Below are positions 1 through 64,000 of a stretch of 64,000 nt of DNA, piece by piece; within the stretch, counting starts at the first letter, position 1, and every line of letters begins with the position of its first letter. Source of the stretch: Curvibacter sp. AEP1-3 (GTDB taxonomy: Bacteria; Pseudomonadota; Gammaproteobacteria; Burkholderiales; Burkholderiaceae_C); the NCBI RefSeq assembly GCF_002163715.1, contig NZ_CP015698.1:868001-932000 (forward strand). The letters run 5' to 3'. The notes under the pieces are model-generated. The model did not search any database. It was given only the letters and a program-made list of their open reading frames with translations, and was not told the origin of the DNA. The position numbers and the translations under genes were made by a program.

Positions 1-1
1 C

Positions 2-1105
2 GTGTGCTGGCGCTTGTGTGCTGACATTGCGCAACGCGGCCATACCGTGCGCTTCTGGGTGGATGACAGCAGCGCGCTGGACTGGATGGCCCCCGGAGCC
101 CGCCAAGGCCAATGGTCCGGCATCAGCGTGCGGGCATGGGAAGAAGCCGCGGACGCTGCCAAGCTGCGCGATCTCCCGCCCGCCGATGTGTGGATTGAAG
201 GTTTCGGATGCCATATTGCTCCTGAATTTATAGCTGCTCGCGCACATTCCATGAGCGCTAACGCCCTAAATGACACTAAACCACCTGCCTGGATCAATCT
301 GGAATACCTGTCAGCCGAAGACTATGTGGAACGCTGCCACGCACTGCCCTCACCGGTGATGCAAGGTCCTGCAAAAGGCTGGACCAAGCACTTTTATTAC
401 CCCGGCTTCACCGCAGGCACTGGAGGCCTCTTGCGCGAGCCGAGCTTTGAAGAACGGCAACACGGGCTGGATGACTCCTGGCGCGGCGCATGGCTGGCCG
501 ACCAAGGCGTAGCCTGGACAGGCGAGCGCCTGATCAGCCTCTTTTGCTATGAACCGGCCGCCCTTGCGAAGGCCTTGGCCGACTGGATGCGCGCCGACAC
601 ATCTACCTTGCTGCTGGTGACGCCGGGGCGGGCAAGACATGCGCTTGCACAGGCGCTCCCCCAAGCGGAGGCCATGACCGGCACGGCGCTTCACAATAGC
701 CATCTGCGTCTTCACTACCTCGAAGCCTTGAGCCACCCTGAGTTCGACGCCCTGCTGCAGTGCTGCGACCTCAACTTCGTGCGGGGAGAAGACTCACTGG
801 TACGCGCCCTCTGGGCCGGCCAACCGTTTGTCTGGCACATCTACCCCCAGGACGATGGCGCACATGCCGAAAAACTCGCCGCCTTTCTGGACTGCATGGG
901 TGCAGACGCCACCGTTCGCCGGCTCCATGCGGCATGGAATGGACTGCCACCGATTCACAACGCCCCAGGCCAGCAAACAGTGCTGGATTGGGGCCGCTTG
1001 CCGCTGAGTGCATGGCGTCAACAGGTACAAGGCTGGCGCGACCGGCTGCGCCAGCAGCCCGACTTGGTAAGCAGCCTGGTCAGTTTTGTGGAGAAAAGGC
1101 GATAA
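2..1105 (+). CDS. earP: EF-P arginine rhamnosyltransferase EarP (5' end cut by window)
   Basis: EarP transfers rhamnose from dTDP-rhamnose to an arginine of elongation factor P, which relieves ribosome stalling at proline runs. The visible 367 residues carry the family signatures WIEGFGC, WINLEYLSAEDYVE and, near the C-terminus, FVRGEDSLVRALWAGQPFVW with the catalytic-region Arg/Glu/Asp. The first in-frame GTG is at base 2, but family members begin about 15-20 residues earlier, so this GTG is an internal valine and the true start lies outside the window. efp follows 118 bp downstream on the same strand, the normal earP-efp pairing. An interspersed repeat (about 220-270) lies inside the reading frame without breaking it. 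Family assignment is secure. Confidence 0.93.
   Translation: MCWRLCADIAQRGHTVRFWVDDSSALDWMAPGARQGQWSGISVRAWEEAADAAKLRDLPPADVWIEGFGCHIAPEFIAARAHSMSANALNDTKPPAWINLEYLSAEDYVERCHALPSPVMQGPAKGWTKHFYYPGFTAGTGGLLREPSFEERQHGLDDSWRGAWLADQGVAWTGERLISLFCYEPAALAKALADWMRADTSTLLLVTPGRARHALAQALPQAEAMTGTALHNSHLRLHYLEALSHPEFDALLQCCDLNFVRGEDSLVRALWAGQPFVWHIYPQDDGAHAEKLAAFLDCMGADATVRRLHAAWNGLPPIHNAPGQQTVLDWGRLPLSAWRQQVQGWRDRLRQQPDLVSSLVSFVEKRR
220..270 (+). repeat. Interspersed palindrome-like repeat, copy A (inside earP)
   Basis: The stretch contains ATAGCTGCTCGCGCACATTC followed by CATGAGCGCTA. The same core (TAGCTGCTCGCGCA plus a downstream AGCGCTA-like block) recurs near 5.5, 7.85, 23.08 and 33.71 kb. In this copy it is translated in frame (FIAARAHSMSANAL) within EarP, where I would expect a shorter loop in relatives. 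Seen in sequence; repeat identity is by eye. Confidence 0.6.
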
Positions 1106-1223
1106 AATACGAGGCTTTGCTGAATTTGCCGCCTGAACTGCGTAGGTTTAAGGGGTGCAAATCATGCCCCGCCGCAGACTGCGGCCTACAGTCGCTGTAC
1201 GCGACAAACGTCCTCGCAACCCT

Positions 1224-1778
1224 ATGAAAATCGCACAAGAAATCCGCGCCGGCAATGTGATCATGCACGGCAAAGACCCCATGGTCGTCCTGAAAACCGA
1301 ATACAGCCGCGGCGGCCGCAACTCTGCCACCGTGCGCATGAAGCTCAAGAGCCTGATCGCTAACTTCGGTACCGAAGTGGTATTCAAGGCCGACGACAAG
1401 ATGGACCAGATCATTCTGGACAAGAAGGATTGCACTTACTCCTACTTCGCTGATCCCCTGTATGTTTGGATGGATGCCGACTACAACCAGTACGAAGTCG
1501 AAGCCGAAAACATGGGCGACTCCCTGAACTACCTGGAAGACGGCATGACCGCCGAAGTGGTTTTCTACGAAGGCAAAGCCATCTCCGTCGAACTGCCCAC
1601 TAGCGTGGAACGTGAAATCACCTGGACTGAGCCTGCTGTGAAGGGTGATACCTCCGGCAAGGTGCTCAAGCCTGCCAAGATCGCCACCGGTTTCGAAATC
1701 GGCGTGCCAATATTCGTGGCCCAAGGCGACCGCGTTGAAATCGACACCCGTACCGGCGAATATCGCAAACGCGTCTAA
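1224..1778 (+). CDS. efp: Elongation factor P
   Basis: Translation elongation factor P, 184 residues, binds between the P and E sites and rescues ribosomes stalled on polyproline. The chosen start gives [14 protein letters not shown], the family N-terminus; a longer reading frame from 1155 would add 23 non-family residues. Residue 32 in the loop SRGGRNS is arginine, not the lysine used by the EpmA/EpmB pathway, which fits rhamnosylation by the EarP encoded just upstream. Three beta-barrel domains are covered in full and the protein ends TGEYRKRV as usual. A strong intrinsic terminator follows at 1814-1839. Confidence 0.97.
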
Positions 1779-1813
1779 TCCACGCACTGCACTGGCCTTT
1801 AGGGGCCCTCCAG

Positions 1814-1839
1814 AAAAAGCTCCTTCGGGAGCTTTTTTT
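1814..1839 (+). terminator. Intrinsic terminator after efp
   Basis: A perfect 10-bp stem AAAAAGCTCC/GGAGCTTTTT with a TTCG tetraloop runs into a T tract, 35 bp after the efp stop codon. The symmetric A/T tails could allow function in both directions, but no gene converges here. Confidence 0.92.
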
Positions 1840-1915
1840 ATGGCCGCAAACAAGCCGCAAAAAACGGCACGTCTCTTGCCTTCAGAGTGCCACGAAACTG
1901 CCGCACAATGAAGCC

Positions 1916-2785
1916 ATGGAAAACACGCAAAACCTCAACGAAAGCCGTATCGCCAACGCCTGGGCGGACCTGCAAAACCATTCTGACCAGGGCGGCGCCC
2001 TGGACCAAGACGCCTACCGCCTGGCCTTTGCAGACCCTGAATTCCTGCTCCGCCGCGAGACCCGTGGCATCCGCATCCAGCTGGAGATGCTCAAGCCCGA
2101 CCTGGACCAGGCCGCCCAAGGCGTGGACAACACCGTGGTGGTATTCGGGAGCGCACGATTCCCTTCACCCGAAGATGCTGAAGCGTTCGCGCAAGCTGCC
2201 GAGGCCTCTGGCGATGCACAGCAAATCGCCCTGTCCAAGCGCCATCTGCGCAACGCCAAGCACTACGACAATGCCCGCCTGTTTGCCCGCCTGGTTGCGG
2301 GCCACAGCGCCCGCAAACCCCGCGAGGAGCGCCTGTTCATCTGCACCGGTGGCGGCCCCGGCATCATGGAAGCGGCCAACCGGGGCGCCCACGAGATGGG
2401 TGCACTCACCCCCGGCCTGAACATCACCCTGCCGCATGAGCAACGGGCCAACCCTTACGTGACGCCGTCCTTGAGCTTCAAGTTCCACTACTTCGCCACC
2501 CGCAAGATGCATTTCATGATGCGTGCCAAAGCGCTGGTGGCTTTTCCCGGCGGCTTCGGCACCCTGGACGAGCTGTTTGAAGTGATCACGCTGGTACAGA
2601 CCAAAAAGGCCAAGCCGGTGCCCATCATCCTGTTCGGCACCGACTACTGGAAACGCCTGATCAACATGGATGTGCTGGTGGAGGAAGGCGCAATTTCGCC
2701 CGAAGACCTGAACCTGCTGCACTACACCGACGACCCGCAGGACGCCTGGGACACCATCCGCAACTTTTACGGACTGCCCGTGTGA
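1916..2785 (+). CDS. LOG-family (TIGR00730-like) Rossmann-fold protein
   Basis: A 289-residue protein of the LOG/YgdH family, whose studied members are cytokinin-type nucleoside 5'-monophosphate phosphoribohydrolases or nucleotide hydrolases. GGGPGIMEAANRGAHEMG is at 145-162 and the diagnostic PGGFGTLDE at 211-219. The roughly 130-residue N-terminal region before the Rossmann core is longer than in minimal LOG proteins and resembles the long bacterial forms. The start at 1916 is the first ATG after the efp terminator. Its 3' end overlaps the convergent MFS gene by 19 bp. Substrate is not deducible from sequence. Confidence 0.88.
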   Translation: MENTQNLNESRIANAWADLQNHSDQGGALDQDAYRLAFADPEFLLRRETRGIRIQLEMLKPDLDQAAQGVDNTVVVFGSARFPSPEDAEAFAQAAEASGDAQQIALSKRHLRNAKHYDNARLFARLVAGHSARKPREERLFICTGGGPGIMEAANRGAHEMGALTPGLNITLPHEQRANPYVTPSLSFKFHYFATRKMHFMMRAKALVAFPGGFGTLDELFEVITLVQTKKAKPVPIILFGTDYWKRLINMDVLVEEGAISPEDLNLLHYTDDPQDAWDTIRNFYGLPV

Positions 2786-3921
2786 GGCCCTGCACGCAAC
2801 CGCCAGGCTGCGTGTGAACCCAGCCCCACCAGGGCACCTACGGTCCAGAACACCACCGACACCCCCACCACCACACCCGCCGTGCCAAAGAGCATGGGCA
2901 TGAGCACGCTGGAGAGGTTGATGGTCATCAGCCGCAGCGCAATCGCTTGGCCGTGCAGCGCATGCGGCGTGATCTGGTGCAGGGTGCTCATGATCATGGG
3001 TTGCACCGTACCCAGCGTCAGCCCCAGCAACACCGAGCACACGCCCATGGCCCAGGCGCTGGGCATCAAGGGATAGACCGCAAATAGCAGCGCCGTCACC
3101 ACCATGGCCGTGGTGACCACCGCCCATTCGCGCAGGCGCGACGCCAGCAGCGGCAGAAAAACCCGCACCACCGCTGCAGCCACCGCAAAAGCACCAAGGA
3201 TGGTGCCTATGACCGAAGCGCTGTATCCACGCTCATGCCCCAGCACCGGCACCACAAAGGTGTGCACGTCCCAGCAGCTGGAGAGCAACCAGTTCACCAA
3301 CAACAGGCGGCGCATCATCGGCTCTTTGAACAGGGGCCAGGCACTGGGGGGCACGCCACCCGCATGCACCACGGGTTCCAGCTCCCGCGTGGTCCGCACA
3401 CAGCACCAAGCCAACGATGGCAGCAGCGCCGTCAGCGCAAACGCAGCCACAAAACCGTTGTGGTCGGCCACCTTGCCGCCCAGCCAAACACCGGCGTGGT
3501 CAATCAACAAGCCTGCGCACACCGGGCCCAGAAAGTTGGAAATCGCGGGCCCGATAGACAGCCAGCTGAACACGCGGCGCAAATCGGTGGCGTCCGCGGC
3601 CGCCCGCCCCACGTGGCGCTGCAAGGCAATGGCGGCAGAACCGGTAGCGCCACCCATCATCAGCGCCGCAAAACACAGCACGGCGAAATGCGGATACAGG
3701 GCAGCCGCAGTGGCCCCGGAAATGGACGCCACCACCGCCCAGGACACCGGCTTGCGCAAGCCATGCCGGTCCGCAAAGCGCCCGGCCGGTAAAGCCAGAA
3801 ACACCTGCGACAAAGAAAACAAGGCCAGCAAAAAACCCACCGCCAACGGTCCGTAGCCCTGCTGCAAGGCCCACAGCGGCGCAGCCAGTCGCATGCCCGC
3901 CATGCTGGCATGCAGGCACAC
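2767..3921 (-). CDS. Major facilitator superfamily transporter
   Basis: A 384-residue polytopic membrane protein with roughly twelve hydrophobic segments. The inter-helix motif GRFADRHGLRKP after the second segment (about 47-58) is the MFS signature loop. No substrate can be assigned. The best start is a GTG at 3921, and an in-frame TAG stands only four codons upstream. This puts the start inside what should be the first transmembrane helix (ASMAGMRLAAPLWAL), so the N-terminus looks about 10-20 residues short. Either a frameshift has occurred or the protein is slightly truncated. rmuC lies 80 bp upstream on the same strand. The stop overlaps the convergent LOG gene. Confidence 0.8.
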   Translation of the reverse strand: MCLHASMAGMRLAAPLWALQQGYGPLAVGFLLALFSLSQVFLALPAGRFADRHGLRKPVSWAVVASISGATAAALYPHFAVLCFAALMMGGATGSAAIALQRHVGRAAADATDLRRVFSWLSIGPAISNFLGPVCAGLLIDHAGVWLGGKVADHNGFVAAFALTALLPSLAWCCVRTTRELEPVVHAGGVPPSAWPLFKEPMMRRLLLVNWLLSSCWDVHTFVVPVLGHERGYSASVIGTILGAFAVAAAVVRVFLPLLASRLREWAVVTTAMVVTALLFAVYPLMPSAWAMGVCSVLLGLTLGTVQPMIMSTLHQITPHALHGQAIALRLMTINLSSVLMPMLFGTAGVVVGVSVVFWTVGALVGLGSHAAWRLRAGPHTGSP

Positions 3922-4001
3922 ATGGCCGCTGATCTAGCGCAATAGTGCCCAAGGGTTTTGGGGGGCGCTAACTGCTGAATGTGCAGGGGCGTGCAGGCCG
4001 C

Positions 4002-5426
4002 TCATAGGCCGGCGCCGTCGGCATCCCGGTCCCTATCAAGGTCAGCATCACGGTCCACATCGCGATCAATGGGCAACAAAGCCTGCGCCTGGGTGTCCGG
4101 CAGGGCCTCCACCTTTTTGAGTGCCCGCCCCATGGCGCGGCTGCGCACTTCGGCACTGTCCAGGGTTTTGAGCACGGTCTCGGTTTGCGACTTGACCTTG
4201 GCCAGCACATCGCCGAACTTGCTGAACTCGGTTTTGACAGCACCTAGCACTTGCCACACCTCGCTGGAGCGCTTTTCCAAGGCCAGCGTTCGAAAGCCCA
4301 TTTGCAAGGAACTGAGCATGGCCAGCAAGGTGGTGGGCCCGGCCAGGGTAATGCGGTGCTCACGCTGCAAAGCTTCCATCAGGCCGGGGCGGCGCAGCAC
4401 TTCAGCGTACAGGCCTTCGGTCGGCAGGAAAAGGATGGCGAAGTCGGTGGTGTGCGGGGGCTCCACATACTTCTCGGAAATCGACTTGGCCTCCAGCCGG
4501 ATGCGCATTTCCAGCGCCTTGCCGGCGGCCTCGGCAGCGGCGGCATCCGCCCTGCCCTGCGCGTCGAGCAGGCGCTCGTAGTCTTCGTTGGGGAACTTGG
4601 CGTCAATCGGCAGCCACAAAGGGGCGCCGTTGTCCGATTTGCCGGGCAGCTTGATGGCGAAGTCCACCACGTTTTTGCTGCCGGGGCGGGTGGCGACCTG
4701 CGTGGCGTATTGGTCGGGCACAAACACTTGCTCCAAGAGGGATGCCAGTTGGGCCTCACCGAACATGCCACGGGTTTTGACGTTGGAGAGCAGATGCTTC
4801 AAGTCGCCCACGCCCTGCGCGAGCGACTGCATTTCGCCCAGCCCTTTGTGCACCTGCTCCAGCCGCTCGGCCACTTGCTTGAAGCTCTCGCCCAAACGGG
4901 CTTGCAAGGTGGTCTGCAACTTCTCGTCCACCGTGGCGCGCATCTCGTCGAGCTTGGCGGAATTGGTGGTCTGCAGCTGGGCCAATTGGGCATCGAGGGT
5001 CTGGCGCACCTCGGCCATGCGGCGGGCGTTGGATTCGCTCAGGGCACTCAGCTGGTTGGCCAGGGTGTCGGACAGGGTCTTCTGCAAGAGCGCGAGTTGC
5101 TGGCCGAAGGCGTCGATCTGGGTGTTCTGGGTGCGGGTGGCTTCGGCGGTTTGCTGCACCAGACTTTGCTGGAAAGTGGCAAGGTTTTGTGCCAGCTCCT
5201 GGCGGCCGCTGCGCGCACTCTCTTGCACCTCGCGACGCAGCTCCCGCTCCACGCGTTCGCTGCTGCTTTGCAGGCGGGCCAACAGCTCCTGGCGTGCCTC
5301 CTGTTGCGCCAGCTCTTGGGCATGGGCTTGGGGATCAGTACCCGCGCGACCACGCAAAAGCAGCACCAGCAACACAAGTTGCAAGAGGCCCAAAACCACT
5401 CCCGCCACCACCATCCATTCCGTCAT
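4002..5426 (-). CDS. rmuC: DNA recombination protein RmuC
   Basis: RmuC limits recombination at inverted repeats and is predicted to contain a nuclease-like fold. The 474 residues comprise an N-terminal membrane anchor (about 5-24, rich in Val and Leu), a long coiled coil (about 30-210, Gln/Glu/Arg rich) and the RmuC domain with TRPGSKNVVDFAIKLPG, PIDAKFPNEDYERLL and ILFLPTEGLYAEVLR. The C-terminal tail is an unusual Asp/Arg-rich run ending DADLDRDRDADGAGL, encoded by an imperfect six-base repeat. The 5' neighbour region carries an interspersed repeat. Assignment is firm; biochemical activity is only inferred in the family. Confidence 0.93.
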   Translation of the reverse strand: MTEWMVVAGVVLGLLQLVLLVLLLRGRAGTDPQAHAQELAQQEARQELLARLQSSSERVERELRREVQESARSGRQELAQNLATFQQSLVQQTAEATRTQNTQIDAFGQQLALLQKTLSDTLANQLSALSESNARRMAEVRQTLDAQLAQLQTTNSAKLDEMRATVDEKLQTTLQARLGESFKQVAERLEQVHKGLGEMQSLAQGVGDLKHLLSNVKTRGMFGEAQLASLLEQVFVPDQYATQVATRPGSKNVVDFAIKLPGKSDNGAPLWLPIDAKFPNEDYERLLDAQGRADAAAAEAAGKALEMRIRLEAKSISEKYVEPPHTTDFAILFLPTEGLYAEVLRRPGLMEALQREHRITLAGPTTLLAMLSSLQMGFRTLALEKRSSEVWQVLGAVKTEFSKFGDVLAKVKSQTETVLKTLDSAEVRSRAMGRALKKVEALPDTQAQALLPIDRDVDRDADLDRDRDADGAGL

Positions 5427-5461
5427 AGATTCCTTCTAGTTATGCATCATTTCAGCCTCTA

Positions 5462-5506
5462 CCGCCCATTGAATATGCGCGAGCAGCTATAAATTCAATA
5501 GCAAAC
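5462..5506 (-). repeat. Interspersed repeat, copy B
   Basis: Read on the minus strand this contains TTTGCTATTGAATTTATAGC followed by TGCTCGCGCATATTCAATG. It is the longest intergenic copy of the repeat and lies between rmuC and the 2-hydroxyacid dehydrogenase gene. It shares the TTTGCTAT and TAGCTGCTCGCGCA blocks with the copies at 7.85 kb and in earP. Confidence 0.65.
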
Positions 5507-5557
5507 CCAAACACAAGGCATGATGCGCACTTGCGTGAAGTGCCCTCCGCCCAAGCT

Positions 5558-6556
5558 TCAACGCCGCACGGCGCCCAGTGTGTTCACCGGGGTGAGCACC
5601 TCGCCGGTCGCAAAAAAGCGCAGCAAGTTGTCAGCGGCCAGCTGGGCCATGGCCCGGCGCGTGGCCAGGGTCGCGCTGGCAATGTGCGGGGTCAGCACCA
5701 CGTTAGGGAGGGTCAGCAAGTCCGGGTGCACTTGGGGTTCGCCTTCAAACACGTCCAGCCCGGCCGCGGCAATCTGCCCGCGGCGCAGGGCCTGGGCCAG
5801 CGCCGAATCATCCACAATGCCGCCGCGCGCAATGTTGGTCAGGGTGGCGGTGGGCTTCATCTGCGCCAACTCCGCCGCACCGATGCTATGGTGCGATTCC
5901 GCCGAGTACGGCAACACCAGCACCAGATGGTCAGCTTGCGCGAGCAGCGTCGCTTTGTCTACATACTGCGCGCCGCACGCGGATTCCAGCCCCGCATCGA
6001 GCCGGCTGCGGTTGTGATAAATCACCTTCATGCCGAAGCCATGGAAGCCGCGCCGCGCAATACCCTGCCCGATGCGCCCCATCCCCAGAATGCCGAGTGT
6101 GGCGCCATGGATGTCGCTGCCACAAAACATGTCGTAGCTCCAGCGCTTCCACAAACCGGCGCGCAAAAAGTGCTCGCTCTCGGCCATGCGGCGGGCGGTG
6201 GCCATCATCAGCGCGAAGCCGAAGTCGGCGGTGGTCTCGGTGAGCACATCCGGGGCATTGGTGCCCTGCACGCCGCTGGCCGTCATGGCCGGCACATCGA
6301 AGTTGTTAAACCCCACAGCCATGTTGGCGCAGATTTTGAGTTGAGGGCAAGCCTGCAGCAGCTCGGCGCTGATGCGCTCGCCGCCGGTGGTGAGAACGCC
6401 ATCTTTGCCTTGCAGACGGGCGGTCAAGTCCTGAGCAGACCAGACAGCGTCCGCCTGGTTGTGTTCTACCTCGAACACCGCCTCCAACCGGGCGAGTACT
6501 TCCGGGAAGATGGCCCGGCTGATCAGGATGCGGGGCTTGGAGCTTGATGATGTCAT
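5558..6556 (-). CDS. D-isomer-specific 2-hydroxyacid dehydrogenase (GhrB/glyoxylate reductase-like)
   Basis: An NAD(P)H-dependent reductase of 332 residues, of the glyoxylate/hydroxypyruvate reductase type. The nucleotide-binding motif [15 protein letters not shown] is in the middle. The catalytic set is seen as Arg in [10 protein letters not shown], Glu in DVFEGEP and His in [22 protein letters not shown] is typical of the GhrB/GyaR group. The start codon overlaps the pncB stop by 4 bp, so translational coupling with the upstream pncB is likely. The exact 2-keto acid cannot be told from sequence. Confidence 0.9.
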
Positions 6557-7803
6557 GCTGAAACAGGGGGTTGGGTGGTGGGCATGGCGGTGGCTTCCAC
6601 CGGGCTTGGGATTTCAAACACCTGGCGCAGGTAGGCCAAGTATTTCTCTTCATCGCACATGTTCTTGGACGGTGTGTCGGAGAGCTTGGCCACCGGCTGG
6701 CCGTTGCAACGCACCATCTTGATGACGATTTGCAGCGGCGTGTAGCCCAGATCATTGGTCAGATTAGTGCCGATGCCGAAGGCCAGCTGGCAGCGCCCGC
6801 GGAACTGCTGGTAGAGCTCGATGGTGCGGGGAATGGTCAAGCCGTCGCTGAAGATCAAGGTTTTGGTGCGCGGGTTGACCCGGTTGCGCAGGTAGTGGTC
6901 GATCATGCGCTCGCCCCAGGTGAATGGGTCGCCACTGTCGTGGCGCGCGCCGTCGAAGAGCTTGCAGAAAAACATGTCAAAGTCGCGCAGAAAGGCGTTC
7001 ATGCCGTACACATCGCTGAGCGCAATGCCCAGGTCGCCGCGGTACTCCCGGGCCCAGGACTCGAAGGCAAATATCTGGCTGTCCCGCAAGCGCGGGCCCA
7101 AAGCCTGAGAGGCTTGCAGGTATTCGTGGGCCATGGTGCCCAGTGGCGTGAGCCCCAGCTTCATGGCGAGCAATACATTGCTGGTACCGGCCAACTGACC
7201 AGGGCGCCCCACCGCATTGCCGGGGCTTTGCAGAGTGCCCAGCTTGGCGCTGAGCACGCGCAGCACTTCGTCGTGCCAGGCGCGGGAGAAGCGGCGGCGG
7301 GTGCCGTAATCGGCAATCTTCAGGTCTTCCAAGCCCTCAGCGCGCAACTGCTCGATCTTGGTTTCCAGGCGCTTGCGCCCTTCCACGAAGTCCGGCACGC
7401 GCTGGGTGTTGCGGAAGTACACCTCGTTCACGATGGCCAACACCGGGATCTCAAACAGGATGGTGTGGAGCCACGGCCCGACGATGCTGATGTCCAACTC
7501 GCCATTGGCCAGGGGGGTGACGGTGATGTACTTTTCGTTCAGGCGGAACAGCCCCAGAAAGTCCACGAAGTCGCTTTTGATAAAGCGCATGGACCGCAGA
7601 TAGGCCAGCTCGCTCTCCTGGAACTGAAGGCTGCACAGGGAACGGATTTCCTCGCGGATCTCAGTCGCATGCGCCGCCAGATCCATGCCCGGGTTGCGGC
7701 ACTTGAAGCGGTACTCCACCTGCGCCCCCGGAAACTGATGCAGCACCACTTGCATCATGGTGAATTTGTAGAGGTCGGTGTCCAGCAAACTGGTGATGAT
7801 CAT
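6553..7803 (-). CDS. pncB: Nicotinate phosphoribosyltransferase
   Basis: PncB makes nicotinate mononucleotide from nicotinate and PRPP in the Preiss-Handler NAD salvage route. The 416 residues match the bacterial family length. The N-terminus [14 protein letters not shown] and PRPP-site [11 protein letters not shown] (288-298) are diagnostic. His226 in GTMAHEY corresponds to the histidine phosphorylated by ATP. It overlaps the following dehydrogenase by 4 bp (ATGA), indicating an operon of two cytoplasmic enzymes. Confidence 0.96.
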
Positions 7804-7837
7804 GAGGCGTTCAGGCTGCCGTGCGTAGCCGCGGGGA

Positions 7838-7895
7838 AAATTGCTATCAATTCAGGAGCTGCTCGCGCATACAGAATGTGCGCCAACAGCCATTT
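7838..7895 (+). repeat. Interspersed repeat, copy C
   Basis: Contains TTGCTATCAATTCAGGAGCT followed by GCTCGCGCAT and then GTGCGCC. It fills most of the 107-bp spacer between pncB and the nitroreductase gene. The blocks and their order match copies A and B, with some divergence in the right half. Confidence 0.55.
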
Positions 7896-7910
7896 TCATT
7901 CACATTTCCG

Positions 7911-8606
7911 TCATTCCACCCAGCGGGTGAAGTCGGCTACCGGAACGCGGGGAGTGTGGAAGGTGTTGACCGGCGCATCCGGGTCGGCGTAGCCCAGCGA
8001 CATACCGCAGACCAGCATCTCGCCCTCACCTGCCCCGATGTGCGGAAGGATGATGCTGGAGAAGCCGTTCCACGCCGCCTGCGGGCAGGTGTGAAGGCCG
8101 CGCCCTCGCGCTGCCACCATGATGTTTTGCAGAAACGCGCCGTAGTCCACCAACGAGCCGCGCCCCATGACCTTGTCGACGGTGAACATCAGGCCCACCG
8201 GCGCATCGAAGAAGCGGAAGTTGCGCTGGTGCTGGGCGTGCATTTTGTCTTTGTCGGCCTTGCCGATGCCCAACAAGCCATAGAGCCCCCAACCGTTCTC
8301 GCGACGGCGGTCTATATAGGGGCTGACCCACTGGGCGGGGTAGTAGTCGTACTCCTCCTGGTACTGCGCAGCCAGCTCGGGGGTGGCGCGGATCGCGTCG
8401 TGCGCGGCGCAGGTTTTATCCACCAGCGCATCGCGGCTCGCACCTTGCAGCACGTAGACCTTCCAAGGTTGGCAGTTGGTACCCGAAGGCGCGCGGCTGG
8501 CTACGTCCAGAATGGCTTCAATATCTTCCCGGGCAACAGCCTTGGGCAGAAAGGCCCGGGCGGACATGCGGGAGCGGATGGCGTCATCGACGATAGCTGC
8601 AGTCAT
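7911..8606 (-). CDS. Nitroreductase-family FMN oxidoreductase
   Basis: A 231-residue flavoprotein of the nitroreductase superfamily. The FMN-phosphate-binding N-terminus reads [14 protein letters not shown], followed by the family motif [18 protein letters not shown] at about 38-55. The C-terminal part has [16 protein letters not shown], the usual NADPH/FMN region. Likely a dimeric cytoplasmic NAD(P)H-dependent reductase of quinones or nitroaromatics; the natural substrate is unknown. Its ATG overlaps the stop of the upstream thioesterase gene by 4 bp, so the two are cotranscribed. Confidence 0.9.
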
Positions 8607-9055
8607 TGCAAGGTCTCCAGTAGTTGTCTCAAAGCATCAGGAAGCGGGACCGGCTTGCGGGTGAGCCTGTCCACATAGACATGGATAAAGTGGCCTTTGG
8701 CGGCGGTGGTCTCACCCTCACCAAAAATGCCGATCTCGTAGCGCACGCTGGAGGTACCGAGTTTGGCAACCCGAATGCCGGCTTGCACCACCTCGGGGAA
8801 GGACACAGAAGCAAAGTAGTTGCACTGGGTTTCCACCACCAGTCCAATGGTGTCGCCCGCATGGATATCGAGCACGCCCTGCTCCATCAGGTAGGCATTC
8901 ACCGCAGTATCAAACCAGCTGTAGTACACCACGTTGTTGACGTGGCCGTAGACGTCGTTGTCACTCCAACGGGTGGGAATGGTGCGCAGTACCCGGTAGG
9001 CACTTCGCGGCTCGGCGTGGGGCTTCAGGGGCGCGTTCAGCTGCATGTGAACCAT
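8603..9055 (-). CDS. Hotdog-fold acyl-CoA thioesterase (YbgC/4-hydroxybenzoyl-CoA type)
   Basis: A single-domain hotdog thioesterase of about 150 residues. [18 protein letters not shown] is the family active-site segment, with the catalytic Asp in NDVYGHVNN. The frame stays open to 9145, but those first 30 residues look unlike the family, so I place the start at the ATG at 9055 (or 9046, three codons on). Probably hydrolyses short or medium acyl-CoA. It is transcribed with the nitroreductase gene, which overlaps it by 4 bp, and is divergent from the phasin gene. Confidence 0.85.
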
Positions 9056-9200
9056 TTTGCCAGCGATACCGGCACCGTCAGGCGCAGACCCTGATATTGG
9101 GGCGGGCGAGATGGATATATCCAAAAATGCGCTCCAACATTTCATGACGCGCCCGTGAAAAATCGCCTCACCCAGCCCGAATTAGGAAATTTGCACTAAT

Positions 9201-9275
9201 TTGTTGCAGTGCAACAAAAAGTGCTTGCATTGACACACGGGCTCTCTATAATTCGAACCATGCTGCACTGCAACA
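9201..9275 (+). promoter_or_regulatory. Phasin promoter with two palindromic operator-like sites
   Basis: TTGTTGCAGTGCAACAA at 9201-9217 is a perfect 8+1+8 inverted repeat. A near copy, TGCTGCACTGCAACA, lies at 9261-9275. Between them is a sigma-70-like promoter: -35 TTGCAT (9225-9230), 16-bp spacer, -10 TATAAT (9247-9252), so transcription would start near 9259 inside the second site. Placement of matching sites on both sides of a phasin promoter suits repression by the PHB-responsive regulator PhaR. The regulator is inferred, the DNA pattern is seen. Confidence 0.75.
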
Positions 9276-9343
9276 TAAAGTCCACTGGGACAGATGCTTA
9301 CGGCGCAGATGGTGATTTTTTACCTTAACTCTTGGAGATCTCT

Positions 9344-9889
9344 ATGCTGACCGTTGAACAAGTTATCGCTTCCCACAAAGCCAATATCGAAACCCTGTTT
9401 GGCTTGACCAACAAAGCTTTCGAAGGCGTGGAAAAGATTGTGGAATTGAACCTGACTGCTTCCAAAGCAGCTCTGGCAGAAGCCGCTACCCACACACAAA
9501 CCATGTTGAGCGTGAAAGACGCCCAAGAGCTGTTGGCCTTGCAATCCGGCCTGCTTCAGCCTCTGGCTGAGAAGACTGCTGCTTACAGCCGTCACCTCTA
9601 TGACATCGCTACTTCCACTGGCGCTGAATTCACCAAGAATGCTGAAGCACAAGCTGCTGACGCTCAGAAAAAGTTTGCCGGCCTGATCGATAGCGCTGCC
9701 AAAAACGCCCCTGCAGGTTCTGAATCTGTGGTCGCCATCATGAAGAGCTCTGTGGCTGCTGCCAACAATGCTTTGGAATCTGTGCAAAAAGCAGTTAAGC
9801 AAGCGACTGAAGTTGCCGAAGCTAACTTCAACGCTGTGGCCGCTACCGCGACCAACGCCACCAAGGCTGCTACTGCGAAAAAGCGCTAA
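9344..9889 (+). CDS. phaP: Phasin family protein (PHA granule-associated)
   Basis: Phasins coat polyhydroxyalkanoate granules and set their size. This 181-residue Ala/Lys-rich, largely helical protein has the family pattern: [40 protein letters not shown] and a C-terminus rich in Ala/Lys/Thr ([10 protein letters not shown]). The start is set by GGAG ten bases upstream; an ATG at 9332 would precede that site. Codon use (many Gct/Gaa) suggests high expression. The regulated promoter at 9201-9275 drives it alone, and a terminator follows at 10046. Confidence 0.93.
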
Positions 9890-10045
9890 TTTGGGTACGG
9901 GGCACTAAAACAATTTAGGTTTTTTTGTCCCAACCACTAGCTACCAAGGGAAAACCCTGAGATAATTCAGTCATCAGAAACTCCCATGTTTCTACCGGTT
10001 GTCTCCTCGGGTCCTTTCGAAACCTTCAGGTTCAGGGATCCCTTC

Positions 10046-10078
10046 AAGGCCTCGTTGTAAAACGGGGCCTTTTTTTTT
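10046..10078 (+). terminator. Intrinsic terminator downstream of phaP
   Basis: An 11-bp stem AAGGCCTCGTT/AACGGGGCCTT (one G-U pair) with a GTAA loop is followed by nine T. It lies between the convergent phasin and patatin genes; its T tract overlaps the patatin stop codon. The 155 bp between the phasin stop and this hairpin contain no gene that I can see. Confidence 0.88.
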
Positions 10079-11003
10079 ATTTGCCGCGGGCCGCCAATGC
10101 GGCCTTCAGCTCAGGAATCAACTTGAGCATGGCTTGGCGGCCGGCTTCGATAGAACGTTTGCGTGCACCGAAGTCTGAGCTACTGATGCCCTGCAGTGCC
10201 GGGCGCACCACCACATCAGCTTCCCTCAGCTCAAACCGGTTGATGCTCTTGCCCATGATGGAAAAGGTCTGAAGCAGGATGTCGAGGGTTCCGCCTGTCA
10301 GGCTGCCTTCTGGCGGACTGGAAATATCCACCGCAATCACAAAATCCGCCCCCATGCGCCGGGCTGCAGCTACGGGCACGGGAGACACCAATCCTCCGTC
10401 CACATATTCGCGTCCGTTGATCTTGACGGGCTGAAACACTGCAGGCACAGAGCTGGACGCCCGGACGGCCGTGCCGGTATCGCCCCGCTGGAACAGCACA
10501 TCGTTGCCATTGTTGAGGTCAGTGGCAACGATACCCAAGGGCATGGGTAACTCTTCAATCAGCTTACCGCTCACTTGGCCATTGACATACTTGGCCAAGG
10601 CATCACCACGCAGCATGCCACGGCTGAAGATGGGCAGTGTCCAATCTGCAATGGCTGCCTCCTCCATGGTTTCCGCCACGCGCTGAAGCTGAGTCCCATT
10701 CTTGCCACTGGCGTAAATGGCAGCGACCAGACTACCCGCCGAGGTGCCGGTGACCAGCGCGGGCTTGATGCCGTTCTCTTCCAACACCTGAATGACGCCT
10801 ACATGGGCAAAGCCGCGCGCGGCCCCTCCACCCAACGCCAGACCGATCTTGGGCGGTGGCTTGGGAACCGTACCCGCCGGCGCAGTCATATCCGGGCCGA
10901 CCACGGCGGTGCCCTTGTCTGCGGAAGGCACTGATGCGCACCCTGCTAACAGTACGACCGGGAGCAATGCCCAGGACAGACGTATTTTTCTCAATATCAA
11001 CAT
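10077..11003 (-). CDS. Patatin-like phospholipase, predicted lipoprotein (RssA-like)
   Basis: A 308-residue serine hydrolase. With the start at 11003 the N-terminus is a lipoprotein signal, MLILRKIRLSWALLPVVLLA, with lipobox LAGC and acylated Cys22, so it is probably membrane-anchored in the envelope. Oxyanion-hole GGGAARG is at 58-64, nucleophile Ser89 in GTSAGS, and catalytic Asp202 in VDGG: the complete patatin Ser-Asp dyad. The frame is open 27 codons further upstream, but those residues do not resemble a signal. Substrate unknown; homologues are lysophospholipases or acyl hydrolases. It is divergent from the DUF1499 gene. Confidence 0.9.
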   Translation of the reverse strand: MLILRKIRLSWALLPVVLLAGCASVPSADKGTAVVGPDMTAPAGTVPKPPPKIGLALGGGAARGFAHVGVIQVLEENGIKPALVTGTSAGSLVAAIYASGKNGTQLQRVAETMEEAAIADWTLPIFSRGMLRGDALAKYVNGQVSGKLIEELPMPLGIVATDLNNGNDVLFQRGDTGTAVRASSSVPAVFQPVKINGREYVDGGLVSPVPVAAARRMGADFVIAVDISSPPEGSLTGGTLDILLQTFSIMGKSINRFELREADVVVRPALQGISSSDFGARKRSIEAGRQAMLKLIPELKAALAARGK

Positions 11004-11097
11004 CGAACAACACCTTGAAGAACCTCTGTACACGACCACTGTCACCAGCCGGTCACGCCCACTCGATAAACCATCCGCATTCACATACCATCAAGCC

Positions 11098-11613
11098 ATG
11101 AAACACCGCATCAAAGGAGTCCTCGTGAAAGCCATCTGGTTCATCGGTTTTATTGCAATCGTACTGCCCACCCTGATCTTTTTTGCCGGACAGCTCGGCT
11201 TTCTCACCGGGAAAGTACCGCAGGACCTTGGCGTGAAAGACGGGCGATTGAAACCACCTTCGAATACGCCAAACAGTGTGAGCAGCCAAGCCAAGCTCTA
11301 CCCGGATCACCCCTTACGTGGGTATGCAGACATTGCACCTTTCACGTTCAGTGGTGATGGCCAAGCGGCACTAAAAAAACTCACTGGGATTCTGCGCAGC
11401 ATGCCAAAAACAGTATTGGTAACTGAAACTGCGGACTACCTCTACGCTCAGAGCACCACACCGACCTTGAAGTTCACAGATGATGTGGAGTTCTGGTTAA
11501 GCCCTGCAGAAAACGTGATTCACGTGCGCTCGGCAAGTCGTATCGGTCGCAAAGACTTTGCTGCCAACCGTACCCGTGTAGAAAACATAAGGGCCCAGTT
11601 CCAGCAGAACTGA
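11098..11613 (+). CDS. DUF1499-family membrane-anchored protein
   Basis: 171 residues with one N-terminal transmembrane segment (about 10-32, IWFIGFIAIVLPTLIFFAGQ). An extracytoplasmic domain of the DUF1499 type follows: PLRGYADIAPFTFSGDGQAA, TADYLYAQSTTPTLKFTDDVEFWL and the usual ending IHVRSASRIGRKDFAANRTRVE. The function of this family is not known. The start is the ATG at 11098; an in-frame extension into the divergent promoter region is not credible. Two overlapping hairpins, one inside the last codons and one at 11624, end the transcript. Confidence 0.85.
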   Translation: MKHRIKGVLVKAIWFIGFIAIVLPTLIFFAGQLGFLTGKVPQDLGVKDGRLKPPSNTPNSVSSQAKLYPDHPLRGYADIAPFTFSGDGQAALKKLTGILRSMPKTVLVTETADYLYAQSTTPTLKFTDDVEFWLSPAENVIHVRSASRIGRKDFAANRTRVENIRAQFQQN

Positions 11614-11623
11614 GCCCTTGGTA

Positions 11624-11650
11624 CCCGCTGCGCGGTTGCGCAGCGGGCTT
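11624..11650 (+). terminator. Hairpin terminator between DUF1499 gene and clpA
   Basis: A perfect 10-bp stem CCCGCTGCGC/GCGCAGCGGG with a GGTT loop is followed by a short CTTT. It is preceded by a second stem at 11589-11619 that overlaps the end of the DUF1499 gene. It separates two convergent genes and probably serves both strands. Confidence 0.7.
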
Positions 11651-11666
11651 TCAGCTTTCTAAGCGA

Positions 11667-13976
11667 TCAGCCGGCAGTAGCCTCTTCGGGTTTGGACTTA
11701 CCCTCTTTCTTGGGCAAGGGCTGAATGTCGAGTACCACTTCGTCCTTCTCATCCAGATCCACTGTCAGGCGACCACCATCCACCAAACGACCAAAGAGCA
11801 ACTCGTCAGCCAATGCACGACGTATCGTGTCCTGGATCAAGCGCTGCATGGGGCGTGCACCCATCAGTGGATCAAAGCCCTTCTTGCCAAGGTGCTTGCG
11901 CAGCTTGTCGGTGAAAGTCACTTCCACTTTCTTCTCGGCCAACTGGGTTTCCAGTTGCAGCAAGAACTTGTCGACAACACGCAGGATCACGACTTCGTCC
12001 AAAGCCTTGAATCCGACGATCGCGTCCAAGCGGTTACGGAACTCCGGCGTAAACAAGCGCTTGATGTCCATCATTTCGTCACCGGCTTCGCGCGGGTTGG
12101 TAAAGCCGATGGTGGCCTTGTTCATGGTCTCAGCCCCTGCATTCGTCGTCATGATGATGATCACGTTGCGGAAGTCTGCCTTGCGGCCGTTGTTGTCTGT
12201 CAACGAGCCATGGTCCATGACCTGCAACAGCACGTTGAAGATGTCCGGATGCGCCTTTTCGATTTCATCCAGCAACAGCACCGCGTGCGGCTTCTTGGTG
12301 ATGGCTTCGGTCAACAAGCCGCCTTGATCAAAACCTACATAGCCAGGAGGCGCACCGATCAAGCGACTGACAGCATGACGCTCCATGTATTCACTCATGT
12401 CAAAGCGAATCAGGTCGATGCCCATGATGTAGGCCAACTGCTTGGCCGCTTCTGTCTTGCCGACGCCCGTGGGGCCGCTGAACAGGAATGAGCCAATCGG
12501 CTTGTCTCCTTTACCCAGTCCGGAACGCGCCATCTTGACCGCCGAGGCCAATACGTCCAAAGCCTTGTCCTGGCCAAAGACCACGCTCTTGAGGTCACGC
12601 TCCAAGGTCTTGAGCTTGCTGCGGTCATCATTCGACACATTAGCCGGGGGAATGCGGGCGATCTTCGCCACAATTTCCTCGACCTCAGTCTTGCTGATGG
12701 TCTTCTTGCGTTTGCTCGGTGCCAGGATACGTTGGGCAGCACCAGCTTCATCAATCACATCGATCGCCTTGTCTGGCAGGTGGCGGTCATTGATGTACTT
12801 GGCACTCAGCTCAGCGGCCGCCTGCAGCGCAGCCACGGCGTACTTGACGTTGTGGTGCTCCTCAAAGCGGGATTTCAGGCCCTTGAGGATTTCCACTGTC
12901 TGATCGATGGTCGGCTCGACCACATCGACCTTCTGGAAACGACGGGACAACGCTGCGTCTTTTTCGAAGATGCCGCGATATTCGGTGAAGGTGGTCGCGC
13001 CGATGCACTTGAGTTGACCGGAACTCAGGCTGGGCTTGAGCAGGTTGGAGGCGTCCAAAGTGCCACCCGATGCTGCGCCCGCGCCAATCAGGGTATGAAT
13101 TTCATCAATGAATAGCACGGCATTTGGCTTTTCCTTCAGCGATTTGAGCACTGCCTTCAGGCGTTGTTCAAAGTCACCGCGGTACTTGGTGCCTGCCAAT
13201 AATGCGCCCATATCGAGCGAATACACCACGGAGTCCGCGAGGATCTCAGGTACATCGTTTTGTGAAATGCGCCATGCCAGACCCTCTGCAATCGCGGTCT
13301 TGCCGACACCCGCCTCACCCACCAACAAGGGATTATTTTTGCGACGACGGCACAGGATCTGGATGACACGCTCAACTTCGTAGTCGCGACCAATCAGAGG
13401 ATCAATCTTGCCTTCTTTGGCCAGTTGATTCAGGTTCTGTGTGTACTGCTCCAAGGGCGAGGCTTTCTCGTTCTTTTCGCTCACCCCCTCTTCGCTTTCA
13501 GCGGGGCTCTCATTGGACTTGGTAGCCTCTGGCGGATCGGTCTTCTTGATGCCATGAGCAATGAAGTTCACCACGTCCAAGCGGGTCACGCCCTGCTGAT
13601 GGAGGTAGTAAACCGCATGCGAATCTTTCTCACCGAAGATCGCCACCAGAACATTGGCGCCGGTTACTTCCTTCTTGCCACTGCCGGTACTTTGCACGTG
13701 CATGATGGCACGCTGAATGACGCGCTGGAAGCCCAGGGTTGGTTGGGTGTCCACTTCGTCCGTGCCTGCAACTTGAGGCGTATTGTCTTTGATGAAATTG
13801 GTCAGCGATTTGCGCAAATCGTCAATGTTTGCGGCGCACGCACGCAGTACTTCTGCCGCGCTGGGGTTGTCCAGCAAGGCCAACAACAAGTGCTCTACGG
13901 TAATGAACTCATGGCGCTGCTGACGGGCTTCCACGAAAGCCATGTGCAGGCTGACTTCCAATTCTTGGGCAATCAT
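11667..13976 (-). CDS. clpA: ATP-dependent Clp protease ATP-binding subunit ClpA
   Basis: ClpA is the hexameric unfoldase that feeds substrates to ClpP. The 769 residues hold the N-domain (1-145, which binds ClpS), the first AAA module (Walker A GEAGVGKT 220-227, Walker B FIDEIH) and the second (GPTGVGKT 501-508). The ClpP-docking loop tripeptide IGF is present in [11 protein letters not shown] before [10 protein letters not shown]. It is the ordinary length. clpS lies 78 bp upstream on the same strand, so the adaptor and unfoldase are cotranscribed. The partner clpP is encoded at 60.2-60.8 kb. Confidence 0.97.
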
Positions 13977-14054
13977 ATGAATTCCTTTTTTTGCCTTGTG
14001 TTGATTAACTGTAATCCGATTTCTGGGGAGCTGGACCGAAGTTTTCGCTTTCCC

Positions 14055-14411
14055 CTACAGATCTACGGGCTCGCTGACACATTTCAATGGGTGCCCCGCT
14101 TTGTGGGCCGCTTCGAGAACTTGATCGACCTTGGTTGCCGCAATATCTTTTGGGTACACACCACAGACACCCCGCCCATCCAAATGGATTTTGAGCATGA
14201 TCTGGGTCGCCGCTTCCAAGTCTTTGCCGAAAAACTCCTGGATGACCACCACCACGAACTCCATGGGTGTGTAGTCATCATTCAACATGACCACTTGGTA
14301 CATGGAGGGAGGTTGAACGCGCTGGGACAAGCGCTCCAGTACGACCGTTCCATCATCGCCGCCGGCAGGGGGCGGCTTCACAGCAGGAGGTTTGGGGATG
14401 TTTGTAGCCAT
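14055..14411 (-). CDS. clpS: ATP-dependent Clp protease adaptor ClpS
   Basis: ClpS recognises N-degron substrates and delivers them to ClpA. The 118-residue protein has a flexible Pro-rich N-terminal tail (about 1-35) and the folded core [16 protein letters not shown], with the Asn-Asp pair of the N-degron pocket and [15 protein letters not shown] with the pocket histidine. It ends with the typical VSEPVDL. It precedes clpA as in most proteobacteria. The start at 14411 is supported by a family-like length. Confidence 0.96.
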
Positions 14412-14494
14412 GAAATGATTTTATCGAGCAAGACAGCAAGCCCCGCCGTTGTAGGACAAATGAGGCGTAAACATGTGTTTTCAATGGGTAATGT

Positions 14495-14530
14495 AAAAAC
14501 CGCGTACAACGTGCGCTGTACGCGGTTTTT
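14495..14530. terminator. Symmetric intrinsic terminator (icd end / clpS upstream)
   Basis: A perfect 14-bp inverted repeat AAAAACCGCGTACA/TGTACGCGGTTTTT with an 8-base loop stands 28 bp after the icd stop codon (minus strand). The flanking A and T runs make it usable in both directions, but only icd reads into it. Confidence 0.9.
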
Positions 14531-14558
14531 ACGGCTACAGGTCAAGGAACCGTTGCGC

Positions 14559-15812
14559 TTACATGTTGTCGATCATGACTTTGCCAAATCCGGAGCAGCT
14601 CACTTGTTGGGCACCGTCCATCAATCGGGCAAAGTCGTAAGTCACTTTTTTGCTTGCTATCGACTTTTCAATCGATCGGATGATCAGGTCTGCAGCTTCC
14701 TTCCAACCCATATGGCGCAACATCATCTCTGCGGAGAGAATCTCTGAGCCCGGATTGACATAGTCTTTGCCCGCATATTTGGGGGCAGTGCCGTGGGTCG
14801 CCTCAAACATCGCCACCGTATCGGAGAGATTGGCGCCCGGCGCAATGCCGATACCTCCCACCTGAGCGGCCAAAGCATCGGAAATGTAGTCGCCGTTCAA
14901 ATTCAAGGTGGCAATAACGCTGTATTCCACCGGCCGCAAAAGAATTTGCTGCAGGAATGCATCTGCAATGCTGTCCTTGATGATGATGTCTTTACCCGTA
15001 TTCGGGTTCTTGAACCGGCACCAAGGGCCGCCATCAATCGGCTGGGCGCCGAATTCACGCTGCGCCAAGGCATAAGCCCAATCGCGGAAGCTGCCCTCAG
15101 TGAACTTCATGATGTTGCCTTTATGAACAATGGTCACATTGGGTTTGTCATTGTCAATTGCATACTGAATTGCCTTGCGGACCAAACGCTCTGTGCCTTC
15201 TCGGGACACTGGCTTTACACCCAGACCCGAGGTCTCGGGGAAGCGGATTTTCTGGATACCGAAGTCCTCCCTCAATACCTTGATGAGCCGTTTAGCTTTC
15301 TCGGAGCCCGCCTCAAATTCAATACCGGCATAGATGTCTTCAGAGTTCTCACGGAAAACAACCATATTGGTCTTCTCCGGCTCCTTCAGGGGGCTGGGAA
15401 CGCCCTTGAAATACTGGATCGGACGAAGGCACACATACAAATCCAACTCTTGACGCAGCGCTACGTTCAATGAACGGATACCTCCACCGACCGGGGTTGT
15501 CAGCGGACCCTTGATAGAGACCAAGTAGTCACGCACAACGTCCAATGTTTCCTGAGGCAACCACACATCAGGACCATAAATACGCGTTGCCTTTTCGCCT
15601 GCAAAGATTTCCATCCACTCGATCTTGCGAGTGCCACCGTAAGCCTTTTCCACAGCAGCATCAACGACCTTCAACATGACAGGCGTAATGTCCACACCAA
15701 TGCCGTCACCCTCGATGTAAGGAATGATCGGGTGATCGGGCACATTCAATGTCTTGTCGTCATTGGCAGTTATTTTTTGACCTTGCAACGGTACCTGAAT
15801 ATGCTGATACAT
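14559..15812 (-). CDS. icd: Isocitrate dehydrogenase, NADP-dependent, dimeric (Icd)
   Basis: Converts isocitrate to 2-oxoglutarate and CO2 in the TCA cycle. The 417-residue sequence follows the E. coli-type enzyme: [15 protein letters not shown], the substrate/phosphorylation loop [13 protein letters not shown] (its Ser is the target of AceK in E. coli), [13 protein letters not shown], and the NADP site [17 protein letters not shown] followed by [10 protein letters not shown]. The Lys-Tyr after APK.. supports NADP rather than NAD. A second, unrelated isocitrate dehydrogenase is encoded 0.7 kb away at 16547-18784. Confidence 0.97.
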
Positions 15813-15986
15813 AAGAACTAAGCTCCGGTTTCCCTGGATGTCGTCGACGAATGAATTACTCTCAAGGCTTGGCGGCCTCCAAGTGCAAATTGAGATTTCA
15901 TTCTAGTTGTAAAGTAAGCGACCGTAATTCATCCATGGCCCACAATCAGGGCTCAATCAATTGCCAGTTTGTATGGCCTCTGCCGA

Positions 15987-16445
15987 ATGAAACATCTGAA
16001 ACTGTTACTTGCGGCGGCACTGCTTGCCGCAACCGCTTTCTCTGGGGCGCAAGAGGCCCCTCAAATGGATTTGCCCCGCATCAAATTGGGTGCAGGTATG
16101 TACCAGATAGAAGCCCAAGTAGCCCGCACTTCAGATCAGCGTACTATCGGCCTGATGTACCGCAAAGAGATGCCGCAATACGAAGGCATGCTCTTCGTCT
16201 TTGAGCAACCGTCTGGGCTCTGTTTCTGGATGAAAAACACATTGATACCTTTGACCGCAGCGTTTATCGCAGACGATGGCAGCATCGTGAATCTTGCGGA
16301 CATGAAGCCTCTAACGACCGACTCTCATTGCGCTTTGCGTCCTGTGCGCTATGTGCTCGAAATGAATCAGGGTTGGTTCGCCAAACGTGGATTGAAAGCC
16401 GGCACCAAACTAACAGGTGCGCCTTTTGAATCCCGCTCTCAGTAG
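15987..16445 (+). CDS. DUF192-family secreted protein
   Basis: 152 residues starting MKHLKLLLAAALLAATAFSG, a cleavable signal peptide, then a DUF192 domain: ARTSDQRTIGLMYRKEMP, GMLFVFEQPSGLCFWMKNT and ALRPVRYVLEMNQGWFAKRG. The family is widespread and small, with unknown function. The start is chosen at 15987 because it gives the signal peptide; an ATG at 15969 would add six residues. It sits alone between two isocitrate dehydrogenase genes on the opposite strand and is divergent from icd. Confidence 0.85.
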   Translation: MKHLKLLLAAALLAATAFSGAQEAPQMDLPRIKLGAGMYQIEAQVARTSDQRTIGLMYRKEMPQYEGMLFVFEQPSGLCFWMKNTLIPLTAAFIADDGSIVNLADMKPLTTDSHCALRPVRYVLEMNQGWFAKRGLKAGTKLTGAPFESRSQ

Positions 16446-16473
16446 AAACGCCACTTCAACGGCTTAAAAACGC

Positions 16474-16509
16474 AAAAAGGGCGACAGGCCTAAGTCTGCC
16501 GCCCTTTTT
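16474..16509. terminator. Convergent intrinsic terminator
   Basis: Stem AAAAAGGGCG/CGCCCTTTTT enclosing an imperfect inner stem (ACAG/CTG) lies between the convergent DUF192 gene and the monomeric isocitrate dehydrogenase gene. The A and T tails on both sides suit termination from both directions. Confidence 0.85.
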
Positions 16510-16546
16510 GATGCGACCCATGCAGGCTTATTAGCCTGCATCAGGA

Positions 16547-18784
16547 TTACACCGCTACCGAACCGAGCGCTGCGTTCAAGGTTGCGCTAGGGCGCATGAT
16601 GGCGTCCAGCTTGGCGGCATCGGGCAAGTAATAACCGCCGATATCCACTGCATGGCCCTGAACGGCAGCCAATTCTGCAACGATGGCAGACTCTTTCGCT
16701 GCGAGCTCCTTCGCCAACGGTGCAAACTGGGCTGCCAAAGTGGCATCTTCCGTCTGGCTCGCCAACTCTTGTGCCCAGTACAAGGACAAGTAGAACTGGC
16801 TGCCACGGTTGTCCAACTGACCTGTCTTGGGAGACGGGTTCTTGTTGTTGTCGAGTAGTTTGCCGGTCGCAGCGTCCAAAGTTTTGGACAAAACCTTGGC
16901 CTTGGCGTTTCCGGTTTTCAGACCCAAATCTTCAAGAGACACCGCCAGAGCAAGGAACTCACCCAAGGAATCCCAACGCAAGTGGTTTTCTTCCACCAAT
17001 TGCTGCACATGCTTGGGGGCCGAACCACCCGCGCCGGTTTCGTACATGCCGCCACCCGCCATCAAAGGCACGATGGAGAGCATCTTGGCCGAGGTGCCCA
17101 GCTCCATGATGGGGAACAAGTCTGTCAAATAGTCGCGCAAGATGTTTCCGGTTGCGCTGATAGTGTCCAGACCACGAATCACGCGCTCAAGTGTGTAGCG
17201 CATCGCACGTACCTGGCTCATGATCTGAATATCCAGACCAGTGGTGTCGTGCTCATGCAAGTACATCTTGACCTTGGTGATCAACTGAGCTTCGTGAGGA
17301 CGGTAAGAGTCCAGCCAGAACACCACGGGCATGCCGGAGTTACGGGCACGGTTGACTGCCAGTTTGACCCAATCACGGATGGCAGCATCCTTGACCTGGC
17401 ACATACGCCAGATATCGCCCGCTTCCACGTCCTGGCTCAACAGAACTTCACCCGTCGCCAGATCAGTGATGTTGGCAACGCCGTCTTCAGTGATTTCAAA
17501 AGTCTTGTCGTGCGAACCGTACTCTTCGGCTTGCTGGGCCATCAAACCCACGTTGGGTACGGTACCCATAGTCTTGGGATCGAATGCACCATGCCACTTG
17601 CAGAAGTTGATCATCTCCTGGTAAATGCGGGCAAAGGTGGATTCAGGCATCACAGCCTTGACGTCCTTCAGGCGACCGTTGGCGTCCCACATCTTGCCGC
17701 CGTTACGGATCATGGCTGGCATGGAAGCATCCACGATGATGTCGTTGGGGGAGTGGAAGTTGGTGATGCCCTTGGCAGAGTCGACCATGGCCAACTCGGG
17801 ACGGTGCTCGTGGCAAGCATGCAGGTCACGCTTGATTTCGTCTTGCTTGCTTTGGGGCAAAGTGGCGATCTTGCCGTACAGGTCCGCCATGCCGTTGTTC
17901 ACATTCACGCCGAGTTCCTTGAACAGGGCGCCGTGTTTTTCAAATGCATCCTTGTAGAAAATCTTGACGCAGTGGCCGAACACGATGGGGTGGGACACCT
18001 TCATCATGGTCGCCTTGACGTGCAGGGAGAACATTACGCCGGTCTTGCGTGCATCCTCAATTTCACGTTCATAAAACTCCAGCAATGCCTTTTTGCTCAT
18101 GAACATGCTGTCGATCACTTCGCGATCCAGCAAAGACACTTTAGGCTTGAGCACAATGGTCTGACCGCTCTTGGTGATCAATTCCATCTTCACGTCCCGT
18201 GCGCGGTCCAGGGTGATGGACTTTTCACCATGGTAGAAGTCCCCATGGTGCATGTGCGACACGTGTGAGCGTGATGCCTGGCTCCACTCGGCCATGCTGT
18301 GGGGATTTTTGCGAGCGTATTCCTTGACAGCCTTGGGTGCGCGGCGGTCTGAGTTACCTTCACGCAAAACGGGGTTCACGGCGCTGCCTGTGCACTTGGA
18401 ATAGCGGGCACGAATCGCCCTTTCTTCATCCGTTTTGGGGGCTTCAGGGTAATCGGGGATTGCGTAGCCCTTGCTTTGGAGTTCCTTGATGCAAGCTACC
18501 AACTGGCCCACAGAAGCACTGATATTGGGTAACTTGATGATGTTGGCATCCGCTTGCAGGGTTTTCTTGCCCAGTTCCGTCAGGGTGTTGGGAACCTTCT
18601 GATCATCTTTCAGGAAGTCAGAAAACTCGCCCAACACGCGGGCAGCCACAGAAATATCCGACTCCACGACATTAATGCCTGCTGGTGCAGTGAATGTCCG
18701 GATCAAGGGCAAAAAGGAAGCAGTGGCCAGACGGGGAGCTTCGTCGGTCAGTGTGTAGATGATGGTCGGTTGCTGGGTGCTCAT
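16547..18784 (-). CDS. Isocitrate dehydrogenase, NADP-dependent, monomeric type
   Basis: A 745-residue enzyme of the monomeric isocitrate dehydrogenase family, which is not homologous over most of its length to Icd but catalyses the same reaction. Family segments include [20 protein letters not shown] at the N-terminus, [56 protein letters not shown] and [20 protein letters not shown]. Length is typical. It is a single-gene unit with terminators at both ends. Presence beside dimeric icd suggests condition-dependent use; which enzyme dominates cannot be read from sequence. Confidence 0.96.
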
Positions 18785-18973
18785 CTCTTATCTCCAAAAA
18801 ATGATGTTTTGTTGCTGCCCTATTTATGGAAACTGGCAGCAATCGCCGGATAGTGCGTGATTGTGCTTTCAGTGGTCTGACCCGAAATGCAATTTTTGCA
18901 ATGCATTACCGCAATATGAAATTTAATACCGCCTCAAGGAAATTATTTTCCTTGTGCAGCGCAGCATCGCCAT

Positions 18974-19009
18974 AAAAAAAGGCCCGAAGGTTGCCCTCCG
19001 AGCCTTTTT
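18974..19009 (-). terminator. Terminator after sodB
   Basis: AAAAAAAGGCCCGAAGG pairs imperfectly with CCTCCGAGCCTTTTT, a few bases after the sodB stop on the minus strand; the minus-strand T run is at 18974-18980. The remaining 190 bp up to the monomeric isocitrate dehydrogenase start hold that gene's promoter region and no gene. Confidence 0.8.
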
Positions 19010-19023
19010 GGACTGCAAGAAAA

Positions 19024-19605
19024 TCAGGCGAAATTCTTGGCCGCAAAGTCCCAATTGACCAGCTTGTCGAGGAATGTTTCGACAAACTTGGGGCGCATAT
19101 TGCGGTAATCGATGTAGTAGGCGTGTTCCCAAACGTCGACGGTCAACAAGGCCGTGTCAGCCGTAGTCAGGGGGGTGCCCGCTGCGCCGGTGTTGACGAT
19201 GTCCACAGAACCGTCGGCCTTTTTCACGAGCCAGGTCCAGCCGGAACCAAAGTTGCCCACTGCAGACTTTACGAACGCTTCCTTGAACGCTGCGTAGGAA
19301 CCCCACTTCGCGTTGATGGCAGCAGCCAATGCACCTGTGGGTTCGCCGCCGCCCTGAGGCTTCATGCAGTTCCAGAAGAAAGTGTGGTTCCAGATCTGGG
19401 CTGCGTTGTTGTACACGCCACCGCTGGACTTTTTGATGATTTCTTCCAGAGACATGCTCTCGAACTCAGTGCCTTTTTGCAGATTGTTCAAGTTCACAAC
19501 ATACGCGTTGTGGTGCTTGCCGTGGTGGAACTCCAGCGTTTCCTGGGAGTAGGCGGGTGCCAGTGCATCGATCGCGTACGGCAGTGGGGGCAAGGTGTGT
19601 TCCAT
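19024..19605 (-). CDS. sodB: Superoxide dismutase (Fe type)
   Basis: Dismutates superoxide in the cytoplasm. The 193 residues match Fe-SOD length. Metal ligands are seen as His in [13 protein letters not shown], His in [13 protein letters not shown], and Asp/His in [17 protein letters not shown]. The sequence [14 protein letters not shown] and the absence of a signal peptide favour SodB-type iron enzyme over SodA. It lies 46 bp downstream of xseA on the same strand and may be read from both the xseA transcript and its own promoter. Confidence 0.96.
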
Positions 19606-19651
19606 GAAATCCTCGTAGTGGGTGGGTTAATGACAAAACTGATTGTAGAAA

Positions 19652-20953
19652 CTAATTGAGACGGATTGCTTGAACCGATAGATCAACCGTACCGTCGGAG
19701 AGGGTTGCATGCACCTGCTGGCCGGGCTCCAAGCTTTGAACCCCCGTGACAGCCACCCCCTGTTTATCGGTTAACCAGGCGTAGCCGCGCTTCAAAACCA
19801 GAGAGGGATCCAATAGGCCGAGCCGTAGCTCGGCTCGCTGCAAACGCTCCGCTTGGTCCCGCGACCATGCCTGCCGAACGCTCGGCAACTTCAAGCCTAG
19901 GGCTTGACTTCGCGCAGACTCTGCCCTGACTTGCGCAGACGAAGCGCTGCGCAAACCATGCCCCAAACTTTGCAAGCGCATGGCATGGGCCGCCACCAAC
20001 CCGGAGGGGCGTCCGGCTCGCGCTGCCACCCGGTCCAAGCGCTGGGATTGCGTATCCAACACCCGGTGTGTCGCACTCGCCAAGCGGTCCATCAGCAAGT
20101 TCGCAGCCGCTTCGCACACCGCGCCAGGGGTTGCCACCAACTCCGCTGCGGCAGTAGGAGTGGGCGCGCGCATATCCGCCACAAAATCAGCAATGGTGAA
20201 ATCAGTTTCATGCCCCACCCCACTGACGACGGGCACCGGGCTTCCACTGATCGTCAATGCCAGTTGTTCGTCATTGAAGGCCCACAGGTCCTCCATGGAG
20301 CCGCCGCCTCTCACCAAAAGAATGACATCCAGCGGAGTGCCCCGGCCGTCGACATCAACCGCGCGTGACATCAAGGCCTGCAGAGACCGCACCAACTCAC
20401 TGGGTGCCGCGTCCCCTTGCACCGCAGCTGGAGCAAGAAACACGGGAATGTGCGGCACGCGCCTGCGCAAAGCGGTTGCCACATCATGCAATGCGGCCGC
20501 GCCCAGAGACGTCACCAAGCCAATACTGCGCGGCATGGCTGGCAAGGGACGTTTGCGGGCCGAGTCAAACAGCCCCTGGGCCTCCAAGCGAGCCTTGAGG
20601 CGCACAAATTCCTCAAACAAGGTTCCTTGCCCTTGGCGACGCATGCTCTCCACGATCAACTGAAGGTCGCCGCGCGGGCCGTAGATATCCAAACGTCCGG
20701 AAACCTCGACCAACTCTCCATCCCGAGGCGCAAAGTCAAGGTTTGTGGCAGCACGCTTGAACATGGCGCAGCGGATCTGCGCGTCCTGGTCTTTCAATGA
20801 GAAATAGCAATGTCCGCTGGCCGCGCGCGAAAAGCCGGATATCTCACCGGTCACGCGCACGGGGTTGAACCGGGCATTCAGCGTGTCTGCCAGTGCCCTG
20901 CAAAGTGCATCCACCCGCCAAACACGGCGCAATGCGTTGGCGTCTTCCATCAT
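19652..20953 (-). CDS. xseA: Exodeoxyribonuclease VII large subunit
   Basis: Catalytic subunit of the bidirectional single-strand exonuclease VII. The chosen start at 20953 (or the adjacent ATG at 20950) is preceded by TGGAGCG; a further 35 upstream codons are open but not family-like. The OB-fold domain is at about 15-110 (VTGEISGFSRAASGHCYFSL). The catalytic core follows with LLVRGGGSMEDLWAFNDE and SGVGHETDFTIADFVADMRA (Asp/His motif), then the Arg/Ala-rich coiled coil and a C-terminal segment LKRGYAWLTD. The protein has 433 residues, a typical length. The small subunit xseB is not in this window. Confidence 0.95.
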   Translation of the reverse strand: MMEDANALRRVWRVDALCRALADTLNARFNPVRVTGEISGFSRAASGHCYFSLKDQDAQIRCAMFKRAATNLDFAPRDGELVEVSGRLDIYGPRGDLQLIVESMRRQGQGTLFEEFVRLKARLEAQGLFDSARKRPLPAMPRSIGLVTSLGAAALHDVATALRRRVPHIPVFLAPAAVQGDAAPSELVRSLQALMSRAVDVDGRGTPLDVILLVRGGGSMEDLWAFNDEQLALTISGSPVPVVSGVGHETDFTIADFVADMRAPTPTAAAELVATPGAVCEAAANLLMDRLASATHRVLDTQSQRLDRVAARAGRPSGLVAAHAMRLQSLGHGLRSASSAQVRAESARSQALGLKLPSVRQAWSRDQAERLQRAELRLGLLDPSLVLKRGYAWLTDKQGVAVTGVQSLEPGQQVHATLSDGTVDLSVQAIRLN

Positions 20954-21165
20954 GGTCGCTCCAAGGGAAAAAACAGGGCGCGCGCGCCGGAGCGATGCTG
21001 CAAAAATGTCATGAACGTGCACCTCATAAGCGCGGAAGTATGCCCTCTGCAGCAGCATCCCACCCGCAGTCCCTCAAGTTGTCACACTTTGGGCTTTGCT
21101 AAACCACAGCAAGCCAAGGCACTGGGCCATAATCCGCAAGCTTTCAACTGCGCGGAGATCCCCTT

Positions 21166-21792
21166 TTGTTTTCCATCATTCAAGCTGCCGGCTGGCCGAT
21201 CTGGCCCCTGATTGCCTGCTCCATCCTCGCTCTGGCCATCATCATCGAGCGCTTTATCAGCCTCAAAACTGCCAAAGTGGCGCCTCCCCGCTTATTGGAT
21301 GAAGTACTGAGCGTGACCAGAACATCGGTACCGGGCCCGGATGTGGTGAGCCAGCTGGAGAAGAACTCCGCCTTGGGCGAGGTGCTTGCCTCCGGTTTGC
21401 GTGCCGTCAATAGCGACCCGCATTGCTCGGAGGACGACCTTCGCGCCACCATGGAAGGCGCCGGCCGGCTGGTTGCGCAGCGACTCGAAAACTACCTGAC
21501 TGCGTTGGGAACAATCGCGTCCGCAGCGCCGTTGCTAGGCTTGTTCGGCACGGTGGTCGGCATGATAGAAATCTTTGGCTCGCAAGCACCTGGCAGCACA
21601 GGCGGCGGAAACCCTGCGCAATTGGCACATGGCATCTCGATTGCCCTCTACAACACCGCCTTCGGCCTGGTGGTCGCCATTCCTTCCCTGATTTTCTGGC
21701 GCTACTTCCGCGGGCGGGTGGACGCTTACCTGCTCACGTTGGAGTTGAGCTCAGAGCACCTGGTCCGTCACCTCAAGTCGCTGCGTAAATAA
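21166..21792 (+). CDS. exbB: MotA/TolQ/ExbB proton-channel family protein
   Basis: 208 residues with three transmembrane segments: about 8-26 (WPIWPLIACSILALAIII), about 110-130 (LGTIASAAPLLGLFGTVVGM) and about 152-172. The block APLLGLFGTVVGMIEIF is the ExbB/TolQ signature. It works with the ExbD-like partner that follows 9 bp downstream to couple proton flow to an outer-membrane process, commonly TonB-dependent uptake; no tonB gene is nearby. The start is a TTG preceded by GGAG eight bases away, which gives the right N-terminus. It is the first gene of a run ending with adk. Confidence 0.9.
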   Translation: MFSIIQAAGWPIWPLIACSILALAIIIERFISLKTAKVAPPRLLDEVLSVTRTSVPGPDVVSQLEKNSALGEVLASGLRAVNSDPHCSEDDLRATMEGAGRLVAQRLENYLTALGTIASAAPLLGLFGTVVGMIEIFGSQAPGSTGGGNPAQLAHGISIALYNTAFGLVVAIPSLIFWRYFRGRVDAYLLTLELSSEHLVRHLKSLRK

Positions 21793-21801
21793 GGCCCGGC
21801 C

Positions 21802-22227
21802 ATGAACTTCCGCCGCCGACATCAGGACGAGCCCGAGATCAATCTCATCCCGTTCATTGACGTGCTGCTGGTGGTGCTCATTTTTTTGATGCTCTCCACC
21901 ACGTACAGCAAATTTACAGAACTCCAACTCAAGCTACCCGTTGCTGATGCGGATGCCCAGCGCGATTACCCCAAAGAGCTGATCGTGGCGGTCAGCGCTG
22001 ACGGTGCTTACAGCATCAACCGCCAATTGCTGGCCGGTCGCAGTCTGGACAGCCTGTCTGCCGCGCTTACTGAAAACGCAAAGGCAGGCAAAGACACCGT
22101 GATCATCATCAGCGCCGACGCCAGCGCCCGGCATCAGGCCGTAGTAACGGTAATGGAGGCGGCACGCCGCGCGGGCTTGAACCAAATCACTTTCGCGACC
22201 CAGTCTTCCGGCAACGCCGGCAAATAA
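21802..22227 (+). CDS. exbD: ExbD/TolR-family biopolymer transport protein
   Basis: 141 residues. A short cytoplasmic arm MNFRRRHQDEPEINLIPFID leads into one transmembrane helix (about 17-37) whose Asp in FIDVLLVVLIFLML is the conserved proton-carrying residue. A periplasmic domain follows, including ADASARHQAVVTVMEAAR. It partners the preceding ExbB-like protein. lpxK starts 4 bp after its stop, so the two are translated from one mRNA. Confidence 0.92.
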   Translation: MNFRRRHQDEPEINLIPFIDVLLVVLIFLMLSTTYSKFTELQLKLPVADADAQRDYPKELIVAVSADGAYSINRQLLAGRSLDSLSAALTENAKAGKDTVIIISADASARHQAVVTVMEAARRAGLNQITFATQSSGNAGK

Positions 22228-22230
22228 AGC

Positions 22231-23286
22231 ATGGCAGCAGCGCTGCAAGCAGCCATCACACGGGCCTGGCAAGGCCGCGGCGCACTGAGTACTGCCTTGC
22301 TGCCCATTTCATGGATCTACGGAGCGCTGACGGCGGTGCATCGCTGGACCTACGCCATCGGTCTGAAACGCAGCGAAAAGCTGCAGGTTCCCGTGATCGT
22401 GGTGGGCAATGTGATCGCGGGCGGGGCCGGAAAAACCCCCACGGTGCTGGGCGTGGTAGCCCACCTTCAAAACCTGGGTTTCAAGCCCGCCATCATTTCT
22501 CGAGGCTATGGCGGCAGTCACCAGTCACCCACCGTGGTCGCAGACGCAAGTACAGCCCACGATGTGGGCGATGAGCCCTTGCTGTTGTGGCGATCGTCCG
22601 GTGTTCCGGTGGTAGTGGCGCGTGACCGCGTCTCAGCTGGCAAGCTGCTCTTGCAGACCCATTCGGACATTACCCACATCGTGTGTGACGACGGCTTGCA
22701 GCACTACCGGCTCTTTCGTGACCTGGAAGTTTGCGTATTTGATTCCCGCGGCTTGGGCAATGGACGTTTGCTTCCCGCAGGCATGTTGCGGCAACCATGG
22801 CCCCGCACACCGGTGACCGCAGTCGGGCAATCCACCCAAGGACTGATGGTGTTGAAGACCGGTCAGTCCGACCTGGACGGGCACTTGGCAACGCGTGTCT
22901 TATCGGAAACCGCCATCAATGGACACGGACAAACCATAGCGCTCGATGCGCTCCGAAAATCCGGGACTCCTCTTCACGCGATTGCGGGGATTGCGCAGCC
23001 GGACAATTTCTTCAGGATGCTGCAAGCGAAGGGGTTGGATCTCCAGACAACTGAGGGGCTACCAGATCACTATGATTTTGATAGCTACTCGCGCAAATCT
23101 GACGGGCGCGAAGTGCTTATTTGCACAGAAAAAGACGCAACCAAACTGTGGCGACACCGTCCGGACGCATGGGCCGTGCCTTTGCTACAAACCTTGCCCC
23201 CGTCGTTTCTGGCGGCAATGGACCAAGCGCTCCTGCCCCAGCACACTCCACCGGTATCATCCCCCCATGGACACACGACTCATTGA
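22231..23286 (+). CDS. lpxK: Tetraacyldisaccharide 4'-kinase
   Basis: LpxK phosphorylates the 4' position of the lipid A precursor at the inner membrane. The 351 residues contain the amphipathic N-terminal helix, Walker [15 protein letters not shown] (about 68-81), ISRGYGG, the DDGLQHYRL segment with catalytic Asp, and a C-terminal [12 protein letters not shown]. The codons around [17 protein letters not shown] fall on an interspersed repeat-like sequence (23073-23122). The gene overlaps the next small gene by 20 bp and lies in an envelope biogenesis block with kdsB. Confidence 0.95.
23073..23122 (+). repeat. Interspersed repeat-like sequence, copy D (inside lpxK)
   Basis: TTTTGATAGCTACTCGCGCA matches the left block of the repeat (TTTATAGCTGCTCGCGCA) with few changes and is followed by a GGGCGCGAAG block. 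It is translated in frame in LpxK between two conserved segments. It is more divergent than copies A-C, so chance resemblance is possible. Confidence 0.4.
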
Positions 23287-23449
23287 ATTGCTGGTTTGCC
23301 CCGTCACCAAAGGGCCTTTGGAATTTGACCGCGAGAAGCAAGAACTGATTTCGCGAAGCGCCCGCTTGGCCTACCCGGTACGGGATGGCATTCCCGTACT
23401 ACTGGAAAACGAAGCGCGGGTGCTGACTGACGCGGAACTGGACGCCTGA
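23267..23449 (+). CDS. ycaR: Trm112-like / YcaR-type small protein
   Basis: A 60-residue protein, [20 protein letters not shown], then [17 protein letters not shown], the UPF0434/Trm112-like family found between lpxK and kdsB in many Gram-negative bacteria. It keeps a single Cys-Pro of the zinc-ribbon ancestor. Its function is not established. It starts inside the last 20 bp of lpxK and ends 2 bp before kdsB, so all three are translationally linked. Confidence 0.92.
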
Positions 23450-23451
23450 GC

Positions 23452-24231
23452 ATGACCTACACGGTCCTCATCCCCGCCCGCTTGGCGTCTACACGGCTGC
23501 CCAATAAGCCTCTGGTGGACATCGCCGGCCTGCCTATGGTGGTGCGCGTGGCTCAGCGCGTCAAAGCGGGACTCGATGCATCCATCCGTGTGGTGGTGGC
23601 CGCCGACAACGCCAGCATTGTTGCGGCCTGTGAATCCCACCAGATTGAATGCCTGCTGACGCGGGTGGATCATCCCTCCGGTAGTGACCGCTTGGCAGAA
23701 GCCTGCAGCTTGCTGGGGCTCTCAGATGACGCTGTCGTAGTTAATGTGCAGGGGGATGAGCCCTTGATCGACACCGGCTTGGTCTCCGCAGTGGCCGACC
23801 TTCTCCAGGCCCACCCGCATGCCACCATGGGCACCGCCGCGCATGCCATCCACGACGTTGCCGACTTCAAGAATCCCAATGTGGTGAAGGTGGTCACCGA
23901 CGCCAGCGGCTTGGCCCTGTACTTCAGCCGCGCGCCTATCGCGTGGTGGCGTGATGGTTTTGCCAATGGCATTGATACTTTGCCGGATCCAGCCCCTCTT
24001 CGCCATGTGGGCATCTACTCCTACCGCGTGGGCTTTTTGAAGACATTTCCCACCCTCCCCCAGGCCCCCATCGAAGTGGTGGAGGCGCTGGAGCAGCTGC
24101 GTGCCATGTGGCACGGCCACCGCATTGCGGTGCACGTCAGTCCTACGGCACCCGGCCCCGGTGTGGACACCCCCGAAGACCTGGAGCGGGTGCGCCGTCT
24201 GATCCAAGACAAAGGCTCCATGGCTGTGTAG
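23452..24231 (+). CDS. kdsB: 3-deoxy-manno-octulosonate cytidylyltransferase
   Basis: KdsB activates Kdo as CMP-Kdo for lipopolysaccharide inner core synthesis. The 259 residues begin [19 protein letters not shown], the nucleotidyltransferase signature with the Arg/Lys triad. [11 protein letters not shown] carries the metal-binding Asp, and [12 protein letters not shown] and [15 protein letters not shown] are family segments. Cytoplasmic. It belongs to the exbB-exbD-lpxK-ycaR-kdsB run. adk follows after a 124-bp gap that may hold its own promoter. Confidence 0.97.
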
Positions 24232-24292
24232 CGTCTGTAAGTTTGATGCCGGTGAGGGCGTGATATTCTCTTGAGCTAATCGCCCGTCATAA

Positions 24293-25012
<720 letters not shown>

Positions 25013-25028
25013 GCATGGACCTCTCGCA

Positions 25029-25056
25029 AAAAAAAGCCGCGCAAGCGGCTTTTTTT
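25029..25056 (+). terminator. Intrinsic terminator after adk
   Basis: A 12-bp stem AAAAAAAGCCGC/GCGGCTTTTTTT with a GCAA tetraloop. Its right tail overlaps the stop codon of the convergent asparaginase gene, so it probably serves both. Confidence 0.92.
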
Positions 25057-26035
25057 ACGTTAAAAGCTCCAGTATTAATTGCACCCTTGCCTTGACCGCC
25101 GAAAGGCCGGGATAGGTCCTGAAACCCTGCGGCAAAGCGCCGCTGCGTACGACCCCACTCTTGGAACACCGGCTGGCCAGCGCGATCTGAATGCCACTTG
25201 CCGCAGCATGCTCCAAGGCAGATCGCATGCTTGCATTCACCGTGCCATTACCTGTGCCTGCAACCACTATGCCCTTCAAGGGTGACGCTGCAGCTGCAGA
25301 CGTTGCGCACAATGCATTCACGAGTGAATCACCCGCGCCGGCATAGTTCATCACGATTTCAACCCGCGGTGCCTGCACTGCCCCTGTATCGAGTGCAAAC
25401 ACCGACTTGGGTTTTCCTTCCGCAGGCAAAGGGGACTGACACCAGCGCACACGCCCCTCCTCCACCCATGCCAATGGCCCCGCATCACCGGAATCAAAAG
25501 CGTCGACGCGGTAGGTATGGGCTTTTTGGACATGTTGTGCCGCGTGCACAGCACCCGCACAAACCGCTAGCACTCCAGTGCTGCGGGAATCCAAAGCTAC
25601 AGTGACAGCATCCAGAATGTTTTGCGGACCATCCGGAGTCAACGCAGTTGCGGGTCGCATGGCACAAGTCAAGATCACGGGCTTGCCACGCCCCACCCCG
25701 GAGAGGCAGAGATGAAGGAAAAAAGCCGTTTCCTCTAGGGTGTCCGTTCCATGGGTGATCACGATGGCTGCTACAGACTGATCGGAAAGGTGCTTCACAC
25801 AGGCCTGCTGCAAAGCCAACCACACGGACCACTCCATGTCTTTGCTATCTATTTGCGCAATTTGCTCGCTAACGAGATCACAGCCCTGCAGGCGGTCGGA
25901 CATCCCCGGCACAGCCCCCAGTAAATCGGCAACGCTCACCTCGCCGGCTTTGTAACCCACATTGTCCGAACCACTGCTCGCCCGACCGGCAATCGTGCCC
26001 CCTGTGCCCAAAACCACGACTTTTCTGGAAGTCAT
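25055..26035 (-). CDS. L-asparaginase (cytoplasmic-type)
   Basis: 326 residues from an ATG preceded by GAGGG. The first catalytic threonine is in VLGTGGTIAGR, the second in VITHGTDTLEET, and AMRPATALTPDGPQNILDA is the family segment after it. There is no signal peptide, so it is likely the cytoplasmic enzyme that hydrolyses asparagine to aspartate and ammonia; affinity type cannot be told. The frame extends 84 codons further upstream over the lexA promoter, but that part is not family-like. It is divergent from lexA, with only 105 bp between the starts, where two SOS boxes lie. Confidence 0.92.
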   Translation of the reverse strand: MTSRKVVVLGTGGTIAGRASSGSDNVGYKAGEVSVADLLGAVPGMSDRLQGCDLVSEQIAQIDSKDMEWSVWLALQQACVKHLSDQSVAAIVITHGTDTLEETAFFLHLCLSGVGRGKPVILTCAMRPATALTPDGPQNILDAVTVALDSRSTGVLAVCAGAVHAAQHVQKAHTYRVDAFDSGDAGPLAWVEEGRVRWCQSPLPAEGKPKSVFALDTGAVQAPRVEIVMNYAGAGDSLVNALCATSAAAASPLKGIVVAGTGNGTVNASMRSALEHAAASGIQIALASRCSKSGVVRSGALPQGFRTYPGLSAVKARVQLILELLT

Positions 26036-26062
26036 ACACCCTCGCTTGCCAAAATCAAAAAA

Positions 26063-26097
26063 CTGGTTGAAAATACAGTTACTGGATAAGAAAACAG
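26063..26097. promoter_or_regulatory. Two tandem SOS (LexA) boxes
   Basis: CTG-N10-CAG occurs twice: 26063-26078 (CTGGTTGAAAATACAG) and 26082-26097 (CTGGATAAGAAAACAG), 19 bp apart. Both match the LexA operator pattern of beta- and gammaproteobacteria. They lie between the divergent asparaginase and lexA starts, 44 bp before lexA, and imply lexA autoregulation. Confidence 0.92.
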
Positions 26098-26140
26098 TGT
26101 GTATAGACAAACAGCCCCATCCAGAACTCAAGGAGCCAGT

Positions 26141-26815
26141 ATGCTTGAAAGTCCGAAACTCACTGCCCGCCAGCAACAGATTTTTGATCTGATTCAAAGC
26201 GCTATCGCCCGAACGGGTGCGCCGCCCACGCGTGCAGAGATTGCCAGTGAGCTCGGCTTCAAATCCGCCAATGCGGCCGAAGAGCATTTGCAGGCCTTGG
26301 CGCGCAAAGGTGTTATCGAACTTGTGAGTGGTACCTCACGCGGTATCCGGCTCAAGAGCGATGCGTTGCGCTCCATTCAGGAATCACGGCTGAAGCAATT
26401 CTCACTACCCTTGCCAGGCCTTGCGCAATTGGCGCTTCCTCTGGTCGGACGTGTAGCAGCCGGCTCACCCATCCTTGCCCAGGAGCATGTGGATCAAACC
26501 TACTACGTGGAGAACAGCCTGTTTCAGCGTCAACCGGACTACCTGCTGAAGGTACGCGGCATGTCCATGCGTGATGCCGGCATCATGGACGGCGATTTGC
26601 TGGCGGTGCAGGCTACGAAGGATGCCAAGAATGGACAAATCATCGTGGCCCGCTTGGGGGAAGAAGTAACGGTCAAACGTTTCCGCCGCAACAAGCACCT
26701 TATCGAGCTCCATGCTGAAAATCCGGACTACCAAACCATCGTGGTTGAACCGGGTGAACCATTTGAAATTGAAGGTCTCGCCGTAGGCCTGATTCGTAAC
26801 ACCATGTTGATGTGA
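26141..26815 (+). CDS. lexA: SOS repressor LexA
   Basis: 224 residues. The winged-helix DNA-binding domain spans 1-72 ([32 protein letters not shown], with recognition helix). The autocleavage site Ala107-Gly108 is in GRVAAGSP. The catalytic dyad is Ser142 in [13 protein letters not shown] and Lys179 in VTVKRF. The protein represses SOS genes until RecA filaments trigger its self-cleavage. The start at 26141 excludes 14 unlikely residues encoded from 26099. Two SOS boxes stand upstream. A small conserved gene follows 13 bp later and is probably in the same transcript. Confidence 0.98.
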
Positions 26816-26828
26816 ACGGGAGCGAACC

Positions 26829-27158
26829 ATGACCATAAGTACCCTCGCCTTCAGTCTGCTGGAATGCGTCCTTCCGCTGAAGTGGCTCGCCGGAGATCAC
26901 CCAAAATCCCGGTACCACACAGCCGTAAATCACAAAAGCCCGACACATGCGGCACAAAATGCTACCCCTTTTGTAGCAGCTGACGCATACCGCACGGGCG
27001 CCAACGCCCTCTCACCCTTAAAGCCGACCCCTTTGCGTATCGTGCGAGTCATTGAACGCGGGCACTCCCGCGGCAATGTGGGACGTATGGTCATTTCAGG
27101 TCGCATGGCAGATGTATGCGCGGAGCTTGATCGCCTCGCTGCCTGCGAAGCCGCCTGA
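26829..27158 (+). CDS. Hypothetical protein cotranscribed with lexA
   Basis: 109 residues with a GGGAG ribosome site six bases before the ATG, starting 13 bp after lexA. The first 60 residues look unstructured and variable. The C-terminal part PLRIVRVIERGHSRGNVGRM then VISGRMADVCAELDRLAACE looks constrained, and I recall similar tails in small proteins near lexA in related genera. No domain is recognised. Given its position it should be SOS-induced with lexA. Confidence 0.65.
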   Translation: MTISTLAFSLLECVLPLKWLAGDHPKSRYHTAVNHKSPTHAAQNATPFVAADAYRTGANALSPLKPTPLRIVRVIERGHSRGNVGRMVISGRMADVCAELDRLAACEAA

Positions 27159-27204
27159 ACAGCCGGACAGTCAATCCCGCACCCTTGCGTCACCGCAAGG
27201 CACA

Positions 27205-28221
27205 ATGTCGTCTATGAATATAGTGATTCTCGACGATTACCAGGACGCAGTGCGCAAGCTGAATTGCGCCTCTAAGCTCGACGCCTACCAGGCTAAGGTA
27301 TACACCAACACCGTCAAAGGACTTGGGCAACTCTCCGTCCGCTTGAAGGACGCAGACATCATCGTCCTGATCCGGGAACGTACACAGATTACCCGCGCCC
27401 TCATCGACAAGCTACCCCGGCTGAAGTTGATCGCCCAAACGGGCAAAGTGGGGGGGCATCTGGATGTGCAGGCTTGCACCGAAAAAGGCATCGCCGTCGC
27501 TGAAGGCGTAGGCTCACCAGTCGCTCCTGCAGAACTCACATGGGCCCTCATCATGGCGGCGATGCGTCGCTTGCCACAATACATTGGCAACTTAAAGCAT
27601 GGCGCCTGGCAGCAGTCCGGCTTGAAAGCCGGTTCTATGCCGCCCAACTTCGGTATCGGCAGCGTTCTGCGCGGTAAAACACTGGGGATCTGGGGCTATG
27701 GCCGTATCGGTCAACTCGTTGCGGGCTATGGCAAAGCATTTGGAATGCACGTCGTAGTTTGGGGAAGTGAAAGCTCCCGCGAGAAGGCAGCAGCTGATGG
27801 TTACGCAGCTGCTGCAGACAGGGAGTCTTTTTTCTCGCACTGCGACGTTGTCTCTGTGCATTTGCGCCTGAACGACGCTACCCGAAACATCGTTACATCA
27901 GCTGATTTGGCTTGCATGAAGACAACTGCGTTGCTAGTCAACACGTCACGCGCTGAGCTGATAGAAAACGATGCATTGATTGGCGGCTTGAACCGTGGGC
28001 GGCCGGGAATGGCTGCCATCGATGTGTTTGAAGCAGAACCCATTCTTCAAGGTCACGCTTTGCTGCGCTTGGAAAACTGTATTTGCACGCCACACATCGG
28101 CTATGTGGAGCAGGACAGCTATGAGCTGTACTTCGGCGCCGCCTTCGATAACGTAGTCAACTACATCAAGGGAACACCGTCCAACATCATCAATCCAGGC
28201 GCTTTACAGGTCCGTCGTTAA
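27205..28221 (+). CDS. D-2-hydroxyacid dehydrogenase family protein
   Basis: 338 residues from ATG 27205 (27214 also possible). The Rossmann motif is GIWGYGRIGQLVAGYGKAFG; the catalytic residues are Arg in VNTSRAELIE, Glu in DVFEAEPI and His in CTPHIGYVE. ARG is replaced by SRA relative to the usual N-T-A/S-R-G pattern, as in a phosphoglycerate-dehydrogenase-like subgroup. It is only about 25% similar by eye to the other dehydrogenase at 5.6 kb. It is convergent with the FimV-like gene, 25 bp apart. Substrate unknown. Confidence 0.88.
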   Translation: MSSMNIVILDDYQDAVRKLNCASKLDAYQAKVYTNTVKGLGQLSVRLKDADIIVLIRERTQITRALIDKLPRLKLIAQTGKVGGHLDVQACTEKGIAVAEGVGSPVAPAELTWALIMAAMRRLPQYIGNLKHGAWQQSGLKAGSMPPNFGIGSVLRGKTLGIWGYGRIGQLVAGYGKAFGMHVVVWGSESSREKAAADGYAAAADRESFFSHCDVVSVHLRLNDATRNIVTSADLACMKTTALLVNTSRAELIENDALIGGLNRGRPGMAAIDVFEAEPILQGHALLRLENCICTPHIGYVEQDSYELYFGAAFDNVVNYIKGTPSNIINPGALQVRR

Positions 28222-28246
28222 AGCAACGGCTGGCCCAAGGATTCAC

Positions 28247-30250
28247 TCAACGCGGAGGTTTACCCGTCGCAGGTGCAATTCCGGAGATATCAAAGTCAAT
28301 CAGATTGTCCGCCGCTGGGCTGTCCGGTACCAGGACCATGTCCGGCATGTCCAACTCAAGGTCCACTTCCTGGGACGTTTGCGTAATGGTAGGCAACGCA
28401 ACCTCAATCGGACCCGTGGAGGTAGCTTGTGCCGGAACGTCCTTGGCTGCAACCTTGCTCGCACTGAATGCGGCTGGTGCACCGTCCAATGCATTGACCA
28501 GACGGCTACCAATCGCGTGAAGCAACAACAACTCTTTGAAAGCGTCCAGCTCGAACTCCAGATGGGCCGCACTATCGGGTTGACGCACCATACAAGTTTC
28601 CAGGAAGTCGAGAGCCTCTCGAGAAGGCCATAGCTTCACCAGGTGCGCGCATAACTCAGGATAGGCCTCCAGGCCCTCACCTGACTTCAGGAAGTCGCTG
28701 TAACCCGGAACTTGCCCGGTGAACACGGCGTTGAATTCTTCGCGGTAGCGGTCAAATTCGTCCTTCCGGCTCAAGGTGTGGAATATCTTCAGCAGATCTA
28801 GGCACACCAGCGGATTGAAGTCGACCGAATCAGCAACATGCCCCTCCAAAAGTTCAATGGCATCCTCGTACTGCCCCAAGGTCATGAAGAACTCGGCTTG
28901 CTGGCGGATGTCCAACATCTCTTGGGTGTTTATCGCGCGGAGGCTACCCGACAGGCTGTTGGAGAAATCACGCAAACCCATCAACCGCGATGACCTGGGG
29001 CTTTGCAACACTGGTGTAGCCGCCACATCCTGAGAAACAGACACCTGCATCGCTTTTTCTGATGGCAAGTCAAAATCAAGCTCAAGATCTACACCGAGGG
29101 CTTTCGGTGGTGCAGTGACTTTGGAAACAGCGGTATCAACGCTCACATTGGCTTGACTGATGGCCTCTGGAACGGCATCCAGCCCTTGGGCAACTTCAGC
29201 ATCCGGCTTGAACGCAGACTCGGGGCCCGAAATCGCCCCCGCCTCACCCCGCCACCAAGGATCACCTTCTGCCGCCCGTTGCTGACGGCGAATAATCCAA
29301 AAGCCCCCACCTACCATCAGCAGGATCAAGGCGCCTAGCCCGAACACCACGGGGTTCCAATAACGCTCGCTCTCTGCGCGCTGTAAGCGCTCGCTCAAAT
29401 CTTTGACCTGGCGTTGGTTCTGCCCAGAAGCCTCGCTCAACTTCTGGATGCTGGCCTCCAAACTTTTGAGTCTCGCAGCGTCTTGAAGTACATCCTCCGG
29501 AGTGAGATTGAGCGCGCGCCAGAGGGCAGCGGCCTCGCCGCGTTTCTGCGCATCCTCCGTCGGTGTGCTGAGCAGCTCGGGGGTCGCCTTCAATGTGGGA
29601 TCACGCTCAACCGAAAGGTCAAGCGGGGCAAGCTTGAGCCTTGCTTTACCGGAAGGGCTTGGCTTGGCTACCAGCGCCGTGGACTGAGAAGCCGACTTAC
29701 TTGCGCTGACTTGGGCCTTGGGAGTTGATCTCACCCCTTCTTTGCCCACCGAAGGGGCAGACGAGTTACTGGACGGAGCTTGGGGAAGAATATCGATTTG
29801 CGCGGGTCTTGCGGGAGGATTTATCGCGGCAGAAGCGTTGTTAACAGTGGAACCGGTTGAGACTTCTGAAGCCACATCAGCCAACAATACATATCGACGT
29901 GACGCTTTAGCGCCGCAGGTTGAGCGCAAATAAACAGTAACTACCGGCTCATCGACGGGGAGCTTGGAACTGATGCGAACCTGCCATGTTTGCCCTGCCA
30001 CAACGGGCTCACTGTTGACAGAAACCTTGCCGCCTTCCACTTTGTTTTCGCCATAAAAGACATCTGCCTCGAAGCAAAGATCAGACACATCCTCGTCAGG
30101 GGCCGCTGATAGGGAGATGGAAAGATTGAGAGGCTGAGCAACGATGGCCGCCCCTTTCGCACGGCCTAATGTGAGTGCGTTGCTGCTCATCGACAAGACA
30201 AGCAACATGGCCGCGAATGCGCAAGATTTGAATTTGAAAACGGGCTTCAT
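28247..30250 (-). CDS. FimV-like pilus/polar-assembly protein
   Basis: A 667-residue protein with signal peptide (about 1-25) followed by LTLGRAKGAAIVAQPLNLSI, the hallmark of the FimV N-terminal periplasmic domain. A low-complexity Ser/Pro/Ala linker follows, then a coiled coil (about 240-310) and one transmembrane helix (WNPVVFGLGALILLMVGGG). The large acidic cytoplasmic part contains a helical repeat region MLDIRQQAEFFMTLGQYEDA. FimV proteins help type IV pilus assembly and polar organisation. No LysM motif is obvious. The ATG at 30250 is chosen because it starts the signal peptide; an upstream TTG would add 11 residues. Divergent from the Crp-like gene. Confidence 0.82.
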   Translation of the reverse strand: MKPVFKFKSCAFAAMLLVLSMSSNALTLGRAKGAAIVAQPLNLSISLSAAPDEDVSDLCFEADVFYGENKVEGGKVSVNSEPVVAGQTWQVRISSKLPVDEPVVTVYLRSTCGAKASRRYVLLADVASEVSTGSTVNNASAAINPPARPAQIDILPQAPSSNSSAPSVGKEGVRSTPKAQVSASKSASQSTALVAKPSPSGKARLKLAPLDLSVERDPTLKATPELLSTPTEDAQKRGEAAALWRALNLTPEDVLQDAARLKSLEASIQKLSEASGQNQRQVKDLSERLQRAESERYWNPVVFGLGALILLMVGGGFWIIRRQQRAAEGDPWWRGEAGAISGPESAFKPDAEVAQGLDAVPEAISQANVSVDTAVSKVTAPPKALGVDLELDFDLPSEKAMQVSVSQDVAATPVLQSPRSSRLMGLRDFSNSLSGSLRAINTQEMLDIRQQAEFFMTLGQYEDAIELLEGHVADSVDFNPLVCLDLLKIFHTLSRKDEFDRYREEFNAVFTGQVPGYSDFLKSGEGLEAYPELCAHLVKLWPSREALDFLETCMVRQPDSAAHLEFELDAFKELLLLHAIGSRLVNALDGAPAAFSASKVAAKDVPAQATSTGPIEVALPTITQTSQEVDLELDMPDMVLVPDSPAADNLIDFDISGIAPATGKPPR

Positions 30251-30514
30251 TGTTACAAATGATTCTCGCACATCTCCCTGCAAGGTTCACGCCATGAAGT
30301 AGGAGGGAAAACTGCCCCTCAACGAGGGTTCTTCAAGCAGGCCCGCAGTCAAAAAACGAGATGCCCAAAGAACAAAGTCGGGGCGAATAGCAGAGCAGAA
30401 TGGGCCCCCAACCACCCCCAGACGCCAACGAGACAACAAATGCTCCGTGCGGCGGTCCCCGGGGTGACAATTCCCACCTGCAGCTTCCGAATTCAGTCAC
30501 GCAAAAGACAGGCT

Positions 30515-31234
30515 ATGGACGAACCCATTCTTACTATCGAAGAACGCTCTGCCATTAATGGCGGACGCTGGTTTTCAACGCTTTCACCTTCACTCAAACA
30601 CGACATCCTTCGATGCGCATTTGTCAAACGCTTCAAAGACGGCGACCTCATCGCTGCTCGCGGGGAACCACCGGAAGAGTGGATCGCCTGCGCGAAAGGG
30701 GCTGTGCGGGTGAGTTCGACTTCCATCTCTGGAAAGCAAATTACGTTGACCTATGTCGAGCCGGGCATCTGGTTCGGGGATGTGTCGATTTTCGATGGGG
30801 ACCGGCGCACGCACGATGCATATGCCCATGGGGAAACCACGGTTCTGTGCGTCGCCAAGGCAGACTTCAAGAAAATACTGGCGACCCATGTCGAGCTTTA
30901 CGAAGCAATGCTGCGTCTGCACGCGCGACGCATCAGGCAACTGTACGGCTTGGTCGAAGACCTGAACACCCTGCCACTCAGGGCGAGGCTCGCCAAACAG
31001 CTTTTGCATTTGGTGCGCAGCTATGGCGTTCCTTCGCTGAGCGACGGCAGCGAGGTTCGCATCGGTCTTCAGTTGGCCCAAGAGGAACTTGCGCAGTTGC
31101 TGGGTGCATCGCGTCAACGCGTCAACCAGGAGCTCAAAGCCATGGAACGCGAAGAGGCCATTCGCATAGAACCGGGTGGCCTGGTCATCCGGGATCGGGC
31201 TGCGCTCATGCGGGTCATCGAGTCCGACAGTTAA
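30515..31234 (+). CDS. Crp/Fnr-family transcriptional regulator
   Basis: 239 residues. The cyclic-nucleotide-binding-type beta barrel spans about 15-135 (FKDGDLIAARGEPPEEWIAC, GIWFGDVSIFDGDRRTHDAY), then a long dimer helix, then a winged helix with LAQEELAQLLGASRQRVNQE as helix-turn-helix at about 190-210. There is no Fnr cysteine cluster, so it is not an iron-sulfur oxygen sensor. The start at 30515 is preferred; the frame runs to 30440. It precedes a phosphotransferase and an acyl-CoA dehydrogenase on the same strand and may control them. The 264 bp before it hold the divergent promoters. Confidence 0.88.
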   Translation: MDEPILTIEERSAINGGRWFSTLSPSLKHDILRCAFVKRFKDGDLIAARGEPPEEWIACAKGAVRVSSTSISGKQITLTYVEPGIWFGDVSIFDGDRRTHDAYAHGETTVLCVAKADFKKILATHVELYEAMLRLHARRIRQLYGLVEDLNTLPLRARLAKQLLHLVRSYGVPSLSDGSEVRIGLQLAQEELAQLLGASRQRVNQELKAMEREEAIRIEPGGLVIRDRAALMRVIESDS

Positions 31235-31267
31235 CCCTTTTTTCCATTAACTACACACTGCACGTGC

Positions 31268-32353
31268 ATGAGTGAATTCGATCATTTTGTAGGCACACGC
31301 AGTGTGTCAGGCTCGCATGCCTTGGACGAGGCGGCCTTGCATCAATGGCTGCTCCAACATCTCCCGGGCTACGCCGGACCCTTGGCTATCGAAATGTTCA
31401 AGGGGGGCCAATCCAATCCCACCTACAAGCTCAACACGCCCCAGCGAAGTTATGTCATGCGGGCCAAACCCGGGCCTTCTGCAAAGCTCCTTCCTTCCGC
31501 CCATGCCATCGAACGTGAATTTGCGGTGATGCAGGGGCTCAAGGACAGCGCTGTACCGGTTCCGGAGATGCTGTGTTTGTGTGAAGACGAAAGCATCATC
31601 GGGCGAGCTTTTTACGTCATGGAGTTCATGCACGGCCGGATACTGTGGGACCAATCTCTGCCCGGCATGACCCGTGCGCAACGCGCTGACATATACGACG
31701 AAATGAACCGTGTGATCTCGGCGCTTCACACCGTGCCTTTTGCCGAAAAAGGGTTGGCAAGTTACGGTAAACCCGGGAACTACTTCGAACGCCAGATTGG
31801 CAGGTGGAGCAAGCAATACGTCGCATCCATCACGCAGCCCATTCCGGAAATGGACCGTTTGATGGAGTGGCTCCCTGCCCATATTCCGCCCATGGCTCGA
31901 GATGAATCCATGGTCAGCATTGTTCACGGAGACTACCGCTTGGACAACTTGATGTTCTCCGCTGAAGATCCCAAGGTTTTGGCGGTGCTGGACTGGGAGC
32001 TTTCCACTCTGGGCCACCCTCTGGCAGACTTCAGCTACCACTGCATGACATGGCACATTCCACCCGGCGCCTTCCGGGGCATCGGTGGACTGGATCACGC
32101 AGATCTCGGAATCCCCTCCGAGTCGGACTACATCGCGAAGTACTGTGAACGCACGGGTCTGGCTACTCCAGATCAATTGAAGGCGGACTGGAACTTCTAC
32201 ATGGCCTACAACATGTTCCGCATTGCAGCCATCCTGCAAGGCATCGCCAAACGCGTTGAAGCGGGAACAGCTTCCAGTGCACAAGCCGTGAACTCCGCAG
32301 CTGGTGCCAAGCCACTGGCGCAGCTGGCTTGGAGCTTTGCATCCCGCAGCTGA
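31268..32353 (+). CDS. Aminoglycoside-phosphotransferase-fold kinase (ACAD10/11-associated type)
   Basis: 361 residues with the APH/choline kinase fold: the nucleotide loop FKGGQSNPTYKLNT (about 45-58), the catalytic loop IVHGDYRLDNLMF with Asp and Asn, and the metal-binding Asp in VLDWELSTLGHPLAD. In this family the kinase is commonly encoded next to an acyl-CoA dehydrogenase, as here (32393), and the pair is thought to degrade hydroxylated fatty acids: the kinase phosphorylates 4-hydroxyacyl-CoA and the dehydrogenase acts afterwards. It is not an antibiotic-resistance gene. The role is inferred from the family and neighbour. Confidence 0.85.
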   Translation: MSEFDHFVGTRSVSGSHALDEAALHQWLLQHLPGYAGPLAIEMFKGGQSNPTYKLNTPQRSYVMRAKPGPSAKLLPSAHAIEREFAVMQGLKDSAVPVPEMLCLCEDESIIGRAFYVMEFMHGRILWDQSLPGMTRAQRADIYDEMNRVISALHTVPFAEKGLASYGKPGNYFERQIGRWSKQYVASITQPIPEMDRLMEWLPAHIPPMARDESMVSIVHGDYRLDNLMFSAEDPKVLAVLDWELSTLGHPLADFSYHCMTWHIPPGAFRGIGGLDHADLGIPSESDYIAKYCERTGLATPDQLKADWNFYMAYNMFRIAAILQGIAKRVEAGTASSAQAVNSAAGAKPLAQLAWSFASRS

Positions 32354-32392
32354 AACCCAAACTTCCCCCGACAGATTCCCAACGGAGATCCC

Positions 32393-33667
32393 ATGGACTT
32401 TGACTATTCCCCCAAAACCAAAGAGCTGCAACAACGATTGCTGCGCTTCATGGATGAGTTCATCTACCCCGCCGAAAGCGCCTACCACGCTGAAATCGCG
32501 GCCAACACTGCCGCAGGCAAGCGCTGGACACCACTGCAAACCATAGAGTCACTCAAACCCAAAGCGCAGGCAGCGGGGCTGTGGAATCTGTTTTTGCCGG
32601 TCGACAGTGCCGAAGCAGCCGGTTTTCATGGTGCTGGACTCACCAACCAGGAATACGCCCCGTTGGCCGAAATCATGGGACGGGTCATGTGGTCCAGCGA
32701 GGTGTTCAACTGCTCGGCACCTGACACAGGCAATATGGAAACGATTGCCCGATATGGCCCGGAGGAGAGCAAACAGCGCTGGCTGAAACCGCTGATGGAC
32801 GGAAAAATCCGTTCAGCATTTGCCATGACCGAGCCGGCAGTCGCGTCCAGCGATGCCACCAATATCGAGACGCGCATCGAACGCCAAGGCGATGAATACG
32901 TCATCAACGGGCGCAAATGGTGGATTTCAGGGGCTGGTGATCCGCGCTGCGCGATCTACATCACGATGGGAAAAACAGACCCTGATGCCCCACGCCATTC
33001 GCAACAAAGCATGGTACTGGTGCCGGCAGACACCCCGGGCATCAAAATTTTGCGCCCATTGAACGTTTTCGGCTATGACGACGCACCGCACGGTCACATG
33101 GAAATGGTGTTTGACAACGTCCGCGTGCCGGTCGGCAATATCTTGCTGGGTGAAGGACGCGGCTTTGAGATCGCCCAAGGGCGCCTCGGACCCGGTCGCA
33201 TCCACCATTGCATGCGCTTGATCGGCTTGGCCGAACGCTCGTTGGAACTAATGTGCAAACGCGTCAGCAGCCGGATTGCTTTCGGAAAGCCGGTGGCAGC
33301 CCAGACGGTGACGCAGGAGCGCATTGCAGAGGCCCGCTGCAAGATTGATATGGCGCGGCTGTTAACGCTGAAAGCGGCTTGGATGATGGACATGGGCGGA
33401 AACAAGTTCGCCAAGAATGAAATTGCCATGATCAAAGTCGTCGCTCCAAATATGGCTTGCGAAGTCATTGATTGGGCCATGCAGGCGCATGGCGGTGGTG
33501 GCATGTGTGATGACTTCCCGTTGGCCTATGCATACACCTGTGCGCGCACACTCCGGTTTGCCGATGGCCCGGACGAAGTGCACCGCAATGCCATTGCGAA
33601 ACTGGAGCTGGGGAAATACGCCGTGAATCCCAAGCCGGTGGAGATGCCCATCACCCGAGGCTGCTGA
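32393..33667 (+). CDS. Acyl-CoA dehydrogenase (ACAD11-like)
   Basis: A 424-residue FAD enzyme. Family motifs include [20 protein letters not shown] (FAD/substrate), [16 protein letters not shown], and the helical C-terminal domain [20 protein letters not shown] and [15 protein letters not shown] with the terminal [11 protein letters not shown]. The absence of the standard Glu at the usual IVD/MCAD position cannot be judged by eye. It lies 39 bp after the phosphotransferase gene, consistent with a two-gene operon for catabolism of hydroxy- or branched-chain acids. A terminator follows within 5 bp. Confidence 0.9.
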
Positions 33668-33670
33668 AAC

Positions 33671-33705
33671 AAAAAGAGCATCCAATTGCGGATGCTCTTT
33701 TTTTT
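33671..33705 (+). terminator. Intrinsic terminator after acyl-CoA dehydrogenase
   Basis: A 13-bp stem AAAAAGAGCATCC/GGATGCTCTTTTT with an AATTGC loop and a T run to 33705. The repeat copy E starts right at its end. Confidence 0.93.
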
Positions 33706-33750
33706 ATAGCTGCCCACGCACAGCGCGCGGCCGCTAGAAGGCGATTTGAT
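33704..33750 (+). repeat. Interspersed repeat, copy E
   Basis: TTATAGCTGCCCACGCACAG followed by GCCGCTAGAAGGCGATTTGA. The left block differs from TATAGCTGCTCGCGCA at two positions, and the right block GCTAGAAGGC resembles GCGCTAACGCC in copy A. It sits between a terminator and the HD-GYP gene stop. Confidence 0.5.
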
Positions 33751-33756
33751 GTCGAA

Positions 33757-34995
33757 TTACCAAGGGGAATTGGGCATCCCGGACCACAGCTCATCGAGAT
33801 CAGGGAACTTCCATTTCGCCGGGTCTTCACGGCTGACGATCTTGTCGGAATTCCCGGGGCGGGACAGGTCCACGATCTCGGGAACGATACGCATATGGGA
33901 TTTGGTGGAGTAAAAGACTTTGACACAGGGCGTCGTCAAAGATTTGGCCGTCTGCTCTACCACCACCCCCAAGCGACCGGAACTCAGCTGCACCAATGAA
34001 CCGATGGGATAGATACCCAAACTTTTGACAAACGCCTGGAAGACCTTGCCGTCAAAGTGGCCGCTCGCCCACTCCGCCATCTTCCGCAAGGACTCAGCAG
34101 GATCCCAACCCGACTTATAAGGGCGATTGGAGGTAATCGCGTCGTAGACGTCGCACACTGCACCCATCTTGGCAAACAGGCTGATCTGCTCACCCTTCAG
34201 GCCTTTCGGGTAGCCGGACCCGTCCACCTTCTCGTGGTGATGCAGACATACATCCAGCACCATGGGATCCACTGCATTGCCTGTTTGTAACAAGCGATAA
34301 CCTTCTTCCGGGTGCTTCTTGATGATTGCGAACTCGGCATCAGTCAGCTTGCCTGGCTTGTTCAATACATCCATGGGCATTGCGGCTTTGCCAAGGTCAT
34401 GCATGAGGCCGGCAATCCCTGCAGATCGGGTTTCCTCCTCACTCAAACCCAACTGCTTGGCCAGCGCCACCATCATGGCGCATACGGCAACAGAGTGCAT
34501 GTATGTATAGTCGTCCGCAGTCTTCAAGCGTGCCAGACTGATCAATGCTCCCGGATTGCGGGTCACTGAGTCCGTGATCTCCTGAACCAGCTGCTTGGCT
34601 CCACCGGTGTCCACCGTTTTCCCCATGCGGGCTTCCTGGAACATCGAAAGAACTGCCTGCTTGGACTGGTGACAGATCTTTGCCGCCCGCGCCAACTCTT
34701 CTTGCACCGAGAGGGGTGCAACATCCCTACTGGACGAAACGGCTTCCCGCAATTCCGCCTCTACCTGCTCTTCAGAATCCGATTCGGAAACAGCGGTTTC
34801 ACCCACCGCGACGTCAAGGCCCTTGCCGCAGTCGATCCATACCTCGCGAATGGCACTTGCCCGGATGGTGGTGATGTCTTTGGGATCGGTAATGACGAAG
34901 CCGGACCGCCAGAATGGATGCTCCATCCAAGAGCCACAAAACTCCTTCAGGTGCATTCCTACAACGAGCTGCTCAACTGCAATTTTCTTAAGCAT
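33757..34995 (-). CDS. HD-GYP domain protein (cyclic-di-GMP phosphodiesterase)
   Basis: 412 residues. The N-terminal DUF3391-type region is at 1-115 (KKIAVEQLVVGMHLKEFCGS). The HD-GYP domain spans about 150-340: YMHSVAVCAMMVALAKQLG, the catalytic HD in GLMHDLGKAAMP, KKHPEEGYRLL, and HHEKVDGSGYPKGLKG with the GYP motif intact. A C-terminal region LGIYPIGSLVQLSSGRLGVV is also typical of this group. It should hydrolyse c-di-GMP to lower intracellular levels and affect motility or biofilm. No transmembrane segment. Single gene. Confidence 0.94.
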   Translation of the reverse strand: MLKKIAVEQLVVGMHLKEFCGSWMEHPFWRSGFVITDPKDITTIRASAIREVWIDCGKGLDVAVGETAVSESDSEEQVEAELREAVSSSRDVAPLSVQEELARAAKICHQSKQAVLSMFQEARMGKTVDTGGAKQLVQEITDSVTRNPGALISLARLKTADDYTYMHSVAVCAMMVALAKQLGLSEEETRSAGIAGLMHDLGKAAMPMDVLNKPGKLTDAEFAIIKKHPEEGYRLLQTGNAVDPMVLDVCLHHHEKVDGSGYPKGLKGEQISLFAKMGAVCDVYDAITSNRPYKSGWDPAESLRKMAEWASGHFDGKVFQAFVKSLGIYPIGSLVQLSSGRLGVVVEQTAKSLTTPCVKVFYSTKSHMRIVPEIVDLSRPGNSDKIVSREDPAKWKFPDLDELWSGMPNSPW

Positions 34996-35111
34996 AAAGG
35001 CCTGCTAATGCACCAACGAGTGTGCGAGTGAGCGTTGTTGTGACAACTGTTTCCGCCGGGTTTCAGTATAGGCCATGCACTGAAAAAACTACAGGACGCA
35101 CATGATTTGCG

Positions 35112-35738
35112 TCAATGCAAATGCCGGGGTTTACGCCCGCCACCGTGCCCACTGGATGGGCCGCCGGAGCCGCGGGGCGGCTTGCCAATTTCCAGTGAAT
35201 TCACCAGATCGTCAAAACGCTGGGAAAACAGTTTGTCGATCTCAGCAACAACACCGCTCAATTCGGAGCCATCGAAATGCCGCTCCATCAAATTCACCAT
35301 ATCCTGCACAAGAATGTCCCTCTGGACCTGCATGATGGCGGCCGGATCTGGCCCAACGAAGAGCATCACAAAATCGTCGCGAGACTCCGTGCCGGGCGCA
35401 GCGTCTTCTTCGTCGAATTCAGCATCATAGAAAGTGATCTCAATCGCAGCACCTGACGAGGCGACTTCATTGAGGTTCATACAAACCTCATCCAGCGTCT
35501 GACGGAAATCATCATCACCGGGGACCGTCCAGCACATACGCAAAACATGCTCCTGGGCGTCCATCTGAATGCCTGGCTCATCTTCGTAGCTGCTTTTTGC
35601 AGCGTCTGCGAGTGATTTGGCACCAGCGTATCGCCATAGCGGCTTAAGCGCTTCCTGCAGCTGGATGTAAGTAACCTCGGGCCGCAACACGATCTGACCG
35701 TGAACGTGAATTTCAAACGTGGCGTTGAATCGTGACAT
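35112..35738 (-). CDS. Conserved hypothetical protein (DUF6806-like)
   Basis: 208 residues from MSRFNATFEIHVHGQIVLRP. A compact N-terminal alpha/beta half (WRYAGAKSLADAAKSSYEDE and HVLRMCWTVPGDDDFRQTLD) is followed by VMLFVGPDPAAIMQVQRDIL, a helical segment and a Gly/Pro/His-rich tail. I recall such proteins as a Burkholderiales family of unknown function, label uncertain. Its ATG lies only 16 bp from the distal att copy of tRNA-Leu, so before island insertion it lay directly behind the tRNA gene. Any original upstream promoter is now 20 kb away. Confidence 0.75.
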   Translation of the reverse strand: MSRFNATFEIHVHGQIVLRPEVTYIQLQEALKPLWRYAGAKSLADAAKSSYEDEPGIQMDAQEHVLRMCWTVPGDDDFRQTLDEVCMNLNEVASSGAAIEITFYDAEFDEEDAAPGTESRDDFVMLFVGPDPAAIMQVQRDILVQDMVNLMERHFDGSELSGVVAEIDKLFSQRFDDLVNSLEIGKPPRGSGGPSSGHGGGRKPRHLH

Positions 35739-35753
35739 AAGACTCTTTTCGGG

Positions 35754-35776
35754 TGGTGCTGAGACCGGAATCGAAC
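35754..35776 (+). repeat. Distal attachment site (copy of tRNA-Leu 3' end)
   Basis: CTGAGACCGGAATCGAAC (35759-35776) is identical to 55802-55819 inside the 3' arm of tRNA-Leu(TAA). TGGTG precedes both copies, with one C missing here. Orientation is the same. After position 35776 the sequences diverge. It marks the far boundary of the island. Confidence 0.9.
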
Positions 35777-35825
35777 AATCTCTTGAAACCCGCATAAATA
35801 CAGGCCTTCACCATCTCCTCGCCTT

Positions 35826-35850
35826 AAAGTACCAACAAAAGTACCAACAA
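35826..35850 (+). repeat. Tandem 12-bp repeats near the distal att (possible integrase arm sites)
   Basis: AAAGTACCAACA occurs twice in tandem with a 12-base period, 50 bp inside the island end. Related TACCAAC / GTTGGTA words occur at 55630-55681 upstream of the integrase gene at the opposite end. Such spacing fits arm-type integrase binding sites; inference only. Confidence 0.5.
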
Positions 35851-35936
35851 AGATGAAGATGACTCAATTTCGTCGATCTCAGGCACTTTTCGTTATTGTG
35901 CCACGCTGGTCGCTTTAACTTGGTCAGCGAAAGCCT

Positions 35937-36419
35937 CTACTTGTCAGAATTTCCCCCCTTCGTATGCTGATTGGCTGTGGTCTTGGTGCGACATAGCACA
36001 GCCATCAAACTGGTCTCTTGCTCCAGCCACCACGTCTTGCTCAAGCCGAAGCGTGTTTTGTACTCCGCGTCACTGATGGAATCCAAAAGTTGGGCGTGCT
36101 TGGCCAGGAGCATCCCCCTGCTCGGAATTCCCAGCCCGCTCAAAGCTCCCTTGAGGTGCAGCTTGATGGTCGTCACATCACACTTCATCAGCGTTGCCAA
36201 TGTCGCGTAGCTCACACCCGCCAGGGAAGCGGTCAGAACAGCGTGACGCTTTAGGGTCAGGCGCTGGAGCCGTTCAAGCAACACGGCATCCGGGAACACG
36301 GGTTGAGCCTGCTTACTGGCTAACACGCTGATTGCTTTCTCTATGCCGTCCAGCCGGTCAAAGATGGCCAGCAGAGCATTGGCAATGCGCGCTTCGTCTA
36401 TCAGTTTGTCTTTCGTCAT
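35937..36419 (-). CDS. Helix-turn-helix protein (LuxR/GerE-like fold)
   Basis: 160 residues with a GGAG ribosome site. The central segment LTLKRHAVLTASLAGVSYAT, then LATLMKCDVTTIKLHLKGAL and LGIPSRGMLL, follows the spacing of a GerE/LuxR helix-turn-helix (about 52-108). The N-terminal 45 residues are helical (DEARIANALLAIFDRLDGIE). No receiver or ligand domain. It is probably a small DNA-binding regulator of the island. It is the gene nearest the distal att. A TGAGAA-N3-TTCTCA palindrome lies 110 bp upstream (36529-36543) and could be its operator. Confidence 0.6.
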   Translation of the reverse strand: MTKDKLIDEARIANALLAIFDRLDGIEKAISVLASKQAQPVFPDAVLLERLQRLTLKRHAVLTASLAGVSYATLATLMKCDVTTIKLHLKGALSGLGIPSRGMLLAKHAQLLDSISDAEYKTRFGLSKTWWLEQETSLMAVLCRTKTTANQHTKGGNSDK

Positions 36420-37265
36420 GAGTTACTCCTGAAACGTCACGTCGGGAAACACTCCCGTCGTCGACAGCTTTTGGAATACCCTCCCCTTTCAGGGGACACG
36501 GACACATGCGCAGACGCTCTCGAACAAATGAGAACAATTCTCAATCATTGATGCGGATGCACTGCCATGCTCAACCGTTCTTCGCACGCCGTTATCCCCT
36601 TTGAAAGGCGATGACTAGGGGGGGTCGTAGCCACTTCGCCGCTGAGTATCGAAGTTTGAGGTGACAAGGGTCGCAAAAATTTTCAGCAATAGACGAGACG
36701 TCTGCATGCTCAGCAACGAACTGTCCCAAGAGCACAGCTAGGCTTTGTAAGCTGAAAAATTCCTATGCCAAAAATTTTGTTAATCAAAAATCATGGCCTA
36801 CTACTTCTAAGTTAAACAATCGTCTGAACTCTCAGTCAATCCTTGTACGGAACTGTGCCCGCTCCATTTGAAGTTGAGAAGGTGAGGACATACCGTAATG
36901 CTGGTGACGAGATGGCGTCCTCGAAAAACAGGTAATGAATAATGTCCAGCAAGTGATTGTGAAAACGAAGAGCGCCAGTGCCAAAACGAATCCACAAAAA
37001 GACTCCTGCACAGGCGATTGGTCTTTGCATTCAAGCAGGAAAGCGATAATCTTCTTAAAGGTCGTTGCGCTATTTAGGTGCAACTTAAAACCTAAAGCTC
37101 TCCAAACAAAAAGCGCCTAACGACAGGATGGATCACACATTCATGGATATTTCTCTTGCTAGGATCCATCGAAACAATCTATCTATAAGCAGGTACAGAG
37201 AAACCATAACTGCATAAGAATCACAAACGAACGAATACCGATATAGTAATTATTGGAGTTATATA
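36420..37265. other. 846-bp region without a confident gene
   Basis: Between the HTH gene and the 238-residue orphan. It contains the stem CCCCT-TTC-AGGGG (36483-36495) and the palindrome TGAGAA-CAA-TTCTCA (36529-36543), then becomes AT-rich after about 36700. A minus-strand frame from a TTG at 37083 to 36832 would encode 83 residues with one hydrophobic segment (FVLALALFVFTITCWTLFIT) but has no good ribosome site. I see no RNA gene. Confidence 0.5.
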
Positions 37266-37982
37266 GTGAGTACGACACAATCACACGCTTCGGCTATCGT
37301 CACTGAAATTCTGAGAGTCGAAGCAGACAATCTCTATCAATCACTTCTAGCTCTATTGGATAGCGATGGAGATCCAGAAGTAGACGAATTAACCAGGCAG
37401 CAAGAACAAGAAATAATGCTGTTTGCCATTTCGCTTATGCGCGTCATCTCAACTGGAATCATGCAAATGGCACCTTATTTGGGACCACTATCAGAATTTG
37501 GGGTCGAAAACTTCGAAGAAATTACCATGTACGCGGATGATCAATCCATCGAAACCATAAAAAATAGGATAAACGAATGCGTATTCGCCTACACCAGTTC
37601 ATTGCTCAGTCTAAAAAAGCATGGAGGACTAAATATTGAAGCAGCTTTGGACATTTTCGCTGCCAGATCTGAGGCTAGTGACGAGCAAAGACAACGATTT
37701 ACTAGCGTCGGAACAGTAAAATATCTTGATGGGCAGCTGAACTCATTCAAGAACAAACTAATAAACATGGACTCACGGGTAAGCGAGCTGCATCACTCGG
37801 CAATTGAGTGGCTAAAGGCACGGGCCTCCGCACCAAATGGTCAAGAGAGACATTACGGAAGCTTTGGTATACCTGAGATAGGGCTTAGCATATCTCCCAG
37901 AATGCAGCAATGGAATCCAGATATGCTCGACCCACCACTGTCCCGCATAGTTCGCAGGTTAGAAAACGATCTAACGTTTTAA
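37266..37982 (+). CDS. Hypothetical island protein (238 aa)
   Basis: 238 residues starting with GTG, preceded by GGAG seven bases away. It is acidic and mostly helical, with no signal peptide or clear transmembrane segment, although FAISLMRVISTGIMQMAPYL (about 58-77) is amphipathic. There is no recognised domain. Its base composition is AT-rich like the Hsp70 cassette. It is convergent with the Hsp70 gene, 90 bp apart, and is the only plus-strand gene of the island. It might belong functionally to the cassette, or be an independent cargo gene. Confidence 0.65.
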   Translation: MSTTQSHASAIVTEILRVEADNLYQSLLALLDSDGDPEVDELTRQQEQEIMLFAISLMRVISTGIMQMAPYLGPLSEFGVENFEEITMYADDQSIETIKNRINECVFAYTSSLLSLKKHGGLNIEAALDIFAARSEASDEQRQRFTSVGTVKYLDGQLNSFKNKLINMDSRVSELHHSAIEWLKARASAPNGQERHYGSFGIPEIGLSISPRMQQWNPDMLDPPLSRIVRRLENDLTF

Positions 37983-38072
37983 CCGACCAGTTCAGTCAAA
38001 CTAATTGCAGAAACTACTGCTCCCAAATTCGGAACATATGAAATTGGGAGCCAAAGTTTCCTAGTAAAAAAA

Positions 38073-40571
38073 TCAAACGATTCCGGTAAATGCACGCATA
38101 TCGTCACTGGCTTTGACAGTTGCAGGCATCAAATCCCAAAGCCGACCGTTAATCTTACGTAACTCATCGATATCGTCTTGCGCGACAGCTCGCCTACCAC
38201 TATCAATTAGTTGTGAGGCCTGAATTTGATCATTCATTGAAGTCCGTCGCTCCAGCAAATGCTGGAACATGGCTTTGAGAAAGTCAGGTGTTCGCATCAA
38301 GATCTGCCATTCAAGGCGGCCTAGCTCTTGTACTACCGCTTGAATCTTCTCTGGGCTTGTTGAATTGATAAATGTTTGCTCACGAGCCATGATTTCAGCA
38401 ATAGTATGTCGCTCACGATCATTTCCTGACTCATTAACAAGCGCCGCGACCTCAGTCTTTTTACTATGATATTCCGCCTTAACTTGATCAAGTCGTTTAC
38501 TTGAAGTTAACTCGAACATCTCCTGAGCAAGCTTTCTCTTTTTGTCTTCGAGTTGAAATTTCTTGTCAGTCACATCGTCTTCCGCCAACTCGGCAGCGCT
38601 TCCTATCAGTGACTGGACACCATCAAGAACTTTTTCAAGACCTTCTGCCGTGTCACGATTTCCATTCTTCTGAGCGTCATCTATTTCGGACTGAATCTTT
38701 GTTTCCAACAGAAGAATCTCAGTTGCCAACATCTGGGAAGAAACATCTCTTTGAGCCGGATTAAACACCTGAGAGAACTCTTGTCCAGTACCATTCAGGA
38801 ATGCGGACACGGTGAGGTCACGAGACTCCGACATTTCAAACGTCAGATCAATATCTGTGCCCTTCAAAAGGTCACGCGTTATCTGCTCACCAGTAATCTG
38901 AAGTACGCCAATCGGTTTGTTTGTTGAAGAGTGTCGATTTGACGGCCCCTCGACAACCATGATTTTGATGCTATTTTGTGAGCCTTTGACAACAGTCTGA
39001 CCAACTTCTACTGTACCTCTAGCTTTCGACGGTAACACTGTGTTTTTTGAGAAAATTTGCTGGAGTCGAGTGTCTTTTGCAGCAATGTCATCTTTAACCA
39101 AACTGATATCTTCAGGAAGCATTTGACCTGCAACACTGTATCGCCCCTGAGCAATCTGAATTACATCTAAATCAATAGGAACGTTATCCCCCTCTGAATC
39201 ATACACTTTGAGTGTAAACAAATTAAACGCACCCTCGCGCAGTGGCAAATCCTCAACGATACGAGAACTAAGTTTCTTGAGACCACTGTCATACGAACCA
39301 TCGTCATTAGTGATTCGATATTGATACCCTGTGATTTCACCTTCAATTTTTGCAGTGAAGGTTTCCTCTTTTTCTTGAGACGCTTTCGTATAGCTAGCTC
39401 TAATTTTGATAAGCGAATTTGTCTTTACTTTAGACTCAGCTGAATTACCCTTCTCCTTCGTACCAGCAAAGTAAGCAGCACCGACACAGATAGCGTTGGT
39501 TGGATCGATACTTGTATTTACAGCAATCCCCATCACCTCTTCGACTCGTTTGCGTACATAGGGAATAAATGTTGAACCACCGACCATCAGAATAAACTTT
39601 AGGTCGGTTGATTGCAGAGAATTGCGCGTCAGAATTTGCCTCATCCTATCAATCGTGCTCTCGATTGAATCTTTGATGACAGCGTCAAACTCGGACCGAG
39701 TTATGTTTATGATTGCCTCGATTGACTTACCGTCATCATCTTCTAAGTCACTGATTGTGCCGAGATCGATTTCTGCGGAAGTTTTTGATGAAAGCTCAAC
39801 CTTCGCAGACTCAGCCAGGAGTAGTAGGGTATGCCAAAGCTTGTTGTACTTGCCACTTTCACTCTTCATCTCAGCTAGAAGATCAGAGAACGAACCTCTA
39901 CGCTGAAGTTCGGGCACCACGATCTTTTCAACAATCAAAGCGTCAATGTCGGTACCACCAAGGTAATTGTCCCCTTCATGATCAAGCACGGTCAATTCTC
40001 CTTCGACAATTCGCACAAGTGCTACGTCAAAAGTACCGCCACCCAAGTCATATACAAGCCATTGACTATTCTTTAGATCAATGTTCTTTTCCTTGTTCGC
40101 ATAGGCCAAGCTTGCAGCGATTGGCTCTTGAAGCAAGACCACATCTTTAAAACCTGCGAGTTTGCCTGCTTCCTTTGTTGCATTGCTTTGGACGGTATCA
40201 AAGGACGCCGGGATGGTGATTACGGCGGACTCAACCTGCTCACCACTATGCACAAAGGCTTTCAGTTCTTTAAGAATGTATGAGGAAAGCTCAACGGGAG
40301 TCTTGGATGCATTCAGGGCCTTAATCTTGAATGTTTCAGATGTACCCATTTTCCGCTTGAAGCGACTTGCGACACTCTTTGGATCTCTTTGAAGATAAGT
40401 TCGCGCCTGATCTCCAATGAGGATTCGATCGTTGCGAAAACCCACAATAGACGGGAGAGTTTCTTTGAATCCGTTGGGATTTTTGTAGACCTCTACGTTA
40501 CCCTTATCGAACCTAGCAATGAGAGAGTTCGAAGTTCCTAAATCGATTCCGAAATTAATAGTTGATGACAT
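38073..40571 (-). CDS. Divergent Hsp70-family chaperone (832 aa)
   Basis: An Hsp70 ATPase of unusual build. Phosphate-1 motif GIDLGTSNSLIARF (8-21), phosphate-2 LVYDLGGGTFDVALV (172-186) and adenosine motif ILMVGGSTFIPYVRK (327-341) are all present, so ATP hydrolysis is likely. After the nucleotide-binding domain there is an insert of about 110 residues (375-485, beta-rich). A beta region similar to a substrate-binding domain follows (about 570-625, RDLTVSAFLNGTGQEFSQVF), then a long charged helical C-terminus. The classic DnaK hydrophobic linker and C-terminal EEVD-like tail are absent. Its ATG abuts the stop of the GrpE-like gene (TAAATG), with ribosome site AAGGAGGTGA inside that gene, showing tight translational coupling. 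Confidence 0.9.
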   Translation of the reverse strand: MSSTINFGIDLGTSNSLIARFDKGNVEVYKNPNGFKETLPSIVGFRNDRILIGDQARTYLQRDPKSVASRFKRKMGTSETFKIKALNASKTPVELSSYILKELKAFVHSGEQVESAVITIPASFDTVQSNATKEAGKLAGFKDVVLLQEPIAASLAYANKEKNIDLKNSQWLVYDLGGGTFDVALVRIVEGELTVLDHEGDNYLGGTDIDALIVEKIVVPELQRRGSFSDLLAEMKSESGKYNKLWHTLLLLAESAKVELSSKTSAEIDLGTISDLEDDDGKSIEAIINITRSEFDAVIKDSIESTIDRMRQILTRNSLQSTDLKFILMVGGSTFIPYVRKRVEEVMGIAVNTSIDPTNAICVGAAYFAGTKEKGNSAESKVKTNSLIKIRASYTKASQEKEETFTAKIEGEITGYQYRITNDDGSYDSGLKKLSSRIVEDLPLREGAFNLFTLKVYDSEGDNVPIDLDVIQIAQGRYSVAGQMLPEDISLVKDDIAAKDTRLQQIFSKNTVLPSKARGTVEVGQTVVKGSQNSIKIMVVEGPSNRHSSTNKPIGVLQITGEQITRDLLKGTDIDLTFEMSESRDLTVSAFLNGTGQEFSQVFNPAQRDVSSQMLATEILLLETKIQSEIDDAQKNGNRDTAEGLEKVLDGVQSLIGSAAELAEDDVTDKKFQLEDKKRKLAQEMFELTSSKRLDQVKAEYHSKKTEVAALVNESGNDRERHTIAEIMAREQTFINSTSPEKIQAVVQELGRLEWQILMRTPDFLKAMFQHLLERRTSMNDQIQASQLIDSGRRAVAQDDIDELRKINGRLWDLMPATVKASDDMRAFTGIV

Positions 40572-40925
40572 TTATTCACCTCCTTGAGACTTAGATTCCA
40601 CAATCACAATACCCTTTTGAACGACCTTAGAGAAAGTTTCATCTCCAGCTCGAATAATGGGCTTGATAACTTCTACTACAACCAAATTCTCTGTTCCGCT
40701 TCCGGTAATTGATGCCTCAATATCAGTTCTTGTTTCAGAAAATTTCTCTCCTATTGGATCTTCATAAAACAGCTTCTGATCCTCAAATACTTCTTTGATA
40801 CGTTCGACATTGCGCTTAGCATTACCCGGATCACCATGAATACTGAGTTTCCGCTCAATATCACAAAGATTATTTAGGACCTGCAATGCCCACTTAGGCA
40901 CTTCAACTACGAGATTAGGGTGCAC
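40572..40925 (-). CDS. Minimal GrpE-like nucleotide exchange factor
   Basis: 117 residues from a GTG start preceded by AAGGA. The C-terminal part EDPIGEKFSETRTDIEASIT then NLVVVEVIKPIIRAGDETFS and VVQKGIVIVES follows the GrpE beta-domain pattern: P-x-G-x-x-F before the beta sheet, VVEV--P, and a final V-x-V-x-V strand. The long N-terminal coiled coil of normal GrpE is reduced to about 50 residues. It lies between the TPR/J-like gene and the Hsp70 gene, exactly where an exchange factor would be useful. Similarity is by pattern, not by alignment score, so the call is a good hypothesis. Confidence 0.6.
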   Translation of the reverse strand: MHPNLVVEVPKWALQVLNNLCDIERKLSIHGDPGNAKRNVERIKEVFEDQKLFYEDPIGEKFSETRTDIEASITGSGTENLVVVEVIKPIIRAGDETFSKVVQKGIVIVESKSQGGE

Positions 40926-40934
40926 TTTGAATCC

Positions 40935-43064
40935 TTATTTCTGTTGACTATTGATAATCATGTGAAGAGGGAATGCATTGTCAACATCAGGCAACGACAG
41001 CGAAACCTTCGCCTTTGAATTTGCGCCATCAGTAATTACGACTTCACCGTTCTCAATCACTGATTTAAGACGACTCCACGGACAATGAATTTCCTTACTA
41101 CCAAACCAGCCTGGTACAGTAAATTTAATTCCAAACTTATCCGCAACGACACTGCCAAATCGCAAGGGTGAATTTGATTCGATTTTCTCTTTAACTGACA
41201 AGACAACGTGAGGCAATACATAAGCGAACAGAGCTTTAACCAACGATTCAAAAAGCTTTTTACTTTCGTCTAAATCGTTAAATACTGTCGTTTTAAATTC
41301 AGGCATATTTGATGACCAATCGCCTATCACCATACTTATGACCAGCATGTCTGTAACGCCTTGACGTGAATGAACTGTGCCCCACCGTATAGTTTTGACG
41401 TCACTGACCTTCATCTTTCCCTTGCCGAACGAAACGTACTCACGGGTAATACTGAAAGTCTCTCCACGAAGATTCAGAAATGCCTCATCCTTTTTCTCTT
41501 CATTGATCTTATCGTTTAACGTTTCGATGTCTTCATTAATCTTTAACTGCAATGAAGGTGAGCGAGTAGCAAATTTTTTGCTTATTAACAGGATTTCCTT
41601 AGCTAAATCAGGATCGCTGTGATGGTTATATGCATCAATTGAGATACTTCTAACAAGACTTACAGCTTCGCTTTGGATCTTTTGAAAAGCAACAGGAAGA
41701 AGACCAATAATTTTTCCAACATTTCCTTTTTCCAGAACATCAACTACTTGTCCTACTGTTGGTCTTATCTTCTCGGAGAGGTTGCTCGCCTCGCGCAAGG
41801 GATCAAGTAATCGATCGATCTGCCTAAGAGCTCCTTCAAAGCAACGATCTTCATCCTGTGGCGTAACCCACCTTCGCCCCCCAAGCATGCACTCGATAAG
41901 ATCTACGACACGGCTATCAAGTGCCTTGGTAAACACGAGATCAAATTGTGAGGCGAATGGCTTACTGATCCACTTAAGGACATCCTCATCTGTTTGCACT
42001 TCTTCCAAAAATTGCAAAGGAGAGCTGTTCGGGTCTACTAAAAAGAACCCAATATCGCCGCGTGACAAGAACTTGCATAATGGCTTGCATTCAAAAACCA
42101 AGTGATGGTTGTATCGGACCAACGGATCAGTCATTTCATCAATGACCTTGAGAGCTCGAGACCGATCAATGGTTAGCCCTGGCATCCATTCAACTCTCCC
42201 GTCTTCTAAATCTATTTCTTGTAGGAGTAGTTTCTTAGCTCTCTGAATGTCTTTCACCTCCAGATCGAAGGGGTTATCGACATCATCAAGATTAAGCAAT
42301 TCAAATGGATTGATGTAATTGAGATACCACTGGTCTTGAGGCAGCAGGTGTTCATCAAGGGCCAGCACTGAAGAACGCAGGCGTTGAGTACGAGGTAAAA
42401 GTAGATCTAAATTTTCTTTCGCGCGTAAATAATCTGGCTTGATGCTTAGTGCTACGCGATAGGCATCAACTGCGTCTGCGTCCTGCCCCATCATTTCTGA
42501 GGCGTAGCACAGGGCAATATTGAAATATGCCGAATGGTCCCTCTCAGTTGCAGCGAATTTGCTGAACATCCGAATGGCATTGTGAAAGTCATTCTTTTCG
42601 TAGTATGCGACACCCAAATGATGCTGCCCCGACATAGTCAATTCATCTAGCCTGTCGAGTGCCTTCAGTGCTTCAAAGCGCTTCTCTTTATCACTGGAAT
42701 ATTCGCGCTCAGCGTAGATATCAACTAGTGCCTTGAGCGAATCAGCTCGAGCTGAGTCCTCTGCGACTGACCTCTCCCATGCAGCGACAGCCTCATTTGT
42801 CATCCCTGAGTTCTTGTAAGCTAATCCCAAGCGGTACCAGCCATAGGCAAAACCTGGGGCTAACTCAACAGTTTTTTTCAGATGAGGTACCGCTGCGCCC
42901 TGACCATCCTTTGCCAAAACCGCTAACGAGAGTTGCCACCAAGCATTGGCATCTTCTGGATCGACTTTCGTCGCATGTCTGGCAGCAATTAGTGCTTCGT
43001 CGATTCGGCCTGCTTCGCGAAGTTCGACTGCCTTCGCTACAAACTCTTCAGCTGGCGAGGTCAT
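40935..43064 (-). CDS. TPR protein with J-like segment and beta-rich C-terminus
   Basis: 709 residues. TPR repeats fill 1-225 (AGRIDEALIAARHATKVDPE, AVPHLKKTVELAPGFAYGWY, DFHNAIRMFSKFAATERDHS). A segment at 250-325 begins INPFELLNL and ends MTDPLVRYNHHLVFE, matching the start and end of a J domain, but the HPD tripeptide is not visible. A long helical part (330-530) follows, and the C-terminus (540-709) looks like two beta-sandwich or PH-like modules (TFSITREYVSFGKGKMKVSD; DKFGIKFTVPGWFGSKEIHC). It is first in the cassette, 9 bp before the GrpE-like gene. It may act as target-recognition and cochaperone subunit. Confidence 0.75.
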   Translation of the reverse strand: MTSPAEEFVAKAVELREAGRIDEALIAARHATKVDPEDANAWWQLSLAVLAKDGQGAAVPHLKKTVELAPGFAYGWYRLGLAYKNSGMTNEAVAAWERSVAEDSARADSLKALVDIYAEREYSSDKEKRFEALKALDRLDELTMSGQHHLGVAYYEKNDFHNAIRMFSKFAATERDHSAYFNIALCYASEMMGQDADAVDAYRVALSIKPDYLRAKENLDLLLPRTQRLRSSVLALDEHLLPQDQWYLNYINPFELLNLDDVDNPFDLEVKDIQRAKKLLLQEIDLEDGRVEWMPGLTIDRSRALKVIDEMTDPLVRYNHHLVFECKPLCKFLSRGDIGFFLVDPNSSPLQFLEEVQTDEDVLKWISKPFASQFDLVFTKALDSRVVDLIECMLGGRRWVTPQDEDRCFEGALRQIDRLLDPLREASNLSEKIRPTVGQVVDVLEKGNVGKIIGLLPVAFQKIQSEAVSLVRSISIDAYNHHSDPDLAKEILLISKKFATRSPSLQLKINEDIETLNDKINEEKKDEAFLNLRGETFSITREYVSFGKGKMKVSDVKTIRWGTVHSRQGVTDMLVISMVIGDWSSNMPEFKTTVFNDLDESKKLFESLVKALFAYVLPHVVLSVKEKIESNSPLRFGSVVADKFGIKFTVPGWFGSKEIHCPWSRLKSVIENGEVVITDGANSKAKVSLSLPDVDNAFPLHMIINSQQK

Positions 43065-43252
43065 ATTTCAGGAGACACTGAAAAGACTCTGAGCGCTCCT
43101 CTACTTCGGCCGAGTTCGCTGTGAGCACAGAAAAAAAACGCGTAAATTTGTTCGCACAAAGGCGCAAAAAAACTGAACCTGACAATGTCTGCCTCCCACA
43201 GAAACATTGATACACCCCCCACAAAACGCGGGAACGGATTACCCAACGGAAC

Positions 43253-45067
43253 TTATATTTTTTGTAATTCTAGGTCTACTTCTGGGGCTGATGTCACCTT
43301 TCCCATCGCCCGCAGGATTAGCTGCAAGAGCTCCTGCTTGCGTGCTTGATAGTGCCCCTCAAAATCATCTTTGCGCAGCATTGATGGTGAAATGCCATGA
43401 CTAGCTACTAGCGCATCCATTCCAGCATCGGAAAGCTGGACAGTCTTCTCTTCTTGAAGCTTGGTCAAATATGACGAAGGCGCGTACCCGCCAATCTTGC
43501 GATTGGCTTTATACGAGATAGGTGTCTTGTTGATGATGGAGTTGTAGAGATCTCGGGAAATGCCCTTACCTTCACACCAAGCAACTGGGAAGATGTGGTG
43601 AATATCCAGAGCCAAGTCTTCCAGCTCCAAGTCTTTGATCTGCATCTTCCAGAAAAAGTCTTTCGCGCCTTCCCGCACAACCAGCGTGCTCACCCCTTTG
43701 TAAGCTGCACTAAGCCTAGATTGCAGCTTATCCAACCGGTCTGGGCTGAATGTGGCATCAGAAACCGTGCGGGGAAGCTTTGCGTCGTCATCCACCCAGT
43801 CAAGCAGCTCTGCTACATCATTAGCCATTCGCGTCTCAACCGCTCCGCCATAGAGCTCGCCCAACACGCCGCACCAGTACCAGCGGGAAAGCTTGTCGTT
43901 TATGGTTGGTTCTAGCCAGCGCTCCTGGAGCAAAGCCAAAACAGCGGCTAACGGGGCGAGCTGGGTGCGGTAGGGCAAGTCTTTGGGATCGCGGACTAGC
44001 TCTTTGCGCAAGAATTTTGCTGCCAGCATAAAGCCCTGCTCCACCTTGTCAGTCCACTTCAAGTAGTCAGCCAATTCCAACCCGAGGATGGATACGCGCT
44101 TTGCACTAACCGGCGTTACCTGCTTATCTCGTTTGCCTGCCGCAAGGTCAGCAATGTGCCGCTCCAGGGTGTGCAGCATGGTTACCGCTTGCAGGTAGTC
44201 TGTGGTCTCCACTTGCTTGAGCACTGGCTCCTTGCACATGCGCTCATACCGAGACGATACCTTGCGCTCTTTGTTGCCGTACCAGTCATCCCGCAGGTTG
44301 TAGCCATCGGCTGCATAGGTTGCGGTCATCAGCTCAAACACGTTCAGCGGTACACCACCTGTGTTCACTTTCTCAAACACCAAGCAAACCGCTTCTTTGG
44401 AAGTAGCTTTATGAAGCTGGATAACGGGCACTTGGTAACCGCGGAAGGCGTTCAGCACTTCTTTGCGAAACTTCATGTATTGGGGAAAGTTGTCGGGAGC
44501 ATGCTCCTGCAACGCTTCTTCCCAAGCATCAGAGTTCAATATCTGATCGCATGGAAAATAAAGCTGCGCACACTCCTTCTCCGGAGAGGTCAGATCAAGC
44601 TTGATGTCCTTGCCAAAGTTGGTGCGTTCAACTTTGTCCTCTTCCACAGCAACGATTGCATCTTCCAATCGTTCTCCGCCTTCCAGAGCGGTAGGGATAT
44701 GCCAGTAGTAATGGCGCTGTATCGGTTTACCTTTGTCCGTACGGGTGCAAACGGCAGACTTGAGCGCCAAGACCTGTGTCAAAGTGGTCAGGCGCTGTTG
44801 ACCATCCAAGATTAAAAGCTCAGGGGTTGAACCTTCTGGCAACTTCACCCCTTCCACCGGGCGGAGCTGAAACCGAGCTTCTCCGCCGGTCTCAAGCAAC
44901 ATCACCGCACCGACGGGGAATGAGCGGGCAATACTCACCAGCAAGCTGCGAATGTGGTCGTCATCCCACACCCAACCACGCTGGAAGTCCGGCAATTGAA
45001 TCTTGCCTTTGACGATATCCGCCAAGATATCTGGCAACGAGCGCTTGGTACTGTCGAACGTGGACAT
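43253..45067 (-). CDS. DUF262 + HNH (DUF1524-like) protein, GmrSD-type
   Basis: 604 residues. The N-terminal DUF262 (ParB-like nucleotidase fold) has LPDFQRGWVWDDDHIRSLLV (25-44) and the diagnostic ILDGQQRLTTLTQ (85-97). The C-terminal HNH-type nuclease motif is HHIFP at 490-494 with KANRKIGG after it. This is the architecture of GmrSD-like proteins that restrict modified phage DNA using NTP, here fused in one chain. It lies 41 bp downstream of the small membrane protein gene that follows hsdS, all co-directional. The target, modified DNA or other, is not known. Confidence 0.88.
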   Translation of the reverse strand: MSTFDSTKRSLPDILADIVKGKIQLPDFQRGWVWDDDHIRSLLVSIARSFPVGAVMLLETGGEARFQLRPVEGVKLPEGSTPELLILDGQQRLTTLTQVLALKSAVCTRTDKGKPIQRHYYWHIPTALEGGERLEDAIVAVEEDKVERTNFGKDIKLDLTSPEKECAQLYFPCDQILNSDAWEEALQEHAPDNFPQYMKFRKEVLNAFRGYQVPVIQLHKATSKEAVCLVFEKVNTGGVPLNVFELMTATYAADGYNLRDDWYGNKERKVSSRYERMCKEPVLKQVETTDYLQAVTMLHTLERHIADLAAGKRDKQVTPVSAKRVSILGLELADYLKWTDKVEQGFMLAAKFLRKELVRDPKDLPYRTQLAPLAAVLALLQERWLEPTINDKLSRWYWCGVLGELYGGAVETRMANDVAELLDWVDDDAKLPRTVSDATFSPDRLDKLQSRLSAAYKGVSTLVVREGAKDFFWKMQIKDLELEDLALDIHHIFPVAWCEGKGISRDLYNSIINKTPISYKANRKIGGYAPSSYLTKLQEEKTVQLSDAGMDALVASHGISPSMLRKDDFEGHYQARKQELLQLILRAMGKVTSAPEVDLELQKI

Positions 45068-45108
45068 TTTTACCCTCTGATCTATCTGTTATTTTGTTTT
45101 TATGACGG

Positions 45109-45573
45109 TTAGCGGATCTGCCTGCCTTGCTCACGGTCTATACGTTTTGCCCATTCTTTGCACAGATCGCAATAGTGGATGAACATCTCACTATCGCTTT
45201 CTCTTTCAATTTGCAGCCATGTATTCAAAGCCTTGACCCTCAAGGGCTCGTCAAAATACCTCCACCAAAAGTTGTAAACAATTTCTTTGTCAAAAGCTTT
45301 CTTTGACACTAGCAGCGATATCAATTCAAGCTGTCCAAAAAAGGCATAAACCTCCTCGCTCTTGCCTTCAAATTCAGCATCAACATTTGAAATCGACTTC
45401 CATCGTTCCCTCATTGTTGCCTCTCGCTTTTCAATGAAAGCGATAGTCTCTCGGTACCTTGCGTACTTTGAGTCAGTACTCATTTTCCAGAAGAAGGTCG
45501 CCGCGGTTAGCCCCCATCCGATGAGGTATATCCATGGTGATGCTGTAAGACTCTTTAGAAATTCAATCAACAT
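45109..45573 (-). CDS. Small membrane-anchored hypothetical protein (DUF4760-like?)
   Basis: 154 residues with one N-terminal membrane helix (about 12-29, SPWIYLIGWGLTAATFFW). A mainly helical cytoplasmic part follows, with VYAFFGQLELISLLVSKKAF and EIVYNFWWRYF. The pattern F-x-x-L-E-L-x-x-x-x-x-x-x-x-x-D-x-x-x-x-Y-x-x-F recalls DUF4760 proteins, which are often found near defence genes; this is a weak call. Its start overlaps the hsdS stop by 11 bp, so it is translated with the restriction system. Its role is unknown. Confidence 0.6.
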   Translation of the reverse strand: MLIEFLKSLTASPWIYLIGWGLTAATFFWKMSTDSKYARYRETIAFIEKREATMRERWKSISNVDAEFEGKSEEVYAFFGQLELISLLVSKKAFDKEIVYNFWWRYFDEPLRVKALNTWLQIERESDSEMFIHYCDLCKEWAKRIDREQGRQIR

Positions 45574-47212
45574 TCAAAGCACTCTTAATTACTGTTTCTT
45601 TAGTCAGCAACGAGGAAGCAATCATTTCTTGCACTGAACGGCAATTGAAAAGACGCTGGCGCAGGTCGGCGCACAGGGCGCGCAGGGAAGCTACGCGGGC
45701 GACGATGCGGGATTGTTCGGCGAGGGGTGGAACTGGGACGAGTAGATCATTGATGTTCTGCAAGTTAAGCCCAGGCTTAGCGCCATAGCTACTCATCAAA
45801 AGCAGCCTTCTGCCTTCATGCTCGCCCACTAACCAATGATGAAAATAGTCGACTAAGCGCACATCCAGAAATCGCACCAGCGCGACGTGTTGGCTGACAT
45901 ACGCATCAGTAAGTTCCTGTGCCACGATGGCCGCTTTGCCGACATTTGCACCGGTGATCGTGATCAATAAGTCTTTCAGGTGAACCTGAGTTCGCGAACC
46001 CTCGGTACCGGGCGGCAGTTTCACAAAAGCGCGTTCATCGAACTCCAGACGGTCGAACTTGATGTCCTGTGATCGTATGAAGGTTGCGCCTTCCGTCGCA
46101 TAGAAGTCTTTCCAACTTCTGGAGCCACTGGTAACCAATGAAGTCACCCAGCCCAACCGCACCCACTCCCACCCCTGCGGCAACTCAAACGGCTTCTCCT
46201 CCTCCGCAATTGGTGGCAGGGGTTTGTCGCGTTTGATCTTGCCTTCGACGATGAGCTTGTCTTTCTCGGCGCGGATTTTCTTGAGCAGCTCGCTGGCGGG
46301 TTCGTCTTGCAGGTCTTGGGGGACGAGCAGGCCGCGCACAGCGAGTTGGAGGATGGTTTGCTCCAGGGCGTCCACGGCTTCGGGGCGATCAAGTAGCAGG
46401 TCGAAGTGGGTGGCGATGCGGTACCAGTTCTCAGTCAGTTGCGCGGGCGTTTCGCTCTCGTTGAGCGTGGCTAGCAGGGTGCTGACAAGCTGGGCGTGTT
46501 GCGTAGCTTCAAGCTGGCCTTTGGCTTCGAGCGCGTCGCACAGGCGCATTAGCTCTTCGACGCGGGTGACGATGCGTCGCTGTTCAGCAAAAGGCGGTAT
46601 GGCAACTGTTATTGAGTAAACCTCACTTCTGCTTAAACCTGGCTTGATTCCCTTACCCAGCTCATCTAAGCCCAGCGTGTGAAACAACTGAAAAGCAAAG
46701 ACTAAATCGACGCCCGGCGGAGGAACACAGAAGTAGGCTACGTCCGTAACCCAGCACGCCTGTTCAAGACAGAGGTTTAGAGCACCAGCCGATCCTTTGC
46801 GTCCAACAACAATGCAGGGGGCATTTACACGGCATTCGTTGTGAGTGCCAACGACACCATTTGAGCCATAGACGGGATATTCGCCGGTCTCTGTTCTTTT
46901 TGGTGCGGGCAGGCTGTCACCGTATTCGAGTGAAAACAATTCCTCAAAACGGCTCAATGCCCAGTTTTCGGGGATTTGGTGGCGGCTCTTGCCCATGCCA
47001 GATATTGGCAATGATTTGCTTTTCCCGTGAATTACACCCGAACGTATTTGATTTATCCGCAGGAGCAACTCGCTCGCGGGTTCATCACTCGGGTCTTGCG
47101 GCACTAGCTTGCCTTGCATCGCCAGCGTCAAGATCAGTTCGCGCAGACGTGGAACACCGCCCGGAGCGGTAGCCAACAGGTTCAAATTTGATAGCAGCAT
47201 GCGATTACTCAA
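45563..47212 (-). CDS. hsdS: Type I restriction system specificity subunit HsdS
   Basis: 549 residues with two target-recognition domains, about 60-210 (LPISGMGKSRHQIPENWALS) and about 330-510 (FELPQGWEWVRLGWVTSLVT). Each is followed by a conserved helix ending in VPPLAEQ/IPPFAEQ-RRIV-RV, the spacer helices that set half-site distance. It reads a bipartite DNA sequence that cannot be predicted here. The 5' end is a TTG overlapping the hsdM stop (TTGA); the ATG at 47200 is an alternative. The N-terminal 60 residues LRELILTLAMQGKLVPQDPS mirror the internal segment at about 285-305, as usual in HsdS. Confidence 0.95.
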   Translation of the reverse strand: MSNRMLLSNLNLLATAPGGVPRLRELILTLAMQGKLVPQDPSDEPASELLLRINQIRSGVIHGKSKSLPISGMGKSRHQIPENWALSRFEELFSLEYGDSLPAPKRTETGEYPVYGSNGVVGTHNECRVNAPCIVVGRKGSAGALNLCLEQACWVTDVAYFCVPPPGVDLVFAFQLFHTLGLDELGKGIKPGLSRSEVYSITVAIPPFAEQRRIVTRVEELMRLCDALEAKGQLEATQHAQLVSTLLATLNESETPAQLTENWYRIATHFDLLLDRPEAVDALEQTILQLAVRGLLVPQDLQDEPASELLKKIRAEKDKLIVEGKIKRDKPLPPIAEEEKPFELPQGWEWVRLGWVTSLVTSGSRSWKDFYATEGATFIRSQDIKFDRLEFDERAFVKLPPGTEGSRTQVHLKDLLITITGANVGKAAIVAQELTDAYVSQHVALVRFLDVRLVDYFHHWLVGEHEGRRLLLMSSYGAKPGLNLQNINDLLVPVPPLAEQSRIVARVASLRALCADLRQRLFNCRSVQEMIASSLLTKETVIKSALNVD

Positions 47213-48678
47213 CCTGCGCTAGCGAGTGATTTGGCCAAAATTTCTTTCAGCTCATCGCGCAATGCTTGCGCCTCCCCTTGCAGGCGGGCGTAGTCGGCCA
47301 GCAGTTGTTCAGGGTCGTGGCTTTGAACATCGCCCACATGTGGGTTCTTCTGGTCCAGGTTGTAGTTGGCCGCTTTGATCTGGTCGATGCTGACCTTCCA
47401 GGCGAACTCGTTCTCCACACGGGTGGCAAAGGCATCCGCCTCGCTGCCCCACCATGCCTTCTCCACTTCGAACTCTTCAATGCGGATAGGCTTGGTCTTG
47501 TTGTAGTTCTTCACGCCCGCCGGATACGGGTGCTCGTAGTACCACACGTCTTTGGTGGGTGTGCCCTTGCTGAAGAACAGCAGGTTGGTCTTGATGCCGG
47601 TGTACGGTGCAAACACGCCGTTGGGCAGGCGGATGATGGTGTGCAGATTGCACTCTTGCAGCAGTTGCTCTTTGATGCGCGTTTTCACGCCTTCGCCAAA
47701 CAGCGTGCCATCGGGCAACACTAGCGCCGCCCTGCCCTGGTTTTTGAGCAGGTGCTTGATGAGCACCAAAAACAGGTCTGCCGTTTCCTTGGTGCGCACA
47801 TCAGCCGGGAAGTTGTTCTCCGTGCCTGGCTCCTCAACCCCACCGAATGGCGGGTTGGTGATGATGACGTCTACCCTGTCTGCCGGGCCATAGTCCCGCA
47901 GAGGGCGGGTCAGTGTGTTGTCGTGGCTGATCTGGCTGGGCACTTCTACGCCATGCAACATCATGTTCGTGGTGCAGAGCATGTGGGGGAGTTGCTTCTT
48001 CTCCACCCCGCGCACGCTGCGCTGGAGGACGCTTTGATCGTGCTCGTTTTTCACCTGCTTGCGCAAGTGCTCCAGAGAACATACCAGGAAGCCGCCCGTA
48101 CCGCAGGCAGGGTCCATCACCACTTCGCCCAACTGGGGGTTGACCATGTCCACCATGAACTGCGTGACAGCGCGGGGGGTGTAGAACTCACCAGCGTTAC
48201 CCGCCGACTGCAAATCCTTGAGGATTTTTTCGTAAAGGTCGTTGAACTGGTGGCGCTCGGCTTGGCGGTTGAAGTCGATGGCGTTGAGCTTATTGATGAT
48301 CTGGCGCAGAAGCTGGCCGCTCTTCATGTAGTTGAAGGCATCTTCAAACACGCTGCGCACCACGTAGCCACGGGGGTTGCGTTCGGCATCTCCGGCAATG
48401 GCCTTGAGTTTGGGGAAGAGCTGCCCGTTCACGAACTCCAAAAGAGCATCTCCGGTGATGCCCTCCTCATTGATAGCCCAATTGCGCCAGCGCAGTTCCT
48501 CGGGAATAGGGCTTTGGTAGCTGTCGCGGGTCATCTCCAGCTCTTCCTCCTGGGCGTCAAACACCTTCAGAAAGAGCAGCCAGGTGAGCTGGGAGATGCG
48601 CTGGGCATCGCCATCTACGCCACTGTCTTGGCGCATGACGTCTTGGATAGACTTGATAACGGAGGAGAGATTAGACAT
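47209..48678 (-). CDS. hsdM: Type I restriction system methyltransferase HsdM
   Basis: 489 residues of the N6-adenine methylase subunit. The N-terminal HsdM_N domain is at about 5-140. SAM-binding motif I DPACGTGGFLVCSLEHL is at about 190-206, the catalytic TNPPFGG at about 275-281, and GEFYTPRAVTQFMVDMV before motif I. With HsdS it methylates the host target to protect it, and with HsdR it cuts unmodified DNA. hsdR ends 50 bp upstream. Sequence is complete. Confidence 0.96.
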   Translation of the reverse strand: MSNLSSVIKSIQDVMRQDSGVDGDAQRISQLTWLLFLKVFDAQEEELEMTRDSYQSPIPEELRWRNWAINEEGITGDALLEFVNGQLFPKLKAIAGDAERNPRGYVVRSVFEDAFNYMKSGQLLRQIINKLNAIDFNRQAERHQFNDLYEKILKDLQSAGNAGEFYTPRAVTQFMVDMVNPQLGEVVMDPACGTGGFLVCSLEHLRKQVKNEHDQSVLQRSVRGVEKKQLPHMLCTTNMMLHGVEVPSQISHDNTLTRPLRDYGPADRVDVIITNPPFGGVEEPGTENNFPADVRTKETADLFLVLIKHLLKNQGRAALVLPDGTLFGEGVKTRIKEQLLQECNLHTIIRLPNGVFAPYTGIKTNLLFFSKGTPTKDVWYYEHPYPAGVKNYNKTKPIRIEEFEVEKAWWGSEADAFATRVENEFAWKVSIDQIKAANYNLDQKNPHVGDVQSHDPEQLLADYARLQGEAQALRDELKEILAKSLASAG

Positions 48679-48728
48679 TCAGGTTCAGACAAGTACGGGA
48701 GGATGCAGGTGCAGCCCCCAGTGGACGA

Positions 48729-51215
48729 CTAGGTTGGAGCAGAGGCGTAAAGCTCGTGCTCTAGGTGCTTTACGGCAGACAGGTATTGTGGCCGCCCACC
48801 GAAGCTACGAATCAGCTCCACGGGGCTGCCAATGGTGTTTAGGGGTTGAATGCGTAGGACGTCGTCACTCTCAATCAAGGTGATGCCTTCGTCCGAGTAT
48901 TTGTCCAGCAATGCGTCGATAACTTTGCGGGCTACGGGGCCGTACTGCGTGAACACGTTGCGCTTTTTGACCCGGTTGGCCCGCTCGCGGCGGGTAAGCG
49001 GGGGCATGTTCCAGCCCACATGGAGCAATAGGTCAAAGGGGTCCAGGTCTTTGCCGACCTCCTCCGCCAAGGCTTCCAAGAGAACGCCATGCCCTTCTAG
49101 CTCCTGGATGAGGACCGCTTTGCGGTCTGCATCGTTCCAGGTCTGGAGGAAATCATCCAGAGAAGTAAACCGGTTGGCTAGGTTGATGCGGGTGTAATCG
49201 CGCACGCTCTCGGTGATGAGCTTGCCTTGGGCATTAAGGTACTGAACACGTTCTCGGGCGACTGCCACGGTGACAGTGCCACCCACGATGTAACGCTTAA
49301 CTTCCGCCTCACCACCCTCATAGCCAGGAGCCATGGGACTGGAACCTGGGAAGCTGTCCAGCGGGTCTTCTCCGCTCATAGTGCCGATTACTCCGGGCAG
49401 AGGAGACTCCTCCGGAGGGTCAATCGGCTGCGCTCCCTTGGGCTCGTAAACCTGCACTGGGTCCCCATCAAAGTCTTTGTCCGCAAAGATGTCGGTCGCC
49501 CGCTTGAAGTCGAGGATGGTGAACCACGTCTTGCCAAGGTCTTCTCGCAGGCGGGTTCCACGGCCAATGATCTGCTTGAACAAGGTCATCGACTTGATGT
49601 TCTGGTCCAGCACGATGAGCTTGCATGTTTGAGCGTCAACGCCTGTGCTCATTAGCTTGGACGTGGTGGCAATGACGGGGTAGTCCTTCTCCGGGTCGAT
49701 GAAGTTGTCGAGCTCCTTCTTTCCTTCCGCGTTGTCACCCGTGATCTGCACCACGTACTTGGGGTTGTCTTTGCAGATGTCCTGGTTGGCGTTGGAGAGC
49801 GCTAGCCGCATGCGGCTGGCGTGGTCGATGTCTTCGCAAAAGACAATGGTTTTGTCGAAGCGATTCGTAGCCTTGAGGTACTCGGTGATCTTTGCGGCCA
49901 CGACTTCGTCGCGCTTCTCTAGAACCAGCTTACGGTTCATGTCGGTCGCGTTGTAGACGCGGTCTTCAATGACGTTGCCCAACTTGTCGGTCATGCCCTC
50001 TGTTGGACGCCAGCCGAAAGTATCTTTGTCCAGGTCTACCCGGATGACCTTGTACGGAGCGAGGTAACCATCCTCGATACCTTGGCGCAGGGTGTACTCG
50101 TACACCGGCTCGCCAAAGTATTCGATATTGGAGACGTCTTTGGTCTCCTTGGGAGTAGCGGTCAGACCCACCTGGGTGGCGCAGCTGAAGTAGGTCAGGA
50201 TGTCGCGCCAAGCGGAATCTTCGTCAGCGCTGCCACGGTGACACTCGTCCACCACGATAAGGTCAAAGAAGTCTGGGCTGAACTGCTTGTAGATGTTTTT
50301 CTCCTCCTCCGTGCCAGAGACAGCCTGGTACAGAGAGAGGTAGATTTCGTACGACTTATCGACGACCTTGGTGCTCTTGTTGACGGCCAGCTCCACCTCT
50401 TCGACGTATTGCTTGCCTGTGTCGGCATCCACGCGCTCTACGCCCTTGGCATTGGGGCTGAGCTTAGCCATTGCCCCCTTGAAAGGGCGGAAGTCATTGA
50501 CCATCGTCTGGTCGATGAGCACGTTGCGGTCAGCCAGGAAAAGGATGCGCTTCTGGCCGGAGGGTTTGTCGGAGCGCCAAGTGGATTTCCACAGTCGATG
50601 GATGATCTGGAAGGCGGTGTAGGTCTTGCCAGTGCCAGTTGCCATGACCAAAAGCACTCGCTGCTGGCCACCTGCAATGGCCTGTACGGTGCGATTAACG
50701 GCGTTGAGCTGATAGTAGCGCGGCGTTTTGCTGGGAGCGTAGGGGTACTCCGCAACGCTGCGCACCTCCGGAGTCCAGCCTTTCCATCGGCAATACCGAT
50801 CCCACAGCTCAGCGGGATTCGGGAAAGCATCAAGGCTCAACTCGGTTTCCAGAACGCCAGTTGCCAATGTGGCGTCTCTGAAGATAAAGCCATCTCCGTT
50901 GCTGGAGATGGAGAACGGCACGTTCAACAATTCGGCATAGGCAATGGCTTGAGCCATACCCGCTCCAATGCTGTGGTTGTTGTCTTTCGCCTCGATAACG
51001 ACCAGCGGAATGTTGGCCTTGAAGAAGAGTACGTAATCCGCCCGGAGGATGGACTTTTTGTCGCGGCTTGCCTGCTTGCCACGCACGACCACGCGACCTG
51101 GCCGCAAGGTGTATTCCCGGTAGATTTGTTCGATCGTGTTCCACCCTGCCCCTTGGATGGCAGGCGTGATGAACTTCTCGCAGATGTCCGCTTCCGATAG
51201 CTTTTTCTTGTCCAA
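48729..51215 (-). CDS. hsdR: Type I restriction system endonuclease/translocase HsdR
   Basis: 828 residues. The N-terminal nuclease domain carries D...E-x-K (RADYVLFFKANIPLVVIEAK, about 62-81). The SF2 motor follows, with Walker A VMATGTGKTYTAF (about 194-206), DEAH-like VDECHRG and LTATP, and helicase motif VI IIGRGTRLREDLGKTWF. The C-terminal region binds HsdM. Length is at the short end for HsdR, typical of the EcoKI-distant group without long extensions. The start is a TTG preceded by GGGGAGC; an earlier in-frame start was not found. It is the first gene of the RM cluster. Confidence 0.96.
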   Translation of the reverse strand: MDKKKLSEADICEKFITPAIQGAGWNTIEQIYREYTLRPGRVVVRGKQASRDKKSILRADYVLFFKANIPLVVIEAKDNNHSIGAGMAQAIAYAELLNVPFSISSNGDGFIFRDATLATGVLETELSLDAFPNPAELWDRYCRWKGWTPEVRSVAEYPYAPSKTPRYYQLNAVNRTVQAIAGGQQRVLLVMATGTGKTYTAFQIIHRLWKSTWRSDKPSGQKRILFLADRNVLIDQTMVNDFRPFKGAMAKLSPNAKGVERVDADTGKQYVEEVELAVNKSTKVVDKSYEIYLSLYQAVSGTEEEKNIYKQFSPDFFDLIVVDECHRGSADEDSAWRDILTYFSCATQVGLTATPKETKDVSNIEYFGEPVYEYTLRQGIEDGYLAPYKVIRVDLDKDTFGWRPTEGMTDKLGNVIEDRVYNATDMNRKLVLEKRDEVVAAKITEYLKATNRFDKTIVFCEDIDHASRMRLALSNANQDICKDNPKYVVQITGDNAEGKKELDNFIDPEKDYPVIATTSKLMSTGVDAQTCKLIVLDQNIKSMTLFKQIIGRGTRLREDLGKTWFTILDFKRATDIFADKDFDGDPVQVYEPKGAQPIDPPEESPLPGVIGTMSGEDPLDSFPGSSPMAPGYEGGEAEVKRYIVGGTVTVAVARERVQYLNAQGKLITESVRDYTRINLANRFTSLDDFLQTWNDADRKAVLIQELEGHGVLLEALAEEVGKDLDPFDLLLHVGWNMPPLTRRERANRVKKRNVFTQYGPVARKVIDALLDKYSDEGITLIESDDVLRIQPLNTIGSPVELIRSFGGRPQYLSAVKHLEHELYASAPT

Positions 51216-51353
51216 ACCGCTCCCCTGAGGGGCTGGCTGCGCCTTCTGCCCCGGTTGTGTTTGTTGCTACGAACGATTATTGACGAAGTTCTACCGATTT
51301 TTTGCGCTGAACTCTTCGGTCAATAGTGGGGCGCGGTACGCAGGCAAGTGCTA

Positions 51354-52145
51354 TCAGGGGGAAGTGACGGTGCATTGCTGCACGCTTGTCATCTCCATCT
51401 TGCCCAAGCCGGGCAAAAACACATAGCCAGTGTCGTATTTATTAGCTGGCAAGCCTGACTGAACGTCAAATGTCGTCCACCCCTTCATTGCGAAATCAAT
51501 GTTGGCTTCTTTGAGTTGACACTGCACTTCCGCCTCGTATTCAATCACTAGGGTTGGCCTGTTGTTGATTAGCGTAAGTCCAGCGACCTTGTAGGAAGAA
51601 CGCTTGGGCTTGCCTGGCACACCAATCGCGAGCTCGCACAGGTTCCCCTTCAACATTTCGATGCTCTGTCCCTGCGCTATCGGTCTGCCGATGACTGAAT
51701 TAGTCAATGATCTGACCACATCCATCAATTTACCGTAGCGCTTGATGACCTGCTGTTGCTCAGCGGGAGTCAAATTTAGGCTGGTCCAAATCTTGGGATC
51801 AGCGTCGAGAAGCTTCTTCCCGTCCGGCTGCGACTCAAAACCAATCTTGACCTCAGCGCCACCTGAAGAGTTGGTCACCGTGAGATATTTCTTTTGCGTT
51901 TGTGCATCCAGTTCAACGGCGAACATCGCCGAGTTTGTGGTCACCTCAGATTTATCTGCAACCGCCAGCGTGTCTTTGGAATTGCACATACTCTTTGATC
52001 CCGATACCAAAGACAGCGTGATCGAATCAACGATTGGCTGCGTTGGATATGGGTTGGTTTGCGCCCATGCCCACGAAACTAAACAAGCCTGTGTGGCCAT
52101 GACTGCGGCTGCGAGTTTGACCGCCCTGCTTCTAAATATTCCCAT
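51354..52145 (-). CDS. Secreted hypothetical protein
   Basis: 263 residues with a signal peptide (about 1-28, ending WAWAQ). The mature part is mostly polar beta-type: VDSITLSLVSGSKSMCNSKD, MFAVELDAQTQKKYLTVTNS, LTPAEQQQVIKRYGKLMDVV and IEYEAEVQCQLKEANIDF. Four cysteines suggest one or two disulfides. No domain recognised. Not obviously part of the RM cluster, as a 138-bp gap separates hsdR. Function unknown. Confidence 0.7.
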   Translation of the reverse strand: MGIFRSRAVKLAAAVMATQACLVSWAWAQTNPYPTQPIVDSITLSLVSGSKSMCNSKDTLAVADKSEVTTNSAMFAVELDAQTQKKYLTVTNSSGGAEVKIGFESQPDGKKLLDADPKIWTSLNLTPAEQQQVIKRYGKLMDVVRSLTNSVIGRPIAQGQSIEMLKGNLCELAIGVPGKPKRSSYKVAGLTLINNRPTLVIEYEAEVQCQLKEANIDFAMKGWTTFDVQSGLPANKYDTGYVFLPGLGKMEMTSVQQCTVTSP

Positions 52146-52157
52146 CTGTTCCTCCCG

Positions 52158-52511
52158 TTACGGGCTAGACGGCGCAGGTTCTCCTTGAACCTGATACCTA
52201 CGCCCCTGATGTTGCTTCTTCTGCGGCGGATTATTGTCGAAGATTAGCCTCCAGGGCTCGGGTGGCATGTGAGCTACTGCGGAGATTGCAGGCCAAGCCG
52301 CTATCACAGTGATCCCGAATGGATTGAGATCTCCGGCATCCAAGCGAAGGCTCCGATCCGTCTGGAGAATTGCGATGCCCAAATGCGGAGAACCAGGCTG
52401 TGTATGGGAAACCCGGACGAGGTGAGCATGAGTAGCAGGGGGTTCCCAAACCAATCTGGCCGTACTTCGCTGCTCACTCTCATCGTCGAAGTTGAAATGC
52501 AGCACCATCAC
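52158..52511 (-). CDS. Small hypothetical protein
   Basis: 117 residues from GTG 52511 (ATG at 52508 also possible), overlapping the stop of the upstream gene by 4 bp. Contains VLHFNFDDESEQRSTARLVW, then a Pro/Trp-rich middle and a basic end. No domain recognised. The coupling with the upstream gene supports expression. A competing plus-strand frame at 52269-52517 is less likely. Confidence 0.5.
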   Translation of the reverse strand: MMVLHFNFDDESEQRSTARLVWEPPATHAHLVRVSHTQPGSPHLGIAILQTDRSLRLDAGDLNPFGITVIAAWPAISAVAHMPPEPWRLIFDNNPPQKKQHQGRRYQVQGEPAPSSP

Positions 52512-53437
52512 AAATAGTCAGAGTTGATGAAGACAGCAAACCCCTCATTCGTTTTTTTAACGAATAGCCTCAAGGGAAATGGGTTTCCCTTGTCAAGTTT
52601 TCTCACCCTGCTTTTGACGTCTCTCACGTATACATCTGCATCACAGTCATACTCGTTTCTCTGGCCTGGCAGTAACTGCAATCCAGCCCACACCTGAGAC
52701 GATTCATCGCATAGCCTGAAGTACTCCGATGAGAACATTTCCTTGGCAAGCTCTGTATCGAATGGTACGAACCCCTCTGGCACAGAGTTGTAGGCCATCC
52801 ATAGCTGCCTTATTACCTCTCTTGGCAGAGCTCCGTTGGTCACAAAGTCATAACTCTCTGTTTCTGAATCTTCGTACTTCGTATTCTTTGACTCTTCGTT
52901 GTGTGTCAAATTTGACAGGCCTAGGCTGTCACTTTTGATGGGGGTAGCCGTCAGATTTGATTGCCCATCCTCTTCATGTTTGGCTACACCAGGCGTATTT
53001 TTTCGCCACTTTGTTTGATGCGCTTTGGACCTCTTGGTCTTAGCGCGGGTGTCATTCCAATGGGAGGGCCAGTGTCGCATCTGAAGGTTCCGGCGTTCCG
53101 AACCCGCTTTTGTTTGCTTCACTTCATATGTCAAATAGCCAGCAGCATCGAGTCGCTTGATACTCCGTGCGACTGTGCTTGCACTGACTCCTAGTTCTCT
53201 AGCGATGTGCGACTGATATGCCCTCCAGTTTGAAGAGTACGACTTGATAAACGCAAGAATGCGGAAATCCTTGTCTGTGATGCGTTTGTCTTTGATGACC
53301 GAGGAGTACATTTTTGCGAAGCTCTCCTTGCCCGATGGATGTGCGCCAGAGCCTTCATTTTTTCCTCCGGTCGACTCTTGATTTAGTGGAGACCCGTTGT
53401 CCGAGCTCGTTTGATTTATGACATTTCGATCAGTCAT
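52508..53437 (-). CDS. Winged-helix replication-initiator-like protein
   Basis: 309 residues. The N-terminal region is disordered (about 1-35). A MarR/replication-protein-type helix-turn-helix follows at about 50-115: DKDFRILAFIKSYSSNWRAY, then LGVSASTVARSIKRLDAAGY. A basic linker and a C-terminal domain with LWMAYNSVPEGFVPFDTELA complete it. Proteins of this kind in phages and satellites act as replication initiators or regulators (protein O-like). It is the largest gene of the island's maintenance module; the downstream small gene is coupled to it. Assignment to replication is inferred. Confidence 0.65.
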   Translation of the reverse strand: MTDRNVINQTSSDNGSPLNQESTGGKNEGSGAHPSGKESFAKMYSSVIKDKRITDKDFRILAFIKSYSSNWRAYQSHIARELGVSASTVARSIKRLDAAGYLTYEVKQTKAGSERRNLQMRHWPSHWNDTRAKTKRSKAHQTKWRKNTPGVAKHEEDGQSNLTATPIKSDSLGLSNLTHNEESKNTKYEDSETESYDFVTNGALPREVIRQLWMAYNSVPEGFVPFDTELAKEMFSSEYFRLCDESSQVWAGLQLLPGQRNEYDCDADVYVRDVKSRVRKLDKGNPFPLRLFVKKTNEGFAVFINSDYL

Positions 53438-53698
53438 TCAAGCTTCTCCCCACTTGAGCCAAAGTTCGGAAAGTGCCTTTGTCGCAGACTTTCGAGTTGA
53501 GAAATCCCTCACGCAGTCACCCTTGAATACCTGAAAAGTCAGGCGTCCCTCGGTCGAGGAAATTACGATGAACCGATATCCGAAGAACTCGAAACCCTTC
53601 GCTAGAGAGTCAATGCTGACCTGGGACCTACGCCTCTCGATCCCGCAAGAAGTGGCACTGATACGGGTCCAGAAGCAGGGGTGCTTATCACTTCTCAT
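53438..53698 (-). CDS. Small hypothetical protein
   Basis: 86 residues; the stop TGA touches the start of the next gene (TGAATG). Contains LAKGFEFFGYRFIVISSTEG and TFQVFKGDCVRDFSTRKSAT, suggesting a compact alpha/beta domain. Not recognised. It overlaps the AlpA-like gene by 11 bp, so the three genes are one operon. Confidence 0.55.
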   Translation of the reverse strand: MRSDKHPCFWTRISATSCGIERRRSQVSIDSLAKGFEFFGYRFIVISSTEGRLTFQVFKGDCVRDFSTRKSATKALSELWLKWGEA

Positions 53699-53945
53699 GA
53701 CTTACTCCTGCCGTGATTTGCATTTCGAGCCAAGCACGAACAGCCCCTACCTGCCAGGCTGACACCCTCGCAGAGAGCTTGACCGGAGGAGGAAAAGATC
53801 CCTCCTTTACTTTCCGCCACAAAGTAGGCGCGGAGAACGGGAGCGGAGAAACGGAGTTTGGCTTGCCCCTGGGGCGAACTAATTGAGATTCTCGAACGTA
53901 CGCGCTGTCCGAAAGATCATCGAATAAACGAACTGTTTTTGACAT
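53688..53945 (-). CDS. AlpA-family (excisionase-like) DNA-binding protein
   Basis: 85 residues, DSAYVRESQLVRPRGKPNSV then APTLWRKVKEGSFPPPVKLS and ARVSAWQVGAVRAWLEMQ, the MerR-like winged helix of AlpA regulators. AlpA of satellite P4-like elements controls integrase/excision, and this gene heads the small operon next to int. A CTTTGAGG stretch and terminator lie just upstream. Confidence 0.8.
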   Translation of the reverse strand: MSKTVRLFDDLSDSAYVRESQLVRPRGKPNSVSPLPFSAPTLWRKVKEGSFPPPVKLSARVSAWQVGAVRAWLEMQITAGVSHEK

Positions 53946-53987
53946 GAATTGCCGTCCTTTGAGGTGAAATGAGACGGCGTGATCATG

Positions 53988-54013
53988 AAAAAAGCCTGAT
54001 CACATGTCAGGCT
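53988..54013 (-). terminator. Terminator after the int-HTH transcript
   Basis: Stem AGCCTGA/TCAGGCT with loop TCACATG; on the minus strand it runs into six T. It ends the int plus small-gene transcript before AlpA. Confidence 0.85.
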
Positions 54014-54022
54014 CAGAAAGTG

Positions 54023-54394
54023 TCACGGATTGGACTTGACAAGCGCTCTCTGAACGGTTGATTCACTAATGCAAAACTTCTGTGCAGTCTCCTCTTTGGC
54101 AACTTCATGGGTTTTGCCCTCGGCGCGAAGCTTATTGAAAAATTCTTGAATCAGAAGATTTTTTACGTCGCCACCAAGCCAGTCATCAAAGAACCCCTGG
54201 CTGGCAAAGCGATCCAGCGCACTCAGGAGTACCGCTGGGTCTTTGTAATCGAGCGTTGCTTGCTCTTCAGGAGGAGCTTCGGGATTAACGCAAAGTATTC
54301 CGTCCGGCTGTTCCTTGGCTCGGCGGTACAACCGGACCAAGTCCGCCGCGTATTCGCGCTCTGATGCGCTCGCTCTGCGTCTAGCTGGGCACAT
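54023..54394 (-). CDS. Small HTH-type hypothetical protein
   Basis: 123 residues: AADLVRLYRRAKEQPDGILC, FASQGFFDDWLGGDVKNLLI and a C-terminal TAQKFCISESTVQRALVKS, which looks like a helix-turn-helix. Overlaps the integrase stop by 14 bp, so it is translated with int. It may be a recombination directionality or regulatory factor; not recognised. Confidence 0.55.
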   Translation of the reverse strand: MCPARRRASASEREYAADLVRLYRRAKEQPDGILCVNPEAPPEEQATLDYKDPAVLLSALDRFASQGFFDDWLGGDVKNLLIQEFFNKLRAEGKTHEVAKEETAQKFCISESTVQRALVKSNP

Positions 54395-55619
54395 GGACGA
54401 CCTCCGCCGGTGAATTAGTCTGTAAAGAGGGCCCGAGTCTCAACTGATCAAGATAATCAGCCCATCGCTGCATCATTTCCCGACGGGCAGGAAGGTGGGT
54501 TGTACGGTTGTAGGCCCTGCCGTTGGCGTCTTTCACGGCGTGCGCCTGTTGGTGATCAATAAGGTCAACCCGCTCACCCAAAACCTCGTCCATAATAGTT
54601 CGGGCAGTTGCCCTGAAACCATGGGCCGTCTGGATTTGATTGTCGTATCCCATGCGGCGAAGAGCAGTATTCAAGGTGTTCTCGCTCATAGGCCGATCGC
54701 CCGAGAGAAGGCTCGGAAAGACGTACTTTCCATGGCCAGTAAGCTCAAACTGTTTTCTCAGAATGTCGACTGCTTGCGTGGGCAATGGAACATAGTGCTC
54801 AATCCGCATTTTCATTTTTGCGGCCGGGATTCTCCACTCCGCTGCATCCAGATCGATCTCTGCCCATTCGGCATGACGGAGCTCTCCAGGACGGACAAAC
54901 AACATCGGCTCAAGCTTTAGCCCTGCGAGAGTGTAGGGGTGCCCCTGGTATCCATCGATTGCACGAAGCAGGTTTGCGAGTTCGGTGGGTTTTGTGATTC
55001 CAGCCCTATGACCGCCCACATGCTTTTCAAACGCACCTCTGGTGCTGGCAGCGACATCATTCTTCGCCAGTTGGTGAATGATGGCGTATCGCCAAATCTG
55101 TGAGCAGATTTGACGCACTCGCTCCAAACTGTCCAAAGCACCTCTTCGCTCCATGTGCCTCAAAGTCTCGATGAAGTCCACGATCTCGATCGCGGAAATA
55201 GGCTTCTGACCGATGTGTGGGTAGACGTCATGCGTGAGCCAAGCTGTGATCTTTTTATGGGTGGATGCCGCACGGGTGGCTTCCGTCTTGATCAACCACT
55301 CCGTGGCCACCGCCTCAAAAGTGTTGGCAAGCTCCCTCTTTTTGGCCACTTTGGCGTTTCTTTTTGCCAAGCTAGGGTCTTGGCCTTGCGCGAGTAGTAC
55401 CTTGAGCTCCTGATGGGCTTTGCGCGCCTGCTGGAGCGTAACTTCCGGATACACCCCATAGGCTGCGGTCCTCTGTCTACCGTTGAATCGATAGGCTCCG
55501 CGCCAGTACTTTCCCGTCGAAGTGACGTGCAGGTACATGCCCTGCCCGTCCGAGTGTTTCTCACCCTGAGGTGCCCCCTTATGCTTTACCGCCTTAACAA
55601 ACGTATCCGTAAGTGCCAT
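54381..55619 (-). CDS. int: Tyrosine integrase, P4 type
   Basis: 412 residues. The N-terminal DUF4102 arm-binding domain MALTDTFVKAVKHKGAPQGE...DGQGMYLHV is at about 1-90, the core-binding domain at about 95-200. The catalytic domain has Arg in LFVRPGELRHAEW, HGFRATARTIMDE (His-x-x-Arg) and, near the C-terminus, Tyr in GRAYNRTTHL. It integrates the island at the tRNA-Leu 3' end whose gene starts 177 bp away. No frameshift is visible and all catalytic residues are present. Confidence 0.95.
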   Translation of the reverse strand: MALTDTFVKAVKHKGAPQGEKHSDGQGMYLHVTSTGKYWRGAYRFNGRQRTAAYGVYPEVTLQQARKAHQELKVLLAQGQDPSLAKRNAKVAKKRELANTFEAVATEWLIKTEATRAASTHKKITAWLTHDVYPHIGQKPISAIEIVDFIETLRHMERRGALDSLERVRQICSQIWRYAIIHQLAKNDVAASTRGAFEKHVGGHRAGITKPTELANLLRAIDGYQGHPYTLAGLKLEPMLFVRPGELRHAEWAEIDLDAAEWRIPAAKMKMRIEHYVPLPTQAVDILRKQFELTGHGKYVFPSLLSGDRPMSENTLNTALRRMGYDNQIQTAHGFRATARTIMDEVLGERVDLIDHQQAHAVKDANGRAYNRTTHLPARREMMQRWADYLDQLRLGPSLQTNSPAEVVHVPS

Positions 55620-55727
55620 GTTTTCACCCTTGTTGGTATCCGAAATACCAGCACTGTTGGCATAACAACAAAAATACCAACTCGCCCGTGAGCTTCTATG
55701 CTACCGAGTGAGACGACTCGAGACAAC

Positions 55728-55763
55728 AAAAAACCCGCTATGCCAAGGAAGCATGCGGGTTTT
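55728..55763 (-). terminator. Terminator downstream of the tRNA gene cluster
   Basis: Stem AAAACCCGC(T)ATGC/GCATGCGGGTTTT with loop CAAGGAA, one bulged base; the minus-strand T run follows. It ends transcripts from tRNA-Gly-Cys-Leu reading to the left and lies inside the island, just outside the att. Confidence 0.85.
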
Positions 55764-55795
55764 GAGAGGATCTGAGACTATTTAAAAGTATTGAA

Positions 55796-55888
55796 TGGTG
55801 CCTGAGACCGGAATCGAACCGGTACGCCCGTTATTCACGAAGCGGCGGATTTTAAGTCCGATGTGTCTACCTATTTCACCACTCAGGC
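55796..55888 (-). tRNA. tRNA-Leu (anticodon TAA)
   Basis: 93 bases including encoded CCA. Acceptor GCCTGAG/CTCAGGC; D arm GTGGTGAAATAGGTAGAC; anticodon loop CTTAAAA; long variable arm typical of class II; T loop GGTTCGATTCC. Its 3' end is the integration site of the island, and the tRNA is restored by the integrated copy. Confidence 0.95.
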
Positions 55889-55958
55889 ACGGGTGTCTAT
55901 TGTCAAACAAAAATGCCCCACCAACCGAGGCTGACAGGGCATTTCGACCAGATAAATC

Positions 55959-56032
55959 TGGAGGCGCGGTCCGGAGTCGAACCGGACTAACCGGATTTGC
56001 AATCCGGGGCATAACCGCTTTGCTACCGCGCC
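55959..56032 (-). tRNA. tRNA-Cys (anticodon GCA)
   Basis: 74 bases with CCA. Acceptor GGCGCGG/CCGCGCC, discriminator T, anticodon loop ATTGCAAAT with GCA, T loop GGTTCGACTCC. Second of three tRNA genes on the minus strand. Confidence 0.95.
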
Positions 56033-56101
56033 GACTTTTCAGTTTCCCCAACCTAGGGAGAGGAATAAAAAAGGGAAGCAGGCGCTTCCCTTTTTCGGAA
56101 T

Positions 56102-56177
56102 TGGAGCGGGAAAAGAGTCTCGAACTCTCGACCTCAACCTTGGCAAGGTTGCGCTCTACCAACTGAGCTATTCCCGC
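56102..56177 (-). tRNA. tRNA-Gly (anticodon GCC)
   Basis: 76 bases with CCA. Acceptor GCGGGAA/TTCCCGC, D arm AGCTCAGTTGGTAGAGC, anticodon loop with GCC in CCTTGCCAAGG, T loop AGTTCGAGACT. It is the first gene of the tRNA run, 80 bp downstream of lon. Confidence 0.95.
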
Positions 56178-56257
56178 GTTTCAAGCCTCAAATTATAGCG
56201 TCATTTTCAAGCTGTCGGAGCAAAGTCAAAAAATTTTTGCATTGCCCCGACAGACGT

Positions 56258-58693
56258 TCAATGCTTCACAGCGGGCGCAGAGGCGTCCGAAGAAACCGCT
56301 TGCACCGAAGGAGGCACCGGCTCTTCGTCAGGCAAGGGAACCGGCTGTGACTCCAGAGCCAACTCAAGCACTTGGTCGATCCAACGTACAGGCACTATCT
56401 CGAGTCCGTTCTTGACGTTTTCGGGAATGTCCTGCAAGTCTTTGGCATTCTGCTCAGGGATCAAAACCGTCTTGATTCCACCGCGCAAAGCAGCAAGCAA
56501 TTTTTCTTTCAAGCCACCGATCTCGGTGACTTCACCTCGCAAGGTGATCTCTCCCGTCATGGCAACATCACCGCGGACAGGAATACCAGTCAGCGCGGAT
56601 ACAAAAGCAGTAGCCATCGCTGCGCCAGCGCTCGGACCGTCTTTAGGTGTTGCACCATCAGGTACGTGTATGTGGATGTCTTTCTTCTCAAAAGTTTCAT
56701 CCTTGATTCCCAAGCGACGGGAGCGACTGCGAACCACAGTGCGCGCGGCCTCCACAGACTCCTTCATCACATCCCCCAATGAACCGGTGCGGGTAATGAC
56801 ACCCTTACCGGGAGTCAAAGCAGCTTCGATCGTCAACAAATCTCCGCCGACCTCAGTCCATGCGAGTCCCACCACTTGGCCTACCTGGTTTTGCTCTTCA
56901 GCGCGACCATAGGTGTAGCGACGCACCCCCAAGAAATCATTCAAGTTCTCCGCGGTAACGACCACTTGTGCCTGCATTTTCTTGAGCAAAAGGCCCTTGA
57001 CGACCTTGCGGCAGATTTTGGACAGTTCGCGCTCCAAAGATCGGACACCCGCCTCACGTGTGTAGTAGCGAACAATGTCGCGCACAGCATCCTCAGACAC
57101 AGAGAGCTCCGCATCCTTCACACCGTTGTTTTTCATCTGCTTGGGCAACAGATACGTGATGGCAATGTTGGTCTTCTCGTCTTCGGTATAGCCCGACAGA
57201 CGAATCACCTCCATACGGTCCAGCAACGCTGGTGGGATGTTCATGGAGTTGGAAGTCGCCACAAACATCACGTCACTCAAGTCGTAGTCCACTTCTACGT
57301 AGTGGTCGCCAAACTTGTTGTTCTGCTCCGGATCCAACACCTCCAACAACGCACTGCTGGGGTCGCCACGGAAGTCCGTGCCCAGCTTGTCGATTTCATC
57401 GAGCAGGAACAATGGATTACGTGTGCCAACCTTGGAAAGGCTTTGAAGAACCTTTCCTGGCATCGCTCCAATGTAAGTTCTCCGATGACCGCGGATCTCC
57501 GCCTCATCGCGCATACCGCCCAACGCCATACGTACGTATTTGCGGCCCGTGGCCTTGGCTATGCTTTGGCCCAAGGAAGTCTTACCTACCCCGGGCGGGC
57601 CTACCAGACACAGGATGGGCGCCTTCACCTTGTCGACTCGCTGTTGAACAGCAAGATATTCCAAAATGCGGTCCTTGACTTTGTCCAAGCCATAGTGATC
57701 TTCATTCAAGACGTTCTCGGCATTCGCCAGGTTGTGTTTGATCTTGGTTTTGGCAGTCCAAGGCAGGCCGGTCAGCACTTCAATGTAGTTGCGTACCACC
57801 GTCGCCTCTGCAGACATGGGAGACATCAGCTTGAGTTTCTTCAACTCGGCTTCGGCCTTCTTCAACGCCTCCTTGGGCATCTTGGCAGACTTGATCTTTT
57901 TTTCGATCTCTTCGATGTCTGCGCCATCTTCACCCTCGCCCAACTCCTTCTGAATCGCCTTGACTTGCTCATTCAAATAGAAGTCGCGCTGGTTCTTTTC
58001 CATCTGGCGCTTGACCCGACCACGGATCTTCTTGTCGACATTCAATATGTCGACTTCGTGTTCGATCTGCTCAAACAAATTTTCCAAGCGGTCTTTGACC
58101 TCAGGCAGACTCAAAATGGCTTGTTTGCTGTCCAGCTTGAGCGGTAGATGCGCAGCAATGGTGTCAGCCAAGCGACCAGGGTCGTCAATGCTGGAGATGG
58201 AAGTAAGAATTTCCGGAGGAATCTTTTTGTTGAGTTTGACGTACTGGTCAAACTGCTGCATTACTGCACGACGCAGCGCCTCCACTTCACTACCGGCTTT
58301 ACGGCTTACGTCCGTCGCCTCTGCAGGCACTTCAATAGGGGTAACGTTCGCTGTGAAATGCAGTTCACCTTCCGAGATCTGGTTGACGGTAGCGCGCTGA
58401 TGCCCTTCGACCAACACTTTGACAGTGCCATCAGGCAGCTTCAACATTTGAAGGATGGTGGATACACACCCCACATCAAACATATCTGAAACCACCGGAT
58501 CATCCTTGGCAGCCGCCTTCTGGGCCACCAACATGATGCGGCGCTCTGCCTCCATGGCCGCTTCCAAGGCTTTGATGCTCTTGGGGCGCCCCACGAATAG
58601 CGGAATCACCATGTGAGGAAAGACCACCACATCGCGCAAAGGCAATAGAGGCAGTTCTAAGGGGATTGCAGGCAAGGGAATATGGCCGGACAT
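56258..58693 (-). CDS. lon: ATP-dependent protease Lon
   Basis: 811 residues. The N-terminal substrate domain LPLLPLRDVVVFPHMVIPLF is at about 14-33. The AAA module carries Walker A GPPGVGKTS (about 366-374) and Walker B FLLDEIDK; the protease domain has catalytic Ser in DGPSAGAAM (about 688-696) and its Lys in GGLKEKLLAA. Degrades misfolded and regulatory proteins. A sigma-32-type promoter stands right before the start. It is the last of tig-clpP-clpX-lon, and the tRNA genes follow. Confidence 0.98.
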   Translation of the reverse strand: MSGHIPLPAIPLELPLLPLRDVVVFPHMVIPLFVGRPKSIKALEAAMEAERRIMLVAQKAAAKDDPVVSDMFDVGCVSTILQMLKLPDGTVKVLVEGHQRATVNQISEGELHFTANVTPIEVPAEATDVSRKAGSEVEALRRAVMQQFDQYVKLNKKIPPEILTSISSIDDPGRLADTIAAHLPLKLDSKQAILSLPEVKDRLENLFEQIEHEVDILNVDKKIRGRVKRQMEKNQRDFYLNEQVKAIQKELGEGEDGADIEEIEKKIKSAKMPKEALKKAEAELKKLKLMSPMSAEATVVRNYIEVLTGLPWTAKTKIKHNLANAENVLNEDHYGLDKVKDRILEYLAVQQRVDKVKAPILCLVGPPGVGKTSLGQSIAKATGRKYVRMALGGMRDEAEIRGHRRTYIGAMPGKVLQSLSKVGTRNPLFLLDEIDKLGTDFRGDPSSALLEVLDPEQNNKFGDHYVEVDYDLSDVMFVATSNSMNIPPALLDRMEVIRLSGYTEDEKTNIAITYLLPKQMKNNGVKDAELSVSEDAVRDIVRYYTREAGVRSLERELSKICRKVVKGLLLKKMQAQVVVTAENLNDFLGVRRYTYGRAEEQNQVGQVVGLAWTEVGGDLLTIEAALTPGKGVITRTGSLGDVMKESVEAARTVVRSRSRRLGIKDETFEKKDIHIHVPDGATPKDGPSAGAAMATAFVSALTGIPVRGDVAMTGEITLRGEVTEIGGLKEKLLAALRGGIKTVLIPEQNAKDLQDIPENVKNGLEIVPVRWIDQVLELALESQPVPLPDEEPVPPSVQAVSSDASAPAVKH

Positions 58694-58719
58694 AGGAAAA
58701 CCTTTACGTTACCTGTGGA

Positions 58720-58747
58720 ATATGGACTGCAAAGCCCGGATTTCAAG
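58720..58747 (-). promoter_or_regulatory. Sigma-32-like heat-shock promoter before lon
   Basis: On the minus strand CTTGAAA (58747-58741), a 13-bp spacer, then GTCCATAT (58727-58720), 27 bp before the lon ATG. This fits the sigma-32 consensus CTTGAAA-N11-16-CCCCATnT except for the first two bases of the -10. lon is a heat-shock gene in other proteobacteria. The transcript would have a very short leader. Confidence 0.72.
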
Positions 58748-58839
58748 CACAACCCGATTATGAAAAACCGGGCAACCCCACAAGTGGGATTGAATACCCC
58801 CAAAACCCTTGCTTATCAGGCTATTGGGGGCCATTCCGG

Positions 58840-60105
58840 CTACGCCTTCTTGGCAGACTCGCGATAAACGAGCAATGGAGGCTTGTTTTCTTCGATGGTG
58901 GATTCGTCCACCACTACTTTTTCAACGTTGCCCGCATTGGGCAACTCATACATAGTGTCAATGAGCGATTGCTCCAGGATGGATCGCAAGCCTCGGGCAC
59001 CAGTTTTGCGGATCAAAGCCCGCTTGGCGATGGCCTTCAGGGCAGCAGGACGGATCTCCAGCTCCGCACCCTCCATCGCCAACAACTTGGCATATTGCTT
59101 GACCAAGGCATTCTTGGGCTCAGTCAAGATCTGAACCAAGGCTTCTTCAGTAAGCTCAGCGAGGGTTGCCACCACAGGCATACGCCCCACTAACTCGGGA
59201 ATCAAGCCGAACTTGATCAAATCCTCAGGCTCAACCTCTTTGAAAACTTCTGTCAATGCACGCTGCTGCTTGCTCTTTACCGCAGCACCGAAACCGATAC
59301 CCGAAGACTCTGTGCGGCTCTCGATCACCTTTTCCAAGCCCGCAAACGCACCGCCGCAAATGAACAGGATGTTGGTCGTGTCAATTTGCACGAAATCCTG
59401 GTTCGGATGCTTGCGTCCGCCCTGCGGCGGAACACTGGCCATGGTGCCTTCAATCAGCTTCAGCAGAGCTTGTTGAACGCCCTCGCCCGACACATCGCGC
59501 GTGATGGAGGGGTTGTCGGATTTGCGTGAAATCTTGTCGATCTCATCGATGTAGACAATGCCGCGCTGGGCGCGTTCTACGTCGTAGTTGCAGCTCTGCA
59601 GCAGCTTCAGAACGATGTTCTCCACGTCCTCGCCTACATAACCCGCTTCGGTCAAGGTAGTTGCATCAGCCATCACAAAGGGCACATCCAGCATGCGCGC
59701 CAGAGTTTGGGCCAACAGCGTCTTGCCCGAGCCAGTGGGGCCGATCAACAGGATGTTGCTCTTGGCGAGCTCAACATCATCTTTCTTGGCTTTTTCTTTG
59801 TGCTTGAGGCGCTTGTAGTGGTTGTACACCGCCACCGCCAGAGTGCGCTTGGCAGGTTCCTGGCCGATGACATAGCTATCGAGGTTTGCCTTGATATCTG
59901 CGGGCGTGGGCAGGTCACTGCGCCCTTCCTTGTTTTCGGTGGTCGCCGGTAGCTCGTCACGGATGATCTCATTGCATAAATCGATGCACTCATCACACAC
60001 AAAGACGGACGGACCAGCGATAAGCTTCTTCACCTCATGCTGACTCTTGCCACAGAAAGAGCAGTACAGGGTTTTTTCGCTGGTTGAGCCTTTTTTTTCG
60101 GCCAT
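58840..60105 (-). CDS. clpX: ATP-dependent Clp protease subunit ClpX
   Basis: 421 residues. Zinc-binding domain [19 protein letters not shown] and [15 protein letters not shown] with four Cys in the first 40 residues; Walker A GPTGSGKT (about 118-125), Walker B DEIDKI; the ClpP-docking IGFG loop is in [13 protein letters not shown]; ends as usual. Works with ClpP. Separated from clpP by a 103-bp gap with a hairpin. lon lies 146 bp downstream. Confidence 0.98.
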
Positions 60106-60152
60106 GGATGTCTGCCTTTTTTCGCTAAGTTAAGCAATGATAACCAAATGAA

Positions 60153-60183
60153 AACGGTGCCTGTCCGTCGGAAAGGCACCGTT
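60153..60183 (-). terminator. Hairpin between clpP and clpX
   Basis: Perfect 10-bp stem AACGGTGCCT/AGGCACCGTT, loop of 11, then GTTTTCATTT on the minus strand. It may partly stop clpP transcription before clpX, or act as an mRNA processing or attenuator site. The T run is interrupted, so it could be leaky. Confidence 0.65.
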
Positions 60184-60208
60184 CAGGTGGGCGCTTGGCC
60201 CGTCGCAA

Positions 60209-60838
60209 TCAGGGGCGTTTTGCAATCACCTGATCTACCAGGCCATATTCCTTTGCCTCGTCTGCAGACAGGTAATAGTCCCGCTCTGTATCGCGTTCAA
60301 TCTTTTCCAAAGGTTGGCCGGTGCGCTCCGCCAGAATCTTGTTCAGTTGTTCGCGGGTCTTCAGGATTTCACGAGCGTGAATTTCAATCTCTGTCGCCTG
60401 ACCTTGTGTCCCACCCAAAGGCTGGTGAATCATGACCTTGGAATTCGGCAGCGAAAAGCGCTTGCCTTTGGCGCCGGCGGCCAACAGAAATGCCCCCATG
60501 CTCGCGGCCATGCCGGTGCACAAGGTAGACACGTCGGGCTTGATGAAGTTCATGGTGTCGTAAATCGCCATGCCGGCGCTCACAGAGCCGCCGGGCGAAT
60601 TGATGTAAAAGGAAATATCCTTGTCGGGATTTTCGCTTTCCAGAAACAACAGCTGAGCTACCACGAGATTGGCAGTCTGGTCATTGACGGGCCCCACCAG
60701 AAAAATCACCCGCTCTTTCAACAAACGGGAATAAATGTCGTATGAACGCTCACCACGTCCCGATTGCTCGATGACCATGGGCACCATTCCCAGAGCCTGG
60801 GTTTCCATTGCGCCGGACATTCCGTATTTCACGTTCAT
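60209..60838 (-). CDS. clpP: ATP-dependent Clp protease proteolytic subunit ClpP
   Basis: 209 residues. Catalytic Ser in [14 protein letters not shown], His in [10 protein letters not shown], Asp in the [11 protein letters not shown] area; the hydrophobic N-terminal loop [20 protein letters not shown] follows the start. Forms the tetradecameric protease used by ClpX here and by the ClpA encoded at 11.7 kb. The start [12 protein letters not shown] leads to a short propeptide. tig precedes it. Confidence 0.97.
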
Positions 60839-60891
60839 AAGCTCTCCAAAATGTAGGGTGTAACTGTACAGAAAAAGACAGACAAAAATGC

Positions 60892-60938
60892 AAATGGGGC
60901 TTAAACGCAGGACTGCAAGTCCCGCGCAAGCCCCATTT
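60892..60938 (-). terminator. Terminator after trigger factor gene
   Basis: An 11-bp perfect stem AAATGGGGCTT/AAGCCCCATTT encloses an inner stem (GGACT/AGTCC) giving a branched hairpin; the minus strand continues into GCATTTTTGTC. It separates tig from clpP and ends 34 bp after the tig stop. Confidence 0.8.
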
Positions 60939-60972
60939 CGCTGCGACGCAAAGTTTGCGCCTGCGCTTTGCT

Positions 60973-62283
60973 TTAGTTCTGGCCCATCAATTCGTCGAAG
61001 GACACGGACTTGTCAGTCACTTTGGCCTTGGACAGGATGTATTCGGTCACATTGTTTTCAATGACCACTGCCTCGACTTCAGCCATGCGACGGTTGTCAC
61101 CGTAGTACCAACGGATCACGTCAGCGGGCTTCTCGTAGCTGGCAGCCAACTCTTCCACATGAGCCTTGATCTGCTCGGGCTTGGCAGCCAAGTCATTGGA
61201 GCGAACCAGCTCTGCCACCACCAGACCCAATCGCACACGGCGCTCTGCTTGTGGGCGGAAGATATCGTCAGGAATCGGAGCCTTGTCGGCGTCCTTGATA
61301 CCGCGCTGCTTCAAGTCAGCACGCGCGTTTTCCACCATGCGGTCCAGTTCAGCTTGCACGCTGGACTTGGGCAAGTCCAACTCGGCCTTGGCAACCAAGG
61401 CATCCATCGCTGCTTGTTTGTTGCGAGCCAGCAGGCGGTGCTTGACCTCGCGCTCCAGGTTCTTGCGGATGTCTGCGCGCAGCGCTTCTACGGTGCCGTC
61501 GGCAATGCCCAAAGACTTCGCCAATGCGCCATCCACTTCAGGCAGGTTGGCGGCTTCGAGCTTCTTCAGGGTCACTAGGAAGTCAGCGGTCTTGCCGGCT
61601 ACGTCTTTGCCATGGTAGTCCGCAGGGAAGGCCAAGGGGAAAGTCTTGCTTTCGCCGGACTTCATGCCACGGGTAGCGTCTTCGAACTCCTTGAGCATCT
61701 GGCCATCGCCCAGAATGAACTGGAAGTCAGCAGCCTTACCGCCAGCGAAGGGTTCGCCGTCGATTTTTCCTTCGAAGTCCACGGTCACGCGGTCGGTGTC
61801 TTGGGCCGCGGTGTCTTGTGCGCGTTGGGCAAAGGTACGGCGCTGCTTGCGCAGGATTTCAATGGTCTTGTCGATGGCTTCGTCTGTCACGTCCGCAGTC
61901 AATTTTTCGACTTCGGCACCCGCCAAATCGGCGATCTTGACTTCAGGGAAGACTTCGAAAATCGCGTCGAAAGCCATTTGACCTTCAGGAGAAGTTTCGC
62001 TTTCGGAAATCTTGGGCTGACCGGCGACACGCAGCTTGGCTTCGTTAGCGGCAGTGGCAAAGGCCTCGCCCACTTTGTCGTTCATCACTTCGTAGTGGAC
62101 CGAATAGCCATAGCGCTGGGCCACGACATTCATGGGAACTTTGCCTGGACGGAAACCGTCCATCTTCACGGTGCGGGCCAACTTGCGCAGACGGCTGTCA
62201 ACTTCGGTCTGGATCACGCCCACGGGCAGTGTCAACGTAATCTTGCGCTCCAGCTTTTCCAGAGTTTCTACAGTAACGGCCAT
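60973..62283 (-). CDS. tig: Trigger factor
   Basis: 436 residues. The ribosome-binding tail with signature [16 protein letters not shown] (about 45-60, the G-F-R-x-G-K-x-P loop), the PPIase domain at about 160-245 ([20 protein letters not shown]) and the helical C-terminal chaperone arms. Folds nascent chains at the exit tunnel. It heads the tig-clpP-clpX-lon cluster. The tRNA-Leu(TAG) gene lies upstream. Confidence 0.98.
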
Positions 62284-62349
62284 CGTTCACTCCTAATGTT
62301 GGTATGGCAGGGATTTCACCTGCGGCATCGCTGGGATGCCATGTAAGGT

Positions 62350-62436
62350 TGGTGCGCGGGGGGGGACTCGAACCCCCACAGTGTTGCCACCGTCAGGACC
62401 TAAACCTGGTGCGTCTACCAATTTCGCCACCCGCGC
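62350..62436 (-). tRNA. tRNA-Leu (anticodon TAG)
   Basis: 87 bases with CCA. Acceptor GCGCGGG/CCCGCGC, D arm GTGGCGAAATTGGTAGAC, anticodon loop TTTAGGT (TAG), class II variable arm GACGGTGGCAACACTGT, T stem GGGGG/CCCCC. Lies 67 bp before tig on the minus strand. It is a different isoacceptor from the TAA gene used by the island. Confidence 0.95.
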
Positions 62437-62548
62437 AAAAAACAAAACACGGGAGCCGAGAGCCCTGCAGAACCCGTCTGCCAAGCCCCGACTTCCCGTT
62501 TGAAATCGGTCAACCCGCTATTTTAACCTGCAAGCGGGCCCCTTCTTT

Positions 62549-64000
62549 TCAAGTTGCGGCAGGAATCTCGCGTTTGACCCGGAACCACGCTGCATACATG
62601 GCCGGCAAAGCCAGCAAAGTCAGCACGGTAGCCACAATCAAGCCCCCCATGATGGCAACCGCCATAGGGCCCCAGAACACGGAGCGAGACAGCGGAATCA
62701 TGGCCAGCACCGCGGCTGCTGCGGTGAGCACGATGGGTCGCAGACGGCGCACCGCAGATTCCACAATGGCGTCCCAAGCCGGGATGCCCGCAGCCCTGTC
62801 TTGCTCGATCTGGTCAATCAGGATCACCGAGTTGCGCTGGATCATGCCCATCAAGGCAATCACCCCCAGTAACGCAACGAATCCGAACGGACGCCCCAAC
62901 AAGATCAGCGCACCGGCGACACCTGCAATGCCCAGAGGCCCGGTAATGAATACCAGTAGCGATCGGCTGAAGCTCTGCAACTGCAGCATGAGCAGCGTAA
63001 AGGTCAGGAACAGCATGATGGGAACACCCGCCACGATGGATGCAGAGCCCTTGGAGCTCTCCGCCACCGCGCCGGCCACTTCAATGCGATAGCCATTGAA
63101 ACCTTTGGTGGCCCATTGCGCTTCCAGCGCTTTCATCTGGGGCAGCAACTCCGCGGTCACGGTTGCGCCTTGCATTCCTTCAACGATGTCACTTTGCACC
63201 GTGATTGCGTAATCCCGGTTCTCGCGCCACATCACACCCGGCTCCCACGTGAACACCGGCTTGGCGATCTGAGTGATCGGGATGGACTTGCCGCTACTGG
63301 TGGGCAGGTAGGCATTGGCGATGTCGGTGATGGCGTTGCGCTCATCCTGTGGCTGGCGCAGCACGATGTCGATCAGCTTGTCACCCTCACGGTATTGACC
63401 CACGGTCGTGCCGGTGGACAAGGTTTTGGCGGCCTGGGCAATGCTCTGGCTGCTGACACCCAATGCACGGGCCTTGTCCTGGTCGACCTCGAGGCGCAAA
63501 ACCTTGACGGACTCGTTCCAGTTGTCGTTCACACCACGGGTTTTGCGGCTCTGGCGCATGGCGGCCTTGACTTCGTCGGCCCGATCACGCAGCACCAGCG
63601 GATCACCGCCTACCACCCGGAACTGCACCGGATAGGCCACGGGCGGACCGTTAGGCAGCAGCTTGACGCGGCCACGCACCTCGGGGAACTCGCTGGCCAA
63701 CAAAGCCGGCAACTTCACCCGCAAGGACTCACGCACTTTCAAGTCCACCGGAATGATGATGAACTGCGACACGTTGGTTTGCGGGAACACCTGGTCCAGC
63801 GGCAAGTAAAAACGCGGCACACCGGAACCGATCCAGGTGCTCACCGAAGCCACACCGGCCTCCTGCATCAGGCGGGCTTCCACGCGCTGGGTAACTTCCT
63901 GGTTGTTGGCAAACGAAGTGCCTTCGGGGAACCAGATATCCACCAAGACCTCAGGGCGGCTGGAGTCCGGGAAGAATTGCTGCTGCACCTTGCCCATACC
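62549..64000 (-). CDS. RND-family efflux transporter permease (5' end outside window)
   Basis: The last 483 codons of a multidrug/solute RND inner-membrane pump. A large periplasmic part (QQQFFPDSSRPEVLVDIWFP; TVGQYREGDKLIDIVLR) is followed by transmembrane helices in the order MLFLTFTLLMLQLQSFSRSL, FVALLGVIALMGMIQRNSVI, LTAAAAVLAMIPLSRSV and WGPMAVAIMGGLIVATVLTL. The in-frame ATG at 63997 is internal, as family members have another 500 or so residues. Partners (membrane fusion protein, outer-membrane channel) are not in view. The second, C-terminal half fits the HAE1/AcrB-related group. Confidence 0.9.
   Translation of the reverse strand, partial: GMGKVQQQFFPDSSRPEVLVDIWFPEGTSFANNQEVTQRVEARLMQEAGVASVSTWIGSGVPRFYLPLDQVFPQTNVSQFIIIPVDLKVRESLRVKLPALLASEFPEVRGRVKLLPNGPPVAYPVQFRVVGGDPLVLRDRADEVKAAMRQSRKTRGVNDNWNESVKVLRLEVDQDKARALGVSSQSIAQAAKTLSTGTTVGQYREGDKLIDIVLRQPQDERNAITDIANAYLPTSSGKSIPITQIAKPVFTWEPGVMWRENRDYAITVQSDIVEGMQGATVTAELLPQMKALEAQWATKGFNGYRIEVAGAVAESSKGSASIVAGVPIMLFLTFTLLMLQLQSFSRSLLVFITGPLGIAGVAGALILLGRPFGFVALLGVIALMGMIQRNSVILIDQIEQDRAAGIPAWDAIVESAVRRLRPIVLTAAAAVLAMIPLSRSVFWGPMAVAIMGGLIVATVLTLLALPAMYAAWFRVKREIPAAT

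Follow-up and report, generated by a model that had tools for sequence, protein, structure and literature searches.

A private, rewired Hsp70 machine appears to travel on mobile DNA as a three-gene cassette encoding a TPR receptor, a small GrpE-like protein and a divergent Hsp70, and copies of the trio occur across unrelated bacteria as well as on a plasmid. The switch formed by the HPD motif and an arginine of the Hsp70 has lost both its halves, whereas the motor and the exchange factor are retained. This makes the cassette a natural test case for the rewiring of Hsp70 allostery. Our preferred reading, to which we give an even chance, is that it forms a self-contained, horizontally moving and dedicated Hsp70 machine in which the receptor contact has been rebuilt, which is shielded from the host DnaK/DnaJ/GrpE and which is likely used in defence. 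The cassette was analysed at 38073..43064 of the window, the whole 64,000-nt stretch 868,001-932,000 of NZ_CP015698.1 from Curvibacter sp. AEP1-3.

The three open reading frames all lie on the minus strand, with intergenic gaps of 9 bp and then 0 bp (Table 1), and their coordinates agree with the arrangement in the initial annotation. No heat-shock or sigma-70 promoter was found upstream of the TPR gene by a pattern search of the window and the other loci; between 37900 and 43400 there are 6 promoter-like sites, against 8.2 in shuffled sequence, and 8 terminator-like sites, against 4.3. The surrounding island of ~20 kb is bounded by an 18-bp perfect repeat, the right copy of which lies in a tRNA-Leu gene, and empty sites are present in five genomes of the same genus. 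The repeat, the empty sites and the gene matches bear out the earlier description of a tRNA-integrated island with type I restriction-modification (RM) and DUF262 genes.

Table 1. Features of the cassette and its island (positions in the window).
Feature	Position	Strand	Basis
Cassette Hsp70, 832 aa (ATG start)	38073..40571	-	ORF, family match, alignment
Hsp70 nucleotide-binding domain, residues 7-372	39456..40553	-	PF00012 match, alignment
Hsp70 V145-Q148, in the place of DnaK R167-N170	40128..40139	-	Alignment
Hsp70 insert, residues ~373-500 (approximate)	39072..39455	-	Alignment; beta-rich by eye
Hsp70 residues ~501-832: putative substrate-binding beta domain (diverged) with a long helical lid	38076..39071	-	Alignment only
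Mini-GrpE, 117 aa (GTG start): helices 11-30 and 36-49, beta wing	40572..40925	-	Profile, predicted fold
Receptor, 709 aa (ATG start): TPR, J-like, helical and tandem PH-like parts	40935..43064	-	ORF, domains, model
Receptor TPR superhelix, residues 1-235	42360..43064	-	TPR match, model
Receptor J-like region, residues 246-330 (NPFELL, helix I; IQRAKKLLLQE, helix II)	42075..42329	-	Profile, model
Receptor E287-D288-G289, at the expected place of HPD	42198..42206	-	Alignment
Receptor beta-plus-helix units (two), PH-like by topology, residues 526-709	40938..41489	-	Model
Left attachment repeat of the island	35759..35776	.	18-bp repeat
Right attachment repeat, within tRNA-Leu gene 55796-55888	55802..55819	.	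18-bp repeat
Tyrosine integrase of the island	54381..55619	-	Family match
DUF262 / GmrSD_N protein, upstream of the cassette	43253..45067	-	Family match
Type I RM genes	45563..51215	-	HsdR, family match; HsdM and HsdS, similarity to counterparts at L017 and L020

The order TPR receptor, mini-GrpE, Hsp70 recurs in Pseudomonadota, Verrucomicrobiota and Planctomycetota and on one conjugative Pseudomonas plasmid, the single relative returned by the plasmid search. Scans of genomes and of viral contigs each used two strict peptide patterns, so that the counts are lower bounds. At 14 of the 15 genome loci found, the 117-residue family adjoins this kind of Hsp70, and at 13 of these 14 the TPR gene lies directly upstream, including 3′-end fragments at the contig edge in L009 and L019; conservation of the triplet in other neighbourhoods, a check proposed with the initial annotation, is thus borne out. 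Among these loci L015 duplicates L016 (99.9% over 6519 bp) and L012 is close to L011. At L014 another ORF precedes the 117-residue gene, followed by the contig end. Treating this locus as lacking a receptor was rejected, as the upstream ORF matches the C-termini of the L017 and L018 receptors. Exact longest-contig sizes in the protein database give a further measure of linkage: 23 of the 120 rows for TPR and 34 of the 120 for Hsp70 have such a size in common with one of the 120 GrpE-like rows listed (of 609), compared with 1.05 and 1.25, respectively, when the sizes are shifted by 1-10. The gene order is beyond chance. No relatives were found in viral contigs, phage records or E. coli genomes with the searches made. 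Remnants of the cassette are seen at L088 and at L021, the fifteenth genome locus and a decayed fragment, and together with the island and the conjugative plasmid they identify the cassette as cargo of mobile elements.

The Hsp70 matches PF00012 at 1.1e-73, with its best stretch over the nucleotide-binding domain, and the same family is matched by 14/14 cassette relatives. Ten nucleotide and catalytic positions of the ATPase are kept in all 14 in the alignment, and the alignment to DnaK reveals an insert in which 105 residues, spread over four blocks, correspond to nothing in DnaK; an Hsp70 with intact ATPase motifs and an extra insert had been described from the sequence, and both features hold. 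The subdomain IIB loop is, by eye, of DnaK length. Beyond the insert, a weak second stretch (residues 505-604) aligns with a DnaK. None of the 120 database relatives listed has a VLLLD-type interdomain linker, the insert standing in its place. Two observations count against our preferred reading: VGGxT was found in just 82 of these 120, and the column of DnaK D393 is Asp in 12/14 cassette Hsp70s, even though it lies inside the insert. In a midpoint-rooted tree, to which a long-branch warning applies, the cassette Hsp70s fall into a clade of their own (support 100/100, branch 2.58); the deeper order within the clade is not fixed by the tree and no gene-transfer events are therefore claimed from it.

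In well-studied Hsp70 cycles the HPD motif of the J-domain acts on one arginine of the ATPase domain. Passages of PMC8215388 describe a bond between D35 of HPD and R167 of DnaK and a contact of H33 with the linker, and passages of PMC7289447 deal with the role of R167. This arginine is present in 14/14 DnaK and 10/10 HscA-like reference proteins, labelled as such by score class. It is found in 0/14 cassette Hsp70s, where Val, Leu, Ile or Glu is seen, and in none of the 116 usable sequences among the 120 database relatives listed, which carry Val, Ile, Met or Leu. The column of DnaK T173 is Ile throughout (14/14 and 116/116, respectively), and most cassette Hsp70s have V/I/L/M-x-x-Q-E-P-I over this stretch.

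The receptor lacks the other half of the switch. Its TPR repeats give significant family matches, and the Foldseek rows shown for its model are dominated by TPR proteins and give no separate structural match to the J-like or PH-like regions. In the J-like region, where the model places helices at 253-256, 270-286, 301-312 and 314-325, a J-domain profile matches over helices I-II only (27 columns, profile probability 9-10%). Its score of 20 compares with 12.3 or less in windows lacking this stretch and with 16.3 or less in 100 shuffles. PF00226 (J-domain) has no match in the window receptor at 0.1 and is not among the best 25 of the 48 families matched by 56 receptors. HPD is found within residues 240-335 in 0/93 receptors; the triplet at its place is EDG in 71, EEG in 11, NDG in 5, ENG in 3, EGG in 2 and ADG in 1. 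Some [HQ]P[DE] occurs within the same residues in 3/93, and HPD elsewhere in the protein in 4/93. The J-like segment that had been noted around NPFELLNL thus stands as a likeness in profile over helices I-II, but not as a J-domain with its motif. With neither HPD on the receptor nor an R167-type arginine on the Hsp70, the canonical J trigger should not operate. A true J-domain protein, with a QPD motif, is encoded 3 bp upstream of the receptor at L016/L015, so that J input is possible at some loci.

The C-terminus of the receptor is beta-rich, as had been noted, and is modelled as two similar units each with a terminal helix. It is tentatively called PH-like from this topology and from weak matches of 6/56 receptors (best E 0.001) to DUF6585, which we take to be PH-like. 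This module differs between lineages. The L010 receptor ends in a zinc ribbon (PF01396, 5.8e-13), while a hydrophobic segment and coiled-coil-like tail is added in L018, replaces the PH-like pair in L017 and is carried at L014 on the apparently separate upstream ORF.

For the 117-residue protein the sequence searches failed and the predicted fold settled the identity. No family of Pfam, NCBIfam or PADLOC matches it up to an E of 0.1, PF01025 (GrpE) is matched by 0/84 family members at E up to 1, and the sequence profile of the family, compared with the PDB, gave no GrpE but four unrelated matches (best E 0.26). The model (pLDDT 89.3) has a helical part followed by a C-terminal beta wing, as in GrpE. 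Against the PDB, Foldseek ranks 1-12 among the 50 best of 204 rows are all GrpE-sized chains of GrpE entries, with a best E of 1.5e-3 (none <=0.001), probabilities of 0.77-1.00 and TMq of 0.42-0.57. In a profile-profile comparison with GrpE the family scored 28.9, whereas 100 column shuffles reached no more than 20.1 (P 7.6e-4, probability 25%). Predicted fold and profile comparison together uphold the GrpE-like assignment. The long N-terminal helix of GrpE is absent, the first helix of the model being that at residues 11-30.

The initial annotation had seen in the trio a rebuilt, divergent DnaK-DnaJ-GrpE machine; its Hsp70 and GrpE-like parts are confirmed and a J-like stretch is seen, but the HPD and the Hsp70 arginine are gone, and the trio is more than a simple rebuild of that machine. 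From these comparisons a working cycle can be proposed. The receptor, probably at least partly of J-protein descent, would serve as client receptor and as private partner of the cassette Hsp70, which would act as an ATP-driven clamp to be reset by the mini-GrpE through nucleotide exchange. The HPD-R167 trigger would have been replaced on both sides, by the E-D-G-like triplet of the receptor and by the Q-E-P-I-containing motif of most Hsp70s, and such a replacement would insulate the machine from host DnaK, DnaJ and GrpE. Clients would be chosen by the receptor through its lineage-specific C-terminal module. The most likely use is in defence, where the machine would recognise and then hold or remodel an invader protein complex. 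This role is plausible because the cassette is cargo of mobile elements and sometimes lies beside type I restriction genes; if true, the cassette would be a chaperone-based immune device. A stronger version, at appreciably less than an even chance, is a new class of immune machine in which an Hsp70 motor is triggered not by J-domains but by a dedicated receptor whose specificity can be exchanged, and which captures invader complexes, ATP being spent to hold or dismantle them; a PH-like pair, a topoisomerase-type zinc ribbon and a membrane-anchored coiled coil would then be its exchangeable modules.

The neighbours of the cassette bear on this use. HsdM_N is found in the flanks of 3/11 loci, where 0.068 would be expected (Poisson P 5e-5). 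The island in the window is itself one of these three type I RM cases. Against a defensive use, most of the scanned neighbours are not defence genes, those of L007, L008 and L009 look ordinary, and the cassette itself holds no recognisable toxin or nuclease. Of 20 neighbour proteins scanned with PADLOC, 6 match at 1e-5; these are four type I RM proteins at L017 and L020 and two proteins, Cas4-like and WGR, at L013. In an all-against-all comparison of neighbours no relative of DUF262 / GmrSD_N was found beside other copies and no conserved fourth gene emerged; besides near-duplicate loci just HsdM/HsdS, a resolvase-like protein, a kinase-like pair and a few partial matches recur. An appreciable, if minority, probability attaches to a role unrelated to defence, in which the cassette helps the mobile element or stressed cells by folding or disassembling a client of replication, conjugation or stress. 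DnaK/DnaJ/GrpE act on such clients for lambda and P1. Carriage by an integrative island and by a conjugative plasmid would suit such a helper, as would a phage-type RNA polymerase gene adjoining L017 and the fact that no recognisable toxin or nuclease is found in the cassette. It is harder to reconcile with the recurring genes listed above, among which there is none for replication or transfer, with the ordinary-looking chromosomal genes that are the scanned neighbours of L007, L008 and L009, or with the outcome of the viral-contig and phage-record searches.

It is also conceivable, though unlikely, that the cassette belongs to the GAP1-N2 conflict systems (Kaur et al, 2020) as a branch that lacks the GTPase, with Hsp70 and GrpE controlling how an effector complex is assembled, perhaps at the membrane. 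The GTPase-centred systems described in passages of PMC7159879 include Hsp70 and GrpE together with a fusion of FNIII to DnaJ or TPR. Such an origin would fit the hydrophobic segment in the tail at three Planctomycetota loci and the weak TPR-S matches in 5/56 receptors (best E 0.0012), but no GTPase, GAP1, vWA or tubulin family was found by Pfam among 7 window and 28 other neighbour entries (one a repeat), and 0/15 cassette loci are titled Actinobacteria or Firmicutes, the phyla in which the second theme of these systems is mainly found.

Loss of J docking and of the linker from an ATPase domain that is still Hsp70-like might instead indicate a decoy, with a J-blind Hsp70 and mini-GrpE mimicking host chaperones so as to capture DnaK-recruiting invader proteins without an active cycle. 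This is quite improbable, since the ten conserved ATPase positions, and the better conservation between loci of the Hsp70 (50-70%) and the GrpE-like protein (46-61%) than of the receptor (23-35%), point to an active cycle. An ordinary extra DnaK-DnaJ-GrpE set, although its three parts would be of the expected kinds, is already disfavoured to the point of being very improbable by the absence of HPD, R167, T173 and the linker motif and by the separate, long-branched Hsp70 clade.

Returning to the dedicated Hsp70 machine that we favour, no description of the cassette was found by full-text searches of a PMC library that leaves out most subscription papers. PADLOC-DB 2.0.0 has no model matching the receptor or the GrpE-like protein at 0.1, and the sole match of the Hsp70 is PDC-M16A (16.3 bits) over its helical tail. 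The earlier statement that no named defence system has this composition holds for these models, but the second theme of the GAP1-N2 systems is the nearest published parallel: in passages of Kaur et al (2020; PMC7159879) it too has linked genes for Hsp70, for GrpE and for a protein that carries TPR or DnaJ, and it is proposed for biological conflict. The cassette is set apart from that description by the lack of a GTPase among the scanned neighbours, by its phyla and by an Hsp70 without J trigger and linker. With DnaK-DnaJ-GrpE it has in common the Hsp70 ATPase domain, the GrpE fold and the likeness to J-domain helices I-II, whereas HPD, R167, the VLLLD linker and the long GrpE helix are missing and a TPR and PH-like receptor replaces the DnaJ body. 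Among TPR co-chaperones, P58(IPK)/DNAJC3 of animals ranks 25-26 in the Foldseek rows of the receptor; it is known by its domain order and by a J-domain with an intact HPD. In CoCoNuT type IV restriction, which is predicted to be antiviral and often shares superoperons with type I RM, the Hsp70-like domain is, according to passages of PMC11090510, fused or coupled to McrB/McrC homologues and has very low ATP hydrolysis at best, whereas the ten ATPase positions compared in the cassette are intact and no McrBC is found among its scanned neighbours. A chaperone also takes part in phage sensing by bNACHT25, but there, in passages of PMC12169576, it is the host DnaJ and not a dedicated Hsp70 cassette. 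Specialisation of an Hsp70 for few clients, which the cassette may share, is seen in HscA-HscB and HscC; according to passages of PMC8215388, the tasks for which HscA and HscC evolved are distinct and HscC lacks the GrpE signature, whereas the cassette Hsp70 brings its own GrpE.

The three minus-strand genes of the cassette lie as the initial annotation described, separated by 9 bp and then 0 bp, and encode a TPR protein with a J-like segment (here the receptor), a GrpE-like protein and an Hsp70. Pfam gave no match for the GrpE-like protein, either with the window copy alone or with the 84 members of its alignment, and a profile search with the family found no GrpE among PDB sequences. Compared profile to profile with 29 canonical GrpE sequences, the family aligned over 105 columns with a score of 28.9 (P 7.6e-4, probability 25%), the best of 100 column-shuffled controls reaching 20.1. 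The AlphaFold2 model (pLDDT 89.3) comprises two helices and a beta wing, and its best 12 PDB matches are GrpE-sized chains, all from GrpE or GrpE-DnaK entries, among them those of Geobacillus, Mycobacterium tuberculosis, Thermus and human mitochondria. As the best match has an E of 1.5e-3 (best non-GrpE row, 1.3), the proof of the GrpE fold lies in the agreement across the match list. Together, the predicted fold and the profile score uphold the GrpE-like assignment of the 117-residue protein, although, compared with canonical GrpE, it lacks the long N-terminal helix. An additional, diverged GrpE, matching at E about 1e-16 to 1e-18, is present in 6/40 genomes (G370:C17, G382:C39, G385, G388, G391 and G397); next to it lies a J-domain ORF of 110 residues in G370 and G382, joined in G370 by an Hsp70, and with these neighbours it is another compact Hsp70 operon.

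Features of the window, with strand where noted
Feature	Position	Strand	Remark
Island attachment repeat, left copy	35759		18-bp perfect repeat
238-residue protein	37266-37982	+	unknown family; faces Hsp70 gene; GC as low as the cassette's
Hsp70	38073-40571	-	832 aa
GrpE-like protein	40572-40925	-	117 aa
Receptor	40935-43064	-	709 aa
263-residue protein	51354-52145	-	between HsdR and HTH gene; weak Kre9_KNH match (0.0056)
Island attachment repeat, right copy	55802		3' end of tRNA-Leu 55796-55888

Ten nucleotide and catalytic positions are conserved in 14/14 cassette Hsp70s, consistent with the intact ATPase motifs initially reported; among 120 database relatives, DLGGGT is found in 116, FKRxMG in 114, GIDLGT in 113 and VGGxT in 82. 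In DnaK, R167 is the residue touched by D35 of the J-domain HPD motif, as described in PMC8215388 and PMC7289447. This position is Arg in 14/14 DnaK and 10/10 HscA-like references; in the cassette Hsp70s it is V, L, I or E (14/14) and in all 116 usable database relatives V, I, M or L, the remaining four rows being shorter and lacking that stretch. The N170 position is Q in 12/14 cassette Hsp70s and 116/116 relatives, and the T173 position is I in every member of both sets. A VLLLD-type linker is absent from all 120 relatives. At the linker site the alignment shows four blocks without DnaK counterpart, totalling 105 residues between positions 372 and 502, which correspond to the extra insert noted earlier and look beta-rich; the DnaK D393 column is D in 12/14, but falls within this realigned stretch and was given no weight. 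In a tree, the cassette Hsp70s form one clade (100/100, branch 2.58) separate from the DnaK and HscA-like rows, to be read with a long-branch warning.

In the receptor model (pLDDT 91.4), residues 1-235 form a TPR superhelix and 253-325 a segment of four helices, after which come a helical region and a pair of beta units, both capped by a helix, so that the proposed beta-rich C-terminus is borne out by the prediction. A J-domain profile scored 19-20 solely on receptor segments containing residues 252-265 (others ≤12.3; best of 100 shuffles 16.3), with the match spanning helices I and II. No HPD occurs between residues 240 and 335 in any of 93 receptors; its site holds EDG in 71, EEG in 11 and other variants in the remaining 11, with an invariant Gly. 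The J-like segment originally claimed resembles a J-domain over helices I and II and carries no HPD. With the HPD missing from the receptor side and the Arg from the Hsp70 side in every sequence examined, the double loss would be best explained by a rebuilt contact, through which receptor and Hsp70 would meet in place of the HPD-Arg pair. Because motor and exchange factor are both retained, the Hsp70 probably runs an ATP cycle with the GrpE-like protein as exchange factor, and the cassette may form a dedicated clamp insulated from host chaperones. J input may occur in some lineages, since in loci L015 and L016 the gene before that of the receptor encodes a true J-domain protein. This 490-residue protein (L016:6353-7825, plus strand, equal to L015:637-2109; PF00226 1.4e-9) has QPD replacing HPD and a hydrophobic segment, stops 3 bp upstream of the receptor gene and is possibly a fourth component in one lineage.

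The two beta units of the receptor are similar to one another (score 17.5, against ≤11.4 in four controls), and their topology and weak DUF6585 matches (6/56) hint that they are PH-like. A profile of the pair matches 118/120 close homologues (the two misses are short, at 431 and 573 aa) and 13/15 rows of the window, loci and plasmid, the exceptions being L014 and L017. Among more distant loci the C-terminus varies: L010 has an extra topoisomerase-type zinc ribbon (5.8e-13), while a hydrophobic segment and coiled-coil-like tail are added in L018 (whose receptor, at a contig edge, is missing profile positions 1-144 and contains a stop within the match), replace the PH-like pair in L017, and lie in an apparently separate ORF immediately before the GrpE-like gene in L014. 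This exchangeable end points to differences in location or target from one lineage to another. One receptor homologue, P0078 (930 aa), continues for 207 residues beyond the PH-like pair.

A pattern scan of the species genomes, a collection of 84,980, found 15 loci of the 117-residue family, about 12 of them independent after removing duplicates (L015, binned as Hydrogenedentes, is the same sequence as L016 at 99.9%, and L012 is nearly L011) and some truncated at contig edges. The same kind of Hsp70 lies directly 3' of the GrpE-like gene in 14/15 loci and the TPR gene directly upstream in 13, counting its 3' end only where the contig begins; the triplet is thus kept together in other genomes. 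L014 has a different short ORF upstream, then the contig end, and L021 is a fragment containing stops. Intergenic gaps range from -41 to +30 bp in 13 measured loci, with start codons as chosen here. The same trio is found on a conjugative Pseudomonas plasmid, and in a large protein database the three gene lists have contigs of identical size in common, far above chance. Few genomes carry the cassette: the profile of the GrpE-like family matched one of 369 genomes of the window's class and one of 398 of its phylum, in both cases its own, and, counting the genome used as centre, 2/392 in the phylum of genome G403 and 1/387 in that of G404. The other match, G685, is a decayed copy with the GrpE-like gene intact and the receptor reduced to a stub (7e-20), in which tblastn found no Hsp70. 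Reverse-transcriptase-like ORFs, recognised by eye, flank the decayed copy (L088:6001-6861, minus strand, and 11672-12361, plus strand). Rarity, broad spread and decay fit mobile cargo.

In the window, the cassette sits on a 20,043-bp island delimited by the 18-bp perfect repeat, in agreement with the tRNA-integrated island first proposed. In the same-genus genome of L121 the site is empty, the flanks joining at the repeat, and in L122, L123, L124 and L128, also of this genus, they overlap or lie ≤50 bp apart. Further cargo comprises an integrase and, as annotated, type I restriction-modification genes together with a DUF262/GmrSD protein. GC is 0.42-0.47 across the cassette (1-kb windows, 38000 to 42999) and 0.56-0.58 at 46000-50999, home of most restriction genes; being A+T-richer, the cassette was probably acquired separately from them. 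Neighbour comparison did not find the 238-residue protein beside other cassette copies. In one same-genus genome (G1541:C1:2986908-2989950) about 2.6 kb splits the tRNA-Leu region, as if a small other element occupied the same tRNA-Leu.

Defence is the most likely use of the cassette, given its mobility, its patchiness and the excess of nearby type I restriction genes. HsdM_N occurs in the flanks of 3/11 loci against 0.068 expected (P 5e-5; 30 matches in 52.4 Mb, flank total 118 kb). The count leaves out L009, L012, L014, L015, L021 and the plasmid; some of its matches are partial and one scores under the family cut-off, and the window's own island is one of its three positives. Other scanned neighbours are mostly ordinary genes. 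Upstream of the cassette on a Sedimentisphaerales contig lies a phage-type single-subunit RNA polymerase (L017:4922-7318, minus strand; PF00940 5.2e-72), and two plus-strand genes lie downstream in L013, one at 13351-14418 for a PD-(D/E)XK nuclease that PADLOC classes as Cas4-like and one at 15209-16348 for a WGR/ligase protein. Two Planctomycetota loci have related large proteins (37%, 233 residues) close to the cassette (L014:6825-9317 and L012:2-2461, both minus strand), that of L014 being a protein kinase with TPR repeats.

The initial statement that no named defence system of this composition is known calls for one amendment. Among the GTPase-centred conflict systems described by Kaur et al, 2020 (PMC7159879), about 14% of GAP1-N2 neighbourhoods contain an Hsp70, a GrpE and an FNIII protein that is usually a fusion with DnaJ or TPR, a published theme that the cassette resembles. 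Unlike the systems described there, the cassette occurs in other phyla, has no GTPase among its scanned neighbours and carries a rewired Hsp70. CoCoNuT systems, as portrayed in PMC11090510, employ an Hsp70-like domain in a different manner. There is a fair chance that the cassette is more than a variant of the known Hsp70/GrpE theme.
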